From a bacterium (GTDB lineage: Bacteria > Fibrobacterota > Fibrobacteria > UBA11236), in assembly GCA_900299345.1 (NCBI GenBank), contig OMJM01000042.1, forward strand, positions 1 through 64,000: 64,000 bases of DNA. The letters are read 5' to 3'. A program made the position numbers and the translations under genes. The number at the start of each line of letters is the position of its first letter. Within the stretch, counting starts at the first letter, position 1. Below the pieces are notes generated by a model. That model was not told the origin of the DNA. It saw only the letters and a list, made by a program, of their open reading frames with translations, and made no database searches. Positions 1-64,000 of this stretch are shown here, in pieces.

Positions 1-879
1 ATCGGACAGGATTTTCAGAACCGCCAGACCGGCCGCGCACGCCACGGGATTGCCTCCGAATGTGGAACCGTGATCACCGGCCTTGAGCGAGGTCGCGATG
101 TTGGCGCGCACCAGCACTGCACCGAGCGGCAAACCACCGCCAAGCGGCTTGGCGAGTGTAACCAGATCCGGTTTCAAACCGAGAGCTTCGGAACCAAGGA
201 AAGTTCCCGTGCGATACAACCCAGTCTGGATTTCATCGGCGATGAGCAGCACGCCCTGCGCTTGAATCTCCTTCAACGCAGACACGACTTCGGGAGAAAC
301 GTCGATCACGCCGCCCTCGGCCAGCACCGGTTCATAGATCACCGCCGCGGTGTTGGGCCCCACGGCCTTCTTCAATGCGACCGGATCGTTCGCCGGAACC
401 GTGACGAATCCCGGCGGCAGCGGTCCGAATCCGTTCCGAATTTTATCCTGCCCCGTCGCAGCCATGGCCGCGTAGGTCCTGCCGTGGAACGAACCGACGA
501 AGCTGATGATCTCACACCGCTCCGGTTTTCCCTGCGCCACAAAAAAATGACGTGCGAACTTGAAGGCGCCTTCGTTGGCCTCGGCTCCGCTGTTACTGAA
601 GAACACCGCGTCGAATCCCGATAGCTCCACCAACCGCTCCGCCAAAGTGCGCTGCGTCGGCAGCACGTACAGATTGGAAGCGTGAAGAAACTGCCCCGCC
701 TGTTCGCGAATGGCTTCCACCACGGCGGAGTTGGCATGACCCAGGGCGTTCACCGCCACGCCGGAAACGCAGTCGAGATACCGGTTGCCTTCTGTGTCCC
801 AGATATAGGAGCCTTGGCCCCACGCAATGACGAGATCCCGTTTGCCGTAAACGCCCAGCAGATGGCCTTCATGATTCAT
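1..879 (-). CDS. argD: Acetylornithine aminotransferase, C-terminus beyond the window
   Basis: This is a class III PLP-dependent aminotransferase that converts N-acetylglutamate semialdehyde to acetylornithine in cytoplasmic arginine synthesis. The 293 visible residues include SNSGAEANEGA (about 95-105), the PLP-contacting ADEIQTG (about 214-220) and the Schiff-base lysine in LAKPLGGGLP (K244). The reading frame stays open at base 1, so roughly the last quarter lies outside the window. The ATG at 879 has AAGGAA a few bases upstream. Close relatives such as succinylornithine or GABA aminotransferase cannot be fully excluded. The SGAEANE and EIQTG context and the N-terminal length fit ArgD best. 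Confidence 0.88.
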   Translation of the reverse strand, partial: MNHEGHLLGVYGKRDLVIAWGQGSYIWDTEGNRYLDCVSGVAVNALGHANSAVVEAIREQAGQFLHASNLYVLPTQRTLAERLVELSGFDAVFFSNSGAEANEGAFKFARHFFVAQGKPERCEIISFVGSFHGRTYAAMAATGQDKIRNGFGPLPPGFVTVPANDPVALKKAVGPNTAAVIYEPVLAEGGVIDVSPEVVSALKEIQAQGVLLIADEIQTGLYRTGTFLGSEALGLKPDLVTLAKPLGGGLPLGAVLVRANIATSLKAGDHGSTFGGNPVACAAGLAVLKILSD

Positions 880-910
880 GTTTGTTCCTTCACAAAATAG
901 ACTGAAATGC

Positions 911-936
911 AAAAGGCCGCCCTGACGGGCGGCCTT
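911..936 (-). terminator. Rho-independent terminator of rpsT
   Basis: A perfect 10-bp inverted repeat (913-922 with 927-936, loop of 4) lies just past the rpsT stop codon. Read on the minus strand, the stem is GC-rich and ends in a short T run. It separates rpsT from argD downstream. Confidence 0.85.
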
Positions 937-960
937 CGCAAAAAGTGCGGACGGTTCGCC

Positions 961-1221
961 CTATTTCTTGGACGCAACGGTCAACTGGGCCTTGCGCTTG
1001 TAATTCGATGCGGTGTTCTTCGTAATGTTGCCCTGATTGCGGCGCGCAGCCTTGTCGAGCAACGAGAACAGGATGGGAAGTTCCTTGGCGGCTTCGGCCT
1101 TGCCGGCGGCTCCACGCAACTTCTTCAGGCTGGTGCGGATTTCCGCGCGGACGGCGCGGTTGACCAAACGGGCCTTCTCGGAGGTAAGAATTCTTTTTTC
1201 TGCAGACTTATGGGTAGGCAA
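961..1221 (-). CDS. rpsT: 30S ribosomal protein S20
   Basis: S20 binds 16S rRNA early in small-subunit assembly. The 86-residue protein starts MPTHKSAEKR and has the family's lysine/arginine-rich helical composition, including SYNKRKAQ-like spacing near its end. Its length is typical. The start codon is TTG (1221-1219), preceded by GAGGGG. The E. coli gene also starts with UUG, where this is tied to translational autoregulation, so the same may hold here. It stands alone with its own terminator. Confidence 0.95.
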   Translation of the reverse strand: MPTHKSAEKRILTSEKARLVNRAVRAEIRTSLKKLRGAAGKAEAAKELPILFSLLDKAARRNQGNITKNTASNYKRKAQLTVASKK

Positions 1222-1282
1222 AGGCCCCTCGCTCTTTCAAAATGGGTCGTTTAAGGTAATTAAGGCTGCCCGTGGCTGGCAA

Positions 1283-1927
1283 TCACCATAGCGGTGGAAC
1301 GCTAAAGAAGGCCAAAATCGGGCGTAAAACGGGTCCCCAAAGATCGAACCACAGGAACAGAGGCCCTCGCAGCCCCACCATGGCCGGAATAAAGAGGATC
1401 AGCAAGGGCCAGAAACCGAGCCGTTCCATGGTCCGCTCGTAGCGATCCGCCATGTCGCGGGACAGGAAGAGAGGCAGCACCTTGGAACCGTCCAAGGGGT
1501 GCAGCGGCAGCAGGTTGAACACGGCCAGACCGAAATTGATCTGGATGAAATAAATCAGCAGTTGAAACCATCCCGTACCCACAGCTTGATAACTCATCAC
1601 CTTGAACACGGCGGCGCAGATGATGCCCAATAAAAGATTGGACGCGGGACCGGCAAAAGCCACGAGAGAACCGCTGCGGCGGGGATCGTGCAGCCGCGCA
1701 TAGTTCACCGGCACGGGCTTGGCCCAGCCCAGCGGCATGCCCGTGAGGATGAGCAAGGAGCCGACGGGATCGAGATGCGCCAGCGGATTGAGCGTCATGC
1801 GTCCCATGCTCGCAGCCGTGTCGTCGCCGAGTCGGAATGCGGACCACGCGTGCGCGAACTCATGAATCGTCAGGGAAACCGTGAGCACGAAAAAGCGCAC
1901 GATGATCTCAATGGTGTCCCGTTCCAT
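1283..1927 (-). CDS. Site-2 protease family (M50) membrane metalloprotease
   Basis: An intramembrane zinc metalloprotease-like protein of about 214 residues. The zinc motif HEFAH lies at residues 22-26 in the first membrane segment. The second conserved motif, NLLPLHPLDG (about 138-147), supplies the third zinc ligand, D146. Further hydrophobic segments lie near 85-110, 120-140 and 170-190. No PDZ or CBS domain is present, so it belongs to the short M50B type whose substrates are generally unknown. The ATG at 1927 overlaps the folC stop as TGATG, which suggests translational coupling. A TTG three bases upstream is possible but less likely. Confidence 0.85.
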   Translation of the reverse strand: MERDTIEIIVRFFVLTVSLTIHEFAHAWSAFRLGDDTAASMGRMTLNPLAHLDPVGSLLILTGMPLGWAKPVPVNYARLHDPRRSGSLVAFAGPASNLLLGIICAAVFKVMSYQAVGTGWFQLLIYFIQINFGLAVFNLLPLHPLDGSKVLPLFLSRDMADRYERTMERLGFWPLLILFIPAMVGLRGPLFLWFDLWGPVLRPILAFFSVPPLW

Positions 1928-3234
1928 CAACTCTCCTCTTTCTGCATCTTCCCGAATTCCTCGAGACCACGATAGCGGGGCAAGAGTTTAGGAATTATCT
2001 CCCCCAACAGGTAGAGGGAACCGCAGAATACGGCGTAATCCACGCCTGTTCCGGAACGCAACAGCGGTTCCAGTTCTTCCCACGTAATCGTAGCTTCGCG
2101 CAAACCTGCGCTTTCCTCTGAAACCAACGCCGAGCGAAGTTCATCGGCCGTGAGCGCACGGGAAAAAATCTTGCTCAGATCGAGATAAACGATGTCGTCG
2201 GACACGGCTCTTAATTGCCGGTAAAGCGAAACGAAATCCTTGTCGCGCATGACTGCGAAGAAAAAGCGCGGCTTTCCTTTAACGTTTCCCCGCAAATGAC
2301 GGCATAGTGCTTCCACACTGGCAGCATTGTGCGCTCCATCAAGCAAGACGGGAAGAAATCCATCGCTGTGAATCCACTGCGTGCGGCCGGCAATGTGCGC
2401 CGCTTTTAACGCGGGCAGCCATCCTTCCGGAATTTGTTTGCCGAGAAAAGCCTCCAACGCCAACAGCGACAACGCGGCATTGCGGATCTGATGCGACTCC
2501 GAACGCAGATCGGATGGCAACGAATATTCACCGTGTACGCCCCGTAAGCGGAAACCTTTTTCTTCCGGGATCAAGCGATCCGTCAGATTGAAAAAAGGCG
2601 AAGCGTCCTCACGCGCTTTGGATTCCGCCAACTTGGCCAATTCGGGCCGTGACTCATCGATCACCAACGGAATGCCGGGTTTCACGATGCCGAGCTTCTC
2701 GCCCCAAATCGCCTCCAGCGTGTCCCCCAGAATCGCCGTGTGATCGAAAGAAATGGAAGTGATGACGGAGATGCGCGGTGTGACCACATTGGTCGCATCG
2801 AGCCGTCCACCCAATCCGGTTTCGAGCACCACGGCATCGCAACCGCTTTCCTTGAAGTACGCAAACGCCATGGCGGTTACGCATTCGAAGTAAGTCGGGT
2901 TGAGTTCCTCCAGAACAGGAAGTGATTTTTTCATCCATTCCACGACCCAGGCCACAGGCACAGGCTCACCGTTGACCCGGATGCGTTCACGGAAATTGAC
3001 GAGATGCGGTGAAGTGTAAAGCCCCACGCGGCGATATCCCAACATGCCGAGCATGACCGCGAGATTGGCGCACACACTTCCCTTGCCGTTCGTGCCGGCC
3101 ACATGCAGGAAGACGCCGTCTTGTTCAGGATTACCGAGAGCCTCCAGCAACCGCCGCGGACTCTCAAGTCCCAGCTTGATGGAAAACTGGTTGCGCTGGT
3201 ACAGCCACTGCAGCGCGTCGGCGTAAGACTCCAT
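1927..3234 (-). CDS. folC: Bifunctional folylpolyglutamate / dihydrofolate synthase
   Basis: An ATP-dependent Mur-ligase-family enzyme that adds glutamate to dihydropteroate and to folates. The P-loop GTNGKGS is at about 47-53, followed by LYTSPHL and the conserved LETGLGGRLDATN. LLDGAHN marks the C-terminal ligase domain. The length of about 435 residues is normal. I chose the ATG at 3234, where the protein begins MESYADAL; a TTG nine bases upstream is also in frame. It follows accD by about 28 bases, reproducing the accD-folC order found in many bacteria, and is coupled to the M50 gene downstream. Confidence 0.93.
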   Translation of the reverse strand: MESYADALQWLYQRNQFSIKLGLESPRRLLEALGNPEQDGVFLHVAGTNGKGSVCANLAVMLGMLGYRRVGLYTSPHLVNFRERIRVNGEPVPVAWVVEWMKKSLPVLEELNPTYFECVTAMAFAYFKESGCDAVVLETGLGGRLDATNVVTPRISVITSISFDHTAILGDTLEAIWGEKLGIVKPGIPLVIDESRPELAKLAESKAREDASPFFNLTDRLIPEEKGFRLRGVHGEYSLPSDLRSESHQIRNAALSLLALEAFLGKQIPEGWLPALKAAHIAGRTQWIHSDGFLPVLLDGAHNAASVEALCRHLRGNVKGKPRFFFAVMRDKDFVSLYRQLRAVSDDIVYLDLSKIFSRALTADELRSALVSEESAGLREATITWEELEPLLRSGTGVDYAVFCGSLYLLGEIIPKLLPRYRGLEEFGKMQKEES

Positions 3235-3262
3235 CCGAGTCAATCGGATCCTCTATCTGGAA

Positions 3263-4099
3263 TCAACCGAAGTGGGAAAGGATGCGTGCGATGGTTTCCT
3301 TGAGCGCGGGACGCGCCACAATGAGATCGACGAAACCCTTTTCCATCAGGAATTCAGCGCGCTGAAAACCGGGCGGCAGGGCCTGCCGGATGGTCTCGCG
3401 GATGACGCGCTCCCCGGCAAAGCCGATGAGCGCACCGGGTTCGGCAATGTGCACATCGCCCAGCATCGCGAAGCTGGCGGTGACACCGCCCATGGTGGGA
3501 TTCGTCAGCACCGAAATAAACGGAAGTTTCGCCTCATTCAGCTGGGCGATGCAGGCAGAGGTGTTGGCCATTTGCATCAGCGACAAGACGCCTTCCTGCA
3601 TGCGGGCGCCTCCGGAAGCGGAAACGATCACAGCGGGCACCTTGAGCGCCAGCGCCTTACGAAACACGCGGGCAATCTTTTCGCCTTCCACCGAGCCCAT
3701 GGAACCGCCGATGAAGCGGAAGTCCATGACACCCAATGCGATTTTGCGGCTTTCGATGTCCCCGGTGCCCGACAACACCCCTGAGTTCGTCCCGGTGTTC
3801 TTTTCCGCGTCAGCCAGGCTGGCGCTGTATTTCTTCTTGGCAGCGAACTTGAGGGGATCCACCGAACGCAAGTTCGCGTCCATGGGTTGCCAGGTGCCCT
3901 CGTCAATCAGAAGCTTGACGTATTCCCCGGCTCCCACCCGAAAATGATGGCCGCAATGCTGGCACACATTGAGATTCTGGGCGAGTTCCTTGCGGTAAAG
4001 GACTTCCTTGCAGCCCTCGCACTTGACCCACAAATCAACGGGAGTGTCCTTCTTGACGAAGGTGCCAATGCCTGATTTAGCCTTGCGAAACCATTCCAT
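3263..4099 (-). CDS. accD: Acetyl-CoA carboxylase carboxyltransferase subunit beta
   Basis: AccD forms the carboxyltransferase with AccA and makes malonyl-CoA for fatty acid synthesis. The N-terminal zinc ribbon is complete (C27, C30, C46, C49). The crotonase-like core shows SASGGARMQEG and the later PTMGGVTASFAMLGD stretch. Its 278 residues match the family. No accA is visible in the window. The gene leads an apparent accD-folC-M50 transcription unit. Confidence 0.95.
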   Translation of the reverse strand: MEWFRKAKSGIGTFVKKDTPVDLWVKCEGCKEVLYRKELAQNLNVCQHCGHHFRVGAGEYVKLLIDEGTWQPMDANLRSVDPLKFAAKKKYSASLADAEKNTGTNSGVLSGTGDIESRKIALGVMDFRFIGGSMGSVEGEKIARVFRKALALKVPAVIVSASGGARMQEGVLSLMQMANTSACIAQLNEAKLPFISVLTNPTMGGVTASFAMLGDVHIAEPGALIGFAGERVIRETIRQALPPGFQRAEFLMEKGFVDLIVARPALKETIARILSHFG

Positions 4100-4102
4100 G
4101 AT

Positions 4103-4735
4103 TCAAATCACCGGGGAATCGTAAGATAGCCTATGGGTTGGCGCATGTCCACCATGATGACCGGCGCGAACCGGATTTGCATGCGGTTTGGGAGGCAATG
4201 CCACGCTCCAATAGATGTATGTGCTCCATGCCATGGGCGGGGCGCGAAAGCTGAGTTTCTCGACGAGGTTTCGCGGCGCGGCGTGCGTCAACCGGGGAAC
4301 AAACGGCTCGTGCAGCATGTCGATCTCTCCGGGGCGCGGACGCCGGTTCCCCTTGCGGTTGTTGCAATGCATGCATGCGGTAACCACATTGTCCCACGAC
4401 GTCTTGCCACCCTGCGAACGCGGAATGACATGATCGATAGTGAAACTCGACAATGAAATTTTCTGACCGCAATACACACAGAGTCCACCGTCGCGTCCAT
4501 AAAGGTTGCGGCGCGTGAGCGGAAGCACGTGGGTGAAATTTCGCGGCATGCTGCGCACATCCAGACATTGCACCACGCTGGGCATGGCGAGCGTCAATCG
4601 GGGGGAATGAATGAAACGATCCTCGTAGCTGGCCAGAATTTCCGCCCTGCCGAGAGCCCAAAGGGTGACCGCTTTCCGCCAGGAAATGATGTCCATGGGA
4701 ATACCCGCCAGATTCAGGGCCAACGCGTCCAGCAT
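4103..4735 (-). CDS. HNH endonuclease family protein
   Basis: A chromosomal HNH nuclease of about 210 residues. The zinc/HNH core has CVYC (C86, C89), the catalytic TIDHVIPRS segment (D101-H102), SWDNVVTAC and CNNRKGNR. This matches the stand-alone McrA-like family with a conserved N-terminal extension such as ALNLAGIPMDIISWRKAV. The ATG at 4735 was chosen because GAGAGGGACGG precedes it and the family's N-terminus starts there; ATG 4762 and GTG 4786 are alternatives. It ends 3 bases before accD begins. The biological role of this family is not established. Confidence 0.75.
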   Translation of the reverse strand: MLDALALNLAGIPMDIISWRKAVTLWALGRAEILASYEDRFIHSPRLTLAMPSVVQCLDVRSMPRNFTHVLPLTRRNLYGRDGGLCVYCGQKISLSSFTIDHVIPRSQGGKTSWDNVVTACMHCNNRKGNRRPRPGEIDMLHEPFVPRLTHAAPRNLVEKLSFRAPPMAWSTYIYWSVALPPKPHANPVRAGHHGGHAPTHRLSYDSPVI

Positions 4736-4786
4736 TCCGTCCCTCTCAGCCGATGGGCTCATAGTAGTAAAGGGGAGGATCAACAC

Positions 4787-4820
4787 AAAAAAAGCGCCCG
4801 CCGTTGAGGGCGAGCGCTTT
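4787..4820 (-). terminator. Strong rho-independent terminator after the MFS gene
   Basis: On the minus strand a 12-bp stem (one G-T wobble, 6-base loop) between about 4791 and 4820 runs directly into seven T residues. It lies about 30 bases past the stop of the MFS transporter. It also shields the HNH-accD-folC unit from read-through. Confidence 0.9.
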
Positions 4821-4851
4821 GGGATTAATCAGAAAGAACGACGGGGTTACG

Positions 4852-6411
4852 TCATTTTTCCTCATCGATATGAACCGCCTTGTAACCGCCTATGGACTTA
4901 AAGTAGAGAAGCATCAGAAGGTAAATCACCGCCATGCTCAGAGGGATGAAGGAATCCGCAGTAAGCGTTTTGCGGTCACCGGTTTGATCGGCCATGACAA
5001 TAGCCTCCTGCTCCGGAGAGCGGGCTTCCTTGGCAACAGCCTTGGCTTCAGCGAGCTTCTTGCCATCAATGGCATTTACCGGCTCCAGGAACAGGAACTT
5101 GGACGGGGTCTCGGCCTTCACCTGTTCGTACACCGCAGGATTGGAGTTATTCAAGGTCTGGCTGGAAAAGCGATCCTTGGAATAGCCCAAACCAGGGCCG
5201 CCGATCAAGCCGGCGGACAGCATGCCGATTCCACCCATCATCGAAATTGCGATAGCACCCGTACGCGGGAAGCGATCCGAGGCCACAGCCAACATCGTGG
5301 GCCAGAAGAACGTCTTACCCAAGGCGTAGATGCCCAAGGCCAGCAACGCGATTCCGAAAGTCTGCATGCCACTTGCGAAACGAAGGCCGACGACGGCCAA
5401 GATGGCGCTAAGCAGGAGCAGCCCCACGGGAGAAAGCTTCAGGTTTTTCTCGATGAAGTTGGCGCAAAAGCGGAGGCCAAACATGATCGCGGAGGTCCAG
5501 ATAAACAGGTACTTACCCTGCTCTGAAGTAAACAGGTTTCCCGTGATATTCTGAATCCAGCCATCCGTGCCAAGTTCCACAGCACCGACCAACAGGTGGG
5601 CGACGAAGAGGAAGAAGAGCAGGAAGGAGCCGATGGAGAATTTCGTGATGATGCCCACACCGATCAAGAGGAGGCCCGCAATGCCATAGGCCACTCCGGC
5701 GGGCAAACCAAGCGTGCCGCCGAAGAACAGTGAGAGCAGATAGCACACGACAAGGGCGCCGAGGATGCCCACATCCTTGAACATTTCGCCCAACTTGGCG
5801 CCTTTTTGCGAAGCTTCGGACTTTGGAAAGGTTTGCCCCATGAACAGAATACCGTAAACGATTGTGGGGATGAGGTAGAGTGAAAGCTGAACTTTCCATC
5901 CAACCTTGAGCTTGTCATCAAGAATCCATCCAACGATGGCACCCGCAACCATGCCCGCAGGCCAGCTGGCGTGGAGGATATTGAGAAAGTGCGTTCGGTT
6001 CTTGGGGAATATCGTGGCTACCAAGGGATTGGCCACGCCTTCAAGGGTTCCGTTCGCAAATGCGAAGATGAACATGCCCCATGTCAGGAAATGGGCGGCA
6101 TTTTCGGGAGTGGTTGCCGCAAACGTCACTAACGCCGAAAGGACATGCAACGCAAAGGCGACCAGCACCATTTTGCCGTAACCGATCTTGTCCACTATCA
6201 TGCCCGTAATGATGATGCCGAAACAGAAGCCGGTGAACCCCGCCCCACCAATGGCACCCAGTTGGGTTGCAGTAAAGCCGAACTCGCTGGCCCAGTTGTC
6301 AAAAATACCGCCACGCAGGGCGAAGCCTGTACCAGCCGCCATGATGGCCATGAAGCCGGCTAACAGCAGTCGGCTGGAGTTGGGCACAATACCTTCGGTT
6401 TTTGCTGACAT
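4852..6411 (-). CDS. Major facilitator superfamily transporter
   Basis: A 519-residue integral membrane protein with about twelve hydrophobic segments. The MFS loop motif between helices 2 and 3 is recognisable as [12 protein letters not shown] (about 70-82). A long hydrophilic stretch near 420-480, rich in Lys, Glu and Ala, precedes the last helix pair. That is unusual and probably forms a cytoplasmic or periplasmic loop. The substrate cannot be read from the sequence; sugar or nucleoside porters are the closest guess. It is transcribed alone and ends in a strong terminator. Confidence 0.75.
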
Positions 6412-6576
6412 ATTTTCGTCTCGCTTTGGTTAGAGGTGGCTTGCTGACAGAAAAAGGATGCCTTAATGTACTGCTATCCGTTTGGCCGGGCATGAGGCTT
6501 TCGACATTTTTTTCATAAAAAGTTTAGCCATCAATCTTTGATAGGCGTTTCCACACAGGTTGTGGATAACTTGCTT

Positions 6577-7407
6577 TCAATGAAGGAAATAGAACACGAC
6601 AACCGCCACGAAAATCCTGTACCAAGCAAAGAGCGAAAGCGAATGGCGGGTTAAATATCGCAAAAGAAACCGGATGGAAACCCAGGCTACCAGCCATGAA
6701 ACCAGAAACCCAACCGTGAAATACCCGATGTCCGCCGCCTCGAGGAGACTGCGGCTTTTGTAAAGGTCGTAGCATGTGGCCGCCCCGATAATGGGAACAG
6801 CCGCCAGGAAGGAATACTCGGCCGCAGCTTCCCTGGACAAACCGAGTGCCATGCCTCCGACGATGGTAGAAGAAGAGCGGGACATTCCCGGCCAAAGAGC
6901 CAGGCATTGAAAGCAGCCTATCCCCAAGGCTTGTTTCCATGTAATGGATTCCACGGAAAGAGTGGCGGATTTGCGTTTGAACTTTTCGACCAGCAGCATG
7001 AGTATGGCGCCAACCAGTAATCCCATGGCCACAGTCGCAGGTGTAAACAAGTGTTCCTTGATGGCATGATGGGCCAGTTTACCCAAGACGAGCCCCGGCA
7101 AGGAGGTCGCCAACAGCAACAACAGTCCCCGTTTACCGGAAAAATCTGCTCCTTGTCCTTCGGACTTTTGAAGTTTGATGAGGGACGTAAACCTGCTCCA
7201 AAACACCCCAACCACGGCGAGAATGGCTCCCAACTGGATGAAAATCTCAAATGTCTCTGCGCGTGGGCCGGCAAAACCCAAGACGTGACCGACAATGATC
7301 AAATGGCCGGTGGAAGATACGGGAACATACTCGGTCAGTCCTTCGACCACACCCAAGATGACTGCAATTAAAAACACGACGGGCAAAATAATCATTGCGG
7401 CCAACAT
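6577..7407 (-). CDS. uppP: Undecaprenyl-diphosphate phosphatase
   Basis: UppP (BacA) dephosphorylates undecaprenyl diphosphate to recycle the lipid carrier for peptidoglycan and other surface polymers. The signature GLTEYVPVSSTGHL is at about 23-36, and the second motif GMSRSSSTIVGG lies in the middle of the protein. About eight hydrophobic segments and 276 residues fit the family. The ATG at 7407 is preceded by AAAGG; an in-frame ATG four codons later is an alternative. It diverges from the potassium channel gene with only 13 bases between start codons, so their control regions must overlap. Confidence 0.94.
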   Translation of the reverse strand: MLAAMIILPVVFLIAVILGVVEGLTEYVPVSSTGHLIIVGHVLGFAGPRAETFEIFIQLGAILAVVGVFWSRFTSLIKLQKSEGQGADFSGKRGLLLLLATSLPGLVLGKLAHHAIKEHLFTPATVAMGLLVGAILMLLVEKFKRKSATLSVESITWKQALGIGCFQCLALWPGMSRSSSTIVGGMALGLSREAAAEYSFLAAVPIIGAATCYDLYKSRSLLEAADIGYFTVGFLVSWLVAWVSIRFLLRYLTRHSLSLFAWYRIFVAVVVFYFLH

Positions 7408-7420
7408 TTACCTTTGCCAC

Positions 7421-8380
7421 ATGTCCCGCCCACCGGTAAACGACTACGGATTTTCCACCCAGGTCGGTGCGCCGGGTGCGCGGTTGATCAATCCGGACGG
7501 TTCGTTCAACGTGGTCCGGCGTGGGCTTGCGTTCTCCGAATCCTTCAGCATCTATCACAGCCTTATCAACATGCCGTGGAAGGCATTTTACGCGGTCGTG
7601 TTCTGCGCCTACTTCTGCGTCAATTCCCTGTTCTCTTTGCTTTACCTTGCGTTGGGGATTTCCCATCTCGAAGGCACGTCCGGAACGACCGCATGGCAAC
7701 ATTTTGCCGACGCATTTTTCTTCAGTTCCCAGACCTTGACCACGGTCGGATATGGTCACGTTCATCCCGCCGGGTTCTGGACCAGTGCGCTTGCCGCCTT
7801 TGAATCCATGTGCGGTCTCCTGGCATTCGCCATCGCCACAGGACTGCTCTTCGCCCGTTTTTCGCGCCCCCAGGCCAAGATCGTCCACAGTGATTCTGCA
7901 TTGATTGCCCCTTACCGCGATGGACGGGGGTTCATGCTGCGCATCGCGAACGCCCGCAAGCATCCGTTGATCGAGGTCGAGGTGCAGGTTGGCTTGTCCT
8001 GGATTCCTCACGGTGAAAACAAGCGGCACTTTCATGAACTGCCGCTGGAGCGCCACAAAATCAATTTCTTTGCCCTGACATGGACGATTGTGCATCCCAT
8101 TGACGAGCGCAGCCCTTTGGCGAGCATGACTCCAGCGCAATTAGTCGATGTTGACGGGGAATTCTTCGTCTGGATCAAGGCCTATGACGAAAGCTTCAAC
8201 CAGACCGTTTATGCCCGCTTCTCATACAAACCGGGTGAGGTGGTGTGGGGAGCGCGTTTTGTCCGCGCTTTCAGCCACGAAGCCAACGGCATCACCTATG
8301 TGGATCTTCACCGCCTGAGTCAGTACGAGGAAGCAATACTGCCTCCGGCCACTTCAGTGGGAAAACCCTCCAGCGGTTAG
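7421..8380 (+). CDS. Inward-rectifier type (KirBac) potassium channel
   Basis: A prokaryotic Kir channel of about 320 residues. An amphipathic slide region (about 40-55) precedes TM1 (about 57-80). The pore helix and selectivity filter TLTTVGYG (about 105-112) are followed by TM2 (about 120-143). A C-terminal immunoglobulin-like cytoplasmic domain carries the family's RIANARKHPLIEV stretch. The filter is followed by His where many KirBacs have Asp. I chose the ATG at 7421 because upstream residues in this frame are not Kir-like. The last 27 bases overlap the 3' end of thiL on the other strand. Confidence 0.88.
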   Translation: MSRPPVNDYGFSTQVGAPGARLINPDGSFNVVRRGLAFSESFSIYHSLINMPWKAFYAVVFCAYFCVNSLFSLLYLALGISHLEGTSGTTAWQHFADAFFFSSQTLTTVGYGHVHPAGFWTSALAAFESMCGLLAFAIATGLLFARFSRPQAKIVHSDSALIAPYRDGRGFMLRIANARKHPLIEVEVQVGLSWIPHGENKRHFHELPLERHKINFFALTWTIVHPIDERSPLASMTPAQLVDVDGEFFVWIKAYDESFNQTVYARFSYKPGEVVWGARFVRAFSHEANGITYVDLHRLSQYEEAILPPATSVGKPSSG

Positions 8381-9310
8381 CGGAGAGGTTTTCCCGTTCT
8401 CGGTTAAGAACACGCCCTCCCCCTTCTCCACAATGCCGATTTCGGCAACCGGGGTGATCATTCGCATCCGACTCAGTTCATCTGAAGAAAAATCTCCGCT
8501 GAAAAGAAGCTGATACTCTTCACCACCGTTGAGAACAAAATCGCGCGCTTCTTTCTTGTTATCCCATGTCCCCAGTTCCGGATGCACGGGGAGCTTTTCC
8601 CAATCAACGCGCAAACCACAACGGGATTGGCGAGAAAGATGCCACAACTCAGAAGACAACCCGTCGCTGATGTCAATGGCGGCAACCTGCTTGTTCAACC
8701 CACCAAGAAAGGGTCCCAATTCCAGCGGTGGTTCCGGCGAAAGATGGAGGTCCGTCAAAACTCCCCGCTCCCCTTTCTGGAGCAGCCTTAATCCCGCCGC
8801 TGAGCCGCCCAAATATCCGCTCACGTAAACCCGGTGATCCGGCTGGCAATTGGAACGGAGGAGCGGCAGCCCTTCCACCTCGCCCAATACAGTGAAAGAA
8901 AAAAAGCTCGTGTCGGTTGTCCGAATCGTATCTCCTCCGGAAACCTCAAACCGGCGTTCCTTTTCGAGCTCCCGCAGCACGGCTCCCAGCTTTTCAAACG
9001 TCACGCTTTCCCACTCGGAACGTGCTCCCAGATTCAAAAAAGCGTGACGACTGCGCCCGCCCATGGCATTGATGTCGGAGAGATTGGCCAACAGCGCTTT
9101 GCGCAAGGCTTTCTCAGGAGTCGCCCAATCCAGACGATAGTGAACCCCTTCCGAGCTGGCGTCCGATGTAACAGCCCAAAGTACCCCGGGTTTTGGCTCA
9201 AAAAGGAAGGTGTCGTCTCCCAAACCCCGTCCGTCACGACGAAACCGATCGTCACCGAACATCTTTTCAATGAGTGAAAATTCAGTTCCGGGAGCAAAAA
9301 ACTTGTTCAC
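8354..9310 (-). CDS. thiL: Thiamine-monophosphate kinase
   Basis: ThiL phosphorylates thiamine monophosphate to the cofactor thiamine diphosphate. Family landmarks are GLGDDTFLF near residue 30, LANLSDINAMGG (about 75-87), the glycine-rich VSGGDTIR and AAIDISDGLS. The 318 residues match the family. The start is GTG at 9310, with no strong ribosome site visible. It converges on and overlaps the channel gene. The only other thiamine-type gene in the window is a distant thiS. Confidence 0.9.
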   Translation of the reverse strand: MNKFFAPGTEFSLIEKMFGDDRFRRDGRGLGDDTFLFEPKPGVLWAVTSDASSEGVHYRLDWATPEKALRKALLANLSDINAMGGRSRHAFLNLGARSEWESVTFEKLGAVLRELEKERRFEVSGGDTIRTTDTSFFSFTVLGEVEGLPLLRSNCQPDHRVYVSGYLGGSAAGLRLLQKGERGVLTDLHLSPEPPLELGPFLGGLNKQVAAIDISDGLSSELWHLSRQSRCGLRVDWEKLPVHPELGTWDNKKEARDFVLNGGEEYQLLFSGDFSSDELSRMRMITPVAEIGIVEKGEGVFLTENGKTSPLTAGGFSH

Positions 9311-9446
9311 AGTCGGAAACTAAGATTTTCGGCCAAAAACGGTAACAGCCGACTGCATTTCCGGCATTTTCTTACAGCGAAAAAATGCTTGAAACGCTAT
9401 TTTATGAGGGCTGAAAAGGCATATCGCAAAACAAGAGAGGGTTTTC

Positions 9447-11327
9447 ATGTCATCCAAACTCAAACTTTCCATACTGACTGTGGCAATTTCCGGATTGCTT
9501 CACACGTTGTCCTTGGCACAGACATGTGTCGAGCCGACGGCAAGTCAATTCCGTACGGTCACCCTGGTTGCACCAGGGACCACAGGTACCCTCTATGAGA
9601 GCGGCAACTATGGCTGCGTGGGAATGTCCATCACCCCTGACGGCAAGGTATTCATCGCCAAAATGAAAAGCGGCGAAATCCGCGTTTACGACCCCGCTAA
9701 CGCAAACACCACCACTTTGGCGGGTACTATTCCCACGTTTGCAAGCACCGAGGATGGCTTGCTGGGCGTCGTTGTTGATCCCAATTACGCCACGAACAAG
9801 TGGGTGTATGCTTTTTACTCAGATCCCTGTGGCCTGAATTGCACCAACCGTGCCATGGAATTGGCCCGGTTTACGTATGTCTCCACAAATGCGGCCAACG
9901 CCCAGCTGACCAACAAAAAGATCATCTTGCGCTTCCCCCGCGAAAAGAATGACGATCACCATGCGGCCGGAAACATGTCATTCGACAAAAACGGCGTTCT
10001 GGTTATCGGTGTGGGCGACAACCGCGACCCGCACAACAGCAACAATAACGGCTACGGCCCCATCTATTATCCGACGACCAACGCGGACGCGCAGGGCACC
10101 TCCGCCAACACCAATGATTTGCGTGGTAAGGTTCTTCGCATCAAACCCCTCGCTTTCGCAGACAACACAACTCCAACGCCGGGAATCGACAGCACCTATT
10201 CCATTCCTTCTGGCAACCTGTGGGAAAAAATCAATAACACGACTTACAACCCCGGTTGGAGAAACGACTCTGACGACATCTCTAAAGTGCGCAAGGAGAT
10301 TTACGTCATGGGCAACCGCAATCCTTTCCACCCCCGTGTGGATACCCGTTCGGGTTGGATTTTCTGGGGCGAAATCGGACCGGATGCGAATTCCGATGCT
10401 TTGACCACGCGTGGCCCTTCAGGACACGACGAATGGAATTTTGCCGCTACCGCAGGATTTTATGGCCACCCCTATTGCAACGGCTACAACGTGCCGTATG
10501 GCTCACTGACTTCGCCCTCCACGACCTATGGAAGCCTGTATGACTGCAAGGCGACCGGCAACGCTTCGCTGACCCCGCTGATCAACAAATCGCCCAACAA
10601 CACCGGTATTAAGCATTTGCCTCCTCCAGTTCCTGCTGTGGCAGCCTATACCAGCGGTAACAGCACAGATGACGATCCGCGTTTCAACGCGACCTACAGC
10701 CTCACCACCATCGCGCATGCCTCGGAAAGCTCCATTGGTGGTCCGATGTATCGCTACGATTCAGCGCTGGCTTCCACCATCAAGTTCCCCCCTTACTACG
10801 AAGGCAAGATCTTCTTCTTCGACTGGGCTCGTCGCAGCTTCCGCATCCTCAAGATGCGTCCGGACGGCACCTTGCCCAAAGGCGACACGGGTGTCGTGAA
10901 TTTCGCGCCCAACGGCTTCACCACGAACAGCTATCTCGACATGCAGTTTGGTCCGGATGGCGCCTTGTACATGCTGCGCAATACCTCCAATGGCTACAGC
11001 GGCGGTGATGGCGCGCTTTATCGCGTCGAATACACGGGCACCTACGACAACACCTGCTACCGCCCCTTCGACGTCACCGTTTTGGGCCCGGGCGCAACTC
11101 AGGGAACGACGGCCATCGCGTATCATCAACCCATTCAAAAATCCATCTCGCCCGTCATGGCGAATGGAATGCTGATGCTGCCGGAAGGTTACAAGGGTGT
11201 GGAATTGTTTGACATGTCCGGCCGCCAGATTTGGAACTTCAGCCGTGATAATTCGGTTGGTTCCTACAACGTCCGTTTGCCCGCCAATCTGGGCAACGGT
11301 ATCTGGCAAGCCAAGCTGGTTCCCTAA
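9447..11327 (+). CDS. Secreted PQQ-dependent sugar dehydrogenase-like protein, paralog 1, with sorting tail
   Basis: A 626-residue exported protein. A signal peptide of about 25 residues ends near SLAQ. The body is a six-bladed propeller of the soluble glucose/sorbosone dehydrogenase family. It shows the active-site His region (DDHHAAGNMSFD) and GNRNPFHPR, where the family's catalytic Arg lies. The last about 75 residues (ELFDMSGRQIW to the C-terminus) resemble T9SS type-A sorting domains. GAGAGGG precedes the ATG. Two paralogs lie at 38.6-42.5 kb. Redox activity is inferred from family only; several relatives are of unproven activity. Confidence 0.82.
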   Translation: MSSKLKLSILTVAISGLLHTLSLAQTCVEPTASQFRTVTLVAPGTTGTLYESGNYGCVGMSITPDGKVFIAKMKSGEIRVYDPANANTTTLAGTIPTFASTEDGLLGVVVDPNYATNKWVYAFYSDPCGLNCTNRAMELARFTYVSTNAANAQLTNKKIILRFPREKNDDHHAAGNMSFDKNGVLVIGVGDNRDPHNSNNNGYGPIYYPTTNADAQGTSANTNDLRGKVLRIKPLAFADNTTPTPGIDSTYSIPSGNLWEKINNTTYNPGWRNDSDDISKVRKEIYVMGNRNPFHPRVDTRSGWIFWGEIGPDANSDALTTRGPSGHDEWNFAATAGFYGHPYCNGYNVPYGSLTSPSTTYGSLYDCKATGNASLTPLINKSPNNTGIKHLPPPVPAVAAYTSGNSTDDDPRFNATYSLTTIAHASESSIGGPMYRYDSALASTIKFPPYYEGKIFFFDWARRSFRILKMRPDGTLPKGDTGVVNFAPNGFTTNSYLDMQFGPDGALYMLRNTSNGYSGGDGALYRVEYTGTYDNTCYRPFDVTVLGPGATQGTTAIAYHQPIQKSISPVMANGMLMLPEGYKGVELFDMSGRQIWNFSRDNSVGSYNVRLPANLGNGIWQAKLVP

Positions 11328-11350
11328 AACAGAATCCGGTTTTCCAATAA

Positions 11351-11376
11351 AAAAGCCCTGCGAATGCAGGGCTTTT
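11351..11376. terminator. Bidirectional rho-independent terminator
   Basis: A perfect 11-bp stem (11351-11361 with 11366-11376) with a 4-base loop is flanked by A on one side and T on the other. It can stop transcription from both converging genes, the PQQ dehydrogenase on plus and the YibQ-like gene on minus. Confidence 0.92.
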
Positions 11377-11409
11377 TTATTTCGAACGACGACGCGAAAA
11401 CGGAAACCT

Positions 11410-12579
11410 CTAACGGAGCGCCCCCAGCGTCACCCACTGTAAACCGATTTCATTCAGCTGTTTGCCATTCTTCTCGATCAGTCGCTGCAAATGATTTGGC
11501 AACCCGGGGAAATACCGTAACACCCAGATCCCTTCGCCGGTCTTTCCGGCGCGTTCGCAACGACGCAGCATTTCAGCTTCCAAAATTTTTCCCGTCGCGT
11601 CCGGCTCTTGTATCCGGGCGACGTAAGCCACCGCGGACGCCTCAAACGCCACCGATGCGGTGAAGCTGCGCGATGAGGACGTCAAATCGAGGAACACTTT
11701 TGAATGCGCCGATGTGTAACGCAGAATGTTTTCCAGCAGCGGGCGGTTCTCGATGGCGCGATCGCCGAATGTCGTCGCAAAACCCGCGGCACTGGGGTAC
11801 AGGTTTTGGCGGGCCTGCAACAATTTTTCAACCTCTGAACGGGAATGATGGATGAACAACGCACCACGGCCCGGCTTGACATAGGGATAACCGGAAGGTT
11901 CCATGGGGAGTTCGAGAAAGGCCTGCTTGTTTGATGGCAGGTTCCACCAGCACGATCTCACTCCGGTGGAATCATCACCGGGAATCGCCAGGGTCAACGC
12001 CTCCGGAAAGGCCAATAAGGATTTCGACTCTTCATCGCTGACGGTCCCAAGCGACACGACCACAATGGCCATGCGCGAAGCCCCGGCCAAAAGATTTTTT
12101 CCCAGCAACAGGCGCAGGGCACATGAAGAACCTGAAGCTGATTGAAGACTGTATTCGACCTTGGCTTCTGGCGGATCAAACTCATGCCCTTCCAATACTC
12201 GGATTCCAGAAACCTGTGAAAGCGATTCGGCCTCATAGGCGTATTCGTGCAGTGGACGTCCCTTGGGGAGCGTCAGTTCGACAAACCCACCGCGCTTTGC
12301 GAGGTTGACCGGACGCAAGCCATGCCGTTTCAACAAAGGCAGGATCACCGATTCGCGATATACAACCAACCCTGTGTCGCGGTACAGCCACGGTAATTTC
12401 TTGCGCCAGTAGGCCTCGCTGTTTGTGTCCACAATGGCGGGATCAGGACGGATTGGTTTCTGGATCTTCCGACCTTTGGACGAACCGGAATGGACGGGGT
12501 GTTTGGCGGCAAAAGCGGGATGAATGTTCCCGATTGAAATCAGCAGCAAGAAAAGCGTAAAACGATGAAATAATCTCAT
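11410..12579 (-). CDS. Divergent polysaccharide deacetylase (YibQ-like), exported
   Basis: A 389-residue protein with an N-terminal signal segment (RLFHRFTLFLLLIS) ending near AFAA and a basic linker. The C-terminal about 220 residues follow the YibQ/DUF610 pattern: ELPMEPSGYPYVKPGRGAL, a central FGDRAIENRPLLENIL and VFLDLTSSSRSF, and the late GEGIWVLRYFP. The acidic pair normally found at the first strand (as in IDDLG) is replaced by VVSLG, so metal-dependent deacetylase activity is doubtful. I chose the ATG at 12579; a TTG seven codons upstream is in frame. The function is unknown, probably in the envelope. Confidence 0.7.
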   Translation of the reverse strand: MRLFHRFTLFLLLISIGNIHPAFAAKHPVHSGSSKGRKIQKPIRPDPAIVDTNSEAYWRKKLPWLYRDTGLVVYRESVILPLLKRHGLRPVNLAKRGGFVELTLPKGRPLHEYAYEAESLSQVSGIRVLEGHEFDPPEAKVEYSLQSASGSSCALRLLLGKNLLAGASRMAIVVVSLGTVSDEESKSLLAFPEALTLAIPGDDSTGVRSCWWNLPSNKQAFLELPMEPSGYPYVKPGRGALFIHHSRSEVEKLLQARQNLYPSAAGFATTFGDRAIENRPLLENILRYTSAHSKVFLDLTSSSRSFTASVAFEASAVAYVARIQEPDATGKILEAEMLRRCERAGKTGEGIWVLRYFPGLPNHLQRLIEKNGKQLNEIGLQWVTLGALR

Positions 12580-12619
12580 GCGGAAGGCCGAAAATAACAA
12601 TCAGGACCAATCCTTGTGA

Positions 12620-12648
12620 TTGACAAGGAAGGGTCGCGAGCCTAGATT
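12620..12648 (+). promoter_or_regulatory. Sigma-70-type promoter for the tRNA-Ile/tRNA-Ala pair
   Basis: TTGACA (12620-12625), an exact 17-base spacer and TAGATT (12643-12648) form a near-consensus promoter. Transcription would begin around 12655, about 50 bases before tRNA-Ile. A GC-rich stretch follows the -10 box, as is usual for stable RNA promoters. Confidence 0.75.
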
Positions 12649-12705
12649 TTTCCCCCTGTTTTCGGGGTTTTGGCCCTGAAGTTGCCGGATGGAACCACGT
12701 TCCGT

Positions 12706-12782
12706 GGGTCTGTAGCTCAGTTGGTTAGAGCATCGCTCTGATAAGGCGGGGGTCGGAGGTTCAAGTCCTCCCAGGCCCACCA
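12706..12782 (+). tRNA. tRNA-Ile (anticodon GAT)
   Basis: A complete cloverleaf. The acceptor stem GGGTCTG pairs with CAGGCCC, the D arm starts TAGCTCAG, and the anticodon loop is CTGATAA. The T arm GGAGG-TTCAAGT-CCTCC is intact and the CCA end is encoded. It lies 23 bases before tRNA-Ala under the promoter at 12620. Confidence 0.97.
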
Positions 12783-12805
12783 TCCGGTGGCTTTTCTGAA
12801 TTCTT

Positions 12806-12881
12806 GGGGTTATAGCTCAATTGGTAGAGCGCCTGCTTTGCATGCAGGAGGTCAGGAGTTCGATTCTCCTTAACTCCACCA
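12806..12881 (+). tRNA. tRNA-Ala (anticodon TGC)
   Basis: A complete cloverleaf. The acceptor GGGGTTA pairs with TAACTCC and contains the G3-U70 pair that identifies alanine tRNAs. The anticodon loop is TTTGCAT and the CCA end is encoded. In many bacteria this Ile-Ala pair sits between 16S and 23S rRNA genes; here no rRNA is nearby. Confidence 0.97.
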
Positions 12882-12891
12882 TTTTCCGTCC

Positions 12892-14562
12892 TTAGGTTCT
12901 GTTTTTCCAGTAATACCCGAGCAGACCGTTGGTGGACGCATCGTGCTTCAGTTCCACCAGACCCTTTTCCCCTTTTTCCAATTCCGTCAGAATGGCTTGG
13001 GCCAACTGCTTGCCCAGCTCCACGCCCCACTGATCGTAGCTGTTGACTTGCCAAATCACGCCTTGGACGAAAATCTTGTGCTCGTACAGTGCGATGAGCG
13101 AGCCTAATGTTTCCGGCGTCAATTTGCGCATCAAGATGGTGTTTGTCGGGCGATTCCCCTCGAACACCTTGTGTGGCGCCAGCGCCTTGATGTCTGCCTC
13201 GGACATTCCCTTGGCGCGCAACTCAGCCTCTGCCTGCTCCAGTGTCTTTCCCACCATCAACGCTTCAGTCTGTGCGAAACAATTGGCCAGCAGCATGCGA
13301 TGATGCGAACCCACTGGATTGTGGGATTGCATGGGCGCAATGAAGTCACAGGGAATAAGCCGTGTTCCCTGATGGATAAGCTGGTAAAAGGAGTGTTGGC
13401 CGTTGGTGCCCGGTTCGCCCCAGATGATGGGACCGGTGAGATAATCCACACGCTGGCCGGAACGGGTGACGAACTTGCCGTTCGATTCCATGTCGGCCTG
13501 CTGCAAATAGGCGGGCAATCGGTGCAGGTATTGATCGTAGGGCATGACGCCATGTGTCTCGGCGCCGAAAAAATCCGTGTACCATATTCCGAGCAACGCG
13601 AGAATAACCGGCAAGTTTTGATCCAAAGGCGCTTCACGGAAATGACGATCCATGGCGTCGGCGCCTTTCAAAAAGGCGACGAAGTTGTCGAAGCCGACGA
13701 ACAAGGCGATGGGCAAACCAATGGCGCTCCAGCAGGAATATCGACCGCCCACCCAATCCCAGAACTCAAAGGCATTGGCTGGATCAATTCCGAATTCCTT
13801 CACCGCCGGAATGTTGGTGGAAAGCGCCGCGAAGTGCTTGGCCACTGCGGAAACGTCTCCACCGAACGCCTTGAGCATGGCTTCGCGGGCCGTGTGAGCA
13901 TTGGCCATCGTTTCCTGCGTGGTGAATGTCTTCGAGGCGACGAGGAAAAGGGTTTGATCCAACTCCACCTTGCGCAGGATTTCGGAAATGTGCGTGCCAT
14001 CCACGTTGGACACGAAATGCACAACGATCTGCTGTTTTCCGGAGGCGTCATAGGAATAGGGCTTGAGAGCTTCAGTCACCATCACCGGCCCGAGATCCGA
14101 ACCGCCGATGCCGATGTTCACCACATGACGAATGGGTTTACCGGTGTGTCCCTTCCACTCGCCGGAACGAACGCGGTCACAGAATAGACGCATTTTCTCC
14201 AACACGGCGCGAACACCGGGCATGACATCTGCGCCGTCCATGAACACCGGTCCCGAACCTTGATGGCGCAAAGCTGTATGCAGCACGGCGCGCTTTTCGG
14301 TGAAGTTGATCTTCTCGCCATTGAACATGGCTTCGCGCATTTTTTCGACGCCGGTTTGCGCAGCGAGATCCCGCAGAATACGGAGTGTGTCATCACTGAT
14401 GAGGTTCTTGCTGTAGTCGAGGTGCAGCCCGCACGCTTCGGTTTGGTAGCGGTTTGCGCGACCGGGATCGGTGGCGAACAATTCGCGGAGTTTCCAGCGC
14501 GAAGCAGTGGAATGATGGTTTTGAAGGGCTTTCCATGCGGGGGTATCGGTCAGGACGCTCAC
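12892..14562 (-). CDS. pgi: Glucose-6-phosphate isomerase
   Basis: Pgi interconverts glucose-6-phosphate and fructose-6-phosphate in glycolysis. Landmarks include [11 protein letters not shown] (about 150-160), [14 protein letters not shown], the catalytic-region stretch [18 protein letters not shown] and the C-terminal [13 protein letters not shown]. The 556 residues fit the long, E. coli-like type. The start is GTG at 14562 with AAGGAAG six bases upstream, which decides it. The gene converges on the tRNA pair. Confidence 0.96.
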
Positions 14563-14614
14563 GTTTCTTCCTTTTTTGGTTGAGCAAAGATAGAAGGTTC
14601 TAGTTTCTCACCGC

Positions 14615-14776
14615 ATGGCTGCCGATTCTAGAATTTCAGGAAAGAAAATCGTCCCTCTGCTGTTCGCCGGAGCGGCGCTGCTGGCGCTCATCGTGTTTCT
14701 GGTCGGAGTGCGGGAAAAACACAAACGCCGGAGTGAAATCCAACACTCCGCGCCCCATTCTACCGTCGAGCAATAA
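14615..14776 (+). CDS. Possible 53-residue single-span membrane protein
   Basis: A short open frame in the gap between pgi and rsmE. It starts MAADSRISGKK, has one clear hydrophobic span (about 13-31, PLLFAGAALLALIVFLVG) and then a strongly basic stretch (REKHKRR). That layout suits a small inner-membrane protein with its C-terminus in the cytoplasm. No convincing ribosome site precedes the ATG. The last 17 bases overlap the rsmE 3' end on the other strand. I recognise no family, and it may not be expressed. Confidence 0.35.
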   Translation: MAADSRISGKKIVPLLFAGAALLALIVFLVGVREKHKRRSEIQHSAPHSTVEQ

Positions 14777-15464
14777 GATTCCCCAGCGCGGCAATGGGGG
14801 CGTGAATTGCCCGAAGTCGCGTCGGCCCCAGACTAAGACGATGACAGTTCTCCTGAGCCAGTAAATACATCAGCTCCAATTCTGAAAAACCACCCTCCGG
14901 TCCGATCAGCAGGTGCAACTTCGTGGGCAACGGAGAGGGAACAGTGTCCATCCCCGGATGCGCCAACGCCAACGGAATTTCCCGGTGGAATTCACGCCAT
15001 GTCCGTAATCCCTGTGGCGCATGTATCCGGGTCAGCCAAGGCTTCTTGGCCTGCTTGAGCGACGTGAGACTTTTCTGCCTCAAGCGCTCCAACAACCGCT
15101 CAAATCCCTGTCCTTCAAATTCGCTGCTGTGATCGGTCTTGAGCAGAAACACATCGGCGATGGGAAATTCACACGCAGCTTCCACGGGCAGTTCCACATC
15201 GCGCCCCTTGAGCAACCCGATGGCAAGACACAATCCCGGAGGCTCCGGCTCCTGTCGCACGCATTCGAGGATTTCAATCCGGCCCTGTTCGGAAACGAGC
15301 CGTGCCGAAAACACGGAGCCTTCGCCGTTGGACACGACGATTTCAGATCCGGTCTTGAGACGCAACACCTTCAGCGCATGATGCGCTTCTTCCGGTGGCA
15401 GTCCGAGAGATTCTCCCGATTGGCGGGCGGGAGCGTAGAACCAGTTTTCGTCGAAGAGGGACAT
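14760..15464 (-). CDS. rsmE: 16S rRNA (uracil1498-N3)-methyltransferase
   Basis: An RsmE-type SPOUT methyltransferase of about 234 residues that modifies U1498 of 16S rRNA. An N-terminal PUA-like half (HHALKVLRLKTGSEI, VSNGEGSVFSA) precedes the SAM-binding knot with LLIGPEGGFSELEL. Two family motifs are altered. The usual EAxxQSxR region reads SLTSLKQAKKPWL, and the terminal LRTETA-like motif reads LRAIHAPIAALG. It is therefore a divergent member. The ATG at 15464 has GCGGAA upstream and lies four bases after the radical SAM stop. Confidence 0.82.
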   Translation of the reverse strand: MSLFDENWFYAPARQSGESLGLPPEEAHHALKVLRLKTGSEIVVSNGEGSVFSARLVSEQGRIEILECVRQEPEPPGLCLAIGLLKGRDVELPVEAACEFPIADVFLLKTDHSSEFEGQGFERLLERLRQKSLTSLKQAKKPWLTRIHAPQGLRTWREFHREIPLALAHPGMDTVPSPLPTKLHLLIGPEGGFSELELMYLLAQENCHRLSLGPTRLRAIHAPIAALGNLIARR

Positions 15465-15468
15465 GCCG

Positions 15469-16341
15469 TTATTCCGCGCTGGCGTAAACACGCGCCGGGA
15501 TCTTCAGATTTGCAATGCGTCCAAGCATTTCTTCAAGGAACGAAAGCTTCACTCCCGCAATCCGGGAATCCGCTGGTCGACGCGCCAAGGTGTACAATTG
15601 CACTTCGAGAATCCTTGCACCACTTGCACGAAGCCGGGCCAGCCTGTTGAGATACGCGGCGATCTCCTCTTCGTCCCAACCTTTCCCCTCCATCGTGCAG
15701 AAGAAAGATTGGATCTTGAACGGCCAGTTCCGGCCGAGACCCACAAGATTAGACTCCACATGGTCCAGGGATACGCGACTCATATTGACCTGCTGATACC
15801 ACGCTTCGGTACCGGCATCGAGTTTCGCCCAGACTTCGCCGTTTCGGGAAAGCAAAGCTTCGATTCCGGCCTGCACCTTGGACCGATCCAGCAAGGTTCC
15901 GTTGGTGATGAGCACCAGTTTGAACTCCAAGTCCGACCTGTGCAACTGGATTTCATGAAGTAAAGCGCAAACATCCGCAAACTCCGGAACCATGGTGGGC
16001 TCGCCGTCTCCCGAAAGCGCGATGTCCTGCAATTTCTTTTCAGCGTCAGGGACGGCCTCGAACATCGGCAGACGGCACACCCCCTGATCATCCACGGATT
16101 CCAGCAATGCTTCGACTTCCTCACGGATGCGCGGCAAGTCCAGTACCTGCTTCCTACCCGGCGTGGTGCGATCCACCTGGCAATACGGGCAATCAAAATT
16201 GCACAGCTTGTCCAGATTCAAGTTCACGCCAATCGACACGCCGCCGGAACGCCGCGAAAGCACCAGATAGGCATAGGTGAAATTCGCGTACTCACGGGGA
16301 TGCAATCGGTGCAGTTGTGACTTGGAGGAAGCCATGGCCAT
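15469..16341 (-). CDS. Radical SAM protein (COG0731-like)
   Basis: A radical S-adenosylmethionine enzyme of about 290 residues. The 4Fe-4S site is C47-x3-C51-x2-C54 in LCNFDCPYC, followed by the SAM-contact stretch ALSGDGEPTM and LITNGTLLD. It looks like the COG0731 group related to the core of wybutosine synthase Tyw1, but the substrate in bacteria is not known. I chose the ATG at 16341 because it overlaps the lpxB stop as TGATG; the longer upstream frame is not family-like. It sits between lpxB and rsmE in one operon. Confidence 0.78.
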   Translation of the reverse strand: MAMASSKSQLHRLHPREYANFTYAYLVLSRRSGGVSIGVNLNLDKLCNFDCPYCQVDRTTPGRKQVLDLPRIREEVEALLESVDDQGVCRLPMFEAVPDAEKKLQDIALSGDGEPTMVPEFADVCALLHEIQLHRSDLEFKLVLITNGTLLDRSKVQAGIEALLSRNGEVWAKLDAGTEAWYQQVNMSRVSLDHVESNLVGLGRNWPFKIQSFFCTMEGKGWDEEEIAAYLNRLARLRASGARILEVQLYTLARRPADSRIAGVKLSFLEEMLGRIANLKIPARVYASAE

Positions 16342-17417
16342 CAAGTTAACAGTTCCACACACGCTTGAATCCCAACATCGACGCCATTCGATGGTCCCAT
16401 TTTGACTTGAATGGCTACAAGATCTTGTTCTGAAACGACGGGCCACGCAGACAAAGACGGAGGATTGCGCTTAAAATCCTCTGCCGTGCCAATCCATTCC
16501 GGAAAGACCTGTTTACCTAGCAAGAGATTTGGAAGCGCAACAAATTCATGCCGCAGTTTGCGTCGGCCCAGCATCAAGGTCAACGGATCCAGAATGGCCC
16601 AGACAACGGTGGGGATGCGTTGAAGGAACAACTCCAATGTCATCGTTCCCGGAAACGCAATGGCAGCCTTGGCGCGAGAAAATGCGACGGAGGGTTCTGT
16701 CAAGACGACGTAGCTTTGTTTTCTTCCTGTAGGTTGTCCCGCCAAGATTCTCTCTGCCAACTTTTTGAGATGTTCTGGAACCAAGACATCGATCTCCTCG
16801 GTAAGGCCGAGCTCCTTCAATCTGTTGAGCCACAGGGTAAGATTACGGCGGACAACACCGGCACGGCTCCCTGGACACAACAACAATCTTTTCCCAGAAT
16901 GCGCGTGGGATACTGGTAAGTGATAAAAATGTCCGCTGCGCAATCGCGACGCCCATGGAGCATAAGACTCCATTTCGAAGGGAAAAAGCGTTTGCAAGGA
17001 AACTCCGCGAAGCTCCGTCCGCAAACGTTTTATTCTGCGTTGCGGGTTCCGGTAGGCCCAAAGTTGCGGTGGCGCAACATAGTGAACCTGACTGTGCAAG
17101 CAAACAGCCAAGCGCGCAAGCCCCACGTTCATACCGGGATAATCCACCAACAGCACCAGATCCGGTCGAAAGTCCCGCAATAATTTTCTGAACCGCGCAT
17201 AGGCCCACACAAGAGAAAATCCTTTTCCCAGCACATCGCCCACGCCATTAACGGCCAATGTTGTGAAAGGAACTTCCGATTGTATTCCCTGAGCCTCGCA
17301 CAGAGGGCCGCAATAGCCGCGAATCTCTGATTCAGGAAATCGATTTCGTAATTCGGACAGCAAGAGGGACAAGATCCGATCACCCGAAGGCTCCCCCGCC
17401 CCGACGAAAATTTTCAT
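16341..17417 (-). CDS. lpxB: Lipid-A-disaccharide synthase
   Basis: LpxB joins UDP-2,3-diacylglucosamine to lipid X to make the lipid A disaccharide at the inner membrane. Motifs are GEPSGD (about 8-13), LLVDYPGMN with the conserved Asp, YVAPPQLWAYR and LLCPGSR. The donor-binding TASGT-like region is altered to FPGTMTLE. The 358 residues are slightly shorter than E. coli LpxB (382). The ATG overlaps the stop of the HAD gene by four bases. Together with lpxK at 42.6 kb it shows that the organism makes lipid A. Confidence 0.87.
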   Translation of the reverse strand: MKIFVGAGEPSGDRILSLLLSELRNRFPESEIRGYCGPLCEAQGIQSEVPFTTLAVNGVGDVLGKGFSLVWAYARFRKLLRDFRPDLVLLVDYPGMNVGLARLAVCLHSQVHYVAPPQLWAYRNPQRRIKRLRTELRGVSLQTLFPFEMESYAPWASRLRSGHFYHLPVSHAHSGKRLLLCPGSRAGVVRRNLTLWLNRLKELGLTEEIDVLVPEHLKKLAERILAGQPTGRKQSYVVLTEPSVAFSRAKAAIAFPGTMTLELFLQRIPTVVWAILDPLTLMLGRRKLRHEFVALPNLLLGKQVFPEWIGTAEDFKRNPPSLSAWPVVSEQDLVAIQVKMGPSNGVDVGIQACVELLT

Positions 17418-18100
17418 GGGATTGATTCGACGTCCAGTTCCAGCAGCGAATCAATCGTGACGTGAGACGATCCAGCTTCCGATAGTGCATCATGCGGACG
17501 CACCCACACGGTGGTCCATCCATGTGCTTTCGCCTGGTCCAGATTGTCAAGCCGATCGTCGGCGAATATCAGTCGGGCATCGCCATGCTGATTGCGGATA
17601 TAATTCCCTGCTTTGATAAATGCCGCGGCGTTGGGTTTTCCGTACCATTCCATGAAACCGATGTCCAGAATACCATGCAATGACCCAACTGACGGCTCGT
17701 TTGCCCGAACATCCGGATGAAAATCGGAAAGCCCCATGGTGAGAAGACACCGATCTGCCCAATCGCGCCGTGCATTGGTGAACAGATAGGTGGGAAGACG
17801 CATCACAGTCTTTGACAGCCACTCCCGCATACGGGGATCCGGAGGGGGCATCAACGTGTCCTCCAAATCCTGGATGAAATCGCAGTAGCGTTCGCGGTCC
17901 ACACCATGCGCTATTTCCAACCCCTTCAAGGTCGTCCCATAGCGCTCGCAGAAATCCCGCCGCAAGGCATCGGCTTCGTTCGGCGGCAGGTTCAGGTGAA
18001 CACGGATATATTCCGTGATCTTCGCATCCACCGCCGTCTGGGTGGGAACGGTGGACGGGTACAAGGTGTGGTCGAGATCGAGAAGTAGAACGCGGGACAT
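17414..18100 (-). CDS. HAD-family phosphatase (pyrimidine 5'-nucleotidase type)
   Basis: A cytoplasmic HAD hydrolase of 228 residues. Motif I DLDHTLYPS contains the nucleophile D8 and acid D10, motif II is LFTNARRDW, and motif IV is IFADDRLDNLDQAKAHGW. The HTLYPS form of motif I and the helical cap match the pyrimidine 5'-nucleotidase (Sdt1-like) group. The ATG at 18100 starts the protein right before motif I; longer upstream starts add non-conserved residues. It overlaps lpxB by four bases and leads the HAD-lpxB-radical SAM-rsmE operon. Confidence 0.8.
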   Translation of the reverse strand: MSRVLLLDLDHTLYPSTVPTQTAVDAKITEYIRVHLNLPPNEADALRRDFCERYGTTLKGLEIAHGVDRERYCDFIQDLEDTLMPPPDPRMREWLSKTVMRLPTYLFTNARRDWADRCLLTMGLSDFHPDVRANEPSVGSLHGILDIGFMEWYGKPNAAAFIKAGNYIRNQHGDARLIFADDRLDNLDQAKAHGWTTVWVRPHDALSEAGSSHVTIDSLLELDVESIP

Positions 18101-18124
18101 CGGCAAACAAATTCCAAAATAGGA

Positions 18125-19096
18125 ATGCATATTTCGCCCGTGCCCCTTCTGGAAGCCCGTGACCTCCGTATCCATATCCACACCGAAAGCGGACTTTCCC
18201 GCGCCGTGGACGGGGTAAGCTTCTCCATCCAGGCCGGTGAAGCGCTGGCCATCGTGGGCGAATCTGGATGCGGCAAAAGCCTCACGGCCATGGGCATCAT
18301 GGGATTACTCCCGCCCTCGGCATTTTACGCCGCAGGTTCGCTGCAATACGAAGGCCGCGATATTCTTGATCTCCCGGAGGCTAAAAGACGTGCCTTGCGT
18401 GGCCGCGAGATGGGAATGGTCTTTCAGGATCCCATGCAGTACCTGAATCCCGTTCTGACCTGCGGCAATCAGGTTGCCGAACCCCTGCGAGTACTGGATG
18501 CACAATCCCATGGGCAAGCGCGGCAACGCGTGCTGGAACTGTTCCGCGAAGTCGGCCTTCCGGATCCGGAGCGCCAGATGGAACGTTACCCTCACGAACT
18601 TTCCGGGGGTATGCGGCAGCGCGTTTTGATCGCCATGGCGCTTGCCTTGAAGCCGAAACTCCTCATTGCCGACGAACCCACCACGGCTCTTGATGCCACA
18701 GTGCAAGCTCAAATTCTGCAACTGCTCCGCCGCTTGTCGAAGGAGCACCGCATGGCGTTGTTGATCATCACCCATGATCTGAACGCAGTGTCGCAGGTCG
18801 CGGATCGCGTGGCCGTCATGTACGCAGGGAAAATCGCGGAAATGCTTTCGGTACATCAACTTTTTGCGGGTCCGCGTCACCCTTATGCCCGTGCTTTGCT
18901 CGATTCCATGCCCGCACGGATTCCCGCCGATCAACCGTTGCGGGGCATTCCAGGTCAGGTACCGGATCCCCGCAATCCGCCACAAGGCTGCCGATTCCAC
19001 CCCCGCTGTTCGAGGGCATTGGAATCCTGTTCCCGGCTGGAGCCCGTATTCACCGACGACGTGGCCTGTCACAATCCCTGGCCGGTGTCCGTATGA
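18125..19096 (+). CDS. Peptide/nickel ABC transporter ATP-binding protein (OppD/DppD-like)
   Basis: An ABC ATPase of 323 residues. It has Walker A GESGCGKS (about 41-48), signature LSGGMRQR and Walker B LLIADEPTTALD. The C-terminal extension ends in NPPQGCRFHPRCSRALESC, the Cys-rich tail typical of oligopeptide and dipeptide importers. It would energise import through an OppB/OppC permease, but no permease or binding protein lies nearby. The start is ATG at 18125; a GTG five codons in is also possible. Its stop overlaps the next gene's ATG by four bases. Confidence 0.88.
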   Translation: MHISPVPLLEARDLRIHIHTESGLSRAVDGVSFSIQAGEALAIVGESGCGKSLTAMGIMGLLPPSAFYAAGSLQYEGRDILDLPEAKRRALRGREMGMVFQDPMQYLNPVLTCGNQVAEPLRVLDAQSHGQARQRVLELFREVGLPDPERQMERYPHELSGGMRQRVLIAMALALKPKLLIADEPTTALDATVQAQILQLLRRLSKEHRMALLIITHDLNAVSQVADRVAVMYAGKIAEMLSVHQLFAGPRHPYARALLDSMPARIPADQPLRGIPGQVPDPRNPPQGCRFHPRCSRALESCSRLEPVFTDDVACHNPWPVSV

Positions 19097-20067
19097 TCGT
19101 CCCCCAACGGAATACTCCCCTGCTCACTGCACAGGGAATCAAGGTCCATTTTCCGATCAAGTCGGGATTCTTACGGCGTGTCACGGGATCGGTTAAAGCC
19201 GTCGATGGAATCGATCTCACCGTAAATCCAGGAGAAACCCTCGCCATTGTTGGAGAGTCTGGATCCGGTAAAAGCACGTTGGGACGGGCATTGCTTCGTC
19301 TCGGACCGATGACCGAAGGAACGCTGCGCTGGGACAGCACAATGGATCTTCTCGCCATGGATGCCGATGTATTGAGAAACTTCCGCCGGAATATGCAGAT
19401 GGTTTTTCAAGATCCCCACGCCTCCTTGAATCCACGTCATACGGCCGGATTCCTGCTTGCAGAACCTTTGCGCATTCATGCATTGGCTTCGGGGAAGGAA
19501 CTCGACGATCGGGTGGATGCATTGCTCAAATCCGTTGGGCTTTCACCGACGGATAAGTCGAAATACCCGCATCAGTTTTCGGGCGGCCAGAAGCAACGTC
19601 TGGCCATCGCCCGCGCCCTGGCCGTAGAGCCGAGGCTGGTAGTGGCGGACGAACCCGTTTCCGCACTGGACATGTCGGTACAAGCTCAGGTGCTGGGATT
19701 GCTCGAAGAGCTGAAACAAAATCTCGGACTGACCTACATCTTCATTTCCCATGACCTTGGAGTGGTGCGCCGTGTTTCAGATCGGGTACTGGTCATGTAC
19801 TTGGGTCATGTGGTCGAAGAGGCGGATACCCATTCCCTATTCCAGAATCCCGTGCACCCTTACACACAGGCCTTGATCAAGGCATCCACGGCGGGCTCCG
19901 GTGAGACAAATCCACCCCTTACCGGAGAAATCCCAAGTCCGTCAAATCCACCTCCAGGCTGCCCCTTTCAAACCCGTTGTCCGAAGGTCATGGAAAAGTG
20001 CCGCCGGGAATATCCGAGTTGGACCCCCAGAGACGGGGGGCGGGTAGCCTGCTGGCTCAATCCTTAG
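19093..20067 (+). CDS. Peptide/nickel ABC transporter ATP-binding protein (OppF/DppF-like)
   Basis: The second ABC ATPase of the pair, 324 residues. It has Walker A GESGSGKS, signature FSGGQKQRLAIARAL and Walker B LVVADEPVSALD. The C-terminal domain ends in NPPPGCPFQTRCPKVMEKC. OppD and OppF normally form the ATPase heterodimer of one importer. The four-base ATGA overlap suggests coupled translation. A separately encoded permease must be assumed. Specificity (peptides, nickel or other) cannot be read from the ATPases. Confidence 0.88.
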   Translation: MIVPQRNTPLLTAQGIKVHFPIKSGFLRRVTGSVKAVDGIDLTVNPGETLAIVGESGSGKSTLGRALLRLGPMTEGTLRWDSTMDLLAMDADVLRNFRRNMQMVFQDPHASLNPRHTAGFLLAEPLRIHALASGKELDDRVDALLKSVGLSPTDKSKYPHQFSGGQKQRLAIARALAVEPRLVVADEPVSALDMSVQAQVLGLLEELKQNLGLTYIFISHDLGVVRRVSDRVLVMYLGHVVEEADTHSLFQNPVHPYTQALIKASTAGSGETNPPLTGEIPSPSNPPPGCPFQTRCPKVMEKCRREYPSWTPRDGGRVACWLNP

Positions 20068-20129
20068 GTGTTACCGGTTTTGAATCTCTCTTTCCAATTT
20101 TGACCAATTTTCAGATACTATCATAAGCC

Positions 20130-20154
20130 AAGCTCTGTAACAGGGCTTATTTTA
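20130..20154 (+). terminator. Probable terminator after oppDF
   Basis: AAGCTCTG (20130-20137), a TAA loop and CAGGGCTT (20141-20148) form an 8-bp stem with one wobble pair, followed by ATTTT. It lies about 60 bases after the oppF-like stop and just before the VWA gene start. Confidence 0.55.
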
Positions 20155-20159
20155 GCGAA

Positions 20160-22226
20160 ATGACCCATATGCGCCATCTTTCTCCGAGAAATCGATTTCT
20201 GGGAATTGCCATCCTAGCGCTTAGCGCTTTAGGACATGTTACAGTTGCACAGACCACCAAACGCTGCGATCTGTTATTGAATAATACTTCGGCCAGTCCA
20301 AGTTGCTTTGATCTCAAAGTGGATTCGGCCAGCGGCGGCCCGGTCATTCAAACAGCCTCCAACGCCACCCGTATTTCCAGTACCGGGCTGACATTCTGCA
20401 AAAATGCGTTTCAGGTGACGACCTCGGGTGAAGCAGACATCGTGTTCCTCATGGACAACACGGGCAGCATGCAGTACGGTGACCCCCATTTTTGCAGCTA
20501 TCCGGGTGATCCCACGTTCTCCCGAGACGATGTCGTGAAACGCGGAATGGATTTGGAACGCTCTTTGGCCGTCCAGGCCACCGCAGGATTCATCTCCTTC
20601 AATGGCCCCGACAGTAGCGGCATCCAAACAAAACGAAAACAATCCCTCTTGGATATCAGTCAGGCACCGACCAATCCTGCCCTCAATGCAATCCATCTGG
20701 CCAATCTGGACACTTTGAAAAAAAAGGTCATTGCGGATTCAGGATTTAGAAACGTCGACACGTGTAACCGCTCTTATCCCATCAATACGGATTGGTATCC
20801 CTCTTTCAGCCTTGCACTTTCCTGGTTGACGGACACTTCCCTTTCTTCCAGCCCAAATCAAGCCATCGTTCTCATTTCTGATGGCGCCGTGAGCGATTAC
20901 GCCAAGGTCAAGGCGCTGGTGGGCAAGCTGCCGCCCGTTTATGGAATTCACCTGGGACGCACGCTGGATAACCAGGGATTTCCGGATCAGGCATCCAACC
21001 AGCTTCAGGAGCTGACGCAACTTACAGGGGGCCAATTCTACCGCATCACTCCCACCGATACTCTGGCGTTACGGCTCGCCATGGAGGAAATCATCTCCAA
21101 ATTGGTGACGCGTGCAGTGCCACCCTCGGGATTGCTCATCCGCAACTCTACCACGGGTCAATCCAGCCATAACGTAGCCATGACCACCGCCTCGAACGGG
21201 GACGTGAGTGTGACGCTTGATAGCGTGCTCACCTTGAACCAGGGAAACACTGCAAACCGGTTTGACGCCATGATTACCGTGGGAAATAAAGTCATCACCT
21301 ATCCCTTGCGTGTATTAGCCAACAGCGCGAATGCCACCTCAGGCTCCTCGGGACTGGCCTGCTACGATCCCGCCTCATTGGCCATGCTTAACACAAACGA
21401 TCAACAGGTGAACTCCTATGTGACCGCGGCCGCTTCCTACAAACTCCGGTTGAATCGATCCCCTGCTGAACTGACCACGGTCACGGCACGTGCCACCTCG
21501 GTGGACACCTTCCAAGTTTCCGGTTGGGGAGATGCTGAAAACATCACATTGCCACTGGCCAGCTCGTCAACTTCTTCTGCGCTTAACCAAAGCAATGCAT
21601 TTCCTTTCAACGGAGCTTCCCCCAGTCCGACACCCGGTAACGGCACATTGGAATCCAATGCCAGTGGCAAAGTCGTTTTTCGCTGGTCTCATCCACGCGA
21701 TCCCAAGGATAGCGCTCATCTCGAACTCGGCTCCGTCCCTGCGGCATTGGGACTGAAGCGCCTGACCGATGTGGTCAAAGGGGTTCCCATCCCGCCGAAT
21801 TTCCCGGCCAACGCCAACCCCGCCGTGCTTCGTGACGGGAGTTCGTTGGGAGCTTGCATTTCCGCTTCCAACTGTCAAAGCGCGGCAGATAATATCACAC
21901 GTGGACTGAATCCTGACAGGGTGCCGAATTTCGAATTACGTACGGATGCCCCGTTCCGTTTCACAGTCTATCTGTACGACAATCTTGGACGTTTCGTAAA
22001 CCAAGCCACGGATTCGGTTTCGTCTGCCAAGTGGCAGAAGCTTCACAAGGATCCTTCCGGGTCTGCAACGATTGTGTTGAGCTTGGCACCCGTTGCCAAG
22101 AGCGGTCAGCAGTTAGGTACGGGAGTTTACCTGATGCAAGCGACAGTGACCACAGCTTCCCCCTCCGGGTCGGGAGGGGTGTCGCAGAAGTTCAAGCCCG
22201 TGCAGTTCGGCTACATACGGCCATAA
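20160..22226 (+). CDS. Secreted von Willebrand factor A domain protein
   Basis: A 688-residue exported protein. An N-terminal signal segment (FLGIAILALSALGHVTVA) is followed by a short Cys-containing region. The VWA domain (about 92-320) has a metal-site motif DNTGSM at 99-104, a T-for-S variant of DxSxS, and VLISDG later. The middle is Ser/Thr/Asn-rich. The end (about 590-688) contains FRFTVYLYDNLGRFVNQ and GTGVYLMQATV, which resembles the all-beta tail domain found in Fibrobacter surface proteins. An adhesive role is inferred. No good ribosome site is visible; ATG 20169 is an alternative start. Confidence 0.72.
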   Translation: MTHMRHLSPRNRFLGIAILALSALGHVTVAQTTKRCDLLLNNTSASPSCFDLKVDSASGGPVIQTASNATRISSTGLTFCKNAFQVTTSGEADIVFLMDNTGSMQYGDPHFCSYPGDPTFSRDDVVKRGMDLERSLAVQATAGFISFNGPDSSGIQTKRKQSLLDISQAPTNPALNAIHLANLDTLKKKVIADSGFRNVDTCNRSYPINTDWYPSFSLALSWLTDTSLSSSPNQAIVLISDGAVSDYAKVKALVGKLPPVYGIHLGRTLDNQGFPDQASNQLQELTQLTGGQFYRITPTDTLALRLAMEEIISKLVTRAVPPSGLLIRNSTTGQSSHNVAMTTASNGDVSVTLDSVLTLNQGNTANRFDAMITVGNKVITYPLRVLANSANATSGSSGLACYDPASLAMLNTNDQQVNSYVTAAASYKLRLNRSPAELTTVTARATSVDTFQVSGWGDAENITLPLASSSTSSALNQSNAFPFNGASPSPTPGNGTLESNASGKVVFRWSHPRDPKDSAHLELGSVPAALGLKRLTDVVKGVPIPPNFPANANPAVLRDGSSLGACISASNCQSAADNITRGLNPDRVPNFELRTDAPFRFTVYLYDNLGRFVNQATDSVSSAKWQKLHKDPSGSATIVLSLAPVAKSGQQLGTGVYLMQATVTTASPSGSGGVSQKFKPVQFGYIRP

Positions 22227-22235
22227 GCTGCAATT

Positions 22236-25200
22236 TTATACAGCCGTTTTGCCGGGGAACCGTGCCTTGATCCGTTCCCACGCGTAATACAGCGTCGGAA
22301 CCACCACCAGCGTCAGCACGGTGTTGAAGAACAGGCCCCAGAAAATGGCCCATGCCATCGGCGTCCACCACAGGGAGCTCTCCGATTTCATGATGGGATG
22401 CAGATGGAAAAAGTCGAACCCCTTGCCCGTGGCCATCGGAACCAATCCGATCATGGCCGTGACCGCCGTGAGCAGCACGGGGCGCAGACGTGTGGCGCCA
22501 CCTTCGATCACCGACTCACGCAACGGCATGCCGCTGCGGCGCAGGTGATTGATGAAGTCGATCAGCACGATGCCGTTCTTTGACACCACGCCCGCCAGGG
22601 CAATGATGCCGATGCCCGTCATCAGAATCGAGAATTGGACATGCATGAAGAGTAGCCCCCAGAACACGCCGCCCAGCGACAGCAGAATGCTGATGAACAC
22701 CAGGAACGGCTGTGCCAGTGAATTGAACTGGGCCACCATGGTCAGCACCACCAGCGCCACGGCGATGAAGAATGCGCGAATCAAAAATGCCTGCGATTCC
22801 TCCTGATCCTTGTTGCTGCTGCCGGTTTCCAACGTGTACCCCGGAGGCAACACCATGTCTTTCACCGCCGCCAAGGCGGCGGACTTGGGCTTGGATTCAT
22901 CCTTCGTTCCCGGACTGAGTTCGGCCCAAACCTGAATGGTGCGCTTGCCGTCGAGACGGCGAATGCTCGCAAGGCTGGCTTTCTGTGTCACACGGGCCAC
23001 AGAGGTCAGCGGAATCTGCGCTCCCTCGTGCGGAATGGTGATTTGATTGACGCCGGAAAATTCCTCACGCGTGGCGGGATTGAGCCGCACCATCACATCG
23101 TCCTCATCCTTGCCCACACGGAACTTGCCCGCCTCATAGCCGTGAATGGCGCCACGCACGGCCATGGCCACGTCGCTGGTGCTGACGCCGAAACGCTGCG
23201 CCTGTTCGCGATCGACTTCGACGGAAAGTTCGGGACGCACGGGATCATAGTCCCAGTTGATGTTGACAAGTCCCGGTACCGTGGCCAGACGCGCTTTGAC
23301 GGTATCTGCGATGTCCGCGAGACGATCAAAATTTTCTCCGGAAACCTCGAAGGACACGGGATAGCCCTGCGGAGGACCGTCCTGCTGCTTTTTGATTGCG
23401 ACCTTCCAGCCCGGCAGCACCTGAGGCACGTGGTTCTGCATCCACTGCATGGATTTCCACGAGTCCACCTTGCGGTGATCGTAGTCCACGAAACTGATGT
23501 CCACATAACCGTAATGAGACTCGGGACGGCGATCTCCCCCGCCCATATCGATCTTGTTGAAGCCCACCACGGCGGAAAAATTCTCGATGTCCGAACTGTC
23601 CTTCGGAATCTCAAACAGGCGTTTCTCGACGACCTTTAAGGCCGAATCCGTGGAGTTGACGTCGATGCCCAGCGGTCCCGTAATTTCCGCCGCAACCACC
23701 TGTGGTTCGATGTTGGGAAAGAACGCCGCGCCGGTTCCGAGCACTCCATAGGCGATCATTCCACCCACCACGAAGAAGAAGCAGAACAGCAGTACAAGGA
23801 ACGGATGATCCACCACACGCAGCAAAAAGGAGCGGTACATGTTGCGGAAGCGATCGAACCAATCTCCATCCTGCTCCTCCATGCGCTTGTTCTTGCTCGT
23901 CATGAACAGCGAGGCGAACACAGGATTGAATACGAAGGCCACGAACAGGGAGCCTGTCAGCATCACCGACACGGTGATGGGAAGAAATTTCATGAACTGG
24001 CCCATGAAGCCGGGCATGAAAACGATGGGCATGAAGGCCGCCACCGTGGTGAGCGTGGCCGTGGTCACAGGAATGGCGACTTCCTTGGTGCCATCTATGG
24101 CCGCTGCAACGCGGCTCTTTCCCATCTGCAAATGACGGTAGATGTTCTCCACCACCACGATGCCGTCGTCCACGAGCATGCCCAGGGCAATGACCGAGGA
24201 GAACAGCACCACCATGTTGAGGGTGATGCCCATGGCGCTCAGCACCAGCGCGCCCATCATCATGCTGAAGGGAATGGCCGTGCTGATGAAAATACTGTTG
24301 CGCAAGCCGAGGAAGAATGAGATCAGCCCGATCACCAGCAACAGACCAAGTACGATGTGATCCTGCAATTCATTGACCATTCGGCGAATCTGGACGCTTT
24401 GGTCGAAGGTGTACGAAACCTCCGTGCCGCGCGGCCAGTTGGGACGCGTTTCCTCCACCACCTTCTTGGCTTCATCCACCAGGTTGATGATGTTCGCTCC
24501 GGTGCGCTTGGTCACGGTGATGGCGAGGGAGTTCTTGCCGTTGAGGCGGAACATGGTGGCACGATCCCGCTGATATTGATAGGAGACCTGTGCCACGTCG
24601 CGCATGCGCACCAACGCACCGTCCTGTGCACGGACGACGAGGTCGGCGAATGCCTCGGGGGATGTGAGTTCACCCGTGAGCTGGACCGAAAACCGGTTGC
24701 CACCGGCCAGCAAGGTTCCACCGGGAATGTTGCGGTGCTGTGTCTGAACCGCTTTGACCAAATCATTCAAAGAAAGTCCGTACTGGCGCAGTTTGGAGGG
24801 ATCCGCGTCAATGGCCACTTCCTTGGTCTGCTTGCCGGTGACGCTCGCCTCGAGCACACCGGGAATGTTGGTGATGCGATCCTTGAGCGTCTGCGCCAGC
24901 TGTTCCAGCCGCTCGTTTTCGTAATCCGAAGAAAGCGAAATGACGAAGATGGGGATGTTGGAAAAGTTCAACTCCTGAACGACGGGTTCCTTGGCGTCCT
25001 CCGGAAAGTCCGGCTTGGCCTCATCCACCTTGTCCTTGACGCGGCGCAATGCGGTCTCGACCTCGACGTCGGCGTTGAACTCCACCTGCACCGTCGAATA
25101 ACCTTCACCCGAAGTGGAACTGACCTTTTTGAGTCCGTCCACACCTTCCAGCTTGTCTTCAATCTTTTCGGTGACCAGTTTTTCCATGTCCTCGGGCGAC

Positions 25201-25355
25201 GCGCCCGGATAGACCACGGTCACGAAGATCAGCGGAATCTTGATTTCGGGAAATGATTCGCGCGGCATGCGCAGGTAGGCGCTGAGCCCTGCCAGAATCA
25301 GAATGACCGCAAGCACCAGTACGGTGACGGGATTTTTAACGGCGAATTTTGTCAT
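22236..25355 (-). CDS. RND-family efflux transporter, inner-membrane pump
   Basis: A 1039-residue proton-driven AcrB/HAE1-class pump. TM1 is near 10-28. The large periplasmic loop begins with YPGASPEDMEKLVTEKIE, and the proton-relay pair DD lies in TM4 (ALGMLVDDGIVVVENIYRH). The second half repeats the layout with GVVSKNGIVLIDF. The substrate is unknown; the sequence resembles broad multidrug or uncharacterised HAE pumps rather than the metal-exporting CusA type. It is the last gene of the tetR-tolC-MFP-RND operon and converges on the VWA gene with 9 bases between stops. Confidence 0.93.
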   Translation of the reverse strand: MTKFAVKNPVTVLVLAVILILAGLSAYLRMPRESFPEIKIPLIFVTVVYPGASPEDMEKLVTEKIEDKLEGVDGLKKVSSTSGEGYSTVQVEFNADVEVETALRRVKDKVDEAKPDFPEDAKEPVVQELNFSNIPIFVISLSSDYENERLEQLAQTLKDRITNIPGVLEASVTGKQTKEVAIDADPSKLRQYGLSLNDLVKAVQTQHRNIPGGTLLAGGNRFSVQLTGELTSPEAFADLVVRAQDGALVRMRDVAQVSYQYQRDRATMFRLNGKNSLAITVTKRTGANIINLVDEAKKVVEETRPNWPRGTEVSYTFDQSVQIRRMVNELQDHIVLGLLLVIGLISFFLGLRNSIFISTAIPFSMMMGALVLSAMGITLNMVVLFSSVIALGMLVDDGIVVVENIYRHLQMGKSRVAAAIDGTKEVAIPVTTATLTTVAAFMPIVFMPGFMGQFMKFLPITVSVMLTGSLFVAFVFNPVFASLFMTSKNKRMEEQDGDWFDRFRNMYRSFLLRVVDHPFLVLLFCFFFVVGGMIAYGVLGTGAAFFPNIEPQVVAAEITGPLGIDVNSTDSALKVVEKRLFEIPKDSSDIENFSAVVGFNKIDMGGGDRRPESHYGYVDISFVDYDHRKVDSWKSMQWMQNHVPQVLPGWKVAIKKQQDGPPQGYPVSFEVSGENFDRLADIADTVKARLATVPGLVNINWDYDPVRPELSVEVDREQAQRFGVSTSDVAMAVRGAIHGYEAGKFRVGKDEDDVMVRLNPATREEFSGVNQITIPHEGAQIPLTSVARVTQKASLASIRRLDGKRTIQVWAELSPGTKDESKPKSAALAAVKDMVLPPGYTLETGSSNKDQEESQAFLIRAFFIAVALVVLTMVAQFNSLAQPFLVFISILLSLGGVFWGLLFMHVQFSILMTGIGIIALAGVVSKNGIVLIDFINHLRRSGMPLRESVIEGGATRLRPVLLTAVTAMIGLVPMATGKGFDFFHLHPIMKSESSLWWTPMAWAIFWGLFFNTVLTLVVVPTLYYAWERIKARFPGKTAV

Positions 25356-25408
25356 GTCAGCTGCCCCTGATGCCTAATTGAAAAGCGTGAAAAGCCGTTC
25401 ACCCTGTT

Positions 25409-26479
25409 TCAGAACTCGACCCGTGTGCCTTCAGAAACCTGGAAGGCGCCGACGGTGATGACGCGATCTCCGGCGGAAAGCCCGGCGAGAACGAGCACGG
25501 AATCTCCTTTGGCCGGGCCAATCGTCACGTTGACTCTGTGCGCCAAACCACCATCCACCTTCATGAGGATCGTGCCTTCTTGAAGGCGCAGCACCGCCTG
25601 CGAGGGAACGACCAACGCCTTATCATAGCTCTTGCGGAGAACGCGCGCCTTGCCCACCATGCCGGGGCGCAGGTTGTTTCCGGAATTCGTCAGCTCGATG
25701 CGGGCCGTCACTGTGCGATTGCGTGCCTCAACGGCGCGATCCAAATCCCGAATCTTTCCGGTCACGGGCTTCATATCACCGCTTTCATTCAGCAACTGAA
25801 ACTCGGCCTTTTGTCCTTCGCGATAATCAAACGCTTCGCCCTCGGGAATGGAAATGACGGCTTCGAGACGCGAGATGTCGGCGAGACGCACCGTGGGCGC
25901 TCCCGGCGGCACATTTTGGTAACCGTCCACAAAACGGCTGACGAGGATGCCCGCGAACGGAGCCTGACAGCGGCTGTCTTCATAAGCCCGCTCCGCCTGC
26001 AACGAGGCCGCACGTGCATTCTGGTAATCAAACTGGGCTTTGTCCAGCATGGCCTTGCCCACGTAACCCTTGTCCACGTTGCTCTGCGTGCGCTCCAGTT
26101 CACCCTTGGCCAAATCCACGGCGGATTTGGCCTGCAACTGCGCCGCCTGATAACGTTCGCTCTCGATGTCGCACAGGGCATCGCCCTTGGCGACGGAGCG
26201 GCCGACGTCGGAAACGCTGTTGACACGCCCGCCGCCCATGGCTGGAGCCGTGAGCACGGCATCGCTGGCACCGCGCAGATCTGCGGAGTACAGTCCCCAG
26301 TCCTCGAAGGCACGGGGTTCCACCACGGCCGTGACGACATGAATGGCCAGCGTGGTGTCCGCGGACACGCGCTTCACATCCTCTTCGCTTTCTTCCTTGG
26401 CTTTCTTCTTGCATCCCGCGAGAATCGCCAAGGAGGCGACGCACACGATTCCCACGATTCTCTGCCATTGCGGTTTCAT
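25409..26479 (-). CDS. RND efflux periplasmic adaptor, lipoprotein
   Basis: A membrane-fusion protein of about 356 residues bridging pump and outer-membrane channel. A lipoprotein signal ends at LAGC (C23). A lipoyl-like beta domain is split by a coiled-coil hairpin (about 110-175, AKSAVDLAKGELERTQ onward). It is followed by a beta-barrel and a membrane-proximal domain (RPGMVGKARVL). The ATG at 26479 overlaps the tolC stop by four bases and gives a proper lipobox, so it is preferred to the longer frame. A 53-base gap precedes the pump gene. Confidence 0.92.
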   Translation of the reverse strand: MKPQWQRIVGIVCVASLAILAGCKKKAKEESEEDVKRVSADTTLAIHVVTAVVEPRAFEDWGLYSADLRGASDAVLTAPAMGGGRVNSVSDVGRSVAKGDALCDIESERYQAAQLQAKSAVDLAKGELERTQSNVDKGYVGKAMLDKAQFDYQNARAASLQAERAYEDSRCQAPFAGILVSRFVDGYQNVPPGAPTVRLADISRLEAVISIPEGEAFDYREGQKAEFQLLNESGDMKPVTGKIRDLDRAVEARNRTVTARIELTNSGNNLRPGMVGKARVLRKSYDKALVVPSQAVLRLQEGTILMKVDGGLAHRVNVTIGPAKGDSVLVLAGLSAGDRVITVGAFQVSEGTRVEF

Positions 26480-27912
26480 TTCGAACCCTCCTCGATCAAG
26501 TCCATGCCCAGCGCGACGCGCAGCGCAGCGCACGCCCGAATTTTCTGGTAACGGGCGCCCAACACTCCCAGCTCCGCATTGCGAAGCCCTTCTTCGGCGG
26601 CCAGCAAATCGGTGACCTGTCCCTTGCCGGAACGAAAATCCTCTGACAACATCTGGCGCGCATCCTCGGCGGCGTCCCGCGCCTGTCGCGCAGCTTCGTA
26701 CGCAGTGTCCGCCGCGGCGGCTTCGTGCAACGCTCTTTCGATATCAATCCGGGCGAAGGTAGTGCCGAGCCTCTGGGAGAGCTCCAACGTACGCGCGTCG
26801 GAATCATATTGCCTAGCCTTCGAACTTTGTCCGAATCCGTCGAAGATGGGCCATTGCAACCCGACGCCCACCTGCCATTCGAGGTTCTTGTCGAAATCCG
26901 TCATTTGATTATTGAGCTTGTACGCGAGAATGCCCCACTTGCCTTGAAAGCCGAGTGTGGGAAGATATTGCATGCGGTAGTAACGGGCATAGCCGCGCAA
27001 TGATTCCTTCTGCAATTGCATGGCTTGAAGATCCGGACGGCGTTCCAGTATCGCCTGTATCCCGGCTTCGGACGTGTCCACCGCGGGAATCGCAAAATCC
27101 GCCGCGGAACTGTCCGGTTCCACCGGAGACTGAACGGAGCGGCCCACCAATCTATTCAAGGACATCGCGGCGGCATCCGCATCGCTTTGCGCACGGATGC
27201 GCTCGGGCTCCAGCGACTTGAGCGCCGAAGTCGCCAGCAGCACGGTGCTGCGCTGGCCCGCGCCCATCCGAAAATTCGACTGCATGAAACCGACGGCCTC
27301 GTTCTGCCGCTTGAGCGATGCTTCGATCACCTGCACCCGCGCGCGGGAAGTCAGGGCTCCGTAGAAGGCGTCCAACGTCTGCATCTCCAACTCTTGCCGG
27401 GAACGGCGGTTCGATTCGGTCTGCGAACGCTGAACCGTTCCGGCCACATGATACGCCTGCCCTACGCGTCCAAAGGCAAAAATGGGTTGCGTCACCTGCA
27501 CGCCGTAGCTGTAGCGGTTCTGGGCAATGTTGATGACGTTCGGTGCCGCCTGCGGTGTGTTGTCGACAAGCACCTTGTTCGTCGCGGGATCCACGACGAG
27601 GTTGCCGGCAGCATCCTGTGTATAACGCGTCGGGGCTTTGAACCCGAGGGACGACAAATCAAAGGGAGAGGCGCCACGACCGGCGTTGGCGTATAACTGC
27701 ACGTTGGGCAAGGCCGCCGAAAGCACTTCGCTCTTCTGCGCATCCAGCTTGGTTTCCTTTTCGGACATCATCCGTGCTTCCTCGCTGCGTTGCAGCGCCG
27801 CGCTCATGGCATCGCGCAAAGTGAGCGATTCGCTCCACACGGAAACAGCAGCAGCCAGTGCGATAAAGGCAAACGGCACCTTTGATCCGCGACGGAAATT
27901 ATGGCGTTTCAT
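26476..27912 (-). CDS. TolC-family outer-membrane efflux protein
   Basis: A 478-residue outer-membrane factor that forms the exit duct of the tripartite pump. A signal peptide (FAFIALAAAVSVWS) is followed by two related halves rich in long alpha-helical, Ala/Gln/Arg-rich segments, as in the TolC tunnel. Typical stretches are ELEMQTLDAFYGAL and DLLAAEEGLRNAELG near the end of the second half. Its start overlaps the end of the TetR gene by 14 bases, placing it directly under that regulator. Confidence 0.9.
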   Translation of the reverse strand: MKRHNFRRGSKVPFAFIALAAAVSVWSESLTLRDAMSAALQRSEEARMMSEKETKLDAQKSEVLSAALPNVQLYANAGRGASPFDLSSLGFKAPTRYTQDAAGNLVVDPATNKVLVDNTPQAAPNVINIAQNRYSYGVQVTQPIFAFGRVGQAYHVAGTVQRSQTESNRRSRQELEMQTLDAFYGALTSRARVQVIEASLKRQNEAVGFMQSNFRMGAGQRSTVLLATSALKSLEPERIRAQSDADAAAMSLNRLVGRSVQSPVEPDSSAADFAIPAVDTSEAGIQAILERRPDLQAMQLQKESLRGYARYYRMQYLPTLGFQGKWGILAYKLNNQMTDFDKNLEWQVGVGLQWPIFDGFGQSSKARQYDSDARTLELSQRLGTTFARIDIERALHEAAAADTAYEAARQARDAAEDARQMLSEDFRSGKGQVTDLLAAEEGLRNAELGVLGARYQKIRACAALRVALGMDLIEEGSK

Positions 27913-28573
27913 GATATTCCTTCCGGGCTTTTTCAGTCAACAGTCCCTCGAAGAGGACCCTGCAAGTCGTCTCGAACACACGTGTCGGTGTCATGTTGAG
28001 TTTTGCGAAAACGGCGGGATTGAGAACGTGACGGACGACTTCGGCGTAGATCAACAGGAACACCTGGGTGTCCACGTCCTTGCGGAAATCCCCCTTGGTC
28101 CGGCCTTCCTTCAACAGGGCAGAAAAATCCTCCTGAATGAGTTTCTGGCGGCCACTCTCGATCTCCTGCCAGATTTCCGGGGCGCTGCGCTTCATGTCAT
28201 GCACCAACGCGCCGCTCATCTCCCCGTAAATCCCCGCCACATAGTCCATCATACGCTTTAGCCGCAAGCGCGGTTCAGAGGAAGCATCGTGCAGGATGGC
28301 ACGCATGGCGGCATTGCACGCTTCGACGCTTTCATGGGCCACCGCTTGCAACAACGCTTCTTTGCTGGGAAAATGCAGATAGACTGTCTTCTTGCTCACC
28401 CCGGCCGATGCGGCGGTTTCGTCCATGGTGACAGCGCTGAAGCCAAGGCGCATGTACTGTTCTCGCGCCACATCCAGAATGCGGCGGCGCATGTCCGCAG
28501 CTTGAATGCGCGGAGAACGATGCGGCATCTGGGCGGGCATCGCGCGTCGTTTGGGGGAAAGCGTCGTGGTCAT
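27899..28573 (-). CDS. TetR-family transcriptional regulator
   Basis: A 224-residue repressor. The N-terminal helix-turn-helix spans about 28-75 (RRRILDVAREQYMRLGF, TMDETAASAGVSKKTVYLHFPSKEALL). The C-terminal ligand domain is not recognisable beyond the family. It is first in the operon with tolC, adaptor and pump. The inverted repeat at 28582-28615, directly upstream of its start, is the likely operator. The gene would thus repress itself and the pump until an inducer binds. Confidence 0.9.
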   Translation of the reverse strand: MTTTLSPKRRAMPAQMPHRSPRIQAADMRRRILDVAREQYMRLGFSAVTMDETAASAGVSKKTVYLHFPSKEALLQAVAHESVEACNAAMRAILHDASSEPRLRLKRMMDYVAGIYGEMSGALVHDMKRSAPEIWQEIESGRQKLIQEDFSALLKEGRTKGDFRKDVDTQVFLLIYAEVVRHVLNPAVFAKLNMTPTRVFETTCRVLFEGLLTEKARKEYHETP

Positions 28574-28581
28574 GGAAATAC

Positions 28582-28615
28582 TTTGGAAACTTTTTTGGTT
28601 TCGAGAGTTTCCAAA
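28582..28615. promoter_or_regulatory. Inverted-repeat operator of the TetR efflux operon
   Basis: TTTGGAAACT (28582-28591) and its exact reverse complement AGTTTCCAAA (28606-28615) are separated by 14 bases. They begin 8 bases upstream of the TetR start codon. Location, symmetry and overall span fit a TetR-family operator. The MarR-type gene diverges about 80 bases away and could share the region. Confidence 0.75.
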
Positions 28616-28697
28616 CTAGTTTACGTCATTTTGTCGCGTCAACCCCGCCCTTGTCACGCCACGTCGCAACAAGTACGATTCGTCCGTGTCCCACGAC

Positions 28698-29171
28698 ATG
28701 CGTAGCGAAATCAAACAGGCGAAGCCCTTTTCCAGCCCGGAAGAGGAGCTTTTTCTAAGCCTTGTGCATACTTCGGATATCGCGGCCCGCAAACTCAGTG
28801 ATTTCCTCAAGGAACACAAAATTTCCACGGCCCAGTACAACGTCCTGCGCATTTTGCGGGGGGCCGGCCCGAACGGGCTTCCCTGCGGAGAAATCAGTTC
28901 CCGCATGGTAACCCGCGATCCCGACATCACCCGCCTGCTCGATCGTCTGGAAAAACGCAAGTTGGTGGGGCGTTCGCGTCTCTCCGGGGATCGCCGTGTG
29001 GTCTCAACGCGTATTTCACCCGACGGCTTGGCCCTCTTGAAAATTCTCGACAAGCCCATGGTTGAAATTCATCAACAACAGCTTGGATTTTTGTCTGCCA
29101 CAGAAATACAGGAACTTCTGAAGGCATTCACGCGCATTCGAGCACATCTCAGCGAAGAGGCGCCTGAGTGA
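28698..29171 (+). CDS. MarR-family transcriptional regulator
   Basis: A winged-helix regulator of about 157 residues. Helical ends flank a DNA-binding core (about 45-105) with STAQYNVLRILRGAG, RDPDITRLLDRLEKRKLV and the wing RSRLSGDRRVVSTRISPDG. The ATG at 28698 is taken; a GTG four codons upstream is in frame. It is translationally coupled to the pirin gene (GTGA overlap), a pairing often seen for redox or stress-responsive pirins. It diverges from the TetR operon. Confidence 0.88.
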   Translation: MRSEIKQAKPFSSPEEELFLSLVHTSDIAARKLSDFLKEHKISTAQYNVLRILRGAGPNGLPCGEISSRMVTRDPDITRLLDRLEKRKLVGRSRLSGDRRVVSTRISPDGLALLKILDKPMVEIHQQQLGFLSATEIQELLKAFTRIRAHLSEEAPE

Positions 29172-29869
29172 TCCAAATCCGTCCGGCCAGCGAGCGGGGA
29201 CACATCGATCACGGTTGGTTGAACACCTGGCATACCTTTTCCTTCGCGGACTATTTCGATCCTGAACACCATGGTTTCCGCTCGTTGCGGGTGATGAACG
29301 AAGATTTCATCCAGCCCGGAGAAGGTTTCGGTACTCACGGTCATCGGGACATGGAAATCCTCACCTATGTCCTTTCCGGAAAACTGGAACATCGCGATTC
29401 CCTGGGAAATGGCGGCATACTGCAGCATCATCTGGTGCAGCATATGCGCGCGGGCACCGGCATCCGGCACAGTGAGGCCAACGCGAGCGACACGGATGAG
29501 TTGCATCTCTATCAGATCTGGATTCTGCCAGCCAAGGGCGGACTGGTGCCGAATTATGTGGACAAAACCTTTGACCCTGCAGAAGCCCAAGGAAAGCTGC
29601 AATTACTCGCTTCGCCCGGAGGACGGAATGGAAGTCTCGACATCGCACAGGACGCCTTTTGGTACCGGACTTTTCTTCAGCCAGGACAATCAGTTTCATT
29701 GTCTTTGACCGACGAGCACCACGCCTGGGTTCAGGTTGTGAACGGAACGGTTACCCTGAACAGTTCGTCCACTCTGTCTACGGGCGATGGCGCGGCAATG
29801 AGCGGTGAGAAGGAACTTGTGTTGAAAGCGGAAAAAGAATCGGAAGTGTTGGTGTTCGAACTGGGGTGA
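29168..29869 (+). CDS. Pirin family protein (YhhW-like)
   Basis: A bicupin of 233 residues. The N-terminal cupin carries the metal-binding pattern GFGTHGHRDMEILTYVLSG (His at about 57, 59) and HMRAGTGIRHSEAN (His about 101, Glu about 103). The C-terminal cupin is shorter. Relatives bind iron or other metals; some have quercetinase activity in vitro and others act as regulators' partners. The GTG at 29168 overlaps the MarR stop. It converges on spoIID with one base between stop codons. Confidence 0.9.
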   Translation: MIQIRPASERGHIDHGWLNTWHTFSFADYFDPEHHGFRSLRVMNEDFIQPGEGFGTHGHRDMEILTYVLSGKLEHRDSLGNGGILQHHLVQHMRAGTGIRHSEANASDTDELHLYQIWILPAKGGLVPNYVDKTFDPAEAQGKLQLLASPGGRNGSLDIAQDAFWYRTFLQPGQSVSLSLTDEHHAWVQVVNGTVTLNSSSTLSTGDGAAMSGEKELVLKAEKESEVLVFELG

Positions 29870-29870
29870 G

Positions 29871-31280
29871 TCACTCTGCCGTTTCCATCACCGTCCCCGG
29901 ATAATACGCCGACAGAATCGTGGCACAATCCTGCCCTGCCCGAGAACGGGCCATCGCTCCCATCTGACACATGCCCACACCGTGTCCATAACCGCCGCCT
30001 TCGGCAACGACACGGTTTCCGGACACCTCGATGTCAAACTTGGCGCTCCGCAGGATGCGTCCCGAAACAGTTTTCAAGCCCATGCGAATCTTATCGCCAT
30101 GCAGTTCGAACCCTCCGCGATCCGTTCTGACTTCCAGCACATCCACCCTGCCATCGGCGAATTTTTTTTCGATCCGTAACCCCTTGAGATGGTGAAAGGC
30201 GGGAACATTCCTCACCCCCGCCTCATTCAGATTATGGCGCAGAATGGAAGCCAATTCCGGCAGGGTCCATTCCTCGCTCCAGTGCATGTAGCGTGACGCC
30301 CGGCACCACGGTTGCCCGTCAGCATCGCGATCTGCACGGGTTACGAGATATGGAATCATGGCCCCCCCCCAGACCTCGTGCCGGGCGGCCGTCATTCCTC
30401 CGCACGTGCTGTGGTAATAGCACATAGCCAGCGTATCGTGATGCACAAGCACCTTGCCCGCGGTTTCGCGAATGGCACGGTCGGTCGTTCCGAATTCAGC
30501 GGAGACGCCCCCATAGACCTGATCCTGCACCGAAGCGCGCACGTCGAACCAGGCGTTGCCTTTGGCCAGCATGAACTTGTATCCATAGGTACGCGCCACC
30601 ACGGCTTGTGCCTTGAGCGCCTCCATCTCCCCCTCGCCCATGCGCCCCATTTCCAGCGGCACCACGCCGCGCAGATATTCTTCCATCGGAAGCACGTTCA
30701 CGCAAAATAATCCGGCCCCATCGTACGCAATGTCCAATGCGCCGCGGTAATTTTTTCCATTCAAACCCAATACGGCGTCAGGATCTCCCGGACTCAACCG
30801 CAAAGAAGCGACCTTTCCGGCAAAACTTTCCCCGTGAGCGCCTGTGATTCGAAATCCTTCACGACCATACGCAATGTGGATCGCCCCGGCCGGATAGTTT
30901 TTATCCCCCTCAGAGCCGTCTCGTTTGAGCCAGTGTAAACGGGCCTTGGAAGAGGAAGAGACCGCAAGTGTCTTTGCAACTTCCTGAAGCAACACGCGGA
31001 TGAATCCCTTTCCTGAAGGCGGCAAGGCAAAAATTCGTCCGCTTTTCGCAGTAGGCTTGGGAGGCTCATCGGGAGCCTTGTTCGGAACAGGAGTTGGAGA
31101 ATGGGTTTTTGGGGGTTCAGTGGCTGAAGTTTCCACAGGCGCATCCAGATACAAGGATGTGTCCGTCCCGTAGGGATAACGTAAGGCGCCGGGATTTACT
31201 TCTTCAGGATACGGAAGCTTGGCAGCGGCCATGCTGAACGCCATGGCCAGCAACACCGGAAATCGCAATGGAAAATTCAC
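29871..31280 (-). CDS. SpoIID/LytB-domain exported protein
   Basis: A 469-residue secreted protein. The signal peptide is at about 1-20, followed by a Pro/Thr-rich linker (about 35-80). The SpoIID domain (about 190-460) has LPMEEYLRGVVPLEMG, EALKAQAVVARTYGYK, STCGGMTA, HEVWGG and GYGHGVGMCQMGA. SpoIID in sporulating bacteria is a lytic transglycosylase acting on stripped glycan; non-sporulators carry related amidase-activator or septal enzymes. A run of nine G on the coding strand encodes the W-G-G of the conserved VWGG. The start is GTG, overlapping the def stop. Confidence 0.85.
   Translation of the reverse strand: MNFPLRFPVLLAMAFSMAAAKLPYPEEVNPGALRYPYGTDTSLYLDAPVETSATEPPKTHSPTPVPNKAPDEPPKPTAKSGRIFALPPSGKGFIRVLLQEVAKTLAVSSSSKARLHWLKRDGSEGDKNYPAGAIHIAYGREGFRITGAHGESFAGKVASLRLSPGDPDAVLGLNGKNYRGALDIAYDGAGLFCVNVLPMEEYLRGVVPLEMGRMGEGEMEALKAQAVVARTYGYKFMLAKGNAWFDVRASVQDQVYGGVSAEFGTTDRAIRETAGKVLVHHDTLAMCYYHSTCGGMTAARHEVWGGAMIPYLVTRADRDADGQPWCRASRYMHWSEEWTLPELASILRHNLNEAGVRNVPAFHHLKGLRIEKKFADGRVDVLEVRTDRGGFELHGDKIRMGLKTVSGRILRSAKFDIEVSGNRVVAEGGGYGHGVGMCQMGAMARSRAGQDCATILSAYYPGTVMETAE
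30362..30370 (-). repeat. Nine-base homopolymer (poly-G on coding strand) in the spoIID gene
   Basis: Nine consecutive C on the plus strand, read as G in the gene, lie inside the conserved VWGG motif. Such tracts can slip during replication and switch a reading frame. A slip here would cut off the C-terminal third of the SpoIID domain. Confidence 0.6.
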
Positions 31281-31792
31281 CGCGCTCCGCGGGCCATTTT
31301 CTTCAGCTTCGGCTCATTCATCAATCGATCGGTGGCGGAGATCTTGTCCACGAACAACACCCCTTCGAGATGATCGATCTCATGCTGGATGCAGCGCGCC
31401 AGCAATCCGTCGAGATTTTTGAGTTCGACGGGCTTTCCGTCGTAGTCAAGCGCCTTCAAAGTGATGGTTTCTGGGCGCGTAACATCGGCCCAGACATCCG
31501 GCACTGAAAGACAGCCTTCCTCGGCCACTGCTTCGCCGCTGGAGGACACAATCTCCGGGTTGAAGAACACGCGCGGGTCACGCTTTTCTTCACCGCCGAC
31601 ATCCACCACGATCAACCGCACTGATTCACCAATCTGAGGCGCGGCCAGACCAATGCCGTTGGAGGCGTACATGGATTCCAGCATCTCGTCAGCCAACCGT
31701 TTGAGCGCCGGGCTTACGGAAGTAACAGGCTTGGCGCGCTTGCGCAAAACCGAATTACCGTAAACCAGAACGGGACGGGCGGTCACAATCAC
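31277..31792 (-). CDS. def: Peptide deformylase
   Basis: Def removes the formyl group from the N-terminal methionine of new proteins. All three metal-site motifs are present: GIGLAAPQIG (about 47-56), EEGCLSVPDV (about 93-102) and QHEIDHLEGVLFVD (about 136-149). The 171 residues are typical. The start is GTG, overlapping the yajC stop by four bases; its own stop overlaps the spoIID GTG. The yajC-def-spoIID string is probably one coupled operon. Confidence 0.96.
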   Translation of the reverse strand: MIVTARPVLVYGNSVLRKRAKPVTSVSPALKRLADEMLESMYASNGIGLAAPQIGESVRLIVVDVGGEEKRDPRVFFNPEIVSSSGEAVAEEGCLSVPDVWADVTRPETITLKALDYDGKPVELKNLDGLLARCIQHEIDHLEGVLFVDKISATDRLMNEPKLKKMARGAR

Positions 31793-32073
31793 CCCTTGGC
31801 CTCGACCTTGTCCGGACTCACGGCTTGGGCAATCGCACTTTTGTCGAAATCGATGCGGGCGCCGCCATTGAATTCAAGCGTGATGAGGCTGTCCTTGACG
31901 GCGTAGACTTCTCCGTACATTCCGGAGGTGGTCAACACCCGATCTCCCCGTTTCAAAGAGCCGAGCATCTTGTTCAGCGCCTGCTGTTTGCGGCGTTGGG
32001 GCAGGAAAAACAGGAAATACATGATGAGGATTGTTGCCAGCAAAAACACCAAGTCCATGGTTCCGAACTTCAC
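31789..32073 (-). CDS. yajC: Preprotein translocase accessory subunit YajC
   Basis: A 94-residue inner-membrane partner of SecDF in the Sec translocon. One membrane span (about 8-24, VFLLATILIMYFLFFLP) is followed by the conserved RRKQQALNKMLGSLKRGDRV. The rest is a small soluble domain with GMYGEVYAVKD. The start is GTG with GAGGAG upstream, which favours it over the ATG five codons later. secD and secF are not adjacent. Confidence 0.9.
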   Translation of the reverse strand: MKFGTMDLVFLLATILIMYFLFFLPQRRKQQALNKMLGSLKRGDRVLTTSGMYGEVYAVKDSLITLEFNGGARIDFDKSAIAQAVSPDKVEAKG

Positions 32074-32191
32074 GAATCAACTCCTCGGGCATGGAAAGTC
32101 ACACCCAGTTTTTTGGTTTTGGGAAAAATTAGCAAGGGGAAGGGATCGCCAAAGGACGGAAATTACGGCCAATTCTACCTTGGAGCACCCG

Positions 32192-32264
32192 GCACCCGTA
32201 GCTCAGTGGATAGAGCAGCGGTTTTCTAAACCGTTGGTCCCTGGTTCGAACCCAGGCGGGTGCG
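32192..32264 (+). tRNA. tRNA-Arg (anticodon TCT)
   Basis: A complete cloverleaf. The acceptor GCACCCG pairs with CGGGTGC, the anticodon loop is TTTCTAA and the T arm is CCTGG-TTCGAAC-CCAGG. The discriminator base is G. No CCA end is encoded, unlike the Ile and Ala tRNAs in this window. It stands alone, diverging from yajC. Confidence 0.97.
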
Positions 32265-32269
32265 GATTT

Positions 32270-33505
32270 TTATCTGACGAAGTAACGCCGGACTTTGACA
32301 CCACCACCGGCAACTGCAACACGCATCAGGTAGACACCGCTCTTTGCACTTCTCAAGTCGCCGCTGAAGTCGTAATCCACGGGCACGACACGGCCATGCT
32401 CCTGTTTGAGCAGGCGGCCCGACATGTCGTACAAAGCGACGGAATGAAACCCGGGTTTGTTGATGTACACACCGGCTTGCTCGGGATGAAAAGTGATTCC
32501 GGATGCATCGAGCGCAAAATTCAAGTCACCCTTATGAATGCCGGTCACTGAGACCGTATCGTAACCTGCCGTCCAGTACATGAATTGCTTGAAGAATTTG
32601 TCCCAAACCGCCTGGGTCATTGCGGTCATGGTCACATTGTCGTGACCTTCCATGAAGTAACTGATGGTTCCCTTCATATCGGGGAAGGTCCATGAAGCGG
32701 CATAGCCGGGCGTGGCCGTACCATAATTGAAGGAACTCGTGGCGACACCGCAATTCGTGCCCGTACCGTTGTTGGTACAAGTAGCGGGATTCATCCGGAA
32801 GAAAACGTCGGCAGTGGGATACACGGAAGTGATTTGCTTGGAGAACCAATGCCACTCGCCTTGGGGGAAGATCACGCTGTCCGGGCCGATCGTTCCGATT
32901 CCGGCGAATGTGATCCCTTCCATGACGGGATGGGTTTTGATGGCCGAGGGAATGCCCACATGCGCAGACACGGCTGTGCGGGAGGATTCGCCAGTATAAT
33001 TCACGGGATGGGCCGTGTTGTAATACCAGGGCCATACGCCCGACTGTCCGGTGCGCGAGTCACCGGAGGAATGCATGATGAACACGCCTCCGCCCAACTG
33101 CTCTACGAAGTTCTGCACGGCTGTGCGATTCGCTGTGGGGAAACCCGTGGCCGAGGCCCAGCTGGAGATGTAGTTGCCAAAGAATACCTGATAGCCCGTA
33201 GTGGCCGGGTTTCCGAGCTTGGCCGCGGTGATGTTGTTGCCATTCGTTTCGATGTCCACAGTCCAAGGAGGCGTTTCCGAACGACCAATACGCGTCAGTG
33301 TGGAATCCAAAAGCGGCGTGGCAATGTTGTGGTTGTAGTTGTAGTAGAAGCTGCCGATCAAAATCTTCTTGAGCTTGGAAGTCAGTTGGTATTGCTGGCC
33401 ATTAATCGTCACCAAGCGCTGTTTGGCAAGCGGGACCGTCTGAGCATGCACGGAAATGGATGCGGCAAGCAAAATGGATGCTAAAATTGCTGTCTTCGAA
33501 TGCAT
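32270..33505 (-). CDS. Secreted ThuA-domain protein with C-terminal sorting tail
   Basis: About 411 residues. A signal peptide ends at SVHAQ (about 21). The central ThuA-like/GATase-fold domain (about 45-310) has QVFFGNYISSW, FVEQLGGGVFIMHSSGDSR, HPVMEGIT and TFPDMKGTISYFMEGHDN. The last about 75 residues (ALYDMSGRLLKQEHGR to RRYFVR) form a T9SS type-A-like tail. ThuA domains are linked to trehalose and other sugar use, but the catalytic role is unsettled. The ATG at 33505 has GAGGAGA upstream. Bacterial genomes often pair ThuA with PQQ-type dehydrogenases, as here. Confidence 0.75.
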   Translation of the reverse strand: MHSKTAILASILLAASISVHAQTVPLAKQRLVTINGQQYQLTSKLKKILIGSFYYNYNHNIATPLLDSTLTRIGRSETPPWTVDIETNGNNITAAKLGNPATTGYQVFFGNYISSWASATGFPTANRTAVQNFVEQLGGGVFIMHSSGDSRTGQSGVWPWYYNTAHPVNYTGESSRTAVSAHVGIPSAIKTHPVMEGITFAGIGTIGPDSVIFPQGEWHWFSKQITSVYPTADVFFRMNPATCTNNGTGTNCGVATSSFNYGTATPGYAASWTFPDMKGTISYFMEGHDNVTMTAMTQAVWDKFFKQFMYWTAGYDTVSVTGIHKGDLNFALDASGITFHPEQAGVYINKPGFHSVALYDMSGRLLKQEHGRVVPVDYDFSGDLRSAKSGVYLMRVAVAGGGVKVRRYFVR

Positions 33506-33583
33506 AACGGTCTCCTCAAGGCTTCTAAACGCCTTAAATAATACGCCCAATTACCCCACCACGCACGGTCTTTTTAGAACAAA

Positions 33584-33606
33584 AATGTGTTATTTGACAG
33601 AATAAC
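33584..33606 (-). terminator. Weak terminator after the first barrel gene
   Basis: On the minus strand, right after the stop of the barrel gene, GTTATT and AATAAC form a 6-bp AT-rich stem with a 6-base loop, followed by ACATTTTTG. The stem is weak, so termination is only likely. Confidence 0.4.
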
Positions 33607-33610
33607 GGTA

Positions 33611-35149
33611 TTACATGCTCCACTGGAAACGCAGCATGTAATACCAATCCGATTTGCCTTGCGTCAAAGGCATGGAGGACGGCTCACCGAGATTGTTCTG
33701 GACTCGCAAATGATCGTTGGCAACCTGGGCATAGAGATCCAATCCAGTGAACAGATTTTTTTGAACAAACAGCGACCATTTCAGATCATCATGGTCGTAA
33801 ACGCCCGCCCGCAGGTTATCCTCGTACTCGGCGACGTTCCCTCCCGGCAATTGGGGCTGGGGAAGCGCGTTCGTGAATTGCTGAAAACTATTGTCGGGAT
33901 AGGGGTTTTTGAAATACTCCATCTGGAGACAAAGCAAATCCAGAATGCCGAAGGTGGGCACATCGACTCCCAGCATCAGAGGAATGCGATTCTGAATCTT
34001 TTCGTAAAAGTAAGGTTGGTTCTGCACGCCCAGCACGGCAACTTCGACAAACGCCTTGAACGGACCCGTGCTTTTCCCGTCCATCCCCAGCAGGCTGGCG
34101 ATATCCACGGAAGCGCGGCCCATCAATTTGATGGCCTTGAAGGTGAGTTTTTCCGTCTTCGAAGCTTTCAAAGTATCAATGGGAGTTCCGGTGGAATCCA
34201 CGATTTCATACAAAAGCCCGCCGGACGCGTCGTGAAGCTCGGTGGCAATGTGAGTAATTCCGTCAGCGTAGGTGTAGCTGGTGATTTGACTCCCCATGCC
34301 CTTCCACGTCCCTCCGGAAAAACCAGATTGATGGCTGAGCGAGCTATTCAATGCAGGGTAGGCCGGAAAATTTTTCACCTCCACATACGTGTTGGAATGC
34401 TGGGGATCGTCAGGCGTGGTCCAACTGGGCTGGATGGGAAGCCAGCGATGCAAGGAAACACCGGCACCGAATTCAAACGCGCCCATCACTTTCAAGGTGG
34501 CTACGTAAGACGGAGAAAAATCGAACAGGGGTTGATCGTTAAATTCGCTGTACATCAAAAAGTCATGCCGGAGCATTCCGTTCAGAGAGGTCCAACTTAC
34601 CTTGGTTCCGAGGGACTTGTACTCGTTGCTGTTCATCCAGACCCATCCGCCCGAACTGCCCGTGTGGATGATGCCGGGGTACGCTTCGCTGCGCAGCAAA
34701 TACTCGCCGAGATTCACGGCATCAGGATTGTATTTGTATCCGAAAAATCCGAACTTCACGTTGAGATGCCGGGAGAAGTCATATTGCGCCGAAGCTTCGG
34801 AAATACCCGGACCGAATGAAATGCGTTTGTATTCCGCCGGTTCATGGGCCGGGTTTGAGGCGACCGGTTTGTAGAACAGGCCGCCTACGCCGATATTCAT
34901 GCGCAGCCTCTCGTCCAACGTCCCTGAATATGTGAGCGCAATGCCATTACGGTTCAGAAAAAGATCTTCCAGTGGCGTGGTCGTGGCTTCGGATCCATCC
35001 CCATAAACCAGAGAGCCCCGGACGAGTTGTCCCGCATCCACAAAACCGACAACGGAAACCTGACGGTCCGTGATTCCAGATTTGCCCGCTTCCGCAAAAG
35101 CGGAGCCTATGGCCAGACAAGCCATGACAAGGCATATGTTTTTCCTCAT
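33611..35149 (-). CDS. Outer-membrane beta-barrel protein of unknown function (paralog A)
   Basis: About 512 residues. A signal peptide (NICLVMACLAIGSAFA) precedes alternating polar/apolar strands throughout. Motifs shared with paralog B include FGPGISEASAQ, NLGEYLLRSEAYP, VLGVQNQPYFYEKI, VPTFGILDLL and a closing GKSDWYYMLRFQWSM. The C-terminus is barrel-like, but the last residue is Met rather than the usual Phe or Trp. GGGGGAGAG precedes the ATG at 35149. I recognise no named family. The pattern suggests a porin-like or structural envelope protein typical of Fibrobacterota. Confidence 0.7.
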   Translation of the reverse strand: MRKNICLVMACLAIGSAFAEAGKSGITDRQVSVVGFVDAGQLVRGSLVYGDGSEATTTPLEDLFLNRNGIALTYSGTLDERLRMNIGVGGLFYKPVASNPAHEPAEYKRISFGPGISEASAQYDFSRHLNVKFGFFGYKYNPDAVNLGEYLLRSEAYPGIIHTGSSGGWVWMNSNEYKSLGTKVSWTSLNGMLRHDFLMYSEFNDQPLFDFSPSYVATLKVMGAFEFGAGVSLHRWLPIQPSWTTPDDPQHSNTYVEVKNFPAYPALNSSLSHQSGFSGGTWKGMGSQITSYTYADGITHIATELHDASGGLLYEIVDSTGTPIDTLKASKTEKLTFKAIKLMGRASVDIASLLGMDGKSTGPFKAFVEVAVLGVQNQPYFYEKIQNRIPLMLGVDVPTFGILDLLCLQMEYFKNPYPDNSFQQFTNALPQPQLPGGNVAEYEDNLRAGVYDHDDLKWSLFVQKNLFTGLDLYAQVANDHLRVQNNLGEPSSMPLTQGKSDWYYMLRFQWSM

Positions 35150-35201
35150 GGGCTCTCCCCCTTCATTTCCACACGTGCGACTTCTTCGCGTCGGGGCATG
35201 C

Positions 35202-36692
35202 TTAAAAACCCCACTGAAGATGAACGAGATAATACCACTGATTTTTCCCGGCGGTTTGCGGTTGCGCAGCAGGCAAGTGTCCATAGTCTCCCACTGTCCG
35301 CAATCTCATGTGATCGTTAGCAGCCTGTAGTTTGATTTTCAAGCCGGGAACGATCGATCGAACAGCGTGCACGCTCCACTTCCAGTCGTCCCCATGCACC
35401 GAGGGAACAGTGAAATCATTCTTCGAATAATCCACATCGGGAATCGGCATGTCGGAGGGATAGACTTGCGGATTCGTCCCTCCATCCAGTTTTTGCTTGC
35501 TATCAGGATAGGGATTATTGAGATACTCCGCCTCCACGGCGAGGAGATCAAGCAATCCGAAGGTAGGGATGTGCACACCCACCATCACCGGCATGCGTTG
35601 AGTGATATCCTCATAATACACGGGCTGGTTTTGCACCCCGAGTATCGCCCATTCCGCATATGCTTTGAAAGGTCCGGTGCCGTTAAGATGGAATAGTTCC
35701 GCGCAATCGAACGTTACACGGGCCATGACATTTACCGCACGGCGTGTGATGTCCTCCGTTTTGGTGAAGATAGCGGCTCTTTGCGAGCCCGGCACAGCGA
35801 GGCCGTTGGTATCTACATCAACGAGATTCCCCGCAGTGTCCAGATAATGCGTGCATTTGGATTGGTCCGCATTGCATCCTTGCAGGTTCATTAAAAATTG
35901 GCGAATCCCTTTGCGTTCACCTGTTGCGCTTGCCTGTTGATCCGAACGCCCTTGTACGGCCGGGAAGTTCGATATCTCCACGTATTGATCTCCGTAAAAA
36001 GGGTCGCTTCCCATTGAAGGATTTTCCTGACTGTTCATGAACCAGCGGCGCAAAGCAACACCACCGCCAATCTCGACGCCCTTTGAGGGGCGAAGAGAAA
36101 ACAGATAGGCCGGAGAAATGTCGTACAATGGCGGATTTTCATATTCCCAATAAAGGCCGAGTTCGTGGCTGAAACGCCCTCCAAAGTGGCTGGCCCTCAC
36201 CCGGAAACCCAATGAGCGCATGTAGGCGCTGTCCACCCATGTCCATCCGCCTGTCGCGACGTAAGTCGGATAGGATTCGCTGCGCAACAAATATTCTCCG
36301 AGATTCATGGAAGGAGAGTATCTGAACGGAAAATAGCCGCCTTGTGCGTTTAACTGGCGCGTGAAAGAGAACGTGGCCGATGCCTCCGTGATTCCCGGCC
36401 CAAAATGAATGGAGTTCTTCCAGAACTCCTTCTCGGGAGGGAAGGTTCTCCAAAAAAGCCCGCCAACCCCCACTTTCAGAAACAGTTTCTCCTGGACAGT
36501 GTCTGCAGCATACAATGTGACGCCAAAACGATTGAGGTAATGCCCATCCACCGCCAGTCCTTCCGTGTTTCCCCGGACGAGCTGCCCCATGTCGGTATAG
36601 GCTTCACCGCTGAGTTTGTCGACGGAAATGGCGTGAACGACCATCGGCAACAAGCCAAGCAACACGTAATGCCATTTCCAACAACGCCGCAT
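35202..36692 (-). CDS. Outer-membrane beta-barrel protein of unknown function (paralog B)
   Basis: 496 residues. A signal segment (WHYVLLGLLPMVVHA) is followed by strand-rich sequence with FGPGITEASATF, NLGEYLLRSESYP, ILGVQNQPVYYEDI, IPTFGLLDLL and a final NQWYYLVHLQWGF. The C-terminal Phe fits outer-membrane assembly by BamA. The gene lies 52 bases upstream of paralog A on the same strand, probably co-transcribed after a tandem duplication. A central insert with two Cys residues (QGCNADQSKCTH) is absent from paralog A. The function is unknown. Confidence 0.7.
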   Translation of the reverse strand: MRRCWKWHYVLLGLLPMVVHAISVDKLSGEAYTDMGQLVRGNTEGLAVDGHYLNRFGVTLYAADTVQEKLFLKVGVGGLFWRTFPPEKEFWKNSIHFGPGITEASATFSFTRQLNAQGGYFPFRYSPSMNLGEYLLRSESYPTYVATGGWTWVDSAYMRSLGFRVRASHFGGRFSHELGLYWEYENPPLYDISPAYLFSLRPSKGVEIGGGVALRRWFMNSQENPSMGSDPFYGDQYVEISNFPAVQGRSDQQASATGERKGIRQFLMNLQGCNADQSKCTHYLDTAGNLVDVDTNGLAVPGSQRAAIFTKTEDITRRAVNVMARVTFDCAELFHLNGTGPFKAYAEWAILGVQNQPVYYEDITQRMPVMVGVHIPTFGLLDLLAVEAEYLNNPYPDSKQKLDGGTNPQVYPSDMPIPDVDYSKNDFTVPSVHGDDWKWSVHAVRSIVPGLKIKLQAANDHMRLRTVGDYGHLPAAQPQTAGKNQWYYLVHLQWGF

Positions 36693-36817
36693 TCCAAATC
36701 CTCGATTGTATGAAGGCCGGATTTCCCGGACCCAGACAAATTACCGCCAAAGTGTTTTTTTTTCCGCAGAAACTTTTGTCTAATTTCTGTTCACGTCATC
36801 GTGTTATTGAACGCCCC

Positions 36818-38617
36818 ATGACTACTCCCCTGACCACGCCTCGTCCCTTATGGATCTTAGGCCCATGGCGCGATCTGGCTTTTTTCATTTTAACCCCCCT
36901 TTTCGTCATTCCGATCGTCTTCGCGCTCAAACAGCGTGTTCCGCTCGAGACTCTGGGGCTCTACATTCTGGGGCTAGGCGGCTTTGGTCATCACCTTCCC
37001 GGCTTCATTCGCGCCTACGCAGATCGCGATCTGTTCCGCCAATACCGGCTTCGATTCACAGTCGTCCCACTGCTGTTGTTGGCAATCGCGGGCTTCTACT
37101 CCTTCGTTAACCTTAATGCCCTGGCGTGCGCGACCGTGTTTTGGGGCGTATGGCATGGAGCCATGCAGGTCAATGGTTTTTTGCGCATTTACGATTCCAA
37201 GGCGGGATCCTTTCGGCCCGCAACCGCAAGGTTGGACTGGCTCTTGTGCATTGCGTGGTTCGGATTGGCCATCCTGCATTCGCCCACCAAGATGTTTTCG
37301 CTGGTGGCACAGTTTTACGTCTCCGGTGGCGTCTTGATCCCTCCCCTTGCCTTTGAAATCCTGCGCAGGATCTGGGATACCGGCACCGCGCTGATCACCT
37401 TGCTGTTCGCGGTCAACGCCTGGCGGCAATGGAAGGCAGGCATGCCGCCCAGCCCCATCAAGCTGCTGACAGCTGTCTCCAGTTTTGCCTTCTGGTGGTT
37501 CTGCACCGTCACCACCGGGAATTTGATTCTCGGAGTCGTGCTGTGGGAGATCTTCCACGATGTGCAGTACAATGTGCTGGTCTGGCTCTTCCAACGCCGC
37601 CGCGTGGACGGAGACATGCATGCCGGGTTTGCGGAGAAATTTCTGTTTTCACCAGGCGGGGCACGCATGTCGTTATACGCCCTCTTCATCATCGCCTATG
37701 GGAGCATCGGCGTCTTCACCTCATTCTCCGATCTCAACATGCCGGAAAAAATTCTCCTGGGCGCCGCGGGGTCCCAGTGGCTGCTGCGCATCACTTTGGC
37801 ATCCGCCCTGCTGCATTTCTATTACGACGGTTTCATCTGGAGAATCCGGGAACAACGCACCCGTGCAGGATTGAACCTTCAGGAAGGAACCACGATTCCC
37901 GCTGTCGCGTCAACCGAAAAATTCTGGTTGCACGGATGGAAATGGGCATTCTTTCTACTGCCCGTGGGCTTGATGGGCTTCTCCCAGTATCGCGGACGGA
38001 ATCCCGATTTCAAATCGCAAGTTCTGAATCTAAGTGCGTCCATTCCCGGGAGCTGGCTGGCGCATTTTCTGGCGGGTAGCTACCACAAGGAAGATGGCTT
38101 TTCGGAGCAGGCGGAGACGGACTACCGCATGGCCGTTCGCTACAATCCAGATTTCGATCTGGGCCATCTTTTTCTCGCAGACTTGCTCTATGCCAAGGGT
38201 GAATTTTCGGAGGCCGTCGAGCATTACCGCAGAGCCTTGGAATTGGATCCTTCCGACGCGATGGCAAGAGAAAGACTCGCATCGCTCTACCTTCGCACGG
38301 AACAATTCTGGCTTGCAGGAGAACAATTCCAAATCGCCTTAAAGGCGGAACCGGACAATCCGGATCTGAATTTCGGAATGGCTACCGCATTATTGCGTCA
38401 AGGCAAACTTCAGGAGGCGGGAGCCCATGCAGAAAAAACACTCCGTGCCGTTCCGAATCATTCCGGTGCGCTCAATTATCTGGGAATGATTCGCGATGTG
38501 GGAGGTGATCCAGCCGGAGCGATTGCCTATTACCGCAAGGCGTTGGCGGCGGACTCAACCAACGCCAGCGCCCGTGAAAATCTCACCACGGCGCTGGCGA
38601 AAATCAACTTGCGTTAG
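36818..38617 (+). CDS. Polytopic membrane protein with C-terminal TPR domain, unknown function
   Basis: About 599 residues. Residues 1-405 contain roughly ten hydrophobic spans carrying conserved-looking His clusters: GFGHHLPGF, GVWHGAMQ, EIFHDVQYN and LLHFYYDGFIW. The last about 165 residues are tetratricopeptide repeats (AVEHYRRALELDPSDAMARERLA and similar). Histidines inside membrane helices recall iron-dependent membrane oxygenases such as Brp/Blh, but that is only a resemblance. The TPR part suggests binding of a partner protein. ATG 36818 is chosen because the frame upstream is low-complexity and not hydrophobic. It diverges from the barrel pair. Confidence 0.65.
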   Translation: MTTPLTTPRPLWILGPWRDLAFFILTPLFVIPIVFALKQRVPLETLGLYILGLGGFGHHLPGFIRAYADRDLFRQYRLRFTVVPLLLLAIAGFYSFVNLNALACATVFWGVWHGAMQVNGFLRIYDSKAGSFRPATARLDWLLCIAWFGLAILHSPTKMFSLVAQFYVSGGVLIPPLAFEILRRIWDTGTALITLLFAVNAWRQWKAGMPPSPIKLLTAVSSFAFWWFCTVTTGNLILGVVLWEIFHDVQYNVLVWLFQRRRVDGDMHAGFAEKFLFSPGGARMSLYALFIIAYGSIGVFTSFSDLNMPEKILLGAAGSQWLLRITLASALLHFYYDGFIWRIREQRTRAGLNLQEGTTIPAVASTEKFWLHGWKWAFFLLPVGLMGFSQYRGRNPDFKSQVLNLSASIPGSWLAHFLAGSYHKEDGFSEQAETDYRMAVRYNPDFDLGHLFLADLLYAKGEFSEAVEHYRRALELDPSDAMARERLASLYLRTEQFWLAGEQFQIALKAEPDNPDLNFGMATALLRQGKLQEAGAHAEKTLRAVPNHSGALNYLGMIRDVGGDPAGAIAYYRKALAADSTNASARENLTTALAKINLR

Positions 38618-40491
38618 AGCAGCGAAACCTTGCGAGTGTATTCGCCACCGGAAGACTTCACCCGGACTACGTACACGCCCTGTTTCATACCGTACTTGGC
38701 CGCGAGGCGCGAAAAGGGGTAGCGCGTTTCGCCAAAACCATTCAGAACCGCCAACCTAGTCCCTCCGACCGTGTAAAGCCCCAATTCATGAGCGCCGCCT
38801 TCGCGGATGACCAACTCCTCGGAAGACATCGAGATGTTGAGCTTCCTGCCGCTTGGACCGCTTGAAATGGCGATCGGAGACAACTGACACGAGCCGGTAT
38901 AGTTGATGCGGACAAGGCCGGGATTATTGCCGGAAGCATAAGCTCCGGTGCTGCCATATTGCAGCACGTACAGGGCACCTTCAGGACCATATTTGGCTTG
39001 CAAAGGGTTGCGGATGCTGAAGCGCACCACTCCGGCAGTCGCCTGCTGTTGCGGTATTCCCACCAAGACGGGATTGATGCTGTCCAGCGTGGCGATATAC
39101 ATCTGGCCGCTGCTGGGTGTTCCATACACGGTCATGAGAACCCAGCTGTTGTTCAAATGCGGCGGGAATTTGACGCTGGATTTCAGGTTGCGATCATAGA
39201 CATAGATTGGACCTCCAATGGCCACATTGTTATTCATGGTGGTTTGTGTCGTCGTGGTGCCATACCAGATAAGCGCCGAAGTGGCGGGAGGCAGGTTCTG
39301 CACACCGCTGTTCAACAGGGAGTTGTTGATGGGCGTAGCCGCGCTGTGACCCGTGGGGAGGACGATCGAACCGGCAGGAGTGGGTTGGTTGTTCGCCATG
39401 AAATAAGGCATGCCGGTAAACGCAGGATGAGTCACGAGATTGTACTCATCGTTGTTGGCGTTGTACTGGACATCGCCCCAAGCCAGCCAACCCTTGGTGG
39501 GATGCACGGCGACGGAGTAGTTGCTGCGCGTCCCCTTGACGTAAACTTCGGGAAGCACCTTGGTTGGATCCCGATATTGAGCCGCCAAGGAGGAATTGTT
39601 TTGCAGATCAAACTGTCCGGCCCAGTATTCACCGAAGTTTCCGGCGGGAATGGTGTAACCCGGTCCGTAGGTTCCGCTGCGATCCGTGCGCACGGTGGTG
39701 GCGTTGTTGTCGGGATGAATGCGGATCACTCCGCCACGGATGCTGGCCGTGTTACCCGATCCCCATTCACCGCTGTTGCTGCTGTCCGCGGCCGTGGGAG
39801 ACGTACTGGTCCGCCCGGCGTACTGGCTGCCGCTACCGTTGAGATCGTTGCTGTTGTTTCCGATCGTCACCCAGAGATCGCCGTTGCGATCAAAGGTCAT
39901 GGGACCGCCGGAGTGGTACTGATCGGTTTTGCTTCCCAGGACGTCGATCAGGATCTTCTCAGAGGCCATATCGAGGCGATTCTGGGAGTTCACGGTGATG
40001 CGCGAAAGACGCAACCTGCGGTTGGCGTTGCTCGTGGCGCCCGTCGCCGGGGCGCCGGGAATGGTGGGGCAATACCAGAAATAGATCCACTTGTTGGTGT
40101 TGAAGTTGGGATCGAGAACAATCCCCATCAAGCCATTGTCGTTGGAATTGTTGCTGGACTGATAGCCCCAGTTGGGAATGAAACCGATGCTGTCCACGCG
40201 TTTGTTCAAACCGTCGTAGAATTTGACCTTACCCTTGCGCTCCACGAAGTAGACGTTCGTGTACAGTACGCTGTCGCCAGCAGTGTTGTAAACGCCCTGC
40301 ACATCGAACTGCACAGGTTCCACCAGACCGGAGTTGGTCGCGAGCGGGGTATTGGCCCCGGTCTTGTTGAAAAGTTCCGTCGCCTGAAAATCTGATTGCT
40401 GTAAACTACTGCAACCCGGATAGGTGAATTGCGCATACAAAGGAACACTGAGTAAAAAACCTGCGCCCATGGCGATTTTAAAGATTTTCAT
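38614..40491 (-). CDS. Secreted PQQ-dependent sugar dehydrogenase-like protein, paralog 2, with sorting tail
   Basis: About 625 residues. A signal peptide ends near PLYAQ (about 20). The propeller body shows GLMGIVLDPNF, DQYHSGGPMTFDRNGDLWVTIG (active-site His region) and VKGTRSNYSVAVHP, where paralogs 1 and 3 have GNRNP. The C-terminal tail (LGLYTVGGTRLAVLNG to RKVSLL) resembles T9SS type-A sorting domains. GAGAGAGGG lies upstream of the ATG at 40491. The altered GNRNP motif may change catalysis. Its stop overlaps the end of the TPR membrane gene on the other strand. Confidence 0.78.
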   Translation of the reverse strand: MKIFKIAMGAGFLLSVPLYAQFTYPGCSSLQQSDFQATELFNKTGANTPLATNSGLVEPVQFDVQGVYNTAGDSVLYTNVYFVERKGKVKFYDGLNKRVDSIGFIPNWGYQSSNNSNDNGLMGIVLDPNFNTNKWIYFWYCPTIPGAPATGATSNANRRLRLSRITVNSQNRLDMASEKILIDVLGSKTDQYHSGGPMTFDRNGDLWVTIGNNSNDLNGSGSQYAGRTSTSPTAADSSNSGEWGSGNTASIRGGVIRIHPDNNATTVRTDRSGTYGPGYTIPAGNFGEYWAGQFDLQNNSSLAAQYRDPTKVLPEVYVKGTRSNYSVAVHPTKGWLAWGDVQYNANNDEYNLVTHPAFTGMPYFMANNQPTPAGSIVLPTGHSAATPINNSLLNSGVQNLPPATSALIWYGTTTTQTTMNNNVAIGGPIYVYDRNLKSSVKFPPHLNNSWVLMTVYGTPSSGQMYIATLDSINPVLVGIPQQQATAGVVRFSIRNPLQAKYGPEGALYVLQYGSTGAYASGNNPGLVRINYTGSCQLSPIAISSGPSGRKLNISMSSEELVIREGGAHELGLYTVGGTRLAVLNGFGETRYPFSRLAAKYGMKQGVYVVRVKSSGGEYTRKVSLL

Positions 40492-40794
40492 GTCACCCTC
40501 TCTCTTCGGCGAGTATGCAAGCAAAATAGGCTGAATTCTTAGTTTTAGCTGGGCGTTTCAGCAAAAATACCTGAGTTTTTGTTCCGTGATAAACGCCGAA
40601 TTTGTCTCAATATTCATCTTTTTCAGACAAACCAAGGACGACCCAAAAGAGATCAGATGACATTGGCTATTGCCTCGCCCAAAGAAATCCACGTACGCGG
40701 CGTACCTGTCTTCCCGAAAAGCGCACCACGTTTCCAAAATGGAAATCCAAATGGGAATCGTTCCCTTGGAAAATCGGAACACTAGGGGCTGCTT
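40492..40794. other. Intergenic stretch between two PQQ-type genes
   Basis: About 300 bases between the 3' end of paralog 3 and the start of paralog 2. I see no convincing gene, RNA or strong terminator. A small perfect hairpin (GTACG-CGG-CGTAC near 40693) has no T tract. It most likely holds the promoter of paralog 2. Confidence 0.5.
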
Positions 40795-42525
40795 CTAAGG
40801 CAATGCCTGAATCCAGCGGTATTTGAAAGCGCCTTGTTCCAACTCTGGCAACTTGAATACATCACCCGGCTTGAGGCTCTTAATTTCCCACATCTTGCGA
40901 CCCATCAGATCAAACAACTGGAATCCCTTCATGCCCTCGGGAACTGTAACCGGACTGCCCGAACGCAGGTTGATGACCCAGCCACTCGCACGCGCGCCAT
41001 AGCGGGCATTGGGGTTCAGAATGGGGGTGTTGTTGGGCTGCTCCAATTTCGGTTCCGATGGGCGGCAGGAACCGGTGTAAGAAATCTTCTCGATCCGAAT
41101 ACCATTGGGGGATGAGAAATTGGTGTTGCCATATTCCACGATGTACAAGGCGCCATCTGGCCCCGCCTTGAAATCAACCGCGCCATAAAACGTGTGATTG
41201 GCGAAGATGCGTTGGGATGCCGTCACCGCCGTTCCCAAGCTGTCCAAAGTTCGCACCATGATCTGGTTGCCATCGTGATCGGTGGTGAACCATTTACGCG
41301 TGAAATGCGGAGGAAACTTGACTGAAGAATTCAAGTCTCCGTTGTAGCGATAGATGGGACCGGTGATCGGGCTGCTGCCTCCGGGCAGAAAAAACGCAGG
41401 TCGTGCAGCAGGCAGGGTGTCCAAACCGGTATTAAACACCGATGTGTTAATGGGAGTCGCCGCAATTTTCCCACCTGAAAATGTGGTATTGTTGCCGACG
41501 AAATAAGGCCATCCTTCGAATCCGGGAGTCTGACGAAGATTCACTTCTTCGCGGACCGCACCGGTCAGGACGTCGGGGCCGACGTCGCCCCAAGCCACCC
41601 AGCGACGCACCGGATCCAAAGCAAGGCTGTAAGGATTGCGATTGCCCTTGATATAAATCTCCGGAGCCACCTTGCTTGTGTCCAGATATTTGCTCTTGCC
41701 CGTTTGCTGCGCGAAATATTCTCCGAAGTTGCCGCTGGGAATGCTGTAACCTTTGGTGGAATTATCGGGATGGATGCGCAGAATGTTCCCCCGCAAGCCT
41801 TTGGTGCTGCTGGCCCCCCACTGATCACTCTCGTATTTCTTGGTCTCATCCATGCCTTCGGGAGGATTCGTCGTATTTGACCCCGCGCGCCCTCCGTTGT
41901 TGCCCTGGGTGATCCACAAGTCACCGTAGGCGTCGAATTCCATGGCGCCGCCGGTGTGGCAGCAGGTCTGACGCTGGCCGGGAATTTCCAGAATCACTTT
42001 TTCCGAGCTCGGCAAAATCGTATCGCCATTCGCGCCGGTGGTGATGGTGAAACGGGAAACACGGAACACTTCGTTGGTGGCGGGCAACGGAGACCAGTGG
42101 ATGTATACCCAGCGATTGGTCTTGAAATTCGGATCCAATGCAATGCCCGTGACGCCTTCCTCGACCGAAGTGCTGTTCTTGACCGTCAGGTAGTCATTAT
42201 TACCGGTTCCCCGTCCCCAGTTGGGCAGCTGCGTCAGGAGTTTGATGGTCTTGGTCGCGGCGTTGTACCGTTTGATCTTGCCCGGACGGATTTCGACCCA
42301 ATAAACGTCGGTGTTCCCGCTGGCGTCCATATCAAACGCGATCTTGTCCGGTTCCGACAAAATCGCGGTATCCGCATTCGTCTTTTTAATCACCAAGGTG
42401 TCGTATTTGAAGTCCGCATCCGTCACATTGGGGCACCCCGGCCACGTCCAGCTCGTTTGGGACCATGCCGACGTGGCGACAATAACCATCACGCAAAGTG
42501 CCACTGATTTTCCTGAAAGCCGCAT
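40795..42525 (-). CDS. Secreted PQQ-dependent sugar dehydrogenase-like protein, paralog 3
   Basis: 576 residues. A signal peptide ends near SAWSQ (about 22). The propeller body has EEGVTGIALDPNF, QTCCHTGGAMEFDAYGDLWITQG (active-site His region) and GNRNPYSLALDP with the conserved Arg. A short C-terminal segment with QLFDLMGRKMWEI is a reduced form of the sorting tail seen in paralogs 1 and 2. GGGAG precedes the ATG. Cofactor and substrate are inferred from the family only. Confidence 0.8.
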   Translation of the reverse strand: MRLSGKSVALCVMVIVATSAWSQTSWTWPGCPNVTDADFKYDTLVIKKTNADTAILSEPDKIAFDMDASGNTDVYWVEIRPGKIKRYNAATKTIKLLTQLPNWGRGTGNNDYLTVKNSTSVEEGVTGIALDPNFKTNRWVYIHWSPLPATNEVFRVSRFTITTGANGDTILPSSEKVILEIPGQRQTCCHTGGAMEFDAYGDLWITQGNNGGRAGSNTTNPPEGMDETKKYESDQWGASSTKGLRGNILRIHPDNSTKGYSIPSGNFGEYFAQQTGKSKYLDTSKVAPEIYIKGNRNPYSLALDPVRRWVAWGDVGPDVLTGAVREEVNLRQTPGFEGWPYFVGNNTTFSGGKIAATPINTSVFNTGLDTLPAARPAFFLPGGSSPITGPIYRYNGDLNSSVKFPPHFTRKWFTTDHDGNQIMVRTLDSLGTAVTASQRIFANHTFYGAVDFKAGPDGALYIVEYGNTNFSSPNGIRIEKISYTGSCRPSEPKLEQPNNTPILNPNARYGARASGWVINLRSGSPVTVPEGMKGFQLFDLMGRKMWEIKSLKPGDVFKLPELEQGAFKYRWIQALP

Positions 42526-42620
42526 CGCCGTCTCCCTGTTTAGAGCCTCAACAATCTAACGTGAAAAGCCCTTTCCCGAAGGGGATTTCCATCCGATTTC
42601 TGTGTAAAATTCATGACTCC

Positions 42621-43589
42621 ATGTTTTTTTCAACCCATCGCCCGAGCTGGTTTTCTCGTATCATCGCGCCCTTATCGCCGCTGTACGCATTGCTCCGTTT
42701 CCTGCACGGAACATTTTGGCTGCGAACGGGAATCCACGATCCAAAACACCTTCTTCCCTTGGTAGTAATCGGATCCCTGCGGGCGGGCGGGGCCGGAAAA
42801 ACTGCGGTGGTCCTGGAACTTGCACGACGACTTAAGTCGCAGAGATTGCGTGTCGCGATATTGGCATATCGAATCCAAAAAAATGCGAACCCCGCGCTCT
42901 TGTTCGAAGTAACCTCGAACATGGACTGGAAGCAGTGCTCGGATGAGGCGGTCCTGCTGGCGCGCGAAAGTGGTATGCGGGTTTTTGTCACACGGAACCG
43001 CGAACACGCTTGGGATGCCTTGAGTCGATCCAACGAGTTCGACGTCCTCATTTCGGATGACGGACTTATGGATCCGCGTTTGCGAAACGCGTTCCGAATA
43101 GTGCTGAAGCGTCCGGAGGAAAACCCCGGAATCTTCGATCTTTTACCTGCTGGCCCTTATCGCCTGACTTCTTCGTTTCTCAAGGAGGCGGATTGTGTTG
43201 TTCTGGGTCCATCGAACGAAACAGGATCAGATAGTGCATGGTTCCGACGCGAACTGATTTTTCCCAAGGGATTCGACTTTGAAAAAAAATATTGGGCGGT
43301 CTGCGGCATGGGAAACCCAACTGACTTTGTCCGAGATTTGCGTTATGCGCGTGTACATCTGGCAGGGATCTCTCACGGCCCAAACCACGCGTTACCCGAG
43401 CTTGACAGGGTGTGGCGGCAGGCCGAACGATGCGGCGTGAAACGGTTCGTGTGTTCGGCAAAGGATTGGATCAAGTTGGAAAGTTCTCCCATCTCCGGTT
43501 CCGTGGACGTGATTGGCGAACACATGGAACTCGGGCCCGGACTGCTGAACGCCGTGAAGAAGTATCTGGCAAGCCATGCATCTTCGTAG
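42621..43589 (+). CDS. lpxK: Tetraacyldisaccharide 4'-kinase
   Basis: LpxK phosphorylates the 4' position of the lipid A precursor at the inner membrane. The 322-residue protein starts with an amphipathic N-terminal segment (SPLYALLRFLHGTFW). The P-loop reads GSLRAGGAGKTAVV and the catalytic region ISDDGLMD; most LpxKs have DDGLQH. The later SAKDWIKL matches the KDxVK motif of the family. I chose ATG 42621 because the upstream frame is not LpxK-like. It overlaps the propeller gene by 14 bases. Confidence 0.85.
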   Translation: MFFSTHRPSWFSRIIAPLSPLYALLRFLHGTFWLRTGIHDPKHLLPLVVIGSLRAGGAGKTAVVLELARRLKSQRLRVAILAYRIQKNANPALLFEVTSNMDWKQCSDEAVLLARESGMRVFVTRNREHAWDALSRSNEFDVLISDDGLMDPRLRNAFRIVLKRPEENPGIFDLLPAGPYRLTSSFLKEADCVVLGPSNETGSDSAWFRRELIFPKGFDFEKKYWAVCGMGNPTDFVRDLRYARVHLAGISHGPNHALPELDRVWRQAERCGVKRFVCSAKDWIKLESSPISGSVDVIGEHMELGPGLLNAVKKYLASHASS

Positions 43590-45831
43590 ATTAATGTGCA
43601 GCATGCGTCTTGCCGCGTTTATTTCATCCCTTCTTTTCCTATTCGCCGCGAAATCCTTTGCCTATGTCGGCAAATGGCACAGCTTCACGAACAAGGAGCG
43701 CGTCACTTCCCTGATTTCGCACGGCGGGTATATCTACGCTGGAACGCAAGGAGGCATCCGCCGCATCGACCCGGTGACACTCGCAGAAAAAGATTATGAC
43801 AATCTCGACGGACTGCTCGATTGCTGGATCACAGGCCTCGCGGAAAGTGACGACGGAACACTCTGGGCTGTTGCTCGCGATGGTTATGTCTATGCGCTTT
43901 CCAATGACCGATGGGAAGCCTACGGCCGAAGCTACGCCGCCCAGAAATGGGTGATGAACGACCGGGCTGCCCTGACCGCCGGGCAGTATCTCTTTCTGGG
44001 ATCGGAAAAGGGATTGACATTGTTCGATCTCGACCAGAAAGTTTCCCAGGCCAATATCACGCGCTTTGACACCTTGAACGGAAGTCCTGTCTTCTCGTTG
44101 CTGCGCCGGGCGGACACGTTGTATGTGGGAACGGCCGACGGCGTTTACAAGGCAGGTGTAGATTTCTCCAACCCCGTCAACCCCGTCAACCCCGCAGCGC
44201 GCTATGGGAATCTTGCAGATTCACGCATATGGAAACGGGTGAATCTAAGCATCATCGATTCCTCCACGATGCAACTGCGGCGTTACGAATTCATGGCGTT
44301 CATCGGCGATTCACTGGCCACTTACGGACCGGGAACTTTGCTGCAATCCCCCATTCACGTAGAAGCATTCGGGGAAAAACCCGTTCAGATTGGCTCCTCC
44401 ACATTCTCCTCGATGTTCGCAGTGACCGCCGTGAATCTCGACGGCAAGGTGTTTCTGGGTGGACGAAACGGTATCTTCGTTTCCGCAAATGCCGCGAGCG
44501 CCACTCCCACCCTCTCTTCCATTTCCCGCCCTTCGCTGGTTCCCAGCGATACCATCTGGAACATCACGGCCAATGGCGGGAAGTTGTGGGGACAGTCCGT
44601 CAATGGTCTCTACAGCCTCAGCGCATCCAGCGGCGATTCATTGTCGTTCAACGCCTTCTATATCGTCGGCGGGCCGCGACTCATCACCACCGAATTTCTC
44701 TACCGCAACCTGAGCAACCTGAAAGCCGATGCGAATGGCGATGTGTACGCCGGGCTATGGGGAGGCAGTCTGGTGCGCGTGCGGAATGAAGTCGAGCAGG
44801 CGTGGAGCACCACGACGCCTGTCAATACGTGCATTCAACCCACGTCACCATCATGGTATCCGGTTTACGCGTTGAATCCTCCATTCAAAAACCATGTTTT
44901 CTTTTCCCTCTTCAAGGGAGAGAACGTCTATACCCATCGCCTCATCCATCTCAACACGGCCACGGAACAAATCTCCTGTCCGGATACGATGGCAGTGGGC
45001 GGTTATCCCCACGCGATCCGCATGTTCTCCGACTCGTTGCTGGGCATTGCCAGCGATCTTGGTGTCGGCTTTTACAAGGTGCGGGAGGCTTTCAACTCCA
45101 TCTTGTTGACGCCGGTGGGACTTTCGTCCTCGGCGGGATTATGGACAGGAGAGGGTTCGGCCAATGAAACGTGGGGACTTGCCACTGATGCTATGGGAAG
45201 GCCCTGGGCTTTGATGGCGGATCAACTTTTCTATGTCGAAAAAGATACGCTGGATTCGGCCATGATACGCCCGGGAAGCGTCAAGCAGCGACTCCAGGCC
45301 GCCGAAGGTTTCACCGGAAAGGAGTGCTATCATCTCGATGGAGATCCGGTCGGCTCCCTGTGGGCGGCGTGTAGCAATGGGCTGTATCACATTCAACCCG
45401 GCCCATCGGGCATCGGGAAGGTGGAGCGCTATGGGCTGGATCAGGGCTTGCTAAGCCTCACCATCAACGACCTCAGCGTGGATCCCTCCAATGGGCAGGT
45501 CTGGATCGCCACGGATCGCGGCATCAGCATGCTGGAGAGCGCCTCGCAACCTCCGGTGAAAACGTTGAGCAGCGTCCAAGTGTATCCCAACCCATTCCGG
45601 CCACAACACCGGTTCGTCATCTTCGACAATCTCCCCCAAAACTCGACCTTGCGCATTCATAACGCCGCCGGGACCGTGGTTCGGATTTTTCATCCTTCCG
45701 AACTGACCGGACATCAAGCCCAATGGGACGGAACCAACCAGAACGGCAAATCCGTGGCGGCGGGCATCTATCTCTACAGCGTCACTTCAGGCTCCTCGGT
45801 CGAACGGGGCAAGGTGATCGTGGCGCGGTGA
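43576..45831 (+). CDS. Exported beta-propeller protein with C-terminal sorting domain (PorZ-like layout)
   Basis: 751 residues. A signal peptide (FISSLLFLFAAKSFA) is followed by propeller repeats of the two-component-regulator type (ISHGGYIYAGTQGGIRRID, LWGQSVNGLYSL, VWIATDRGISMLES). The last about 90 residues begin VYPNPFRP and end AGIYLYSVTSGSS, a FlgD-like/type-A sorting domain. The layout resembles PorZ of the type IX secretion system, but similarity is by architecture only. ATG 43576 gives a long N-terminus; ATG 43603 is an alternative. A short nine-base tandem repeat encodes PVNPVNP near 44170. Confidence 0.7.
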   Translation: MHLRRLMCSMRLAAFISSLLFLFAAKSFAYVGKWHSFTNKERVTSLISHGGYIYAGTQGGIRRIDPVTLAEKDYDNLDGLLDCWITGLAESDDGTLWAVARDGYVYALSNDRWEAYGRSYAAQKWVMNDRAALTAGQYLFLGSEKGLTLFDLDQKVSQANITRFDTLNGSPVFSLLRRADTLYVGTADGVYKAGVDFSNPVNPVNPAARYGNLADSRIWKRVNLSIIDSSTMQLRRYEFMAFIGDSLATYGPGTLLQSPIHVEAFGEKPVQIGSSTFSSMFAVTAVNLDGKVFLGGRNGIFVSANAASATPTLSSISRPSLVPSDTIWNITANGGKLWGQSVNGLYSLSASSGDSLSFNAFYIVGGPRLITTEFLYRNLSNLKADANGDVYAGLWGGSLVRVRNEVEQAWSTTTPVNTCIQPTSPSWYPVYALNPPFKNHVFFSLFKGENVYTHRLIHLNTATEQISCPDTMAVGGYPHAIRMFSDSLLGIASDLGVGFYKVREAFNSILLTPVGLSSSAGLWTGEGSANETWGLATDAMGRPWALMADQLFYVEKDTLDSAMIRPGSVKQRLQAAEGFTGKECYHLDGDPVGSLWAACSNGLYHIQPGPSGIGKVERYGLDQGLLSLTINDLSVDPSNGQVWIATDRGISMLESASQPPVKTLSSVQVYPNPFRPQHRFVIFDNLPQNSTLRIHNAAGTVVRIFHPSELTGHQAQWDGTNQNGKSVAAGIYLYSVTSGSSVERGKVIVAR

Positions 45832-46538
45832 GGTTTCCTTCCCGTCTTGCCGCTTCACTGCTGCCGACCGGACTGCCACTTCCGGTCATACGGGGACCGG
45901 CGCGGGGCGGAATCTGGTTGACAGGGGCCGCGCCCGGGCCTTCAAAAGGGTTGTCCGTTCTCTGGAACCGTTCCGAACCGGAACAGCTTGAGGCCGCAGC
46001 GCGGTTGTCCGATAATGCGACCTGCTGTTTCGATATCGGAGCTCATTCAGGATTGTACTCGCTGGTCTTTTCACGCAGGGCGAAACGAGTTTGCGCGTTT
46101 GAACCGTTACCGCGTAATATCGCGTGGCTCATGCGGACCCTTTCATGGAACCACGTTTCGAATACAACGGTTCTTCCCTGGGCCGTGGCCGGAGAAACCG
46201 GTTTCCGGACTTTTCAGGAAGGTGCCCACAGTTCCATGGGACGCCTCGATTCCACCGGGGACATCCCTGTCTTCGCCACCACGCTTCGGGAATTCATTAC
46301 GCGCGAGCAGCTATTCCCCGAGGTGATCAAAATCGATGTGGAAGGCGCGGAAGCGGAAGTGCTGCGCGGCGGACTTGAATTCCTGCGCGAACGTAAACCC
46401 GCGCTGCTTCTTTCAGTACACGGGACCGTATGCCGCAACGAATGTCTGGAGTTGCTTAAGGGATTGGGTTATTCGCGCATTCAACCCCTGGACATGCGCG
46501 GTTCCGATGATGCGGATTCCTTCCGCATTGAATCCTGA
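45828..46538 (+). CDS. FkbM-family methyltransferase
   Basis: A SAM-dependent methyltransferase of 236 residues. The SAM-binding strand is CCFDIGAHSGLYSLVFS (about 65-80) and the acidic motif is VCAFEPLPRNIAWL. VIKIDVEGAEAEVLRG is the hallmark of the FkbM group, whose members often O-methylate sugars in surface polysaccharides. The GTG at 45828 overlaps the propeller gene's stop as GTGA, so I prefer it to the longer frame. It converges on a glycosyltransferase with three bases between stops. Confidence 0.85.
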   Translation: MRFPSRLAASLLPTGLPLPVIRGPARGGIWLTGAAPGPSKGLSVLWNRSEPEQLEAAARLSDNATCCFDIGAHSGLYSLVFSRRAKRVCAFEPLPRNIAWLMRTLSWNHVSNTTVLPWAVAGETGFRTFQEGAHSSMGRLDSTGDIPVFATTLREFITREQLFPEVIKIDVEGAEAEVLRGGLEFLRERKPALLLSVHGTVCRNECLELLKGLGYSRIQPLDMRGSDDADSFRIES

Positions 46539-46541
46539 CCC

Positions 46542-47669
46542 CTAGCCTGCCGTCGCATACAGGCCTTCCAACGCTTCAATTTCTTTGTTGATATCATGGT
46601 CTTTTTCGATCTTGGTGCGACCTGATCGACCCATCAATCCCCAACGGTCGGACTCCTCCGCCATCCTTCGCAGCATATAGGCCAGTCCCATCGCGTCGCC
46701 TTCGGGAGCCAGCCATGCGCTGTGCTCGGGCACAGTGACGTAGGGAATGTCTGCATGCATCGTTGACACCACCGGCATACCGCATGCTTGCGCCTCAAGG
46801 AGAACCGTGGGCGCGCCACCTTCAGAGTCTCCATCGAAAGCCGTGCGCGAAGGTTGCAGCAGTACGTCGTGCTCAGCCATGGCCAGACGCATTTCTTCCA
46901 AGGTGCAGTAACCTTGAAATTCAACCCGATCCTGAAGTCCCAAACGGACGGCTTGGTCTTCCAACGCCTTGCGCAACGGTCCGTCACCCAGCACGGTGAG
47001 GCGCCACGGAAAATCCACACGCGAATCGGCCAGCGCGTCCAACCCTACGGACAATCCCTTTTTCTCGACCAAACGCCCCACAAAAAGAAAATGCACAGGA
47101 CGATTTCCATCCCATGCACGCTCACGGAAGTGATATTCCATCGGATCAATGGCAATGCGTTGAATCCGGATTTTTTCCTCGGGCGCGCCCAGTTCGATCA
47201 GCCTCTGCTGCATCGCAGGACCTTCCACGATCAAGAACCGTGCGGAAGCAAACACCTTTCGATATCCGGCTTCGGCGCGCTTGAGAAAGGTTTTTTGGGA
47301 AACGTCAGCTCCGTAAAAATTGACGAGCAGTGGTTTTCCCAATGTCCGCACAAAATCATGAGTGACCACCGCCCGAAAACCGTTGTGGGCATGGCACACG
47401 GCAATCTCCCTGTTGCGCAATATTTCAAAGGCTCCGGGATACTGAACGGGCGCATAAGAGCCTGCCATTCGTGCCAAAAGTTTCGCAATCATCGAACGAC
47501 GCGATGGAAAGCGCAACAACTCACCATTGGCCAGCGGGAATCGTTCCAGATTCTCCCACATGTCAGCCAGCACAAGCGGCTGGAAACGGCGCGACTTGCG
47601 CAGGGATTGCCAGATGAATGTCTCCGTGCGATGCAGATAGGCATCCAGCAAATGGAGGCATGCTGGCAT
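46542..47669 (-). CDS. Glycosyltransferase family 4 (group 1)
   Basis: A GT-B-fold glycosyltransferase of 375 residues. The N-terminal acceptor domain includes VCHAHNGFRAVV. The C-terminal donor domain has FLFVGRLVEKKG (about 200-211), LGDGPLRKALE and EGGAPTVLLEAQACGMPVV with the E-x7-E motif. The N-terminus (DAYLHRTETFIWQSL) matches exopolysaccharide-type GT4 enzymes. Donor and acceptor sugars are unknown. The ATG at 47669 overlaps the thiS stop as TGATG, an unusual partner for a glycosyltransferase. Confidence 0.85.
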   Translation of the reverse strand: MPACLHLLDAYLHRTETFIWQSLRKSRRFQPLVLADMWENLERFPLANGELLRFPSRRSMIAKLLARMAGSYAPVQYPGAFEILRNREIAVCHAHNGFRAVVTHDFVRTLGKPLLVNFYGADVSQKTFLKRAEAGYRKVFASARFLIVEGPAMQQRLIELGAPEEKIRIQRIAIDPMEYHFRERAWDGNRPVHFLFVGRLVEKKGLSVGLDALADSRVDFPWRLTVLGDGPLRKALEDQAVRLGLQDRVEFQGYCTLEEMRLAMAEHDVLLQPSRTAFDGDSEGGAPTVLLEAQACGMPVVSTMHADIPYVTVPEHSAWLAPEGDAMGLAYMLRRMAEESDRWGLMGRSGRTKIEKDHDINKEIEALEGLYATAG

Positions 47670-47869
47670 CAACCACCGCCCATGAACTTCACGATTTCAA
47701 CCGTGTCCCCATCCTTCAATTCGATGCTTGAGTAATCCGATTTCGGAGGGACCTTGTAATTGTATTCCACAACCACGGACTCCGGTTTCAATTGATGGCG
47801 ACTCAGCAAACCGGCAATGGTGAGCACCCCTTCGAATTCGGCAACGGCTCCGTTTAGATGCAGCTTCAT
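47669..47869 (-). CDS. thiS: Sulfur carrier protein ThiS (ubiquitin-like)
   Basis: A 66-residue beta-grasp protein ending FMGGG. The terminal Gly-Gly becomes thiocarboxylated and donates sulfur, classically to the thiazole of thiamine. The family pattern is seen in VVVEYNYKVPP, ELKDGDTVEIVKFMGGG. Three terminal glycines rather than two are slightly unusual. No thiF, thiG, thiH or thiO lies nearby. Instead it is coupled to a glycosyltransferase, so a role with another sulfur-using pathway cannot be excluded. Confidence 0.82.
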   Translation of the reverse strand: MKLHLNGAVAEFEGVLTIAGLLSRHQLKPESVVVEYNYKVPPKSDYSSIELKDGDTVEIVKFMGGG

Positions 47870-47952
47870 GATGGATGTGAAAAATACAAGGTACGGCTTA
47901 TTCCGGTTGAAGACTGCCAGTCATCAAGGATTTTTCGATGTTTACCCTGTGA

Positions 47953-49275
47953 ATGCCGAGTAAGAGAACCATTTCCGGCTGGGGGCGATACCCGGTCATT
48001 GAAGCTCGCGAAGAATTTCCCGCGGGACGCGAAACACTTTCCCCGAAGCTGAACGCTCCTTATCTTCCTCGTGGACAAGGCCGAAGCTATGGGGATGCGG
48101 GCCTCCCCGCATCTGACCATACCGCTCTTAACACCTCTTATCTCGATCGTTTCATCTCTTTCGATCCCGTCACAGGAATTCTGGAAGCAGAGGGCGGCGT
48201 GACCTTGGAGCGCATCCTTCGCTTTTCACTGCCGCGCGGTTTTTTTCTTCCGGTGACTCCTGGAACCATGTTCGTCAGTCTCGGTGGAGCGCTGGCCAGC
48301 AATGTGCATGGAAAAAACCATCATCGCTGCGGATCCATCGAACACTTTGTCACCGAGTTCGAAATCGGGACTCCCTCCGGAACTTTCACCTGTTCGCGAG
48401 AGAGCAACCGCGAGCTTTTTCTTGCGACCTTGGGCGGCTACGGACTGACCGGAACCATCACGCGCGCCAACCTGAAACTGAAACCTGTCACCTCGATTCA
48501 AGTGGATTGCCTGCGCATCCGCGCGAAAAATCTGGAGGCGATGTTCCGACTGTTCGAGGAACACGATACCAACTTCGAATATTCCGTGGCATGGATGGAC
48601 GCTTTGGCAAAAGGGGGAAATCGCGGCCGTGGGATCCTGATGCTGGGAAACCACTCCGACATGCCAGTCACAGGAAACCGCTCCCGTGAAAAAACCAAGT
48701 TGCGAGTTCCTTTCCCCATGCCCGGCATGCTGATGAACAACGCCTCACTCAAAGTCTTCAACACTGCGATCTACCTTTTCAGCCGACACGGAAAATCACG
48801 AGAAAACTTTGAATCGTTCTTCTATCCGCTCGACCGTATTCTCGACTGGAATCTTTTGTACGGCAAACAAGGATTCCTGCAATACCAGTGCGTCATTCCT
48901 GATCCACACGGCCAACAGGGCATCGAGTCCTGTCTGCGCTTTCTCAGCGACAACGGTCTGGGCTCCTTTGTCTCCGTGCTCAAGCGCTGCGGAGATGACG
49001 AGGTGATGCTGCCTTTCTGCAAACGCGGCTACACATTGGCCTTGGACATTCCTTTCCATGGTACGAAAACTTTGCGGGCGTTGGATCGGCTGGACGCCTT
49101 GGTGATCGATTATGGCGGTCGCGTGTATTTGACCAAGGATGCCCGTCTCAAACCCGAAGCTTTTCGCGCCATGTATCCCGAATACAAGACGTGGATGGAC
49201 ACGATCCGACACTTCAACCCCGAGGGTAAAATTTCATCGCGCTTGGCGGAAAGGCTGAAGCTGTGGGACGCATAG
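47953..49275 (+). CDS. dprE1: DprE1-like FAD oxidoreductase (decaprenylphosphoryl-ribose 2'-oxidase family)
   Basis: A 440-residue vanillyl-alcohol-oxidase-type flavoprotein. FAD-binding signatures are LPRGQGRSYGDAG (about 38-50) and PVTPGTMFVSLGG with ASNVHGKNHHRCGS (about 95-125), the close DprE1 pattern. Near the C-terminus VYLTKDARLKPEAFRAMYP contains the lysine that corresponds to the DprE1 substrate lysine. DprE1 oxidises polyprenyl-phospho-ribose at C2. Adjacent dprE2 and ubiA genes support this over an aldonolactone oxidase. ATG 47953 has no clear ribosome site. It diverges from thiS. Confidence 0.8.
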   Translation: MPSKRTISGWGRYPVIEAREEFPAGRETLSPKLNAPYLPRGQGRSYGDAGLPASDHTALNTSYLDRFISFDPVTGILEAEGGVTLERILRFSLPRGFFLPVTPGTMFVSLGGALASNVHGKNHHRCGSIEHFVTEFEIGTPSGTFTCSRESNRELFLATLGGYGLTGTITRANLKLKPVTSIQVDCLRIRAKNLEAMFRLFEEHDTNFEYSVAWMDALAKGGNRGRGILMLGNHSDMPVTGNRSREKTKLRVPFPMPGMLMNNASLKVFNTAIYLFSRHGKSRENFESFFYPLDRILDWNLLYGKQGFLQYQCVIPDPHGQQGIESCLRFLSDNGLGSFVSVLKRCGDDEVMLPFCKRGYTLALDIPFHGTKTLRALDRLDALVIDYGGRVYLTKDARLKPEAFRAMYPEYKTWMDTIRHFNPEGKISSRLAERLKLWDA

Positions 49276-49994
49276 TCATCTTCTCCGCCACCTCCGGCAT
49301 CGCTCGTGCCGTGGCCGAGGAATTTTTGGCCCAAGGCGAGGAACTGGTTCTCACCGGACGCTCCAAGGAAAGCCTTGATGCCGTGGCACGGGATCTTCAA
49401 GTCCTCAGCGGTAAAGCCATTCCCTGTTTCGTGTGGGACGTTCTGGGTTTCGCGGAACATGAACGCTTGTTTCGGGAATTGATTGCCGTACACGACATCA
49501 GCGGACTTTTCATGGCTGCCGGCATCCAGATTCCACAAAAGGAATGCGATGCCGAACCCGCAAAAACCTTGCTGACCTTCAACACCAATCTGAACGGCCC
49601 GGTGGCCGTGATGACCTTGTTCGCGCAACACTTCAAACAAACGAATTCCGGATTCATCAGCTGCGTATCCTCGGTAGCTGGAGATCGTGGGCGCGGCAGC
49701 ATCACGGCATACGCATCGTCAAAGGCAGGGTTGAGCGCGCACCTTCAGGGACTGGCCAACCGTTTGAAAAACACAGGCGTATTGATCCAGTGCGTCAAGC
49801 CAGGCTATGTGCGCACCCCGATGACGGCGGGCCTCCGCAGTCTGTTAATCGTTTCCCCCCGTTGGGCGGCACGCGACATCGTGAACGCCATCCGGAAAAA
49901 ACGCGAGGTGGTTTACACCCCGTTCTTCTGGAAGTACATCATGCTCGTGATCCGCGCCATCCCGGAACCCTTGTTCAGAAAACTGGGATTATGA
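49263..49994 (+). CDS. dprE2: DprE2-like short-chain dehydrogenase
   Basis: An NAD(P)-dependent SDR of 243 residues. The nucleotide loop reads IFSATSGIARAVAEEF (about 5-20), a variant TGxxxGIG. The catalytic set is Ser in VSSVAG, then YASSKAG (Tyr-x3-Lys). The C-terminal IPEPLFRKLGL resembles the hydrophobic tail of DprE2. It would reduce the keto product of DprE1 to polyprenyl-phospho-arabinose. The GTG start overlaps dprE1 by 13 bases, and its stop overlaps the ubiA ATG by four, so the three are tightly coupled. Confidence 0.82.
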   Translation: MGRIVIFSATSGIARAVAEEFLAQGEELVLTGRSKESLDAVARDLQVLSGKAIPCFVWDVLGFAEHERLFRELIAVHDISGLFMAAGIQIPQKECDAEPAKTLLTFNTNLNGPVAVMTLFAQHFKQTNSGFISCVSSVAGDRGRGSITAYASSKAGLSAHLQGLANRLKNTGVLIQCVKPGYVRTPMTAGLRSLLIVSPRWAARDIVNAIRKKREVVYTPFFWKYIMLVIRAIPEPLFRKLGL

Positions 49995-50881
49995 ACTCCA
50001 AGCCGCTGGTCTGGCTGCGCTTATTGCGTCCTTCGCACTGGATCAAGAATCTTTTCGTGCTGGCCGGCGTTTTCTTTTCGGGAAACTGGCGGCAACCCGG
50101 GATGCTGATGCTTGCGTTTGAGGCATTCCTCGCCTTCTGCCTGGCATCCAGCGCCGTATACTCCCTGAACGATACATGGGATTGCGAAGTGGACAAGAAC
50201 CATCCCCGCAAACGGCTGCGTCCGATTGCGGCTGGTTTGCTTTCACGGAATACAGGCTATCTGACTTCGGGAGTTCTAATCCTGTTCGCAATGGTTTTAG
50301 GTTTGCGTGCTTCCGGTTTATTAGCCCTTGCTTTGGCCGCTTATATCGTGGTCAACATCCTGTACTCGCTGAACTTGAAAAACCGCGTGTTGCTCGATGT
50401 CTTTTGCATCGCCTTCGGGTTCATCATCCGGTTGCTGGCGGGAACGTGGGGGCTGGGCATCGCTCCTTCGCAATGGTTTCTTTTGTGCACACTTTCACTC
50501 AGCCTCTTCCTGGGTTTTTCCAAACGCTATGCCGAACTCATCGACAAAGAGCGGCCGCTGGAGGAAAAACGCCGGGTGCTGCAGAATTACACGCCGGAAT
50601 TTTTACGCCTGTTGTTGAGTGTGACCTTGTCGGCATCTCTCATTACCTACGCCTTGTACACCACCAGCTCCCGTACCGCCGAAGTGCATCATACGGCCGG
50701 GCTGATTTATACCCTGCCGCTGGTGTTGTGGGGCCTGTTCCGTTATCTGTACCGGGTGATGCACGGAGGGTTCGGAGAAAACACCGTGGCCGACGTGTTG
50801 CGGGACCGGCAAATGCTGCTGGTTTCACTGCTTTATCTGATCGCCACCGGAAGCCTGCTTTTTTTCGGCGGATCCGGTTGA
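49991..50881 (+). CDS. ubiA: UbiA-family polyprenyl-phosphate phosphoribosyltransferase (Rv3806c-like)
   Basis: A polytopic membrane prenyltransferase of 296 residues with about nine spans. The first Asp-rich motif, YSLNDTWDCEVDKNHPRKRLRPIAAG (split here into its N-D-x3-D-x3-D pattern and HPxKRxRPIA), closely follows decaprenyl-phosphate phosphoribosyltransferase. The second site shows RYAELIDKE. The Rv3806c enzyme moves phosphoribose from PRPP to decaprenyl phosphate, the first step before DprE1. The ATG at 49991 overlaps dprE2. The phosphatase expected between the steps is not seen nearby. Confidence 0.85.
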   Translation: MNSKPLVWLRLLRPSHWIKNLFVLAGVFFSGNWRQPGMLMLAFEAFLAFCLASSAVYSLNDTWDCEVDKNHPRKRLRPIAAGLLSRNTGYLTSGVLILFAMVLGLRASGLLALALAAYIVVNILYSLNLKNRVLLDVFCIAFGFIIRLLAGTWGLGIAPSQWFLLCTLSLSLFLGFSKRYAELIDKERPLEEKRRVLQNYTPEFLRLLLSVTLSASLITYALYTTSSRTAEVHHTAGLIYTLPLVLWGLFRYLYRVMHGGFGENTVADVLRDRQMLLVSLLYLIATGSLLFFGGSG

Positions 50882-50953
50882 GCAAGAGCCGATAAACTTG
50901 CAATTTTGAGCCTCTGCGGGCGTTCTCTTGTGGAATGCCTGCCCACAGAACAC

Positions 50954-53614
50954 ATGGATAGCCGTTACTCTCCCCAAGACATCGAAGCCAAGTGGTACGC
51001 CACGTGGGAAAAAGCCGGATCGTTTGAACCCCGGGGCCAAGGCAAGCCCTTTACCATCGTCATCCCTCCGCCCAACGTGACAGGCGCGCTGCACATGGGA
51101 CACGCCCTGAACAACACCTTGCAGGACGTGTTGATCCGCTTCAAGCGGCTGCAGGGATACCGCACCCTCTGGCAACCCGGTACGGACCACGCGGGCATCG
51201 CCACGCAGAGCGTGGTGGAACGGACCCTGCAAAAGGACGGCAAGAGCAAACACGATCTGGGACGCGAGAAATTCATCGAGCACGTCTGGGCGTGGAAGAA
51301 TGAATACGGCGGACGCATCGTTGAACAGCTCAAGCGGCTCGGCTGCTCCTGCGACTGGTCGCGCCTGCGCTTCACCATGGACGACGGATTGTCCAAGGCC
51401 GTGCGCGAAGTGTTTGTGCGTCTGCACGAGGACGGCTTGATCTATCGCGGCGCTCGACTGGTGAACTGGTGCCCAAAACTTCAGACAGCCCTCGCGGACG
51501 AGGAAGTGGAGAACAAGGAAAGCAAGGGACATTTCTGGTCCATCCGCTACCCGCTGGAGGGTAATCCCGGCGAAGGCATCGTGGTTGCAACGACGCGTCC
51601 CGAAACCTTGTTCGGCGACGTGGCCGTGGCCGTCCATGCCGAAGATGAACGCTACAAGCACCTGATCGGCAAGCGGGTGTTGATTCCCATCATCAACCGC
51701 GCCATTCCCATCATCGCCGACGAACATGCCGACCCGACCAAGGGAACCGGCGCGGTGAAAATCACACCCGCGCATGACTTCAACGACTTCGAGGTCGGAC
51801 AGCGGCATCAACTCAAGCCCATTGTGGCCATGAATCTCGACGCCACACTCAACCACGAAGCCGGCCCCTACGCGGGCATGGAACGGTTCGCAGCCCGCAA
51901 GAAGCTCGTGGCGGAACTGGAAGAAAAAGGTTTGCTCGTTTCCGTCGAGGATCGACTCATCAACATCCCCTACTGCTACCGCTCCGGAGATGTGGTCGAA
52001 CCTTCACTGTTGAGCCAGTGGTATGTGAAGATGCGTCCGCTTGCCGAACCCGCATTGGCCTGTGTGGATCGCGGCGACACCCGTTTCGTGCCGGAGCGCT
52101 ATGTCAAAACCTACCGGCAATGGCTGGAACCGTTCCGCGACTGGTGCATTTCACGCCAACTCTGGTGGGGCCACCAAATTCCGGTGTGGTACGTGATCTC
52201 CGAAACCGGAGGCAAGGTTCTGGATTCAACACCGCACATTGCCGCGCGATCCGAAAAAGACGCGCGCAAACAGGCTGTTGCAAAGTTCGGTCCCGATTGC
52301 ACGCTGAAGCAGGAAGAGGACGTGCTCGACACATGGTTCTCCAGCGCCCTGTGGCCGTTCTCGACCTTGGGCTGGCCCGACGAAACTCCGGACCTGAAAG
52401 CCTTCTACCCCACCGACGTGCTGGTCACGGCGCGTGACATCATCTACTTCTGGGTGGCGCGCATGATTTTCTCCGGGCTCAAGTTCATGGGGCCTGCGCC
52501 GTTCCACACCGTGTACATCCACGGCACCATTCTCGACGAGAAGGGCCAGCGGATGAGCAAGTCCAAGGGCAACGGCATCGATCCCATCGAAATGATCGGG
52601 CAGTTCGGCGCGGACGCCGTGCGCTTCGCGTTGCTGACGCTCACGACCGAGGGACAGGACATCAAGCTGTCGCCCGTGAAGTTCGAGGGTGGACGCAATT
52701 TCGCCAACAAGCTGTGGAACGCGGTGCGTTTCGTGCATCCGCATCTTTCCTCGGCCGCCCCGTCCCTCGAGGGATTGGAGCTTTCTCTCGCCGATCGCTG
52801 GATTCTGAAACGCTGCGATGAAACCGTCCGTGAAGTGGCCGAGGCACTGGAACCGCCAAACCTCCGCTTCTCCGACGCTGCGCAAGCACTGTACCGTTTC
52901 ACATGGGATGACTTCTGCTCGCGCTACTTGGAGATTCGCAAGAAGGACATCACCGGTGAGGATGGACCGGCCAAGCGCGCCGCCACCACGGTGTTCCGTG
53001 CGGTGCTGCGCGATCTCATCGCCATCCTGCATCCGTTCATGCCCTATATTACCGAGGAGATCCATTCGCACCTCGGTGAAACGGATCTCCTCGTTACGGG
53101 ACAATGGCCGAAATCGCGTCAGGTTGAATTCTCCGCCGCCGAACAGAAAACCATGGATGGTTTGATCGCCATCGTGGAAGCTGTGCGGCAAATCCGCGGC
53201 GGATACAGCCTGCCACCGCAACAGGCGCTGGACGTGCGTGTGCAGATGGACAGCAAAGATTCAGTCGCCGCGCTGTTGCCGCAACAGTCCATCATATTGG
53301 GGCTGGAAAAGATCGGGAATCTGGAAATCGGTTCCGGCATTGTGAAACCCTCTTTCGCAGCCTCAACCTTGATTCCCGGCGGCAAGGTGTATGTTCCGCT
53401 GGAAGGGCTGCTCGATCCCAATGCGGAACGGCTACGCCTCGGTAAAGAACTCGAAAAGGCCAAGAGTTTCGTGGTCACCCAGGAAAACAAGTTGAGGAAT
53501 GAAAAGTTCGTGCAGGGCGCGCCTGCCGATGTGGTGGAAGGCGAACGCGAGAAACTGCGCTCTCAGATCAACAAGGTTGCGAAGTTGGAAGAAGCATTGA
53601 GGGATTTGGGATAG
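50954..53614 (+). CDS. valS: Valyl-tRNA synthetase
   Basis: A class I aminoacyl-tRNA synthetase of 886 residues that charges tRNA-Val. The HIGH-type motif is HMGH (47-50) in PPPNVTGALHMGHAL. The editing domain carries the threonine-rich VATTRPETLFGD. The KMSKS motif is RMSKSKGNG, and the C-terminal coiled-coil arm is at about 820-886 (RLRLGKELEKAKSF). I chose ATG 50954, where the protein starts MDSRYSPQDIEAKWY; a TTG 16 codons upstream gives residues unlike the family. Confidence 0.96.
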   Translation: MDSRYSPQDIEAKWYATWEKAGSFEPRGQGKPFTIVIPPPNVTGALHMGHALNNTLQDVLIRFKRLQGYRTLWQPGTDHAGIATQSVVERTLQKDGKSKHDLGREKFIEHVWAWKNEYGGRIVEQLKRLGCSCDWSRLRFTMDDGLSKAVREVFVRLHEDGLIYRGARLVNWCPKLQTALADEEVENKESKGHFWSIRYPLEGNPGEGIVVATTRPETLFGDVAVAVHAEDERYKHLIGKRVLIPIINRAIPIIADEHADPTKGTGAVKITPAHDFNDFEVGQRHQLKPIVAMNLDATLNHEAGPYAGMERFAARKKLVAELEEKGLLVSVEDRLINIPYCYRSGDVVEPSLLSQWYVKMRPLAEPALACVDRGDTRFVPERYVKTYRQWLEPFRDWCISRQLWWGHQIPVWYVISETGGKVLDSTPHIAARSEKDARKQAVAKFGPDCTLKQEEDVLDTWFSSALWPFSTLGWPDETPDLKAFYPTDVLVTARDIIYFWVARMIFSGLKFMGPAPFHTVYIHGTILDEKGQRMSKSKGNGIDPIEMIGQFGADAVRFALLTLTTEGQDIKLSPVKFEGGRNFANKLWNAVRFVHPHLSSAAPSLEGLELSLADRWILKRCDETVREVAEALEPPNLRFSDAAQALYRFTWDDFCSRYLEIRKKDITGEDGPAKRAATTVFRAVLRDLIAILHPFMPYITEEIHSHLGETDLLVTGQWPKSRQVEFSAAEQKTMDGLIAIVEAVRQIRGGYSLPPQQALDVRVQMDSKDSVAALLPQQSIILGLEKIGNLEIGSGIVKPSFAASTLIPGGKVYVPLEGLLDPNAERLRLGKELEKAKSFVVTQENKLRNEKFVQGAPADVVEGEREKLRSQINKVAKLEEALRDLG

Positions 53615-53621
53615 GTTCCCC

Positions 53622-54593
53622 ATGCCCTTTCAAAAAACATCGCCGAATCTGGCGTACCGCAACAATTACCCGCATGCCGATCCCGGCATCCTCGATCTGA
53701 TCCGTTGGCGGGTGACACGCAAGGCACCGCCAAAACCAAAGCCTTTTCCCCTGACGCCGAATGATCCAGCCGCGTTGCTTACCAACCGCACGCGACCCTC
53801 GTTGACTTGGGTGGGACACTCCACCTTCCTTGTGCAGATCGAAGGAAAAAATTTCCTGACCGACCCCATCTTCAGCGATCGCGCTTCGCCTTTCCCTATC
53901 GCCGGGCCGAAACGGATCACACCCGTCGGCATCGCCATGGAGGCGCTGCCACACATAGACTTTGTGCTGGTCTCGCACAACCATTACGATCATCTCGACG
54001 CCCGCTCTCTGAAAGAGCTGCTGCGCCGTCAACCGGAGAATCCTCCGGTGATCGTCACTCCGTCGAAGCTCGGTTCATGGTTCCGGCACCGTGGCTTTCC
54101 GCGCGTGATGGAAATCGACTGGTGGAACAGCGCCGATGTTTGCGGTTTGAAGGTTCATGCCGTACCGGTACAGCACTGGAGCCAGCGCATACCGTTTATC
54201 GTGAACCGGACGTTGTGGGCCGGGTTCATCGTGGAAGGCCGCAACGGCCGGCTGTTGTTCCCCGGCGACACAGGATACTCTTCCGACTTCAAGGACATTC
54301 ATGAACGCATCGGGCCGATGACGGTGTCGCTGCTGCCCATCGGTGCTTACGAACCGCGCTGGTTCATGCATTCGATGCACATCGGCCCGCACGAGGCCGT
54401 TCAAATCCATCGTGATCTGGGCTCGAAGCTCTCTGTGGCAATGCACTGGGGGACGTTCGCGCTGACGGATGAACCCTTCGAGGAACCACCGCAGTTGTTG
54501 CGGGATACTTTACAGGCCCAAAATCTGACGGAGAAGGACTTTTGGATCATGGGTCACGGTGAGACGCGGTGGCTGGATGAGGTATGGGGATAA
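53622..54593 (+). CDS. Metallo-beta-lactamase-fold hydrolase (NAPE-PLD-like / UlaG-type)
   Basis: A 323-residue MBL-fold enzyme. The strand LTWVGHSTFLVQIEGKNFLTDP (about 61-82, given as its landmarks VGHST and LTDP) leads to the metal motif SHNHYDHLD (HxHxDH). Later ligands lie in PVQHWSQR, LFPGDTGY and AMHWGTF. This pattern is that of the N-acyl-phosphatidylethanolamine phospholipase D-like group, which in bacteria has unproven substrates, possibly phospholipids. It starts 7 bases after valS and converges on the DCC gene. Confidence 0.82.
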   Translation: MPFQKTSPNLAYRNNYPHADPGILDLIRWRVTRKAPPKPKPFPLTPNDPAALLTNRTRPSLTWVGHSTFLVQIEGKNFLTDPIFSDRASPFPIAGPKRITPVGIAMEALPHIDFVLVSHNHYDHLDARSLKELLRRQPENPPVIVTPSKLGSWFRHRGFPRVMEIDWWNSADVCGLKVHAVPVQHWSQRIPFIVNRTLWAGFIVEGRNGRLLFPGDTGYSSDFKDIHERIGPMTVSLLPIGAYEPRWFMHSMHIGPHEAVQIHRDLGSKLSVAMHWGTFALTDEPFEEPPQLLRDTLQAQNLTEKDFWIMGHGETRWLDEVWG

Positions 54594-54596
54594 GGC

Positions 54597-55007
54597 TTAC
54601 CCCAAAAATCTCTCCAGCCATTCTGGCTTCGGAACCATACAGGTCTGTGATTTTCCAAACCAACGGTAGCGGTTCCTTGCAATCCACCGATACACTGCGT
54701 CCCTCACCGACCGGGGGATGATGATCAAGAAATACAGCAACGACCACGGCCAACGCAAATGCCTTACGATCCGCAAAGCCGACGTGCTTTCAATGCTCCA
54801 CTTCCCCGCCTCCAACAGAACGATGCTGTCGATGTTTTCGTGAGGAACACCGTGCGCCTTGAGAAGGCAAAGTCCCGCCTCGGACTGCAACGGAGCAAAA
54901 TGGATATGATGTTTTGAATCTCGTTTGAGAACAAACTTCACCACCCCGTTGCAGAGGTGGCAAAATCCGTCGAAGAGGATGACGGAATGTGAGTCTTCCG
55001 CCTTCAA
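54597..55007 (-). CDS. DCC1-like thiol-disulfide oxidoreductase family (DUF393)
   Basis: A 136-residue thioredoxin-like protein. The family motif DGFCHLC (about 13-19) supplies the CxxC pair. Following it are KRDSKHHIHFAPLQSE and the helix LRIVRHLRWPWSLLYFLIIIPRSVRDAVYRWIARNRYRWFGK, which I summarise as LLYFLIIIPRSVRD and RNRYRWFG, both typical. Members are predicted to reduce or form disulfides, but the substrates are unknown. The start is a TTG with GGGAAG just upstream. It follows the holin gene by five bases. Confidence 0.83.
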   Translation of the reverse strand: MKAEDSHSVILFDGFCHLCNGVVKFVLKRDSKHHIHFAPLQSEAGLCLLKAHGVPHENIDSIVLLEAGKWSIESTSALRIVRHLRWPWSLLYFLIIIPRSVRDAVYRWIARNRYRWFGKSQTCMVPKPEWLERFLG

Positions 55008-55012
55008 CTTCC

Positions 55013-55480
55013 CTATTTGTTCCCGATTACCTTCGTGTCAGCGCCTTTGATCTTCTCATAAGTCCGGAAGCCGCCGAGACCGAGCATGCCGAACAACAAG
55101 GTCATCAACACATCACCCGGAAGCGCCGGGGGCACAGGGCCATTGAAATGCCGCCACGCTGTGATCCAGCAAAACAACGGATAGCCGAGAAATTGGTAGG
55201 CCAGCCCCAGAACGCAGATCCATCCCACCGCGGGCCGCCAGCCGGCCACGAACATGTTGGGATTGGCCGCCTCGATCTTGTTGATCTCCTGCTGGCCCGT
55301 CGCCAGCTGGACATCCAGTTTGTCTTCGGCAAGCTGGAACTCCTGCGTGGCCTTCTGGATCTCCAGCTTCTTCTCCATCCGCTCTTCGTCGGAGGTGAAG
55401 AGTTTGTCCAACGCGTCACCCGTGTCCTTCACGATATTGCCTCCGGAGAACATTTTCCCAATCAGACTGAACGGATTCAT
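55013..55480 (-). CDS. Holin of the 3TM, gene-transfer-agent type
   Basis: About 155 residues. A soluble charged N-terminal half (EERMEKKLEIQKATQEF, helical) precedes hydrophobic spans near 92-117 (PAVGWICVLGLAYQFLG) and 130-145 (VLMTLLFGMLGLGGF). The motif FVAGWRPAVGW and the order match the GTA_holin_3TM group. Holins open the inner membrane so that a muralytic enzyme can reach the wall. The ATG at 55480 overlaps the endolysin stop by four bases. No other phage genes are next to it. Confidence 0.75.
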   Translation of the reverse strand: MNPFSLIGKMFSGGNIVKDTGDALDKLFTSDEERMEKKLEIQKATQEFQLAEDKLDVQLATGQQEINKIEAANPNMFVAGWRPAVGWICVLGLAYQFLGYPLFCWITAWRHFNGPVPPALPGDVLMTLLFGMLGLGGFRTYEKIKGADTKVIGNK

Positions 55481-55965
55481 GCCGCACTCCCTTCCAAAGC
55501 CCTGCGAACCCACCCGAGCAGAAAACGCTCCTGGCTACGATCCTTCATGCAGATATTGACGTAACGGGCGATCTTGCCCAAAGTGAAATTGGCAAGAAAT
55601 GCGTGCGCGTCTTCGGCATTGATCGCCGCAATGGATTTCGTGCCGACGGTCCCGTCCGTATCAATTCCCAGTGAATACTGCGCGAGACGGACTGCCGTTT
55701 TGACACCCATGTTGACGGCCGCATCGAACAGACACTCGGCCACAATCTGGTCTGCGATCTCATCGCCCCGAAGCTTGTCCCAATAATCCGCCTTGTAAAT
55801 CCCGCGCGCCTGTTCCTCCGTCAATGCACGGATGTTAAGCATGGGGTAACTGCGCTGGGTTATCCCGTATTTGGTGACGCCACCTCTGTCTTTGGGATCG
55901 TCCGTGATCTTGCCACCGCCCTCGCGCGCCAAAGTCTTGGTGACTGCCGCGTTGAAATCCGCCAT
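55477..55965 (-). CDS. GH108-type peptidoglycan hydrolase (endolysin)
   Basis: About 162 residues without a signal peptide. The family pattern is complete: REGGGKITDDPKDRGGVTKYGIT (landmarks EGG at 15-17 and DRGGVTKYGIT), with Glu15 as the likely catalytic acid. The C-terminal domain follows with FDAAVNMGVKTAVRLAQ and DGTVGTKSI. Members are phage lysozymes or the ZliS-type secretion activators. GGAGG lies 5 bases before ATG 55965, which decides that start over a GTG two codons upstream. With the holin it forms a two-gene lysis cassette. Confidence 0.85.
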   Translation of the reverse strand: MADFNAAVTKTLAREGGGKITDDPKDRGGVTKYGITQRSYPMLNIRALTEEQARGIYKADYWDKLRGDEIADQIVAECLFDAAVNMGVKTAVRLAQYSLGIDTDGTVGTKSIAAINAEDAHAFLANFTLGKIARYVNICMKDRSQERFLLGWVRRALEGSAA

Positions 55966-56006
55966 GCGCACCTCCGGGAGAGGACGGGAATATATCTATC
56001 GGTGAA

Positions 56007-57947
56007 CTATTTAACCGATCGCTTCTTCAAATCTTCCCACCACAACAACACTGAAAGGCAACGCCAGAGGTAAGCCGTGTGGTGGTTCGCCAGCATCTCA
56101 TAATGTGCGAACAGTTTTGTCCGATCCAGAAACGGGATATCCTCACCTTTTTTCAACATTTCAAAATGGCGTTTGGATCCCAGCAACCAATCCCGCAGAG
56201 GAAATGGGAAACCCATCTTCACCTTCCGCCAGACGACGTCCACGGGAAGATGCGGTTCCATCGACTTGCGCAACACCCATTTCAGCCACCCATCGCGAAT
56301 CAGATAATCGGCAGGGAGACGCCCGGCCCACTCCACCACCTCGTGATCCAACAGCGGAAGCCGTACTTCCATCGGCACGCCCATGCAGGAGGTATTTCCG
56401 GACCGAAGCCAGTAATTCATCTTGAAATCCGTGAGGTGGTCGAGCATTCGATGCGCAAAAGAGTCCGAGGCCGACGGCAGGGACGCATGATTTAGACGGA
56501 GCGGATCGTTTTCCGGGGACGGGCCTGATGAACGTATCCCCTGTTTCCACCCATCGGGAAGCAACAACCACAGTTCACGCAGCCAGGGCTTCACGCCATT
56601 GTCTTTGCGTTCACTGTACCGCAATAATTCGCGCCATGCCTGCGGCAGGCGTCCCGAGACCAGCAACTGCCGGACATATGGACCAAAATATTCGCTTCCG
56701 TATCCGGCAAAAACCTCGTCGCCACCCGCGCCGTTCAGGCTGACGCGGATTCCCAATGACGCCATACGCCGCCAAATCTCCTGATTGAGAATCATGTTGG
56801 GCGAATGAAAGGGCTCGTCCATTCCGGTTTGGAATCTCGCAAGATGTTCGAGCACCAAGCTGTTTTCCGGGGGCAACTCGTTAAGGTTCACCTCGCCGGA
56901 TAAATGCGAAGCCACCTGTCGCGCATATGGGGCTTCATCCCACGCCGTCCCGGGAAAACTCACCGTAAAGGCTTCAAGCGATGACGCCACCCGACCACGC
57001 GCCTCGGAGGCTAGGGCGGCGAGGGCCGAGCTGTCAAGACCTCCGCTCAGTTCGAGTCCGATGGGCGCGTCGGAACGCAGCCGCACCTGCACCGCAGATT
57101 GCAGGCGCGCCGTCAACCCTTCAACGGCATCGCGCTGTCCGAGATCGCGTGCGCTCACTCTCGTTTCAGGCAGAGACCAAAAGGACTGCGGCACAAAACT
57201 TCCATCCGGCTTCACCCATGCATAACTGGCGCGAGGAAAAGTTCGAATGCCTTCGAAGAATGTTTCATCGCCAACATCTCTCAGTCCGGCACGAATGAAT
57301 TGTGCGACAGCCTCCATGCGTGGAGGAAAGGCGTGGCAACCAACTGCCGCCGCCTGCAAACCCTTGATCTCGGAGCACCACCAGAGCCTGCCTCCCTGAC
57401 GGGCATAGTACAGCGGGGCTTTTCCGATCCGATCTCGCGAAAGCAACAGCGCGTTGCGACGCGCATCCCACAAGGCCAACGCCCAAAATCCCCGAAGTTT
57501 TGCGAAACACTCCGTTCCCCATTGCTGGTAGGCGTGCATCAACACTTCGGCATCGCTGCGCGTGGCGAAGACACGTCCGGCGCGCCTCAATTCTTCCCGC
57601 AATTCCAGATAGTTGTAAATCTCCCCGTTGAACTCCAGTACCAGCGAACCGTCGTTCGTCGCAAACGGCTGATGCCCACCCGGGCTCAAATCGATGATGG
57701 CGAAGCGGCGATGACCAAAGGCAAGGTCGTGCGTTATACGGAGATCCGATCTCCATTCCGGAAGATCGGGCGTCATTGAGGTTTTATCGCCAAGGAACAA
57801 AGAAGGCGGTGCACCACCATCGCTCCGAATGAAAGCCATCCCCTCGCCATCTGGCCCGCGATGAGCCACCGCCCGATTCATGGCGCGCAACTGTTTCGTC
57901 TCTTCGACAAGAGCTGAGTATGCGAAATAACCGGAAATGCCGCACAT
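56007..57947 (-). CDS. asnB: Asparagine synthase (glutamine-hydrolysing)
   Basis: A 646-residue AsnB. The protein starts MCGISGYF, leaving Cys2 as the glutaminase nucleophile after Met removal, which fixes the start at 57947. Glutamine-domain motifs include AHRGPDGEG and LEFNGEIYNYLELR. The synthase domain has LELSGGLDSSALAAL (ATP-binding loop). AsnB homologues in polysaccharide gene clusters often amidate surface sugars rather than make free asparagine, and the flippase and glycosyltransferases next door make that plausible. It diverges from frnE with 29 bases between starts. Confidence 0.9.
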   Translation of the reverse strand: MCGISGYFAYSALVEETKQLRAMNRAVAHRGPDGEGMAFIRSDGGAPPSLFLGDKTSMTPDLPEWRSDLRITHDLAFGHRRFAIIDLSPGGHQPFATNDGSLVLEFNGEIYNYLELREELRRAGRVFATRSDAEVLMHAYQQWGTECFAKLRGFWALALWDARRNALLLSRDRIGKAPLYYARQGGRLWWCSEIKGLQAAAVGCHAFPPRMEAVAQFIRAGLRDVGDETFFEGIRTFPRASYAWVKPDGSFVPQSFWSLPETRVSARDLGQRDAVEGLTARLQSAVQVRLRSDAPIGLELSGGLDSSALAALASEARGRVASSLEAFTVSFPGTAWDEAPYARQVASHLSGEVNLNELPPENSLVLEHLARFQTGMDEPFHSPNMILNQEIWRRMASLGIRVSLNGAGGDEVFAGYGSEYFGPYVRQLLVSGRLPQAWRELLRYSERKDNGVKPWLRELWLLLPDGWKQGIRSSGPSPENDPLRLNHASLPSASDSFAHRMLDHLTDFKMNYWLRSGNTSCMGVPMEVRLPLLDHEVVEWAGRLPADYLIRDGWLKWVLRKSMEPHLPVDVVWRKVKMGFPFPLRDWLLGSKRHFEMLKKGEDIPFLDRTKLFAHYEMLANHHTAYLWRCLSVLLWWEDLKKRSVK

Positions 57948-57976
57948 GGGAGTTGGTAATTTACGAGGTAGCAATT

Positions 57977-58630
57977 ATGAACATCGAGATCTGGTCGGAC
58001 GTGGTGTGTCCATGGTGCTACATCGGCAAACGCCGGCTGGAATCCGCGCTGAAACGGTTCCCACATCGCGATGAAGTTGAAATCTTGTGGCGCAGCTTTG
58101 AGCTGGATGCCGATGCACCGCGCAACTTCGATGGGACTGCGGATGAACGCATTGCTAAAAAATATGGAATGAGCCTGGCCCAAGCCGCGACCTCTCACGA
58201 GCGCGTGACGACGCTGGCCGCGAAAGAAGGACTCGAATACCATTTCGAATATTCGCAGTACGGCAATACCTTTGATGCACACCGGTTAATCCATTTCGCA
58301 AAGACCAAGGGGTTGCAGGGAGAAATGAAAGAGCGTTTGATGAAGGCTTATTTCACGGAAGGTGAAGCCATCAGCGATATCGACACCTTGGTCAAACTCG
58401 CGGTGGAGTTGGGAATGAACTCTGACGAGGTACGCGCGGTGCTGGAGGGTGACAGCTATGCTTCGGAAGTGCGCGCTGACGAAGAATTAGCCATCAAGTT
58501 CGGCATCCAGGGAGTCCCGTTTTTTGTCATCAATCGAAAGTATGGAATCTCCGGCGCCCAGCCCGTCGAAGCCTTTCTCGAAACGCTGGAACGCGCACGG
58601 GAAGAATCTGCCGCCACGTCTGCAAGTTAA
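57977..58630 (+). CDS. DsbA-family oxidoreductase, FrnE-like
   Basis: A 217-residue cytoplasmic thioredoxin-fold protein. The active site is CPWC (C11, C14) in SDVVCPWCYIGKRRLE. The helical insert carries YHFEYSQYGNTFDAHRLIHFAKTKG (landmarks NTFDAHRL) and the cis-proline loop is GVPFFV. This is the FrnE/polyketide-isomerase-like group, linked to oxidative stress in some bacteria. The ATG at 57977 has GAGG upstream; longer in-frame starts lack similarity. Its stop overlaps that of the flippase gene by four bases. Confidence 0.9.
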   Translation: MNIEIWSDVVCPWCYIGKRRLESALKRFPHRDEVEILWRSFELDADAPRNFDGTADERIAKKYGMSLAQAATSHERVTTLAAKEGLEYHFEYSQYGNTFDAHRLIHFAKTKGLQGEMKERLMKAYFTEGEAISDIDTLVKLAVELGMNSDEVRAVLEGDSYASEVRADEELAIKFGIQGVPFFVINRKYGISGAQPVEAFLETLERAREESAATSAS

Positions 58631-60096
58631 CCGGGTTGTCTGCCGGGGAGCTTTGCCACGATTTCCAGCACGGCCTCTCGTACTCGTTTTTGTTGCAGAA
58701 GCCATGAGGATGCGGCAAAAACAACAACGCCGATCAAGGCTTTCACGACCAGTTCCGTCCAACGGTTCAGGTCCAGATCCCATTTGCTGAAAAGCTGCAT
58801 CACCAGCGCCGAGGCCGCTGCAAACGGCAATGCCCAACCCATCGCCAAAGTCATGCGCAAGGGCGGCACACCGATCCATTTGCGCGCCAAATAGAGATCC
58901 AGCGGCATAGTCAATGCCACGGAAATGACCATGCCCCAAGCGACTCCGCGCAAGCCGTGAGAAGATCCGATCAAAACGGCAGCCGTGTTCATCGCCAGCG
59001 TCAGCACATTAATCCAGAACCCTGTTCCCGCGCGGCCCAAGGCCAAGGTAAGGCTGGCCAACGGATTCGACACTGCCCACAAAAAACCCAGTCCAGTCAG
59101 AATCCAAAGCACTGGAACGGCTGGTGCCCACCCCTCCCCCAGTACAATGCGGCACAGGGATCCTGCCAGGCCAAACAGAAGCGCGTACAATCCGGCCGAC
59201 AAAAACGCCAATAGCGAAAGCGACCGCAACAAAGAAGACGCCAGTCTTTCTTTCTCCTCTTGCAAACGCGCGAAGAGCGGAAAAAGGGTGCGGAACACGA
59301 AGGGCCCCAGCAAAGCCAACGGCCGCAACGCAATCTGCGAAGCCACTGTGTAATATCCCGCCGCGGAAGCGCCAAGCAGACGCGCGACCAACAAACGATC
59401 GAGATTTCCCGACGCGTAATTAAGAACGCGCTCACCCATTTGATAGGTCCCGAAAGTTGCCAGCGGACGCAGGTCATCCCAGCTTAAGCGTGGAAATGGA
59501 CGCAACGATGAAAACACGCCCAACATTCCGCAGCGCACAGCTAACAAGGCAACTTGTCCCGCCACCAAGGCCATGGCTTCGCGCCGCCACAACCCCCAAC
59601 CCAGCGCCACGGTCAATGAAGCGAGAGCGGCAAGGATTTCCGCAGAGGCAAGACGCTTGAAGCTCAAACGGCGCTGCAGGTCCGCCTGAAAGACGAGACC
59701 CGGACCCGCAAATGGAAGCGTCAACGCGGCGACACACAACAGCGGCACCAAACCCTGAAGGTGCAATAGGTGTTCGAATCCCGAAGAGACCGCCGTGAGT
59801 CCCACGAACAACACCAGCCCTCCAAGCACGCAGGCCCACAAGGCACTTGCCCAGGCCTTCTCGCCGATTTGAACGCGCTGCACCAGCGCATTAGTCAATC
59901 CAAGATCCGTCAAGCCTTGCGCAAACCCGGCGATGGAAATGGCCGTGGACGCCAGACCAAATTCGGCCGGACTCAGCCAGCGCGCCAGTACGACGAGTTG
60001 CAATAACTGCGACAAGAGAGTGGCGCCCGCCGCCACCGCATTCCAGCGCATGGCAGATCCAGCCTCACGAGCCAGCGAACCCGTCTGTTCCTTCAT
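58627..60096 (-). CDS. Polysaccharide flippase (Wzx / RfbX family)
   Basis: A membrane protein of about 489 residues with 12-14 spans. It starts with an amphipathic segment and LLSQLLQLVVLARWLSPAEFGLASTA, the classic N-terminus of oligosaccharide flippases of the MATE-like MOP superfamily. FGTYQMGERVLNYASGNLDRLLVARLLG in the middle (landmark NLDRLLVARLLG) matches the LPS O-unit/teichuronic type. It moves lipid-linked oligosaccharides across the inner membrane. The ATG at 60096 overlaps the GT4 stop by four bases. Confidence 0.87.
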   Translation of the reverse strand: MKEQTGSLAREAGSAMRWNAVAAGATLLSQLLQLVVLARWLSPAEFGLASTAISIAGFAQGLTDLGLTNALVQRVQIGEKAWASALWACVLGGLVLFVGLTAVSSGFEHLLHLQGLVPLLCVAALTLPFAGPGLVFQADLQRRLSFKRLASAEILAALASLTVALGWGLWRREAMALVAGQVALLAVRCGMLGVFSSLRPFPRLSWDDLRPLATFGTYQMGERVLNYASGNLDRLLVARLLGASAAGYYTVASQIALRPLALLGPFVFRTLFPLFARLQEEKERLASSLLRSLSLLAFLSAGLYALLFGLAGSLCRIVLGEGWAPAVPVLWILTGLGFLWAVSNPLASLTLALGRAGTGFWINVLTLAMNTAAVLIGSSHGLRGVAWGMVISVALTMPLDLYLARKWIGVPPLRMTLAMGWALPFAAASALVMQLFSKWDLDLNRWTELVVKALIGVVVFAASSWLLQQKRVREAVLEIVAKLPGRQPG

Positions 60097-61190
60097 AGAC
60101 TCAGAAATCCACCCAAGCGGTTGGCATAGGCTTCCCAATGCCAGTGTTCACGGGCCTTGCGACACACCGACACGAAATGTTCGTAATCGGACACCAGCTC
60201 TTCCAAGCCGCGCGCAATGTCCTGCGGAGAATACGAGTCGACCACCACTCCCACCCGGAACTCCTTCAACAACTCCCGATGTGCGAGATTGTCGCTCAAG
60301 AGGACGGGACACAACGCGTGTACATAATCGAAAATCTTGTTGGCCCATGTCAGGGCAAAACTGTCGCACACGGGCTGCATCAGATGAATCCCGACATGGG
60401 CTTGCGCAATAAGTCCGGGAAGCTTTTCAAAAGGCACTGCGCCATGAAAAACGACGCGCTCGCGCAGCTCTCCGGCTTTCATGCGCAAGTTCATTTCTTC
60501 CAATCCCGCGCCGTATACATCGAGGCAAAAACGAGTCTCGGATTGCATGGCAACGAATAATTCCGGCAAGCCAGTGGCAGTCCGCAGCCCCCCCTGAAAA
60601 ATCAAACGCGCCTCGTTCGTTGGAGGCATTCTCTCCGCGACAAGTTCAGGCACCGCAAAAGGCATGTTGGGCTGCAAATGAAAATCCACCGTGGGATGGC
60701 GTTCCTTCAAGCGGTTCACAATGGCCGGGCTCACGGTGATACACTTGCGAATCAGCGCGAAGCCGCCGTTTTCCCAAAGCCGCCAGAAGATTCGACGGCT
60801 GGGGCGGTTCAACACCAACGGCGTTTCAAGGAACAATTCGTGTGAATCGTAAATCACCGTGCGACCACGTAGCTTGCCCCAGAACGCCAGCCAAAACAAC
60901 GGCGGCGCATCCAGGGAAATCCATATCTTCGCGGGACTGCGCCACAACACCGGCATCAAGCGCAATAGGAAGGAAAGAAACACGGGGAAAAAACTTCGCT
61001 GATGGGACTCTGACGTCAGTACACGCACCTCAAACCCGTCCCATGCCGGTCCCAGGGAATGTACGGGCTTGTCGCAGTAGATGACGGGCTTGTATCCGAG
61101 ATTCCGCAGCGATTTTGCCAGCTTGAAACAGCGGTGATCCGTACCCAAGTCGGTCAGGATGGCGAAGAGGATTTCAGGCGTAGATGACAA
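60093..61190 (-). CDS. Glycosyltransferase family 4-like
   Basis: A GT-B glycosyltransferase of 365 residues. The N-terminal half has AILTDLGTDHRCFKLAKSLR and VIYDSHELFLETP, typical of GT4 enzymes acting on surface polysaccharides. The donor half shows RLIFQGGLRTATGLPEL, LDVYGAGLEE and FALTWANKIFDYVHALCPVL. The start is a TTG at 61190; I see no in-frame ATG near the expected N-terminus. It is coupled to the flippase and diverges from the GT9 gene. Confidence 0.82.
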   Translation of the reverse strand: MSSTPEILFAILTDLGTDHRCFKLAKSLRNLGYKPVIYCDKPVHSLGPAWDGFEVRVLTSESHQRSFFPVFLSFLLRLMPVLWRSPAKIWISLDAPPLFWLAFWGKLRGRTVIYDSHELFLETPLVLNRPSRRIFWRLWENGGFALIRKCITVSPAIVNRLKERHPTVDFHLQPNMPFAVPELVAERMPPTNEARLIFQGGLRTATGLPELFVAMQSETRFCLDVYGAGLEEMNLRMKAGELRERVVFHGAVPFEKLPGLIAQAHVGIHLMQPVCDSFALTWANKIFDYVHALCPVLLSDNLAHRELLKEFRVGVVVDSYSPQDIARGLEELVSDYEHFVSVCRKAREHWHWEAYANRLGGFLSL

Positions 61191-61285
61191 GCGTACCGCA
61201 AGAATAAAGTGGACTTGAACTTACAAATTTGGGATTTGGTAACTTGTCGGACGTTCTCATTGCGAACAAACCGCAACCCTTTGGC

Positions 61286-62392
61286 ATGAGTGGAATCCTG
61301 GAAAACCCAAACTTGATGCGCCGAGGAGGTCCCGGCCTGCTGGCCGGAGTTTTGACACCTCTGCTGAAGCCGCTGCTCCGGGCGTTTCCAAAACCGCGCC
61401 TCTATCCGAATGTCCCCTTATCGGTGTTCCAAAGCTATCTCGTGGGCGATCTGTTCATGGCGCTTCCCGCGCTTCAAGAACTGGGAAAAAGCATCGACAT
61501 TCAGATTCTCTGCCGACCCGACTGCGTAGAAATTTTGCGCGGACTGGGTTTCAAGGCTTTGCCCTTCGACAATGCATTTCTCACGCGCCCGACCTTCACG
61601 ACCTTTTTCAGAACCTTCTCCCAGGCTTGGAAGCTCAGGGGAGAACTTGGGAGCATGGCTTTGGATCTCGACGCGGATCCCCGCACGGCTTTTTGGTTGA
61701 AGATTGCCGGAGTTCATACAGCCCTCTCTTTTGATCGGGCCGGAGCTTCCCTTTTCGACATACGCTTTGCCATGCCTCCAGAAGCGGTGCATCAGGCGGA
61801 TCGGGATATCGCGGTCGTCCAGGCATTTTGCGAATCGAGATTTGTTGGCCCGGTAGGGGCAAATGATTATTTGCCCCTACCGGGCCAACCATCGTCCCAA
61901 CAAAAAGCAAATGCGTCTTGGATCATCTCCTGTTGGACACGCAAAGACACCAAAAACTGGCCTCTGGATCGGTGGGAACAGCTGCTGGAAAAAATGCTCG
62001 CCGCCAACGTCTCCTTCCGCATCTTGGAGGCGCCGGACGGCGATGAGGGATTCAAGGATTTCCGACAACGCTGGTCGCAGCGCGCGGAATTTATGAACGG
62101 ATCACTGGCGGATGTTGTCGAACAAATCCGAAGCTGCGCAGGGATCGTCGCGACCGACAATTTTACGGGCCATGTGGCGGGTTATTTCGGAAAACCTGTA
62201 CTGTGGATCAACGGTTCATCGGATGCACGTCAGGTCCTGCCCCGGGGACCGCGCACGTACGCGGTCCAGGTGGACCCCATGCCCTGCCGGCCTTGCGGCC
62301 ACCGCTGCGCGAATCCGGAATACAAGGCCTGTCTTGTCCGCCTGGACGTTGACAGGGTTTGGGATGCCTTCAGGAAACTTGGCGGCAATTAG
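61286..62392 (+). CDS. Glycosyltransferase family 9 (heptosyltransferase-like) with in-frame palindrome
   Basis: About 368 residues. N-terminal GT9 features are SYLVGDLFMALPALQELGK (about 49-67). The C-terminal half has GIVATDNFTGHVAGYFGKPVLWING and the Cys-rich PCRPCGHRCANPEYKACL. Family members add heptose or other sugars to LPS core or similar. Residues about 187-202 (VGPVGANDYLPLPGQP) are encoded by a perfect palindrome and look inserted between the two domains. ATG 61286 is chosen; a TTG 19 codons upstream is also in frame. Its stop overlaps the lipoprotein stop by four bases. Confidence 0.8.
   Translation: MSGILENPNLMRRGGPGLLAGVLTPLLKPLLRAFPKPRLYPNVPLSVFQSYLVGDLFMALPALQELGKSIDIQILCRPDCVEILRGLGFKALPFDNAFLTRPTFTTFFRTFSQAWKLRGELGSMALDLDADPRTAFWLKIAGVHTALSFDRAGASLFDIRFAMPPEAVHQADRDIAVVQAFCESRFVGPVGANDYLPLPGQPSSQQKANASWIISCWTRKDTKNWPLDRWEQLLEKMLAANVSFRILEAPDGDEGFKDFRQRWSQRAEFMNGSLADVVEQIRSCAGIVATDNFTGHVAGYFGKPVLWINGSSDARQVLPRGPRTYAVQVDPMPCRPCGHRCANPEYKACLVRLDVDRVWDAFRKLGGN
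61844..61889. repeat. Perfect 46-bp palindromic element inside the GT9 gene
   Basis: Two exact 21-base arms (61844-61864 and 61869-61889) flank a 4-base GATT centre. The inner core is GTAGGGGCAAAT with its complement. It adds about 15 codons without breaking the frame. The size, symmetry and GTAGGGGC core resemble short dispersed palindromes (REP-like elements), but I see only this copy in the window. Confidence 0.85.
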
Positions 62393-63489
62393 TAGTCACG
62401 CGGCGCATCGTCGCGACGTTCTTGCTGCTTGACGTCACCGTGTTTGTCGCACACCATGTGATAGTGACTGTCCTTGCCGTCCCGGTGCTCATGCATATCG
62501 GCATCCAGAGTGTCCCCACGGAAAGTTCCCGTCACCTGTCCGGTCGCACCCTTTTCGTCCTCCGTGGAGAGGACAAAATTTCCATGTATGTCCACGCTTC
62601 CCGAGACCATGGGCGTATCGGGCGTGAAGTCAAGCGAGGAGTAACGCAATACGCCGGACTTCCACCGATTCTCGGAGTTAAAGCGCAACAATGCGTTGTC
62701 GCGGAATGGCCAGGCCAGTTTGCCAAGGCGTACCCAATAGCGGCCTGTGGATTTTTGGAGCGAATCGGTCGTCAGCGGGTTTAACACAAAGGTCACCAAA
62801 GAGGTATCGCTCATCACCAATGAGGAATCTCCCCGAACGCCCTTCGCGGTGAATAGCGCTGTGTCTCCATTACGACGCAAATCGGTTTCTGAGTAGGAAA
62901 GTGGCTGGGATGTCTTGCCCCGATGATAAATCTTGGCTCGAATCACGGACCATTGTTTTTCGACATCAGGTTTACGCAATGGATTCCACATTTTGCGCTG
63001 CAGTTCGACCACCCCTGAATCTCCACTACCCCATAAGACGCTATCTCCATCCGCATCGATCATTCGCGTCCATTCCAACGTATCACTACGCCACACCCGG
63101 TAGGCGATGTATTCCCGGATCCGATTGTCGCTCTTGGTACTTAGACTCCCGTCTCCACTGTTGACACGCAACTTCTGCACGAACTTCCAGTCCTCCGGAC
63201 CCTGTTCAAGTGTCAGGATGGTATCCTGAACCGCACTCGAGAGACCCGCAGCGATTTTGGCGGTGGTGGAAACGGTAATCGCGAGGGAATTCACGGACAA
63301 GTCCGGCGTGGTATCAATGCCTTGGAACTGATCCCACTGCGTGTATGAGGAGATGTCGGTGGCGGCCACCTTGGCCACAGGTTGAATCGTGTTGGGAAAA
63401 TCCTCACCGCCCGTATACTGATATTCCGTTTGGAAGAAACATCCTGAAAGAAGAAAGAGGACTGCCAGGGCCTTCACGTGCTTCATCAT
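62389..63489 (-). CDS. Hypothetical lipoprotein, Fibrobacterota-type
   Basis: A 366-residue predicted lipoprotein. The signal is MMKHVKALAVLFLLSGC, with the lipid-modified Cys at 17. The rest is soluble, rich in Ser, Asp and Thr, with many short beta-like segments and a His-rich C-terminal patch (DADMHEHRDGKDSHYHM). I recognise no family. Its ATG overlaps the stop of the TIGR02147 gene, so the two are probably co-translated. Such TIGR02147-lipoprotein pairs are known to me from Fibrobacter genomes, without a defined role. Confidence 0.7.
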   Translation of the reverse strand: MMKHVKALAVLFLLSGCFFQTEYQYTGGEDFPNTIQPVAKVAATDISSYTQWDQFQGIDTTPDLSVNSLAITVSTTAKIAAGLSSAVQDTILTLEQGPEDWKFVQKLRVNSGDGSLSTKSDNRIREYIAYRVWRSDTLEWTRMIDADGDSVLWGSGDSGVVELQRKMWNPLRKPDVEKQWSVIRAKIYHRGKTSQPLSYSETDLRRNGDTALFTAKGVRGDSSLVMSDTSLVTFVLNPLTTDSLQKSTGRYWVRLGKLAWPFRDNALLRFNSENRWKSGVLRYSSLDFTPDTPMVSGSVDIHGNFVLSTEDEKGATGQVTGTFRGDTLDADMHEHRDGKDSHYHMVCDKHGDVKQQERRDDAPRDY

Positions 63490-64000
63490 GATTTCTGCTC
63501 CGTGTGCGCTCTGTTGGAACCGTTCCCGTTGATCTTACGGGATTTTGGAAAAAACTGCACGGAGAGCTGCATGATGGTTTCCGGCGCGGGATCTTTCTCG
63601 ACGATGTCCAGTACTTCCTTGCGGAAGGCCTCAATTTTTTCCATGAGTACTTTACGCGTTCCCTCGCTCACCATGAGCAACAAGGTCGAAACATGCCGAT
63701 CCGAAGAACCAAATTTAAAAGGCACCTCCGCAGACTGCAAAATCCATTCGCGATTCAGTCTTCGCACCATGGCGGAAAGTGTAGGAGGAGGCTCCACAAA
63801 TTTCTCAGTCACACGATAGCGTCCGTCTGAATCCTTGACGACCAGATGCCATTCCTCGAGATCTTCCAGATATTTGCGCACCTGCGCTGGCGCCATGGGA
63901 GGATCCAGAAATTTTCCCAGCGCCTCACAATCACCCCGGAAATCCATCGCCTCAATAGCGCACCGAACGAGGGAATAGTGGTAGTCCTGATAATATTTGA
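63486..64000 (-). CDS. TIGR02147 family protein (partial, N-terminus beyond the window)
   Basis: At least 171 residues of an open frame that runs off the right edge. The visible part begins YYQDYHYSLVRCAIEAM, continues with the winged-helix-like ALGKFLDPPMAPAQVRKYLEDLEEWHLVVKDSDGRYRVTEK, whose landmarks are QVRKYLEDLEEWHLV and DGRYRVTEK, and ends with a helical C-terminal domain. This matches the TIGR02147 (DUF4423) family, a paralogous family described from Fibrobacter succinogenes. A DNA-binding or regulatory function is inferred only. An internal ATG at 63947 is not the true start. Confidence 0.8.
   Translation of the reverse strand, partial: KYYQDYHYSLVRCAIEAMDFRGDCEALGKFLDPPMAPAQVRKYLEDLEEWHLVVKDSDGRYRVTEKFVEPPPTLSAMVRRLNREWILQSAEVPFKFGSSDRHVSTLLLMVSEGTRKVLMEKIEAFRKEVLDIVEKDPAPETIMQLSVQFFPKSRKINGNGSNRAHTEQKS

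Follow-up and report, generated by a model that had tools for sequence, protein, structure and literature searches.

A predicted dprE1-dprE2-ubiA module for a lipid-linked D-arabinofuranose donor in a lipid A-producing member of Fibrobacterota

The stretch of DNA analysed here (the window) comprises the first 64,000 nucleotides of contig OMJM01000042.1. It comes from a bacterium of the phylum Fibrobacterota, as had been suspected from the letters alone, and its genome (G000) is assembled in 91 contigs. Three intact and co-directional genes, dprE1, dprE2, and ubiA, occupy 47953-50881 of the plus strand (Table 1). dprE1 and dprE2 overlap by 13 bases, dprE2 and ubiA by 4 (in ATGA), and no promoter was detected in a promoter scan. 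The original prediction named these three enzymes in this order, and their best relatives are indeed DprE1, DprE2, and Rv3806c. Its lipid A context is borne out by the presence of both lpxB and lpxK in the window, from which, as it also stated, an obvious phosphatase and a receiving transferase are absent. The module is flanked upstream by a ThiS-like gene, a GT4 glycosyltransferase gene, and an FkbM methyltransferase gene, and downstream by valS. The GT4 gene is regarded as context and not as a pathway enzyme; in the sister genome G002 it is syntenic, between lpxK and ubiA. The ThiS-like protein (66 aa, with GGG at its end) is encoded between GT4 and dprE1. The window also encodes a secreted, propeller-like protein whose C-terminus has a weak signal for type IX secretion (it matches Por_Secre_tail and CHU_C, both below cut-off).

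Table 1. Coordinates of the module genes and of other features discussed in the text
Feature	Source	Coordinates	Strand	Remarks
dprE1, predicted FAD-dependent polyprenyl-phospho-ribose 2'-oxidase	window	47953-49275	+	440 aa
dprE2, predicted SDR-type 2-keto-pentose reductase	window	49263-49994	+	GTG start, 243 aa
ubiA/DPPR synthase, predicted PRPP:polyprenyl-phosphate phosphoribosyltransferase	window	49991-50881	+	296 aa
lpxB	window	16344-17417	-	
lpxK	window	42498-43586	+	
propeller-like secreted protein	window	43576-45828	+	
GT4 glycosyltransferase	window	46542-47672	-	Pfam Glyco_trans_1_4 2e-25
ThiS-like protein	window	47669-47869	-	
Wzx/MOP-type polysaccharide flippase	window	58627-60138	-	Pfam Polysacc_synt_3 4e-58
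HAD-IB candidate	G000, contig C54	~31395-32150		
short TMEM260-like GT-C genes	G000, contig C19	1-5308		three in tandem
dprE1-dprE2 and ubiA region	G002	8709-20000		
dprE1 and ubiA	G007	8902-11234		
GT-C to HAD gene row	G045, contig C163, L180	2824-7028		

UbiA exceeds the cut-offs of two NCBIfam 'decaprenyl-phosphate phosphoribosyltransferase' equivalogs (244.4 bits against 234 and 213.2 against 207), and a PDB search returns Rv3806c (8j8j, 5.4e-36), two chains being the only matches. Substrate-binding residues of Rv3806c, which are among the reported PRPP and polyprenyl-phosphate contacts (PMC10994848), were mapped by alignment. Ten of the 12 are kept (Rv3806c numbering): R22, K28, Y70, N73, D77, K87, R90, Y138, and K143, which are all nine PRPP-site residues tested, together with K191. 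The two changes are Q135N and Y157F. In Rv3806c, K28 and Y70 hold the 5'-phosphate of PRPP, and conservation of the phosphoribose site does not extend from Rv3806c to the UbiA superfamily (PMC10994848). Therefore, this residue pattern argues for a phosphoribosyltransferase. An AlphaFold2 model of UbiA (pLDDT 91.5) matches 8j8j with TM 0.85/0.87 and E 7e-13, compared with 1.5e-5 for the next UbiA fold. The best reading of sequence and model is that UbiA would transfer phosphoribose from PRPP to polyprenyl phosphate.

DprE1 scores 309.7 bits against the NCBIfam DprE1 equivalog (NF053785) and 38.4 against the next model. The score is under the equivalog cut-off of 500 bits, which none of the 61 related genomes reaches. 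Its best PDB relative is DprE1 (4aut, 1e-60), the top nine PDB matches are all DprE1, and identity to M. smegmatis DprE1 is ~32%. By alignment to the PDB match, with positions in M. tuberculosis numbering anchored on C387, H132, G133, K134, W230, Q334, Q336, K367, and K418 are kept, while Y314F, F369C, N385T, and C387A are changed. C387 is the cysteine bound by benzothiazinones, and in M. avium and M. aurum the natural residue at this position is alanine or serine (PMC6015584), so C387A is not counted against function. A search of the G000 genome with PF04030 (ALO) gave zero matches, and the reading of DprE1 as an aldonolactone oxidase thus fails. Loss of active-site residues or a better match to other oxidases, either of which the original prediction would have taken as evidence against it, is not what is found: the active-site residues H132, K134, Q334, Q336, K367, and K418 are all kept and the DprE1 model outscores other oxidase models by 270 bits. 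The protein is predicted to catalyze the same reaction as DprE1.

The closest PDB relative of DprE2 is M. tuberculosis DprE2 (21gq_C, 4.6e-25; next match 4.3e-13), and the alignment of the two takes in the C-terminal segment. It scores 156.7 bits against the NCBIfam DprE2 equivalog NF053786 (cut-off 250) and is outscored there by the generic SDR model PRK07102, whose 239.3 bits are also under its own cut-off of 267. After the Rossmann core, a C-terminal segment of the type 'YTPxFWxxIMLxIxxIPExxFxxL' is common to DprE2 and 25 DprE1-linked reductases. In a fold search with the DprE2 model, generic SDRs rank first and 21gq is absent among the 50 matches listed; the modelled fold alone is uninformative about identity. 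Since the curated cut-offs are not reached, DprE1 and DprE2 are called DprE-like.

The changes in DprE1 bear on the sugar that is made. Y314F, F369C, N385T, and C387A are at positions lining the inhibitor pocket (PMC6015584), identity to the mycobacterial enzymes is only ~29-33%, and related systems produce ribofuranose or xylofuranose (PMC11127046). All three would fit an epimerase pair of shifted specificity, with the module making another pentofuranose or using another polyprenyl-phospho-sugar. We consider this unlikely, however. The full C2' epimerase pair is retained alongside its UbiA, and K418, H132, K134, Q334, and Q336 are kept in DprE1. Moreover, xylofuranose systems have a single epimerase (ORF13 type) and lack DprE1/E2, whereas DprE1/E2 are present in the arabinofuranose versions of Gram-negative systems (PMC11127046).

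Among 61 related genomes, DprE1 matches above 300 bits are found in 12, which comprise every genome of families f1 (ten) and f5 (two). No strong DprE1 is found outside these two families, the large family f3 included. UbiA matches above 120 bits occur in the same 12 genomes and in G045. This co-occurrence of DprE1 and UbiA in 12 of the 61 genomes indicates that their grouping is not due to chance. A scan of GTDB species genomes for DprE1 gave at least 585 stretches, of which the best 80 loci were analysed. These include Bacteroidota, Pseudomonadota, Chloroflexota, Acidobacteriota, Bacillota, Ignavibacteriota, Nitrospirota, and others. DprE2 is found within 4 kb of dprE1 in 73 of these best 80 loci and UbiA in 57, proportions that are not unbiased rates as the loci were picked by DprE1 similarity. 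The original prediction implied that a pathway known from mycobacteria would be odd in a bacterium that makes lipid A. This is not supported, as homologues, mostly with dprE2 and ubiA adjacent, span many phyla, and both Gram-negative DprE1/E2 systems (PMC11127046) and an arabinosylated pilin (PMC12369383) have been described.

Chance could also have placed three genes of other kinds side by side, for an aldonolactone oxidase, some unrelated SDR, and a UbiA prenyltransferase of the ordinary sort. DprE1 and DprE2 scores below the curated NCBIfam cut-offs and the leading place of other SDRs in the DprE2 fold search would agree with this. Nevertheless, we give it next to no credence given that the genome has no ALO-domain match, the DprE1 model leads other oxidase models by the margin noted above, UbiA has the PRPP site and Rv3806c as its best fold match, and the gene set recurs across phyla.

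In the DprE1 tree, the sequences of f1 form one clade, which is joined by a Myxococcota-assigned MAG, and those of f5 are placed with Chloroflexota sequences. Because f1 and f5 stand apart in this tree, Fibrobacterota seem to have gained dprE1 at least twice, from different sources. In one of the relatives, G007, ubiA directly follows dprE1 and no dprE2 is found in the 20-kb stretch analysed. Its reductase may be encoded elsewhere, or another SDR may serve.

The commonest extra neighbour in the best 80 of the at least 585 loci is a HAD-IB protein, which exists as a separate gene in 29 and as a HAD-UbiA fusion in 10. The fusion is the arrangement characterised in Citrobacter ORF15 (PMC11127046). 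With a profile of these neighbours, a single candidate is identified in G000 (contig C54, 3.9e-17). It is not linked to the module and scores slightly below the TIGR01490 cut-off. An orthologue is present in 11 of the 12 genomes with DprE1, the exception being an 87% complete genome, and in three of the 49 without it (two of family f4 and a weak match in G045, 1.3 kb from the G045 UbiA), an association that is inflated by kinship among the genomes. In three members of the genus the HAD gene adjoins a Bac_transf-type sugar transferase gene. The DUF212 phosphatase family is absent from G000 in a genome search. By its phyletic profile, the HAD-IB protein of contig C54 is a supported candidate for the missing 5'-phosphate phosphatase. 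G045 itself, a Fibrobacteraceae genome without DprE1, has genes for a GT-C, a PPPRS-type UbiA (intact), an SMR-like transporter, an NAD-epimerase, and a HAD protein in a row. These would constitute a classical pentofuranose system, perhaps one for xylofuranose.

A GT-C-like protein is encoded in G002 divergently from ubiA, with ~65 bases between the two genes. As a direct query it finds no homologue in G000. A profile built from it and from AftB-like neighbours of DprE1 has relatives in G004-G009 (the G002 match is by construction), and the profile search detects no AftB-like GT-C in G000, G001, or G003. This pattern is what would be seen if the receiving transferase had been lost in the lineage and the donor module left alone as a relic. 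Such a history is very improbable, however, as the three genes are intact, overlapping, and retained throughout family f1. GT-C enzymes also diverge fast, G000 has other GT-C genes, and its assembly is fragmented.

The other GT-C genes include TMEM260-like ones, which are present in G000 and in all 61 genomes. They were rejected as the obvious receiver: being found in every genome with or without DprE1, they have no phyletic support. A long form (~950-1080 aa) exists in nearly all 61 relatives, and short forms are expanded in the genus of G000-G003. In G000, for example, three short genes (~620 aa) lie in tandem upstream of dnaG. That the expanded short forms use an arabinofuranose donor on surface proteins or polysaccharide is a long shot; if true, this would make them arabinosyltransferases of a new type.

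As for export, the GtrA flippase family is absent from G000 in a genome search. One possibility is the Wzx-type protein of the window, a weak assignment made from its location only, 8 kb downstream of the module. The LPG_synthase_TM protein encoded on contig C71 is another possible exporter. In Citrobacter, the exporter role has been assigned to a MATE-family protein (Kelly et al., PMC11127046).

Sequence and residues identify UbiA, DprE1, and DprE2 as the predicted enzymes of one pathway, and the three genes would together make a lipid-linked D-arabinofuranose donor, to which we give a probability of about 0.83. UbiA would join PRPP and polyprenyl phosphate into a phosphoribosylated polyprenyl lipid, from which the candidate HAD-IB phosphatase of contig C54 would take off the 5'-phosphate to leave polyprenyl-P-ribose. 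At C2', DprE1 would then oxidise and DprE2 reduce, turning ribose into arabinose. For the flippase, transferase, acceptor, and product of the pathway, we infer that polyprenyl-P-arabinofuranose would be carried into the periplasm by a flippase and that a GT-C would transfer the arabinofuranose onto an LPS glycan or a polysaccharide of the cell surface. The presence of D-arabinofuranose in a surface glycan is a prediction. This kind of acceptor is favoured by the neighbours of the module in sister genomes: in G001 it comes after genes for a UDP-sugar dehydrogenase and an epimerase, with glycosyltransferase genes facing it, and in G003 it adjoins DegT and Wzz genes. The locus of G002 has a different gene order from that of the window, with dprE1-dprE2 and ubiA ~8 kb apart around lpxK and GT4.

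The mycobacterial decaprenyl-phosphoryl-arabinose pathway (Rv3806c, Rv3807c, DprE1/DprE2) uses the same three enzyme families, the catalytic and PRPP-binding residues of which are kept here. It is for the cell wall of tuberculosis bacteria that a donor of this sugar is best known. In contrast to that pathway, the host produces lipid A, the polyprenyl is probably undecaprenyl, DprE1 has alanine at C387, the phosphatase candidate is an unlinked HAD-IB protein, and no AftB-like arabinosyltransferase is found in G000. Gram-negative three-component pentofuranose systems (e.g., Citrobacter ORF12/14/15, GT136; Kelly et al. 2024, PMC11127046) would share with it the logic of a UbiA-type PPPRS, a HAD phosphatase, export, and GT-C transfer. 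They differ in that neither a flippase nor a GT-C is clustered with the module here, and the HAD candidate is neither linked to the module nor part of a UbiA fusion. Arabinosylation of the type IV pilin in Pseudomonas paraeruginosa (PSPA7_6245-6251, TfpW; PMC12369383) likewise employs a UbiA-type enzyme for D-Araf in a Gram-negative bacterium. Unlike there, no TfpW/pilin cassette is near the module, and the neighbours in sister species suggest polysaccharide and not pilin. No earlier report of such donor synthesis in Fibrobacterota was found in a search of the open-access literature.

This would be a known pathway in a new host. DprE1 homologues are widespread in bacteria and the setting is not unusual; since the same gene set is found in many phyla, the surprise is low and the understanding of the pathway is unchanged. 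The module extends the predicted synthesis of a D-arabinofuranose donor to Fibrobacterota and gives a concrete phosphatase candidate, the HAD-IB protein. It also provides a DprE1 that is divergent and naturally has alanine at C387; this substitution is linked to benzothiazinone resistance in mycobacteria.
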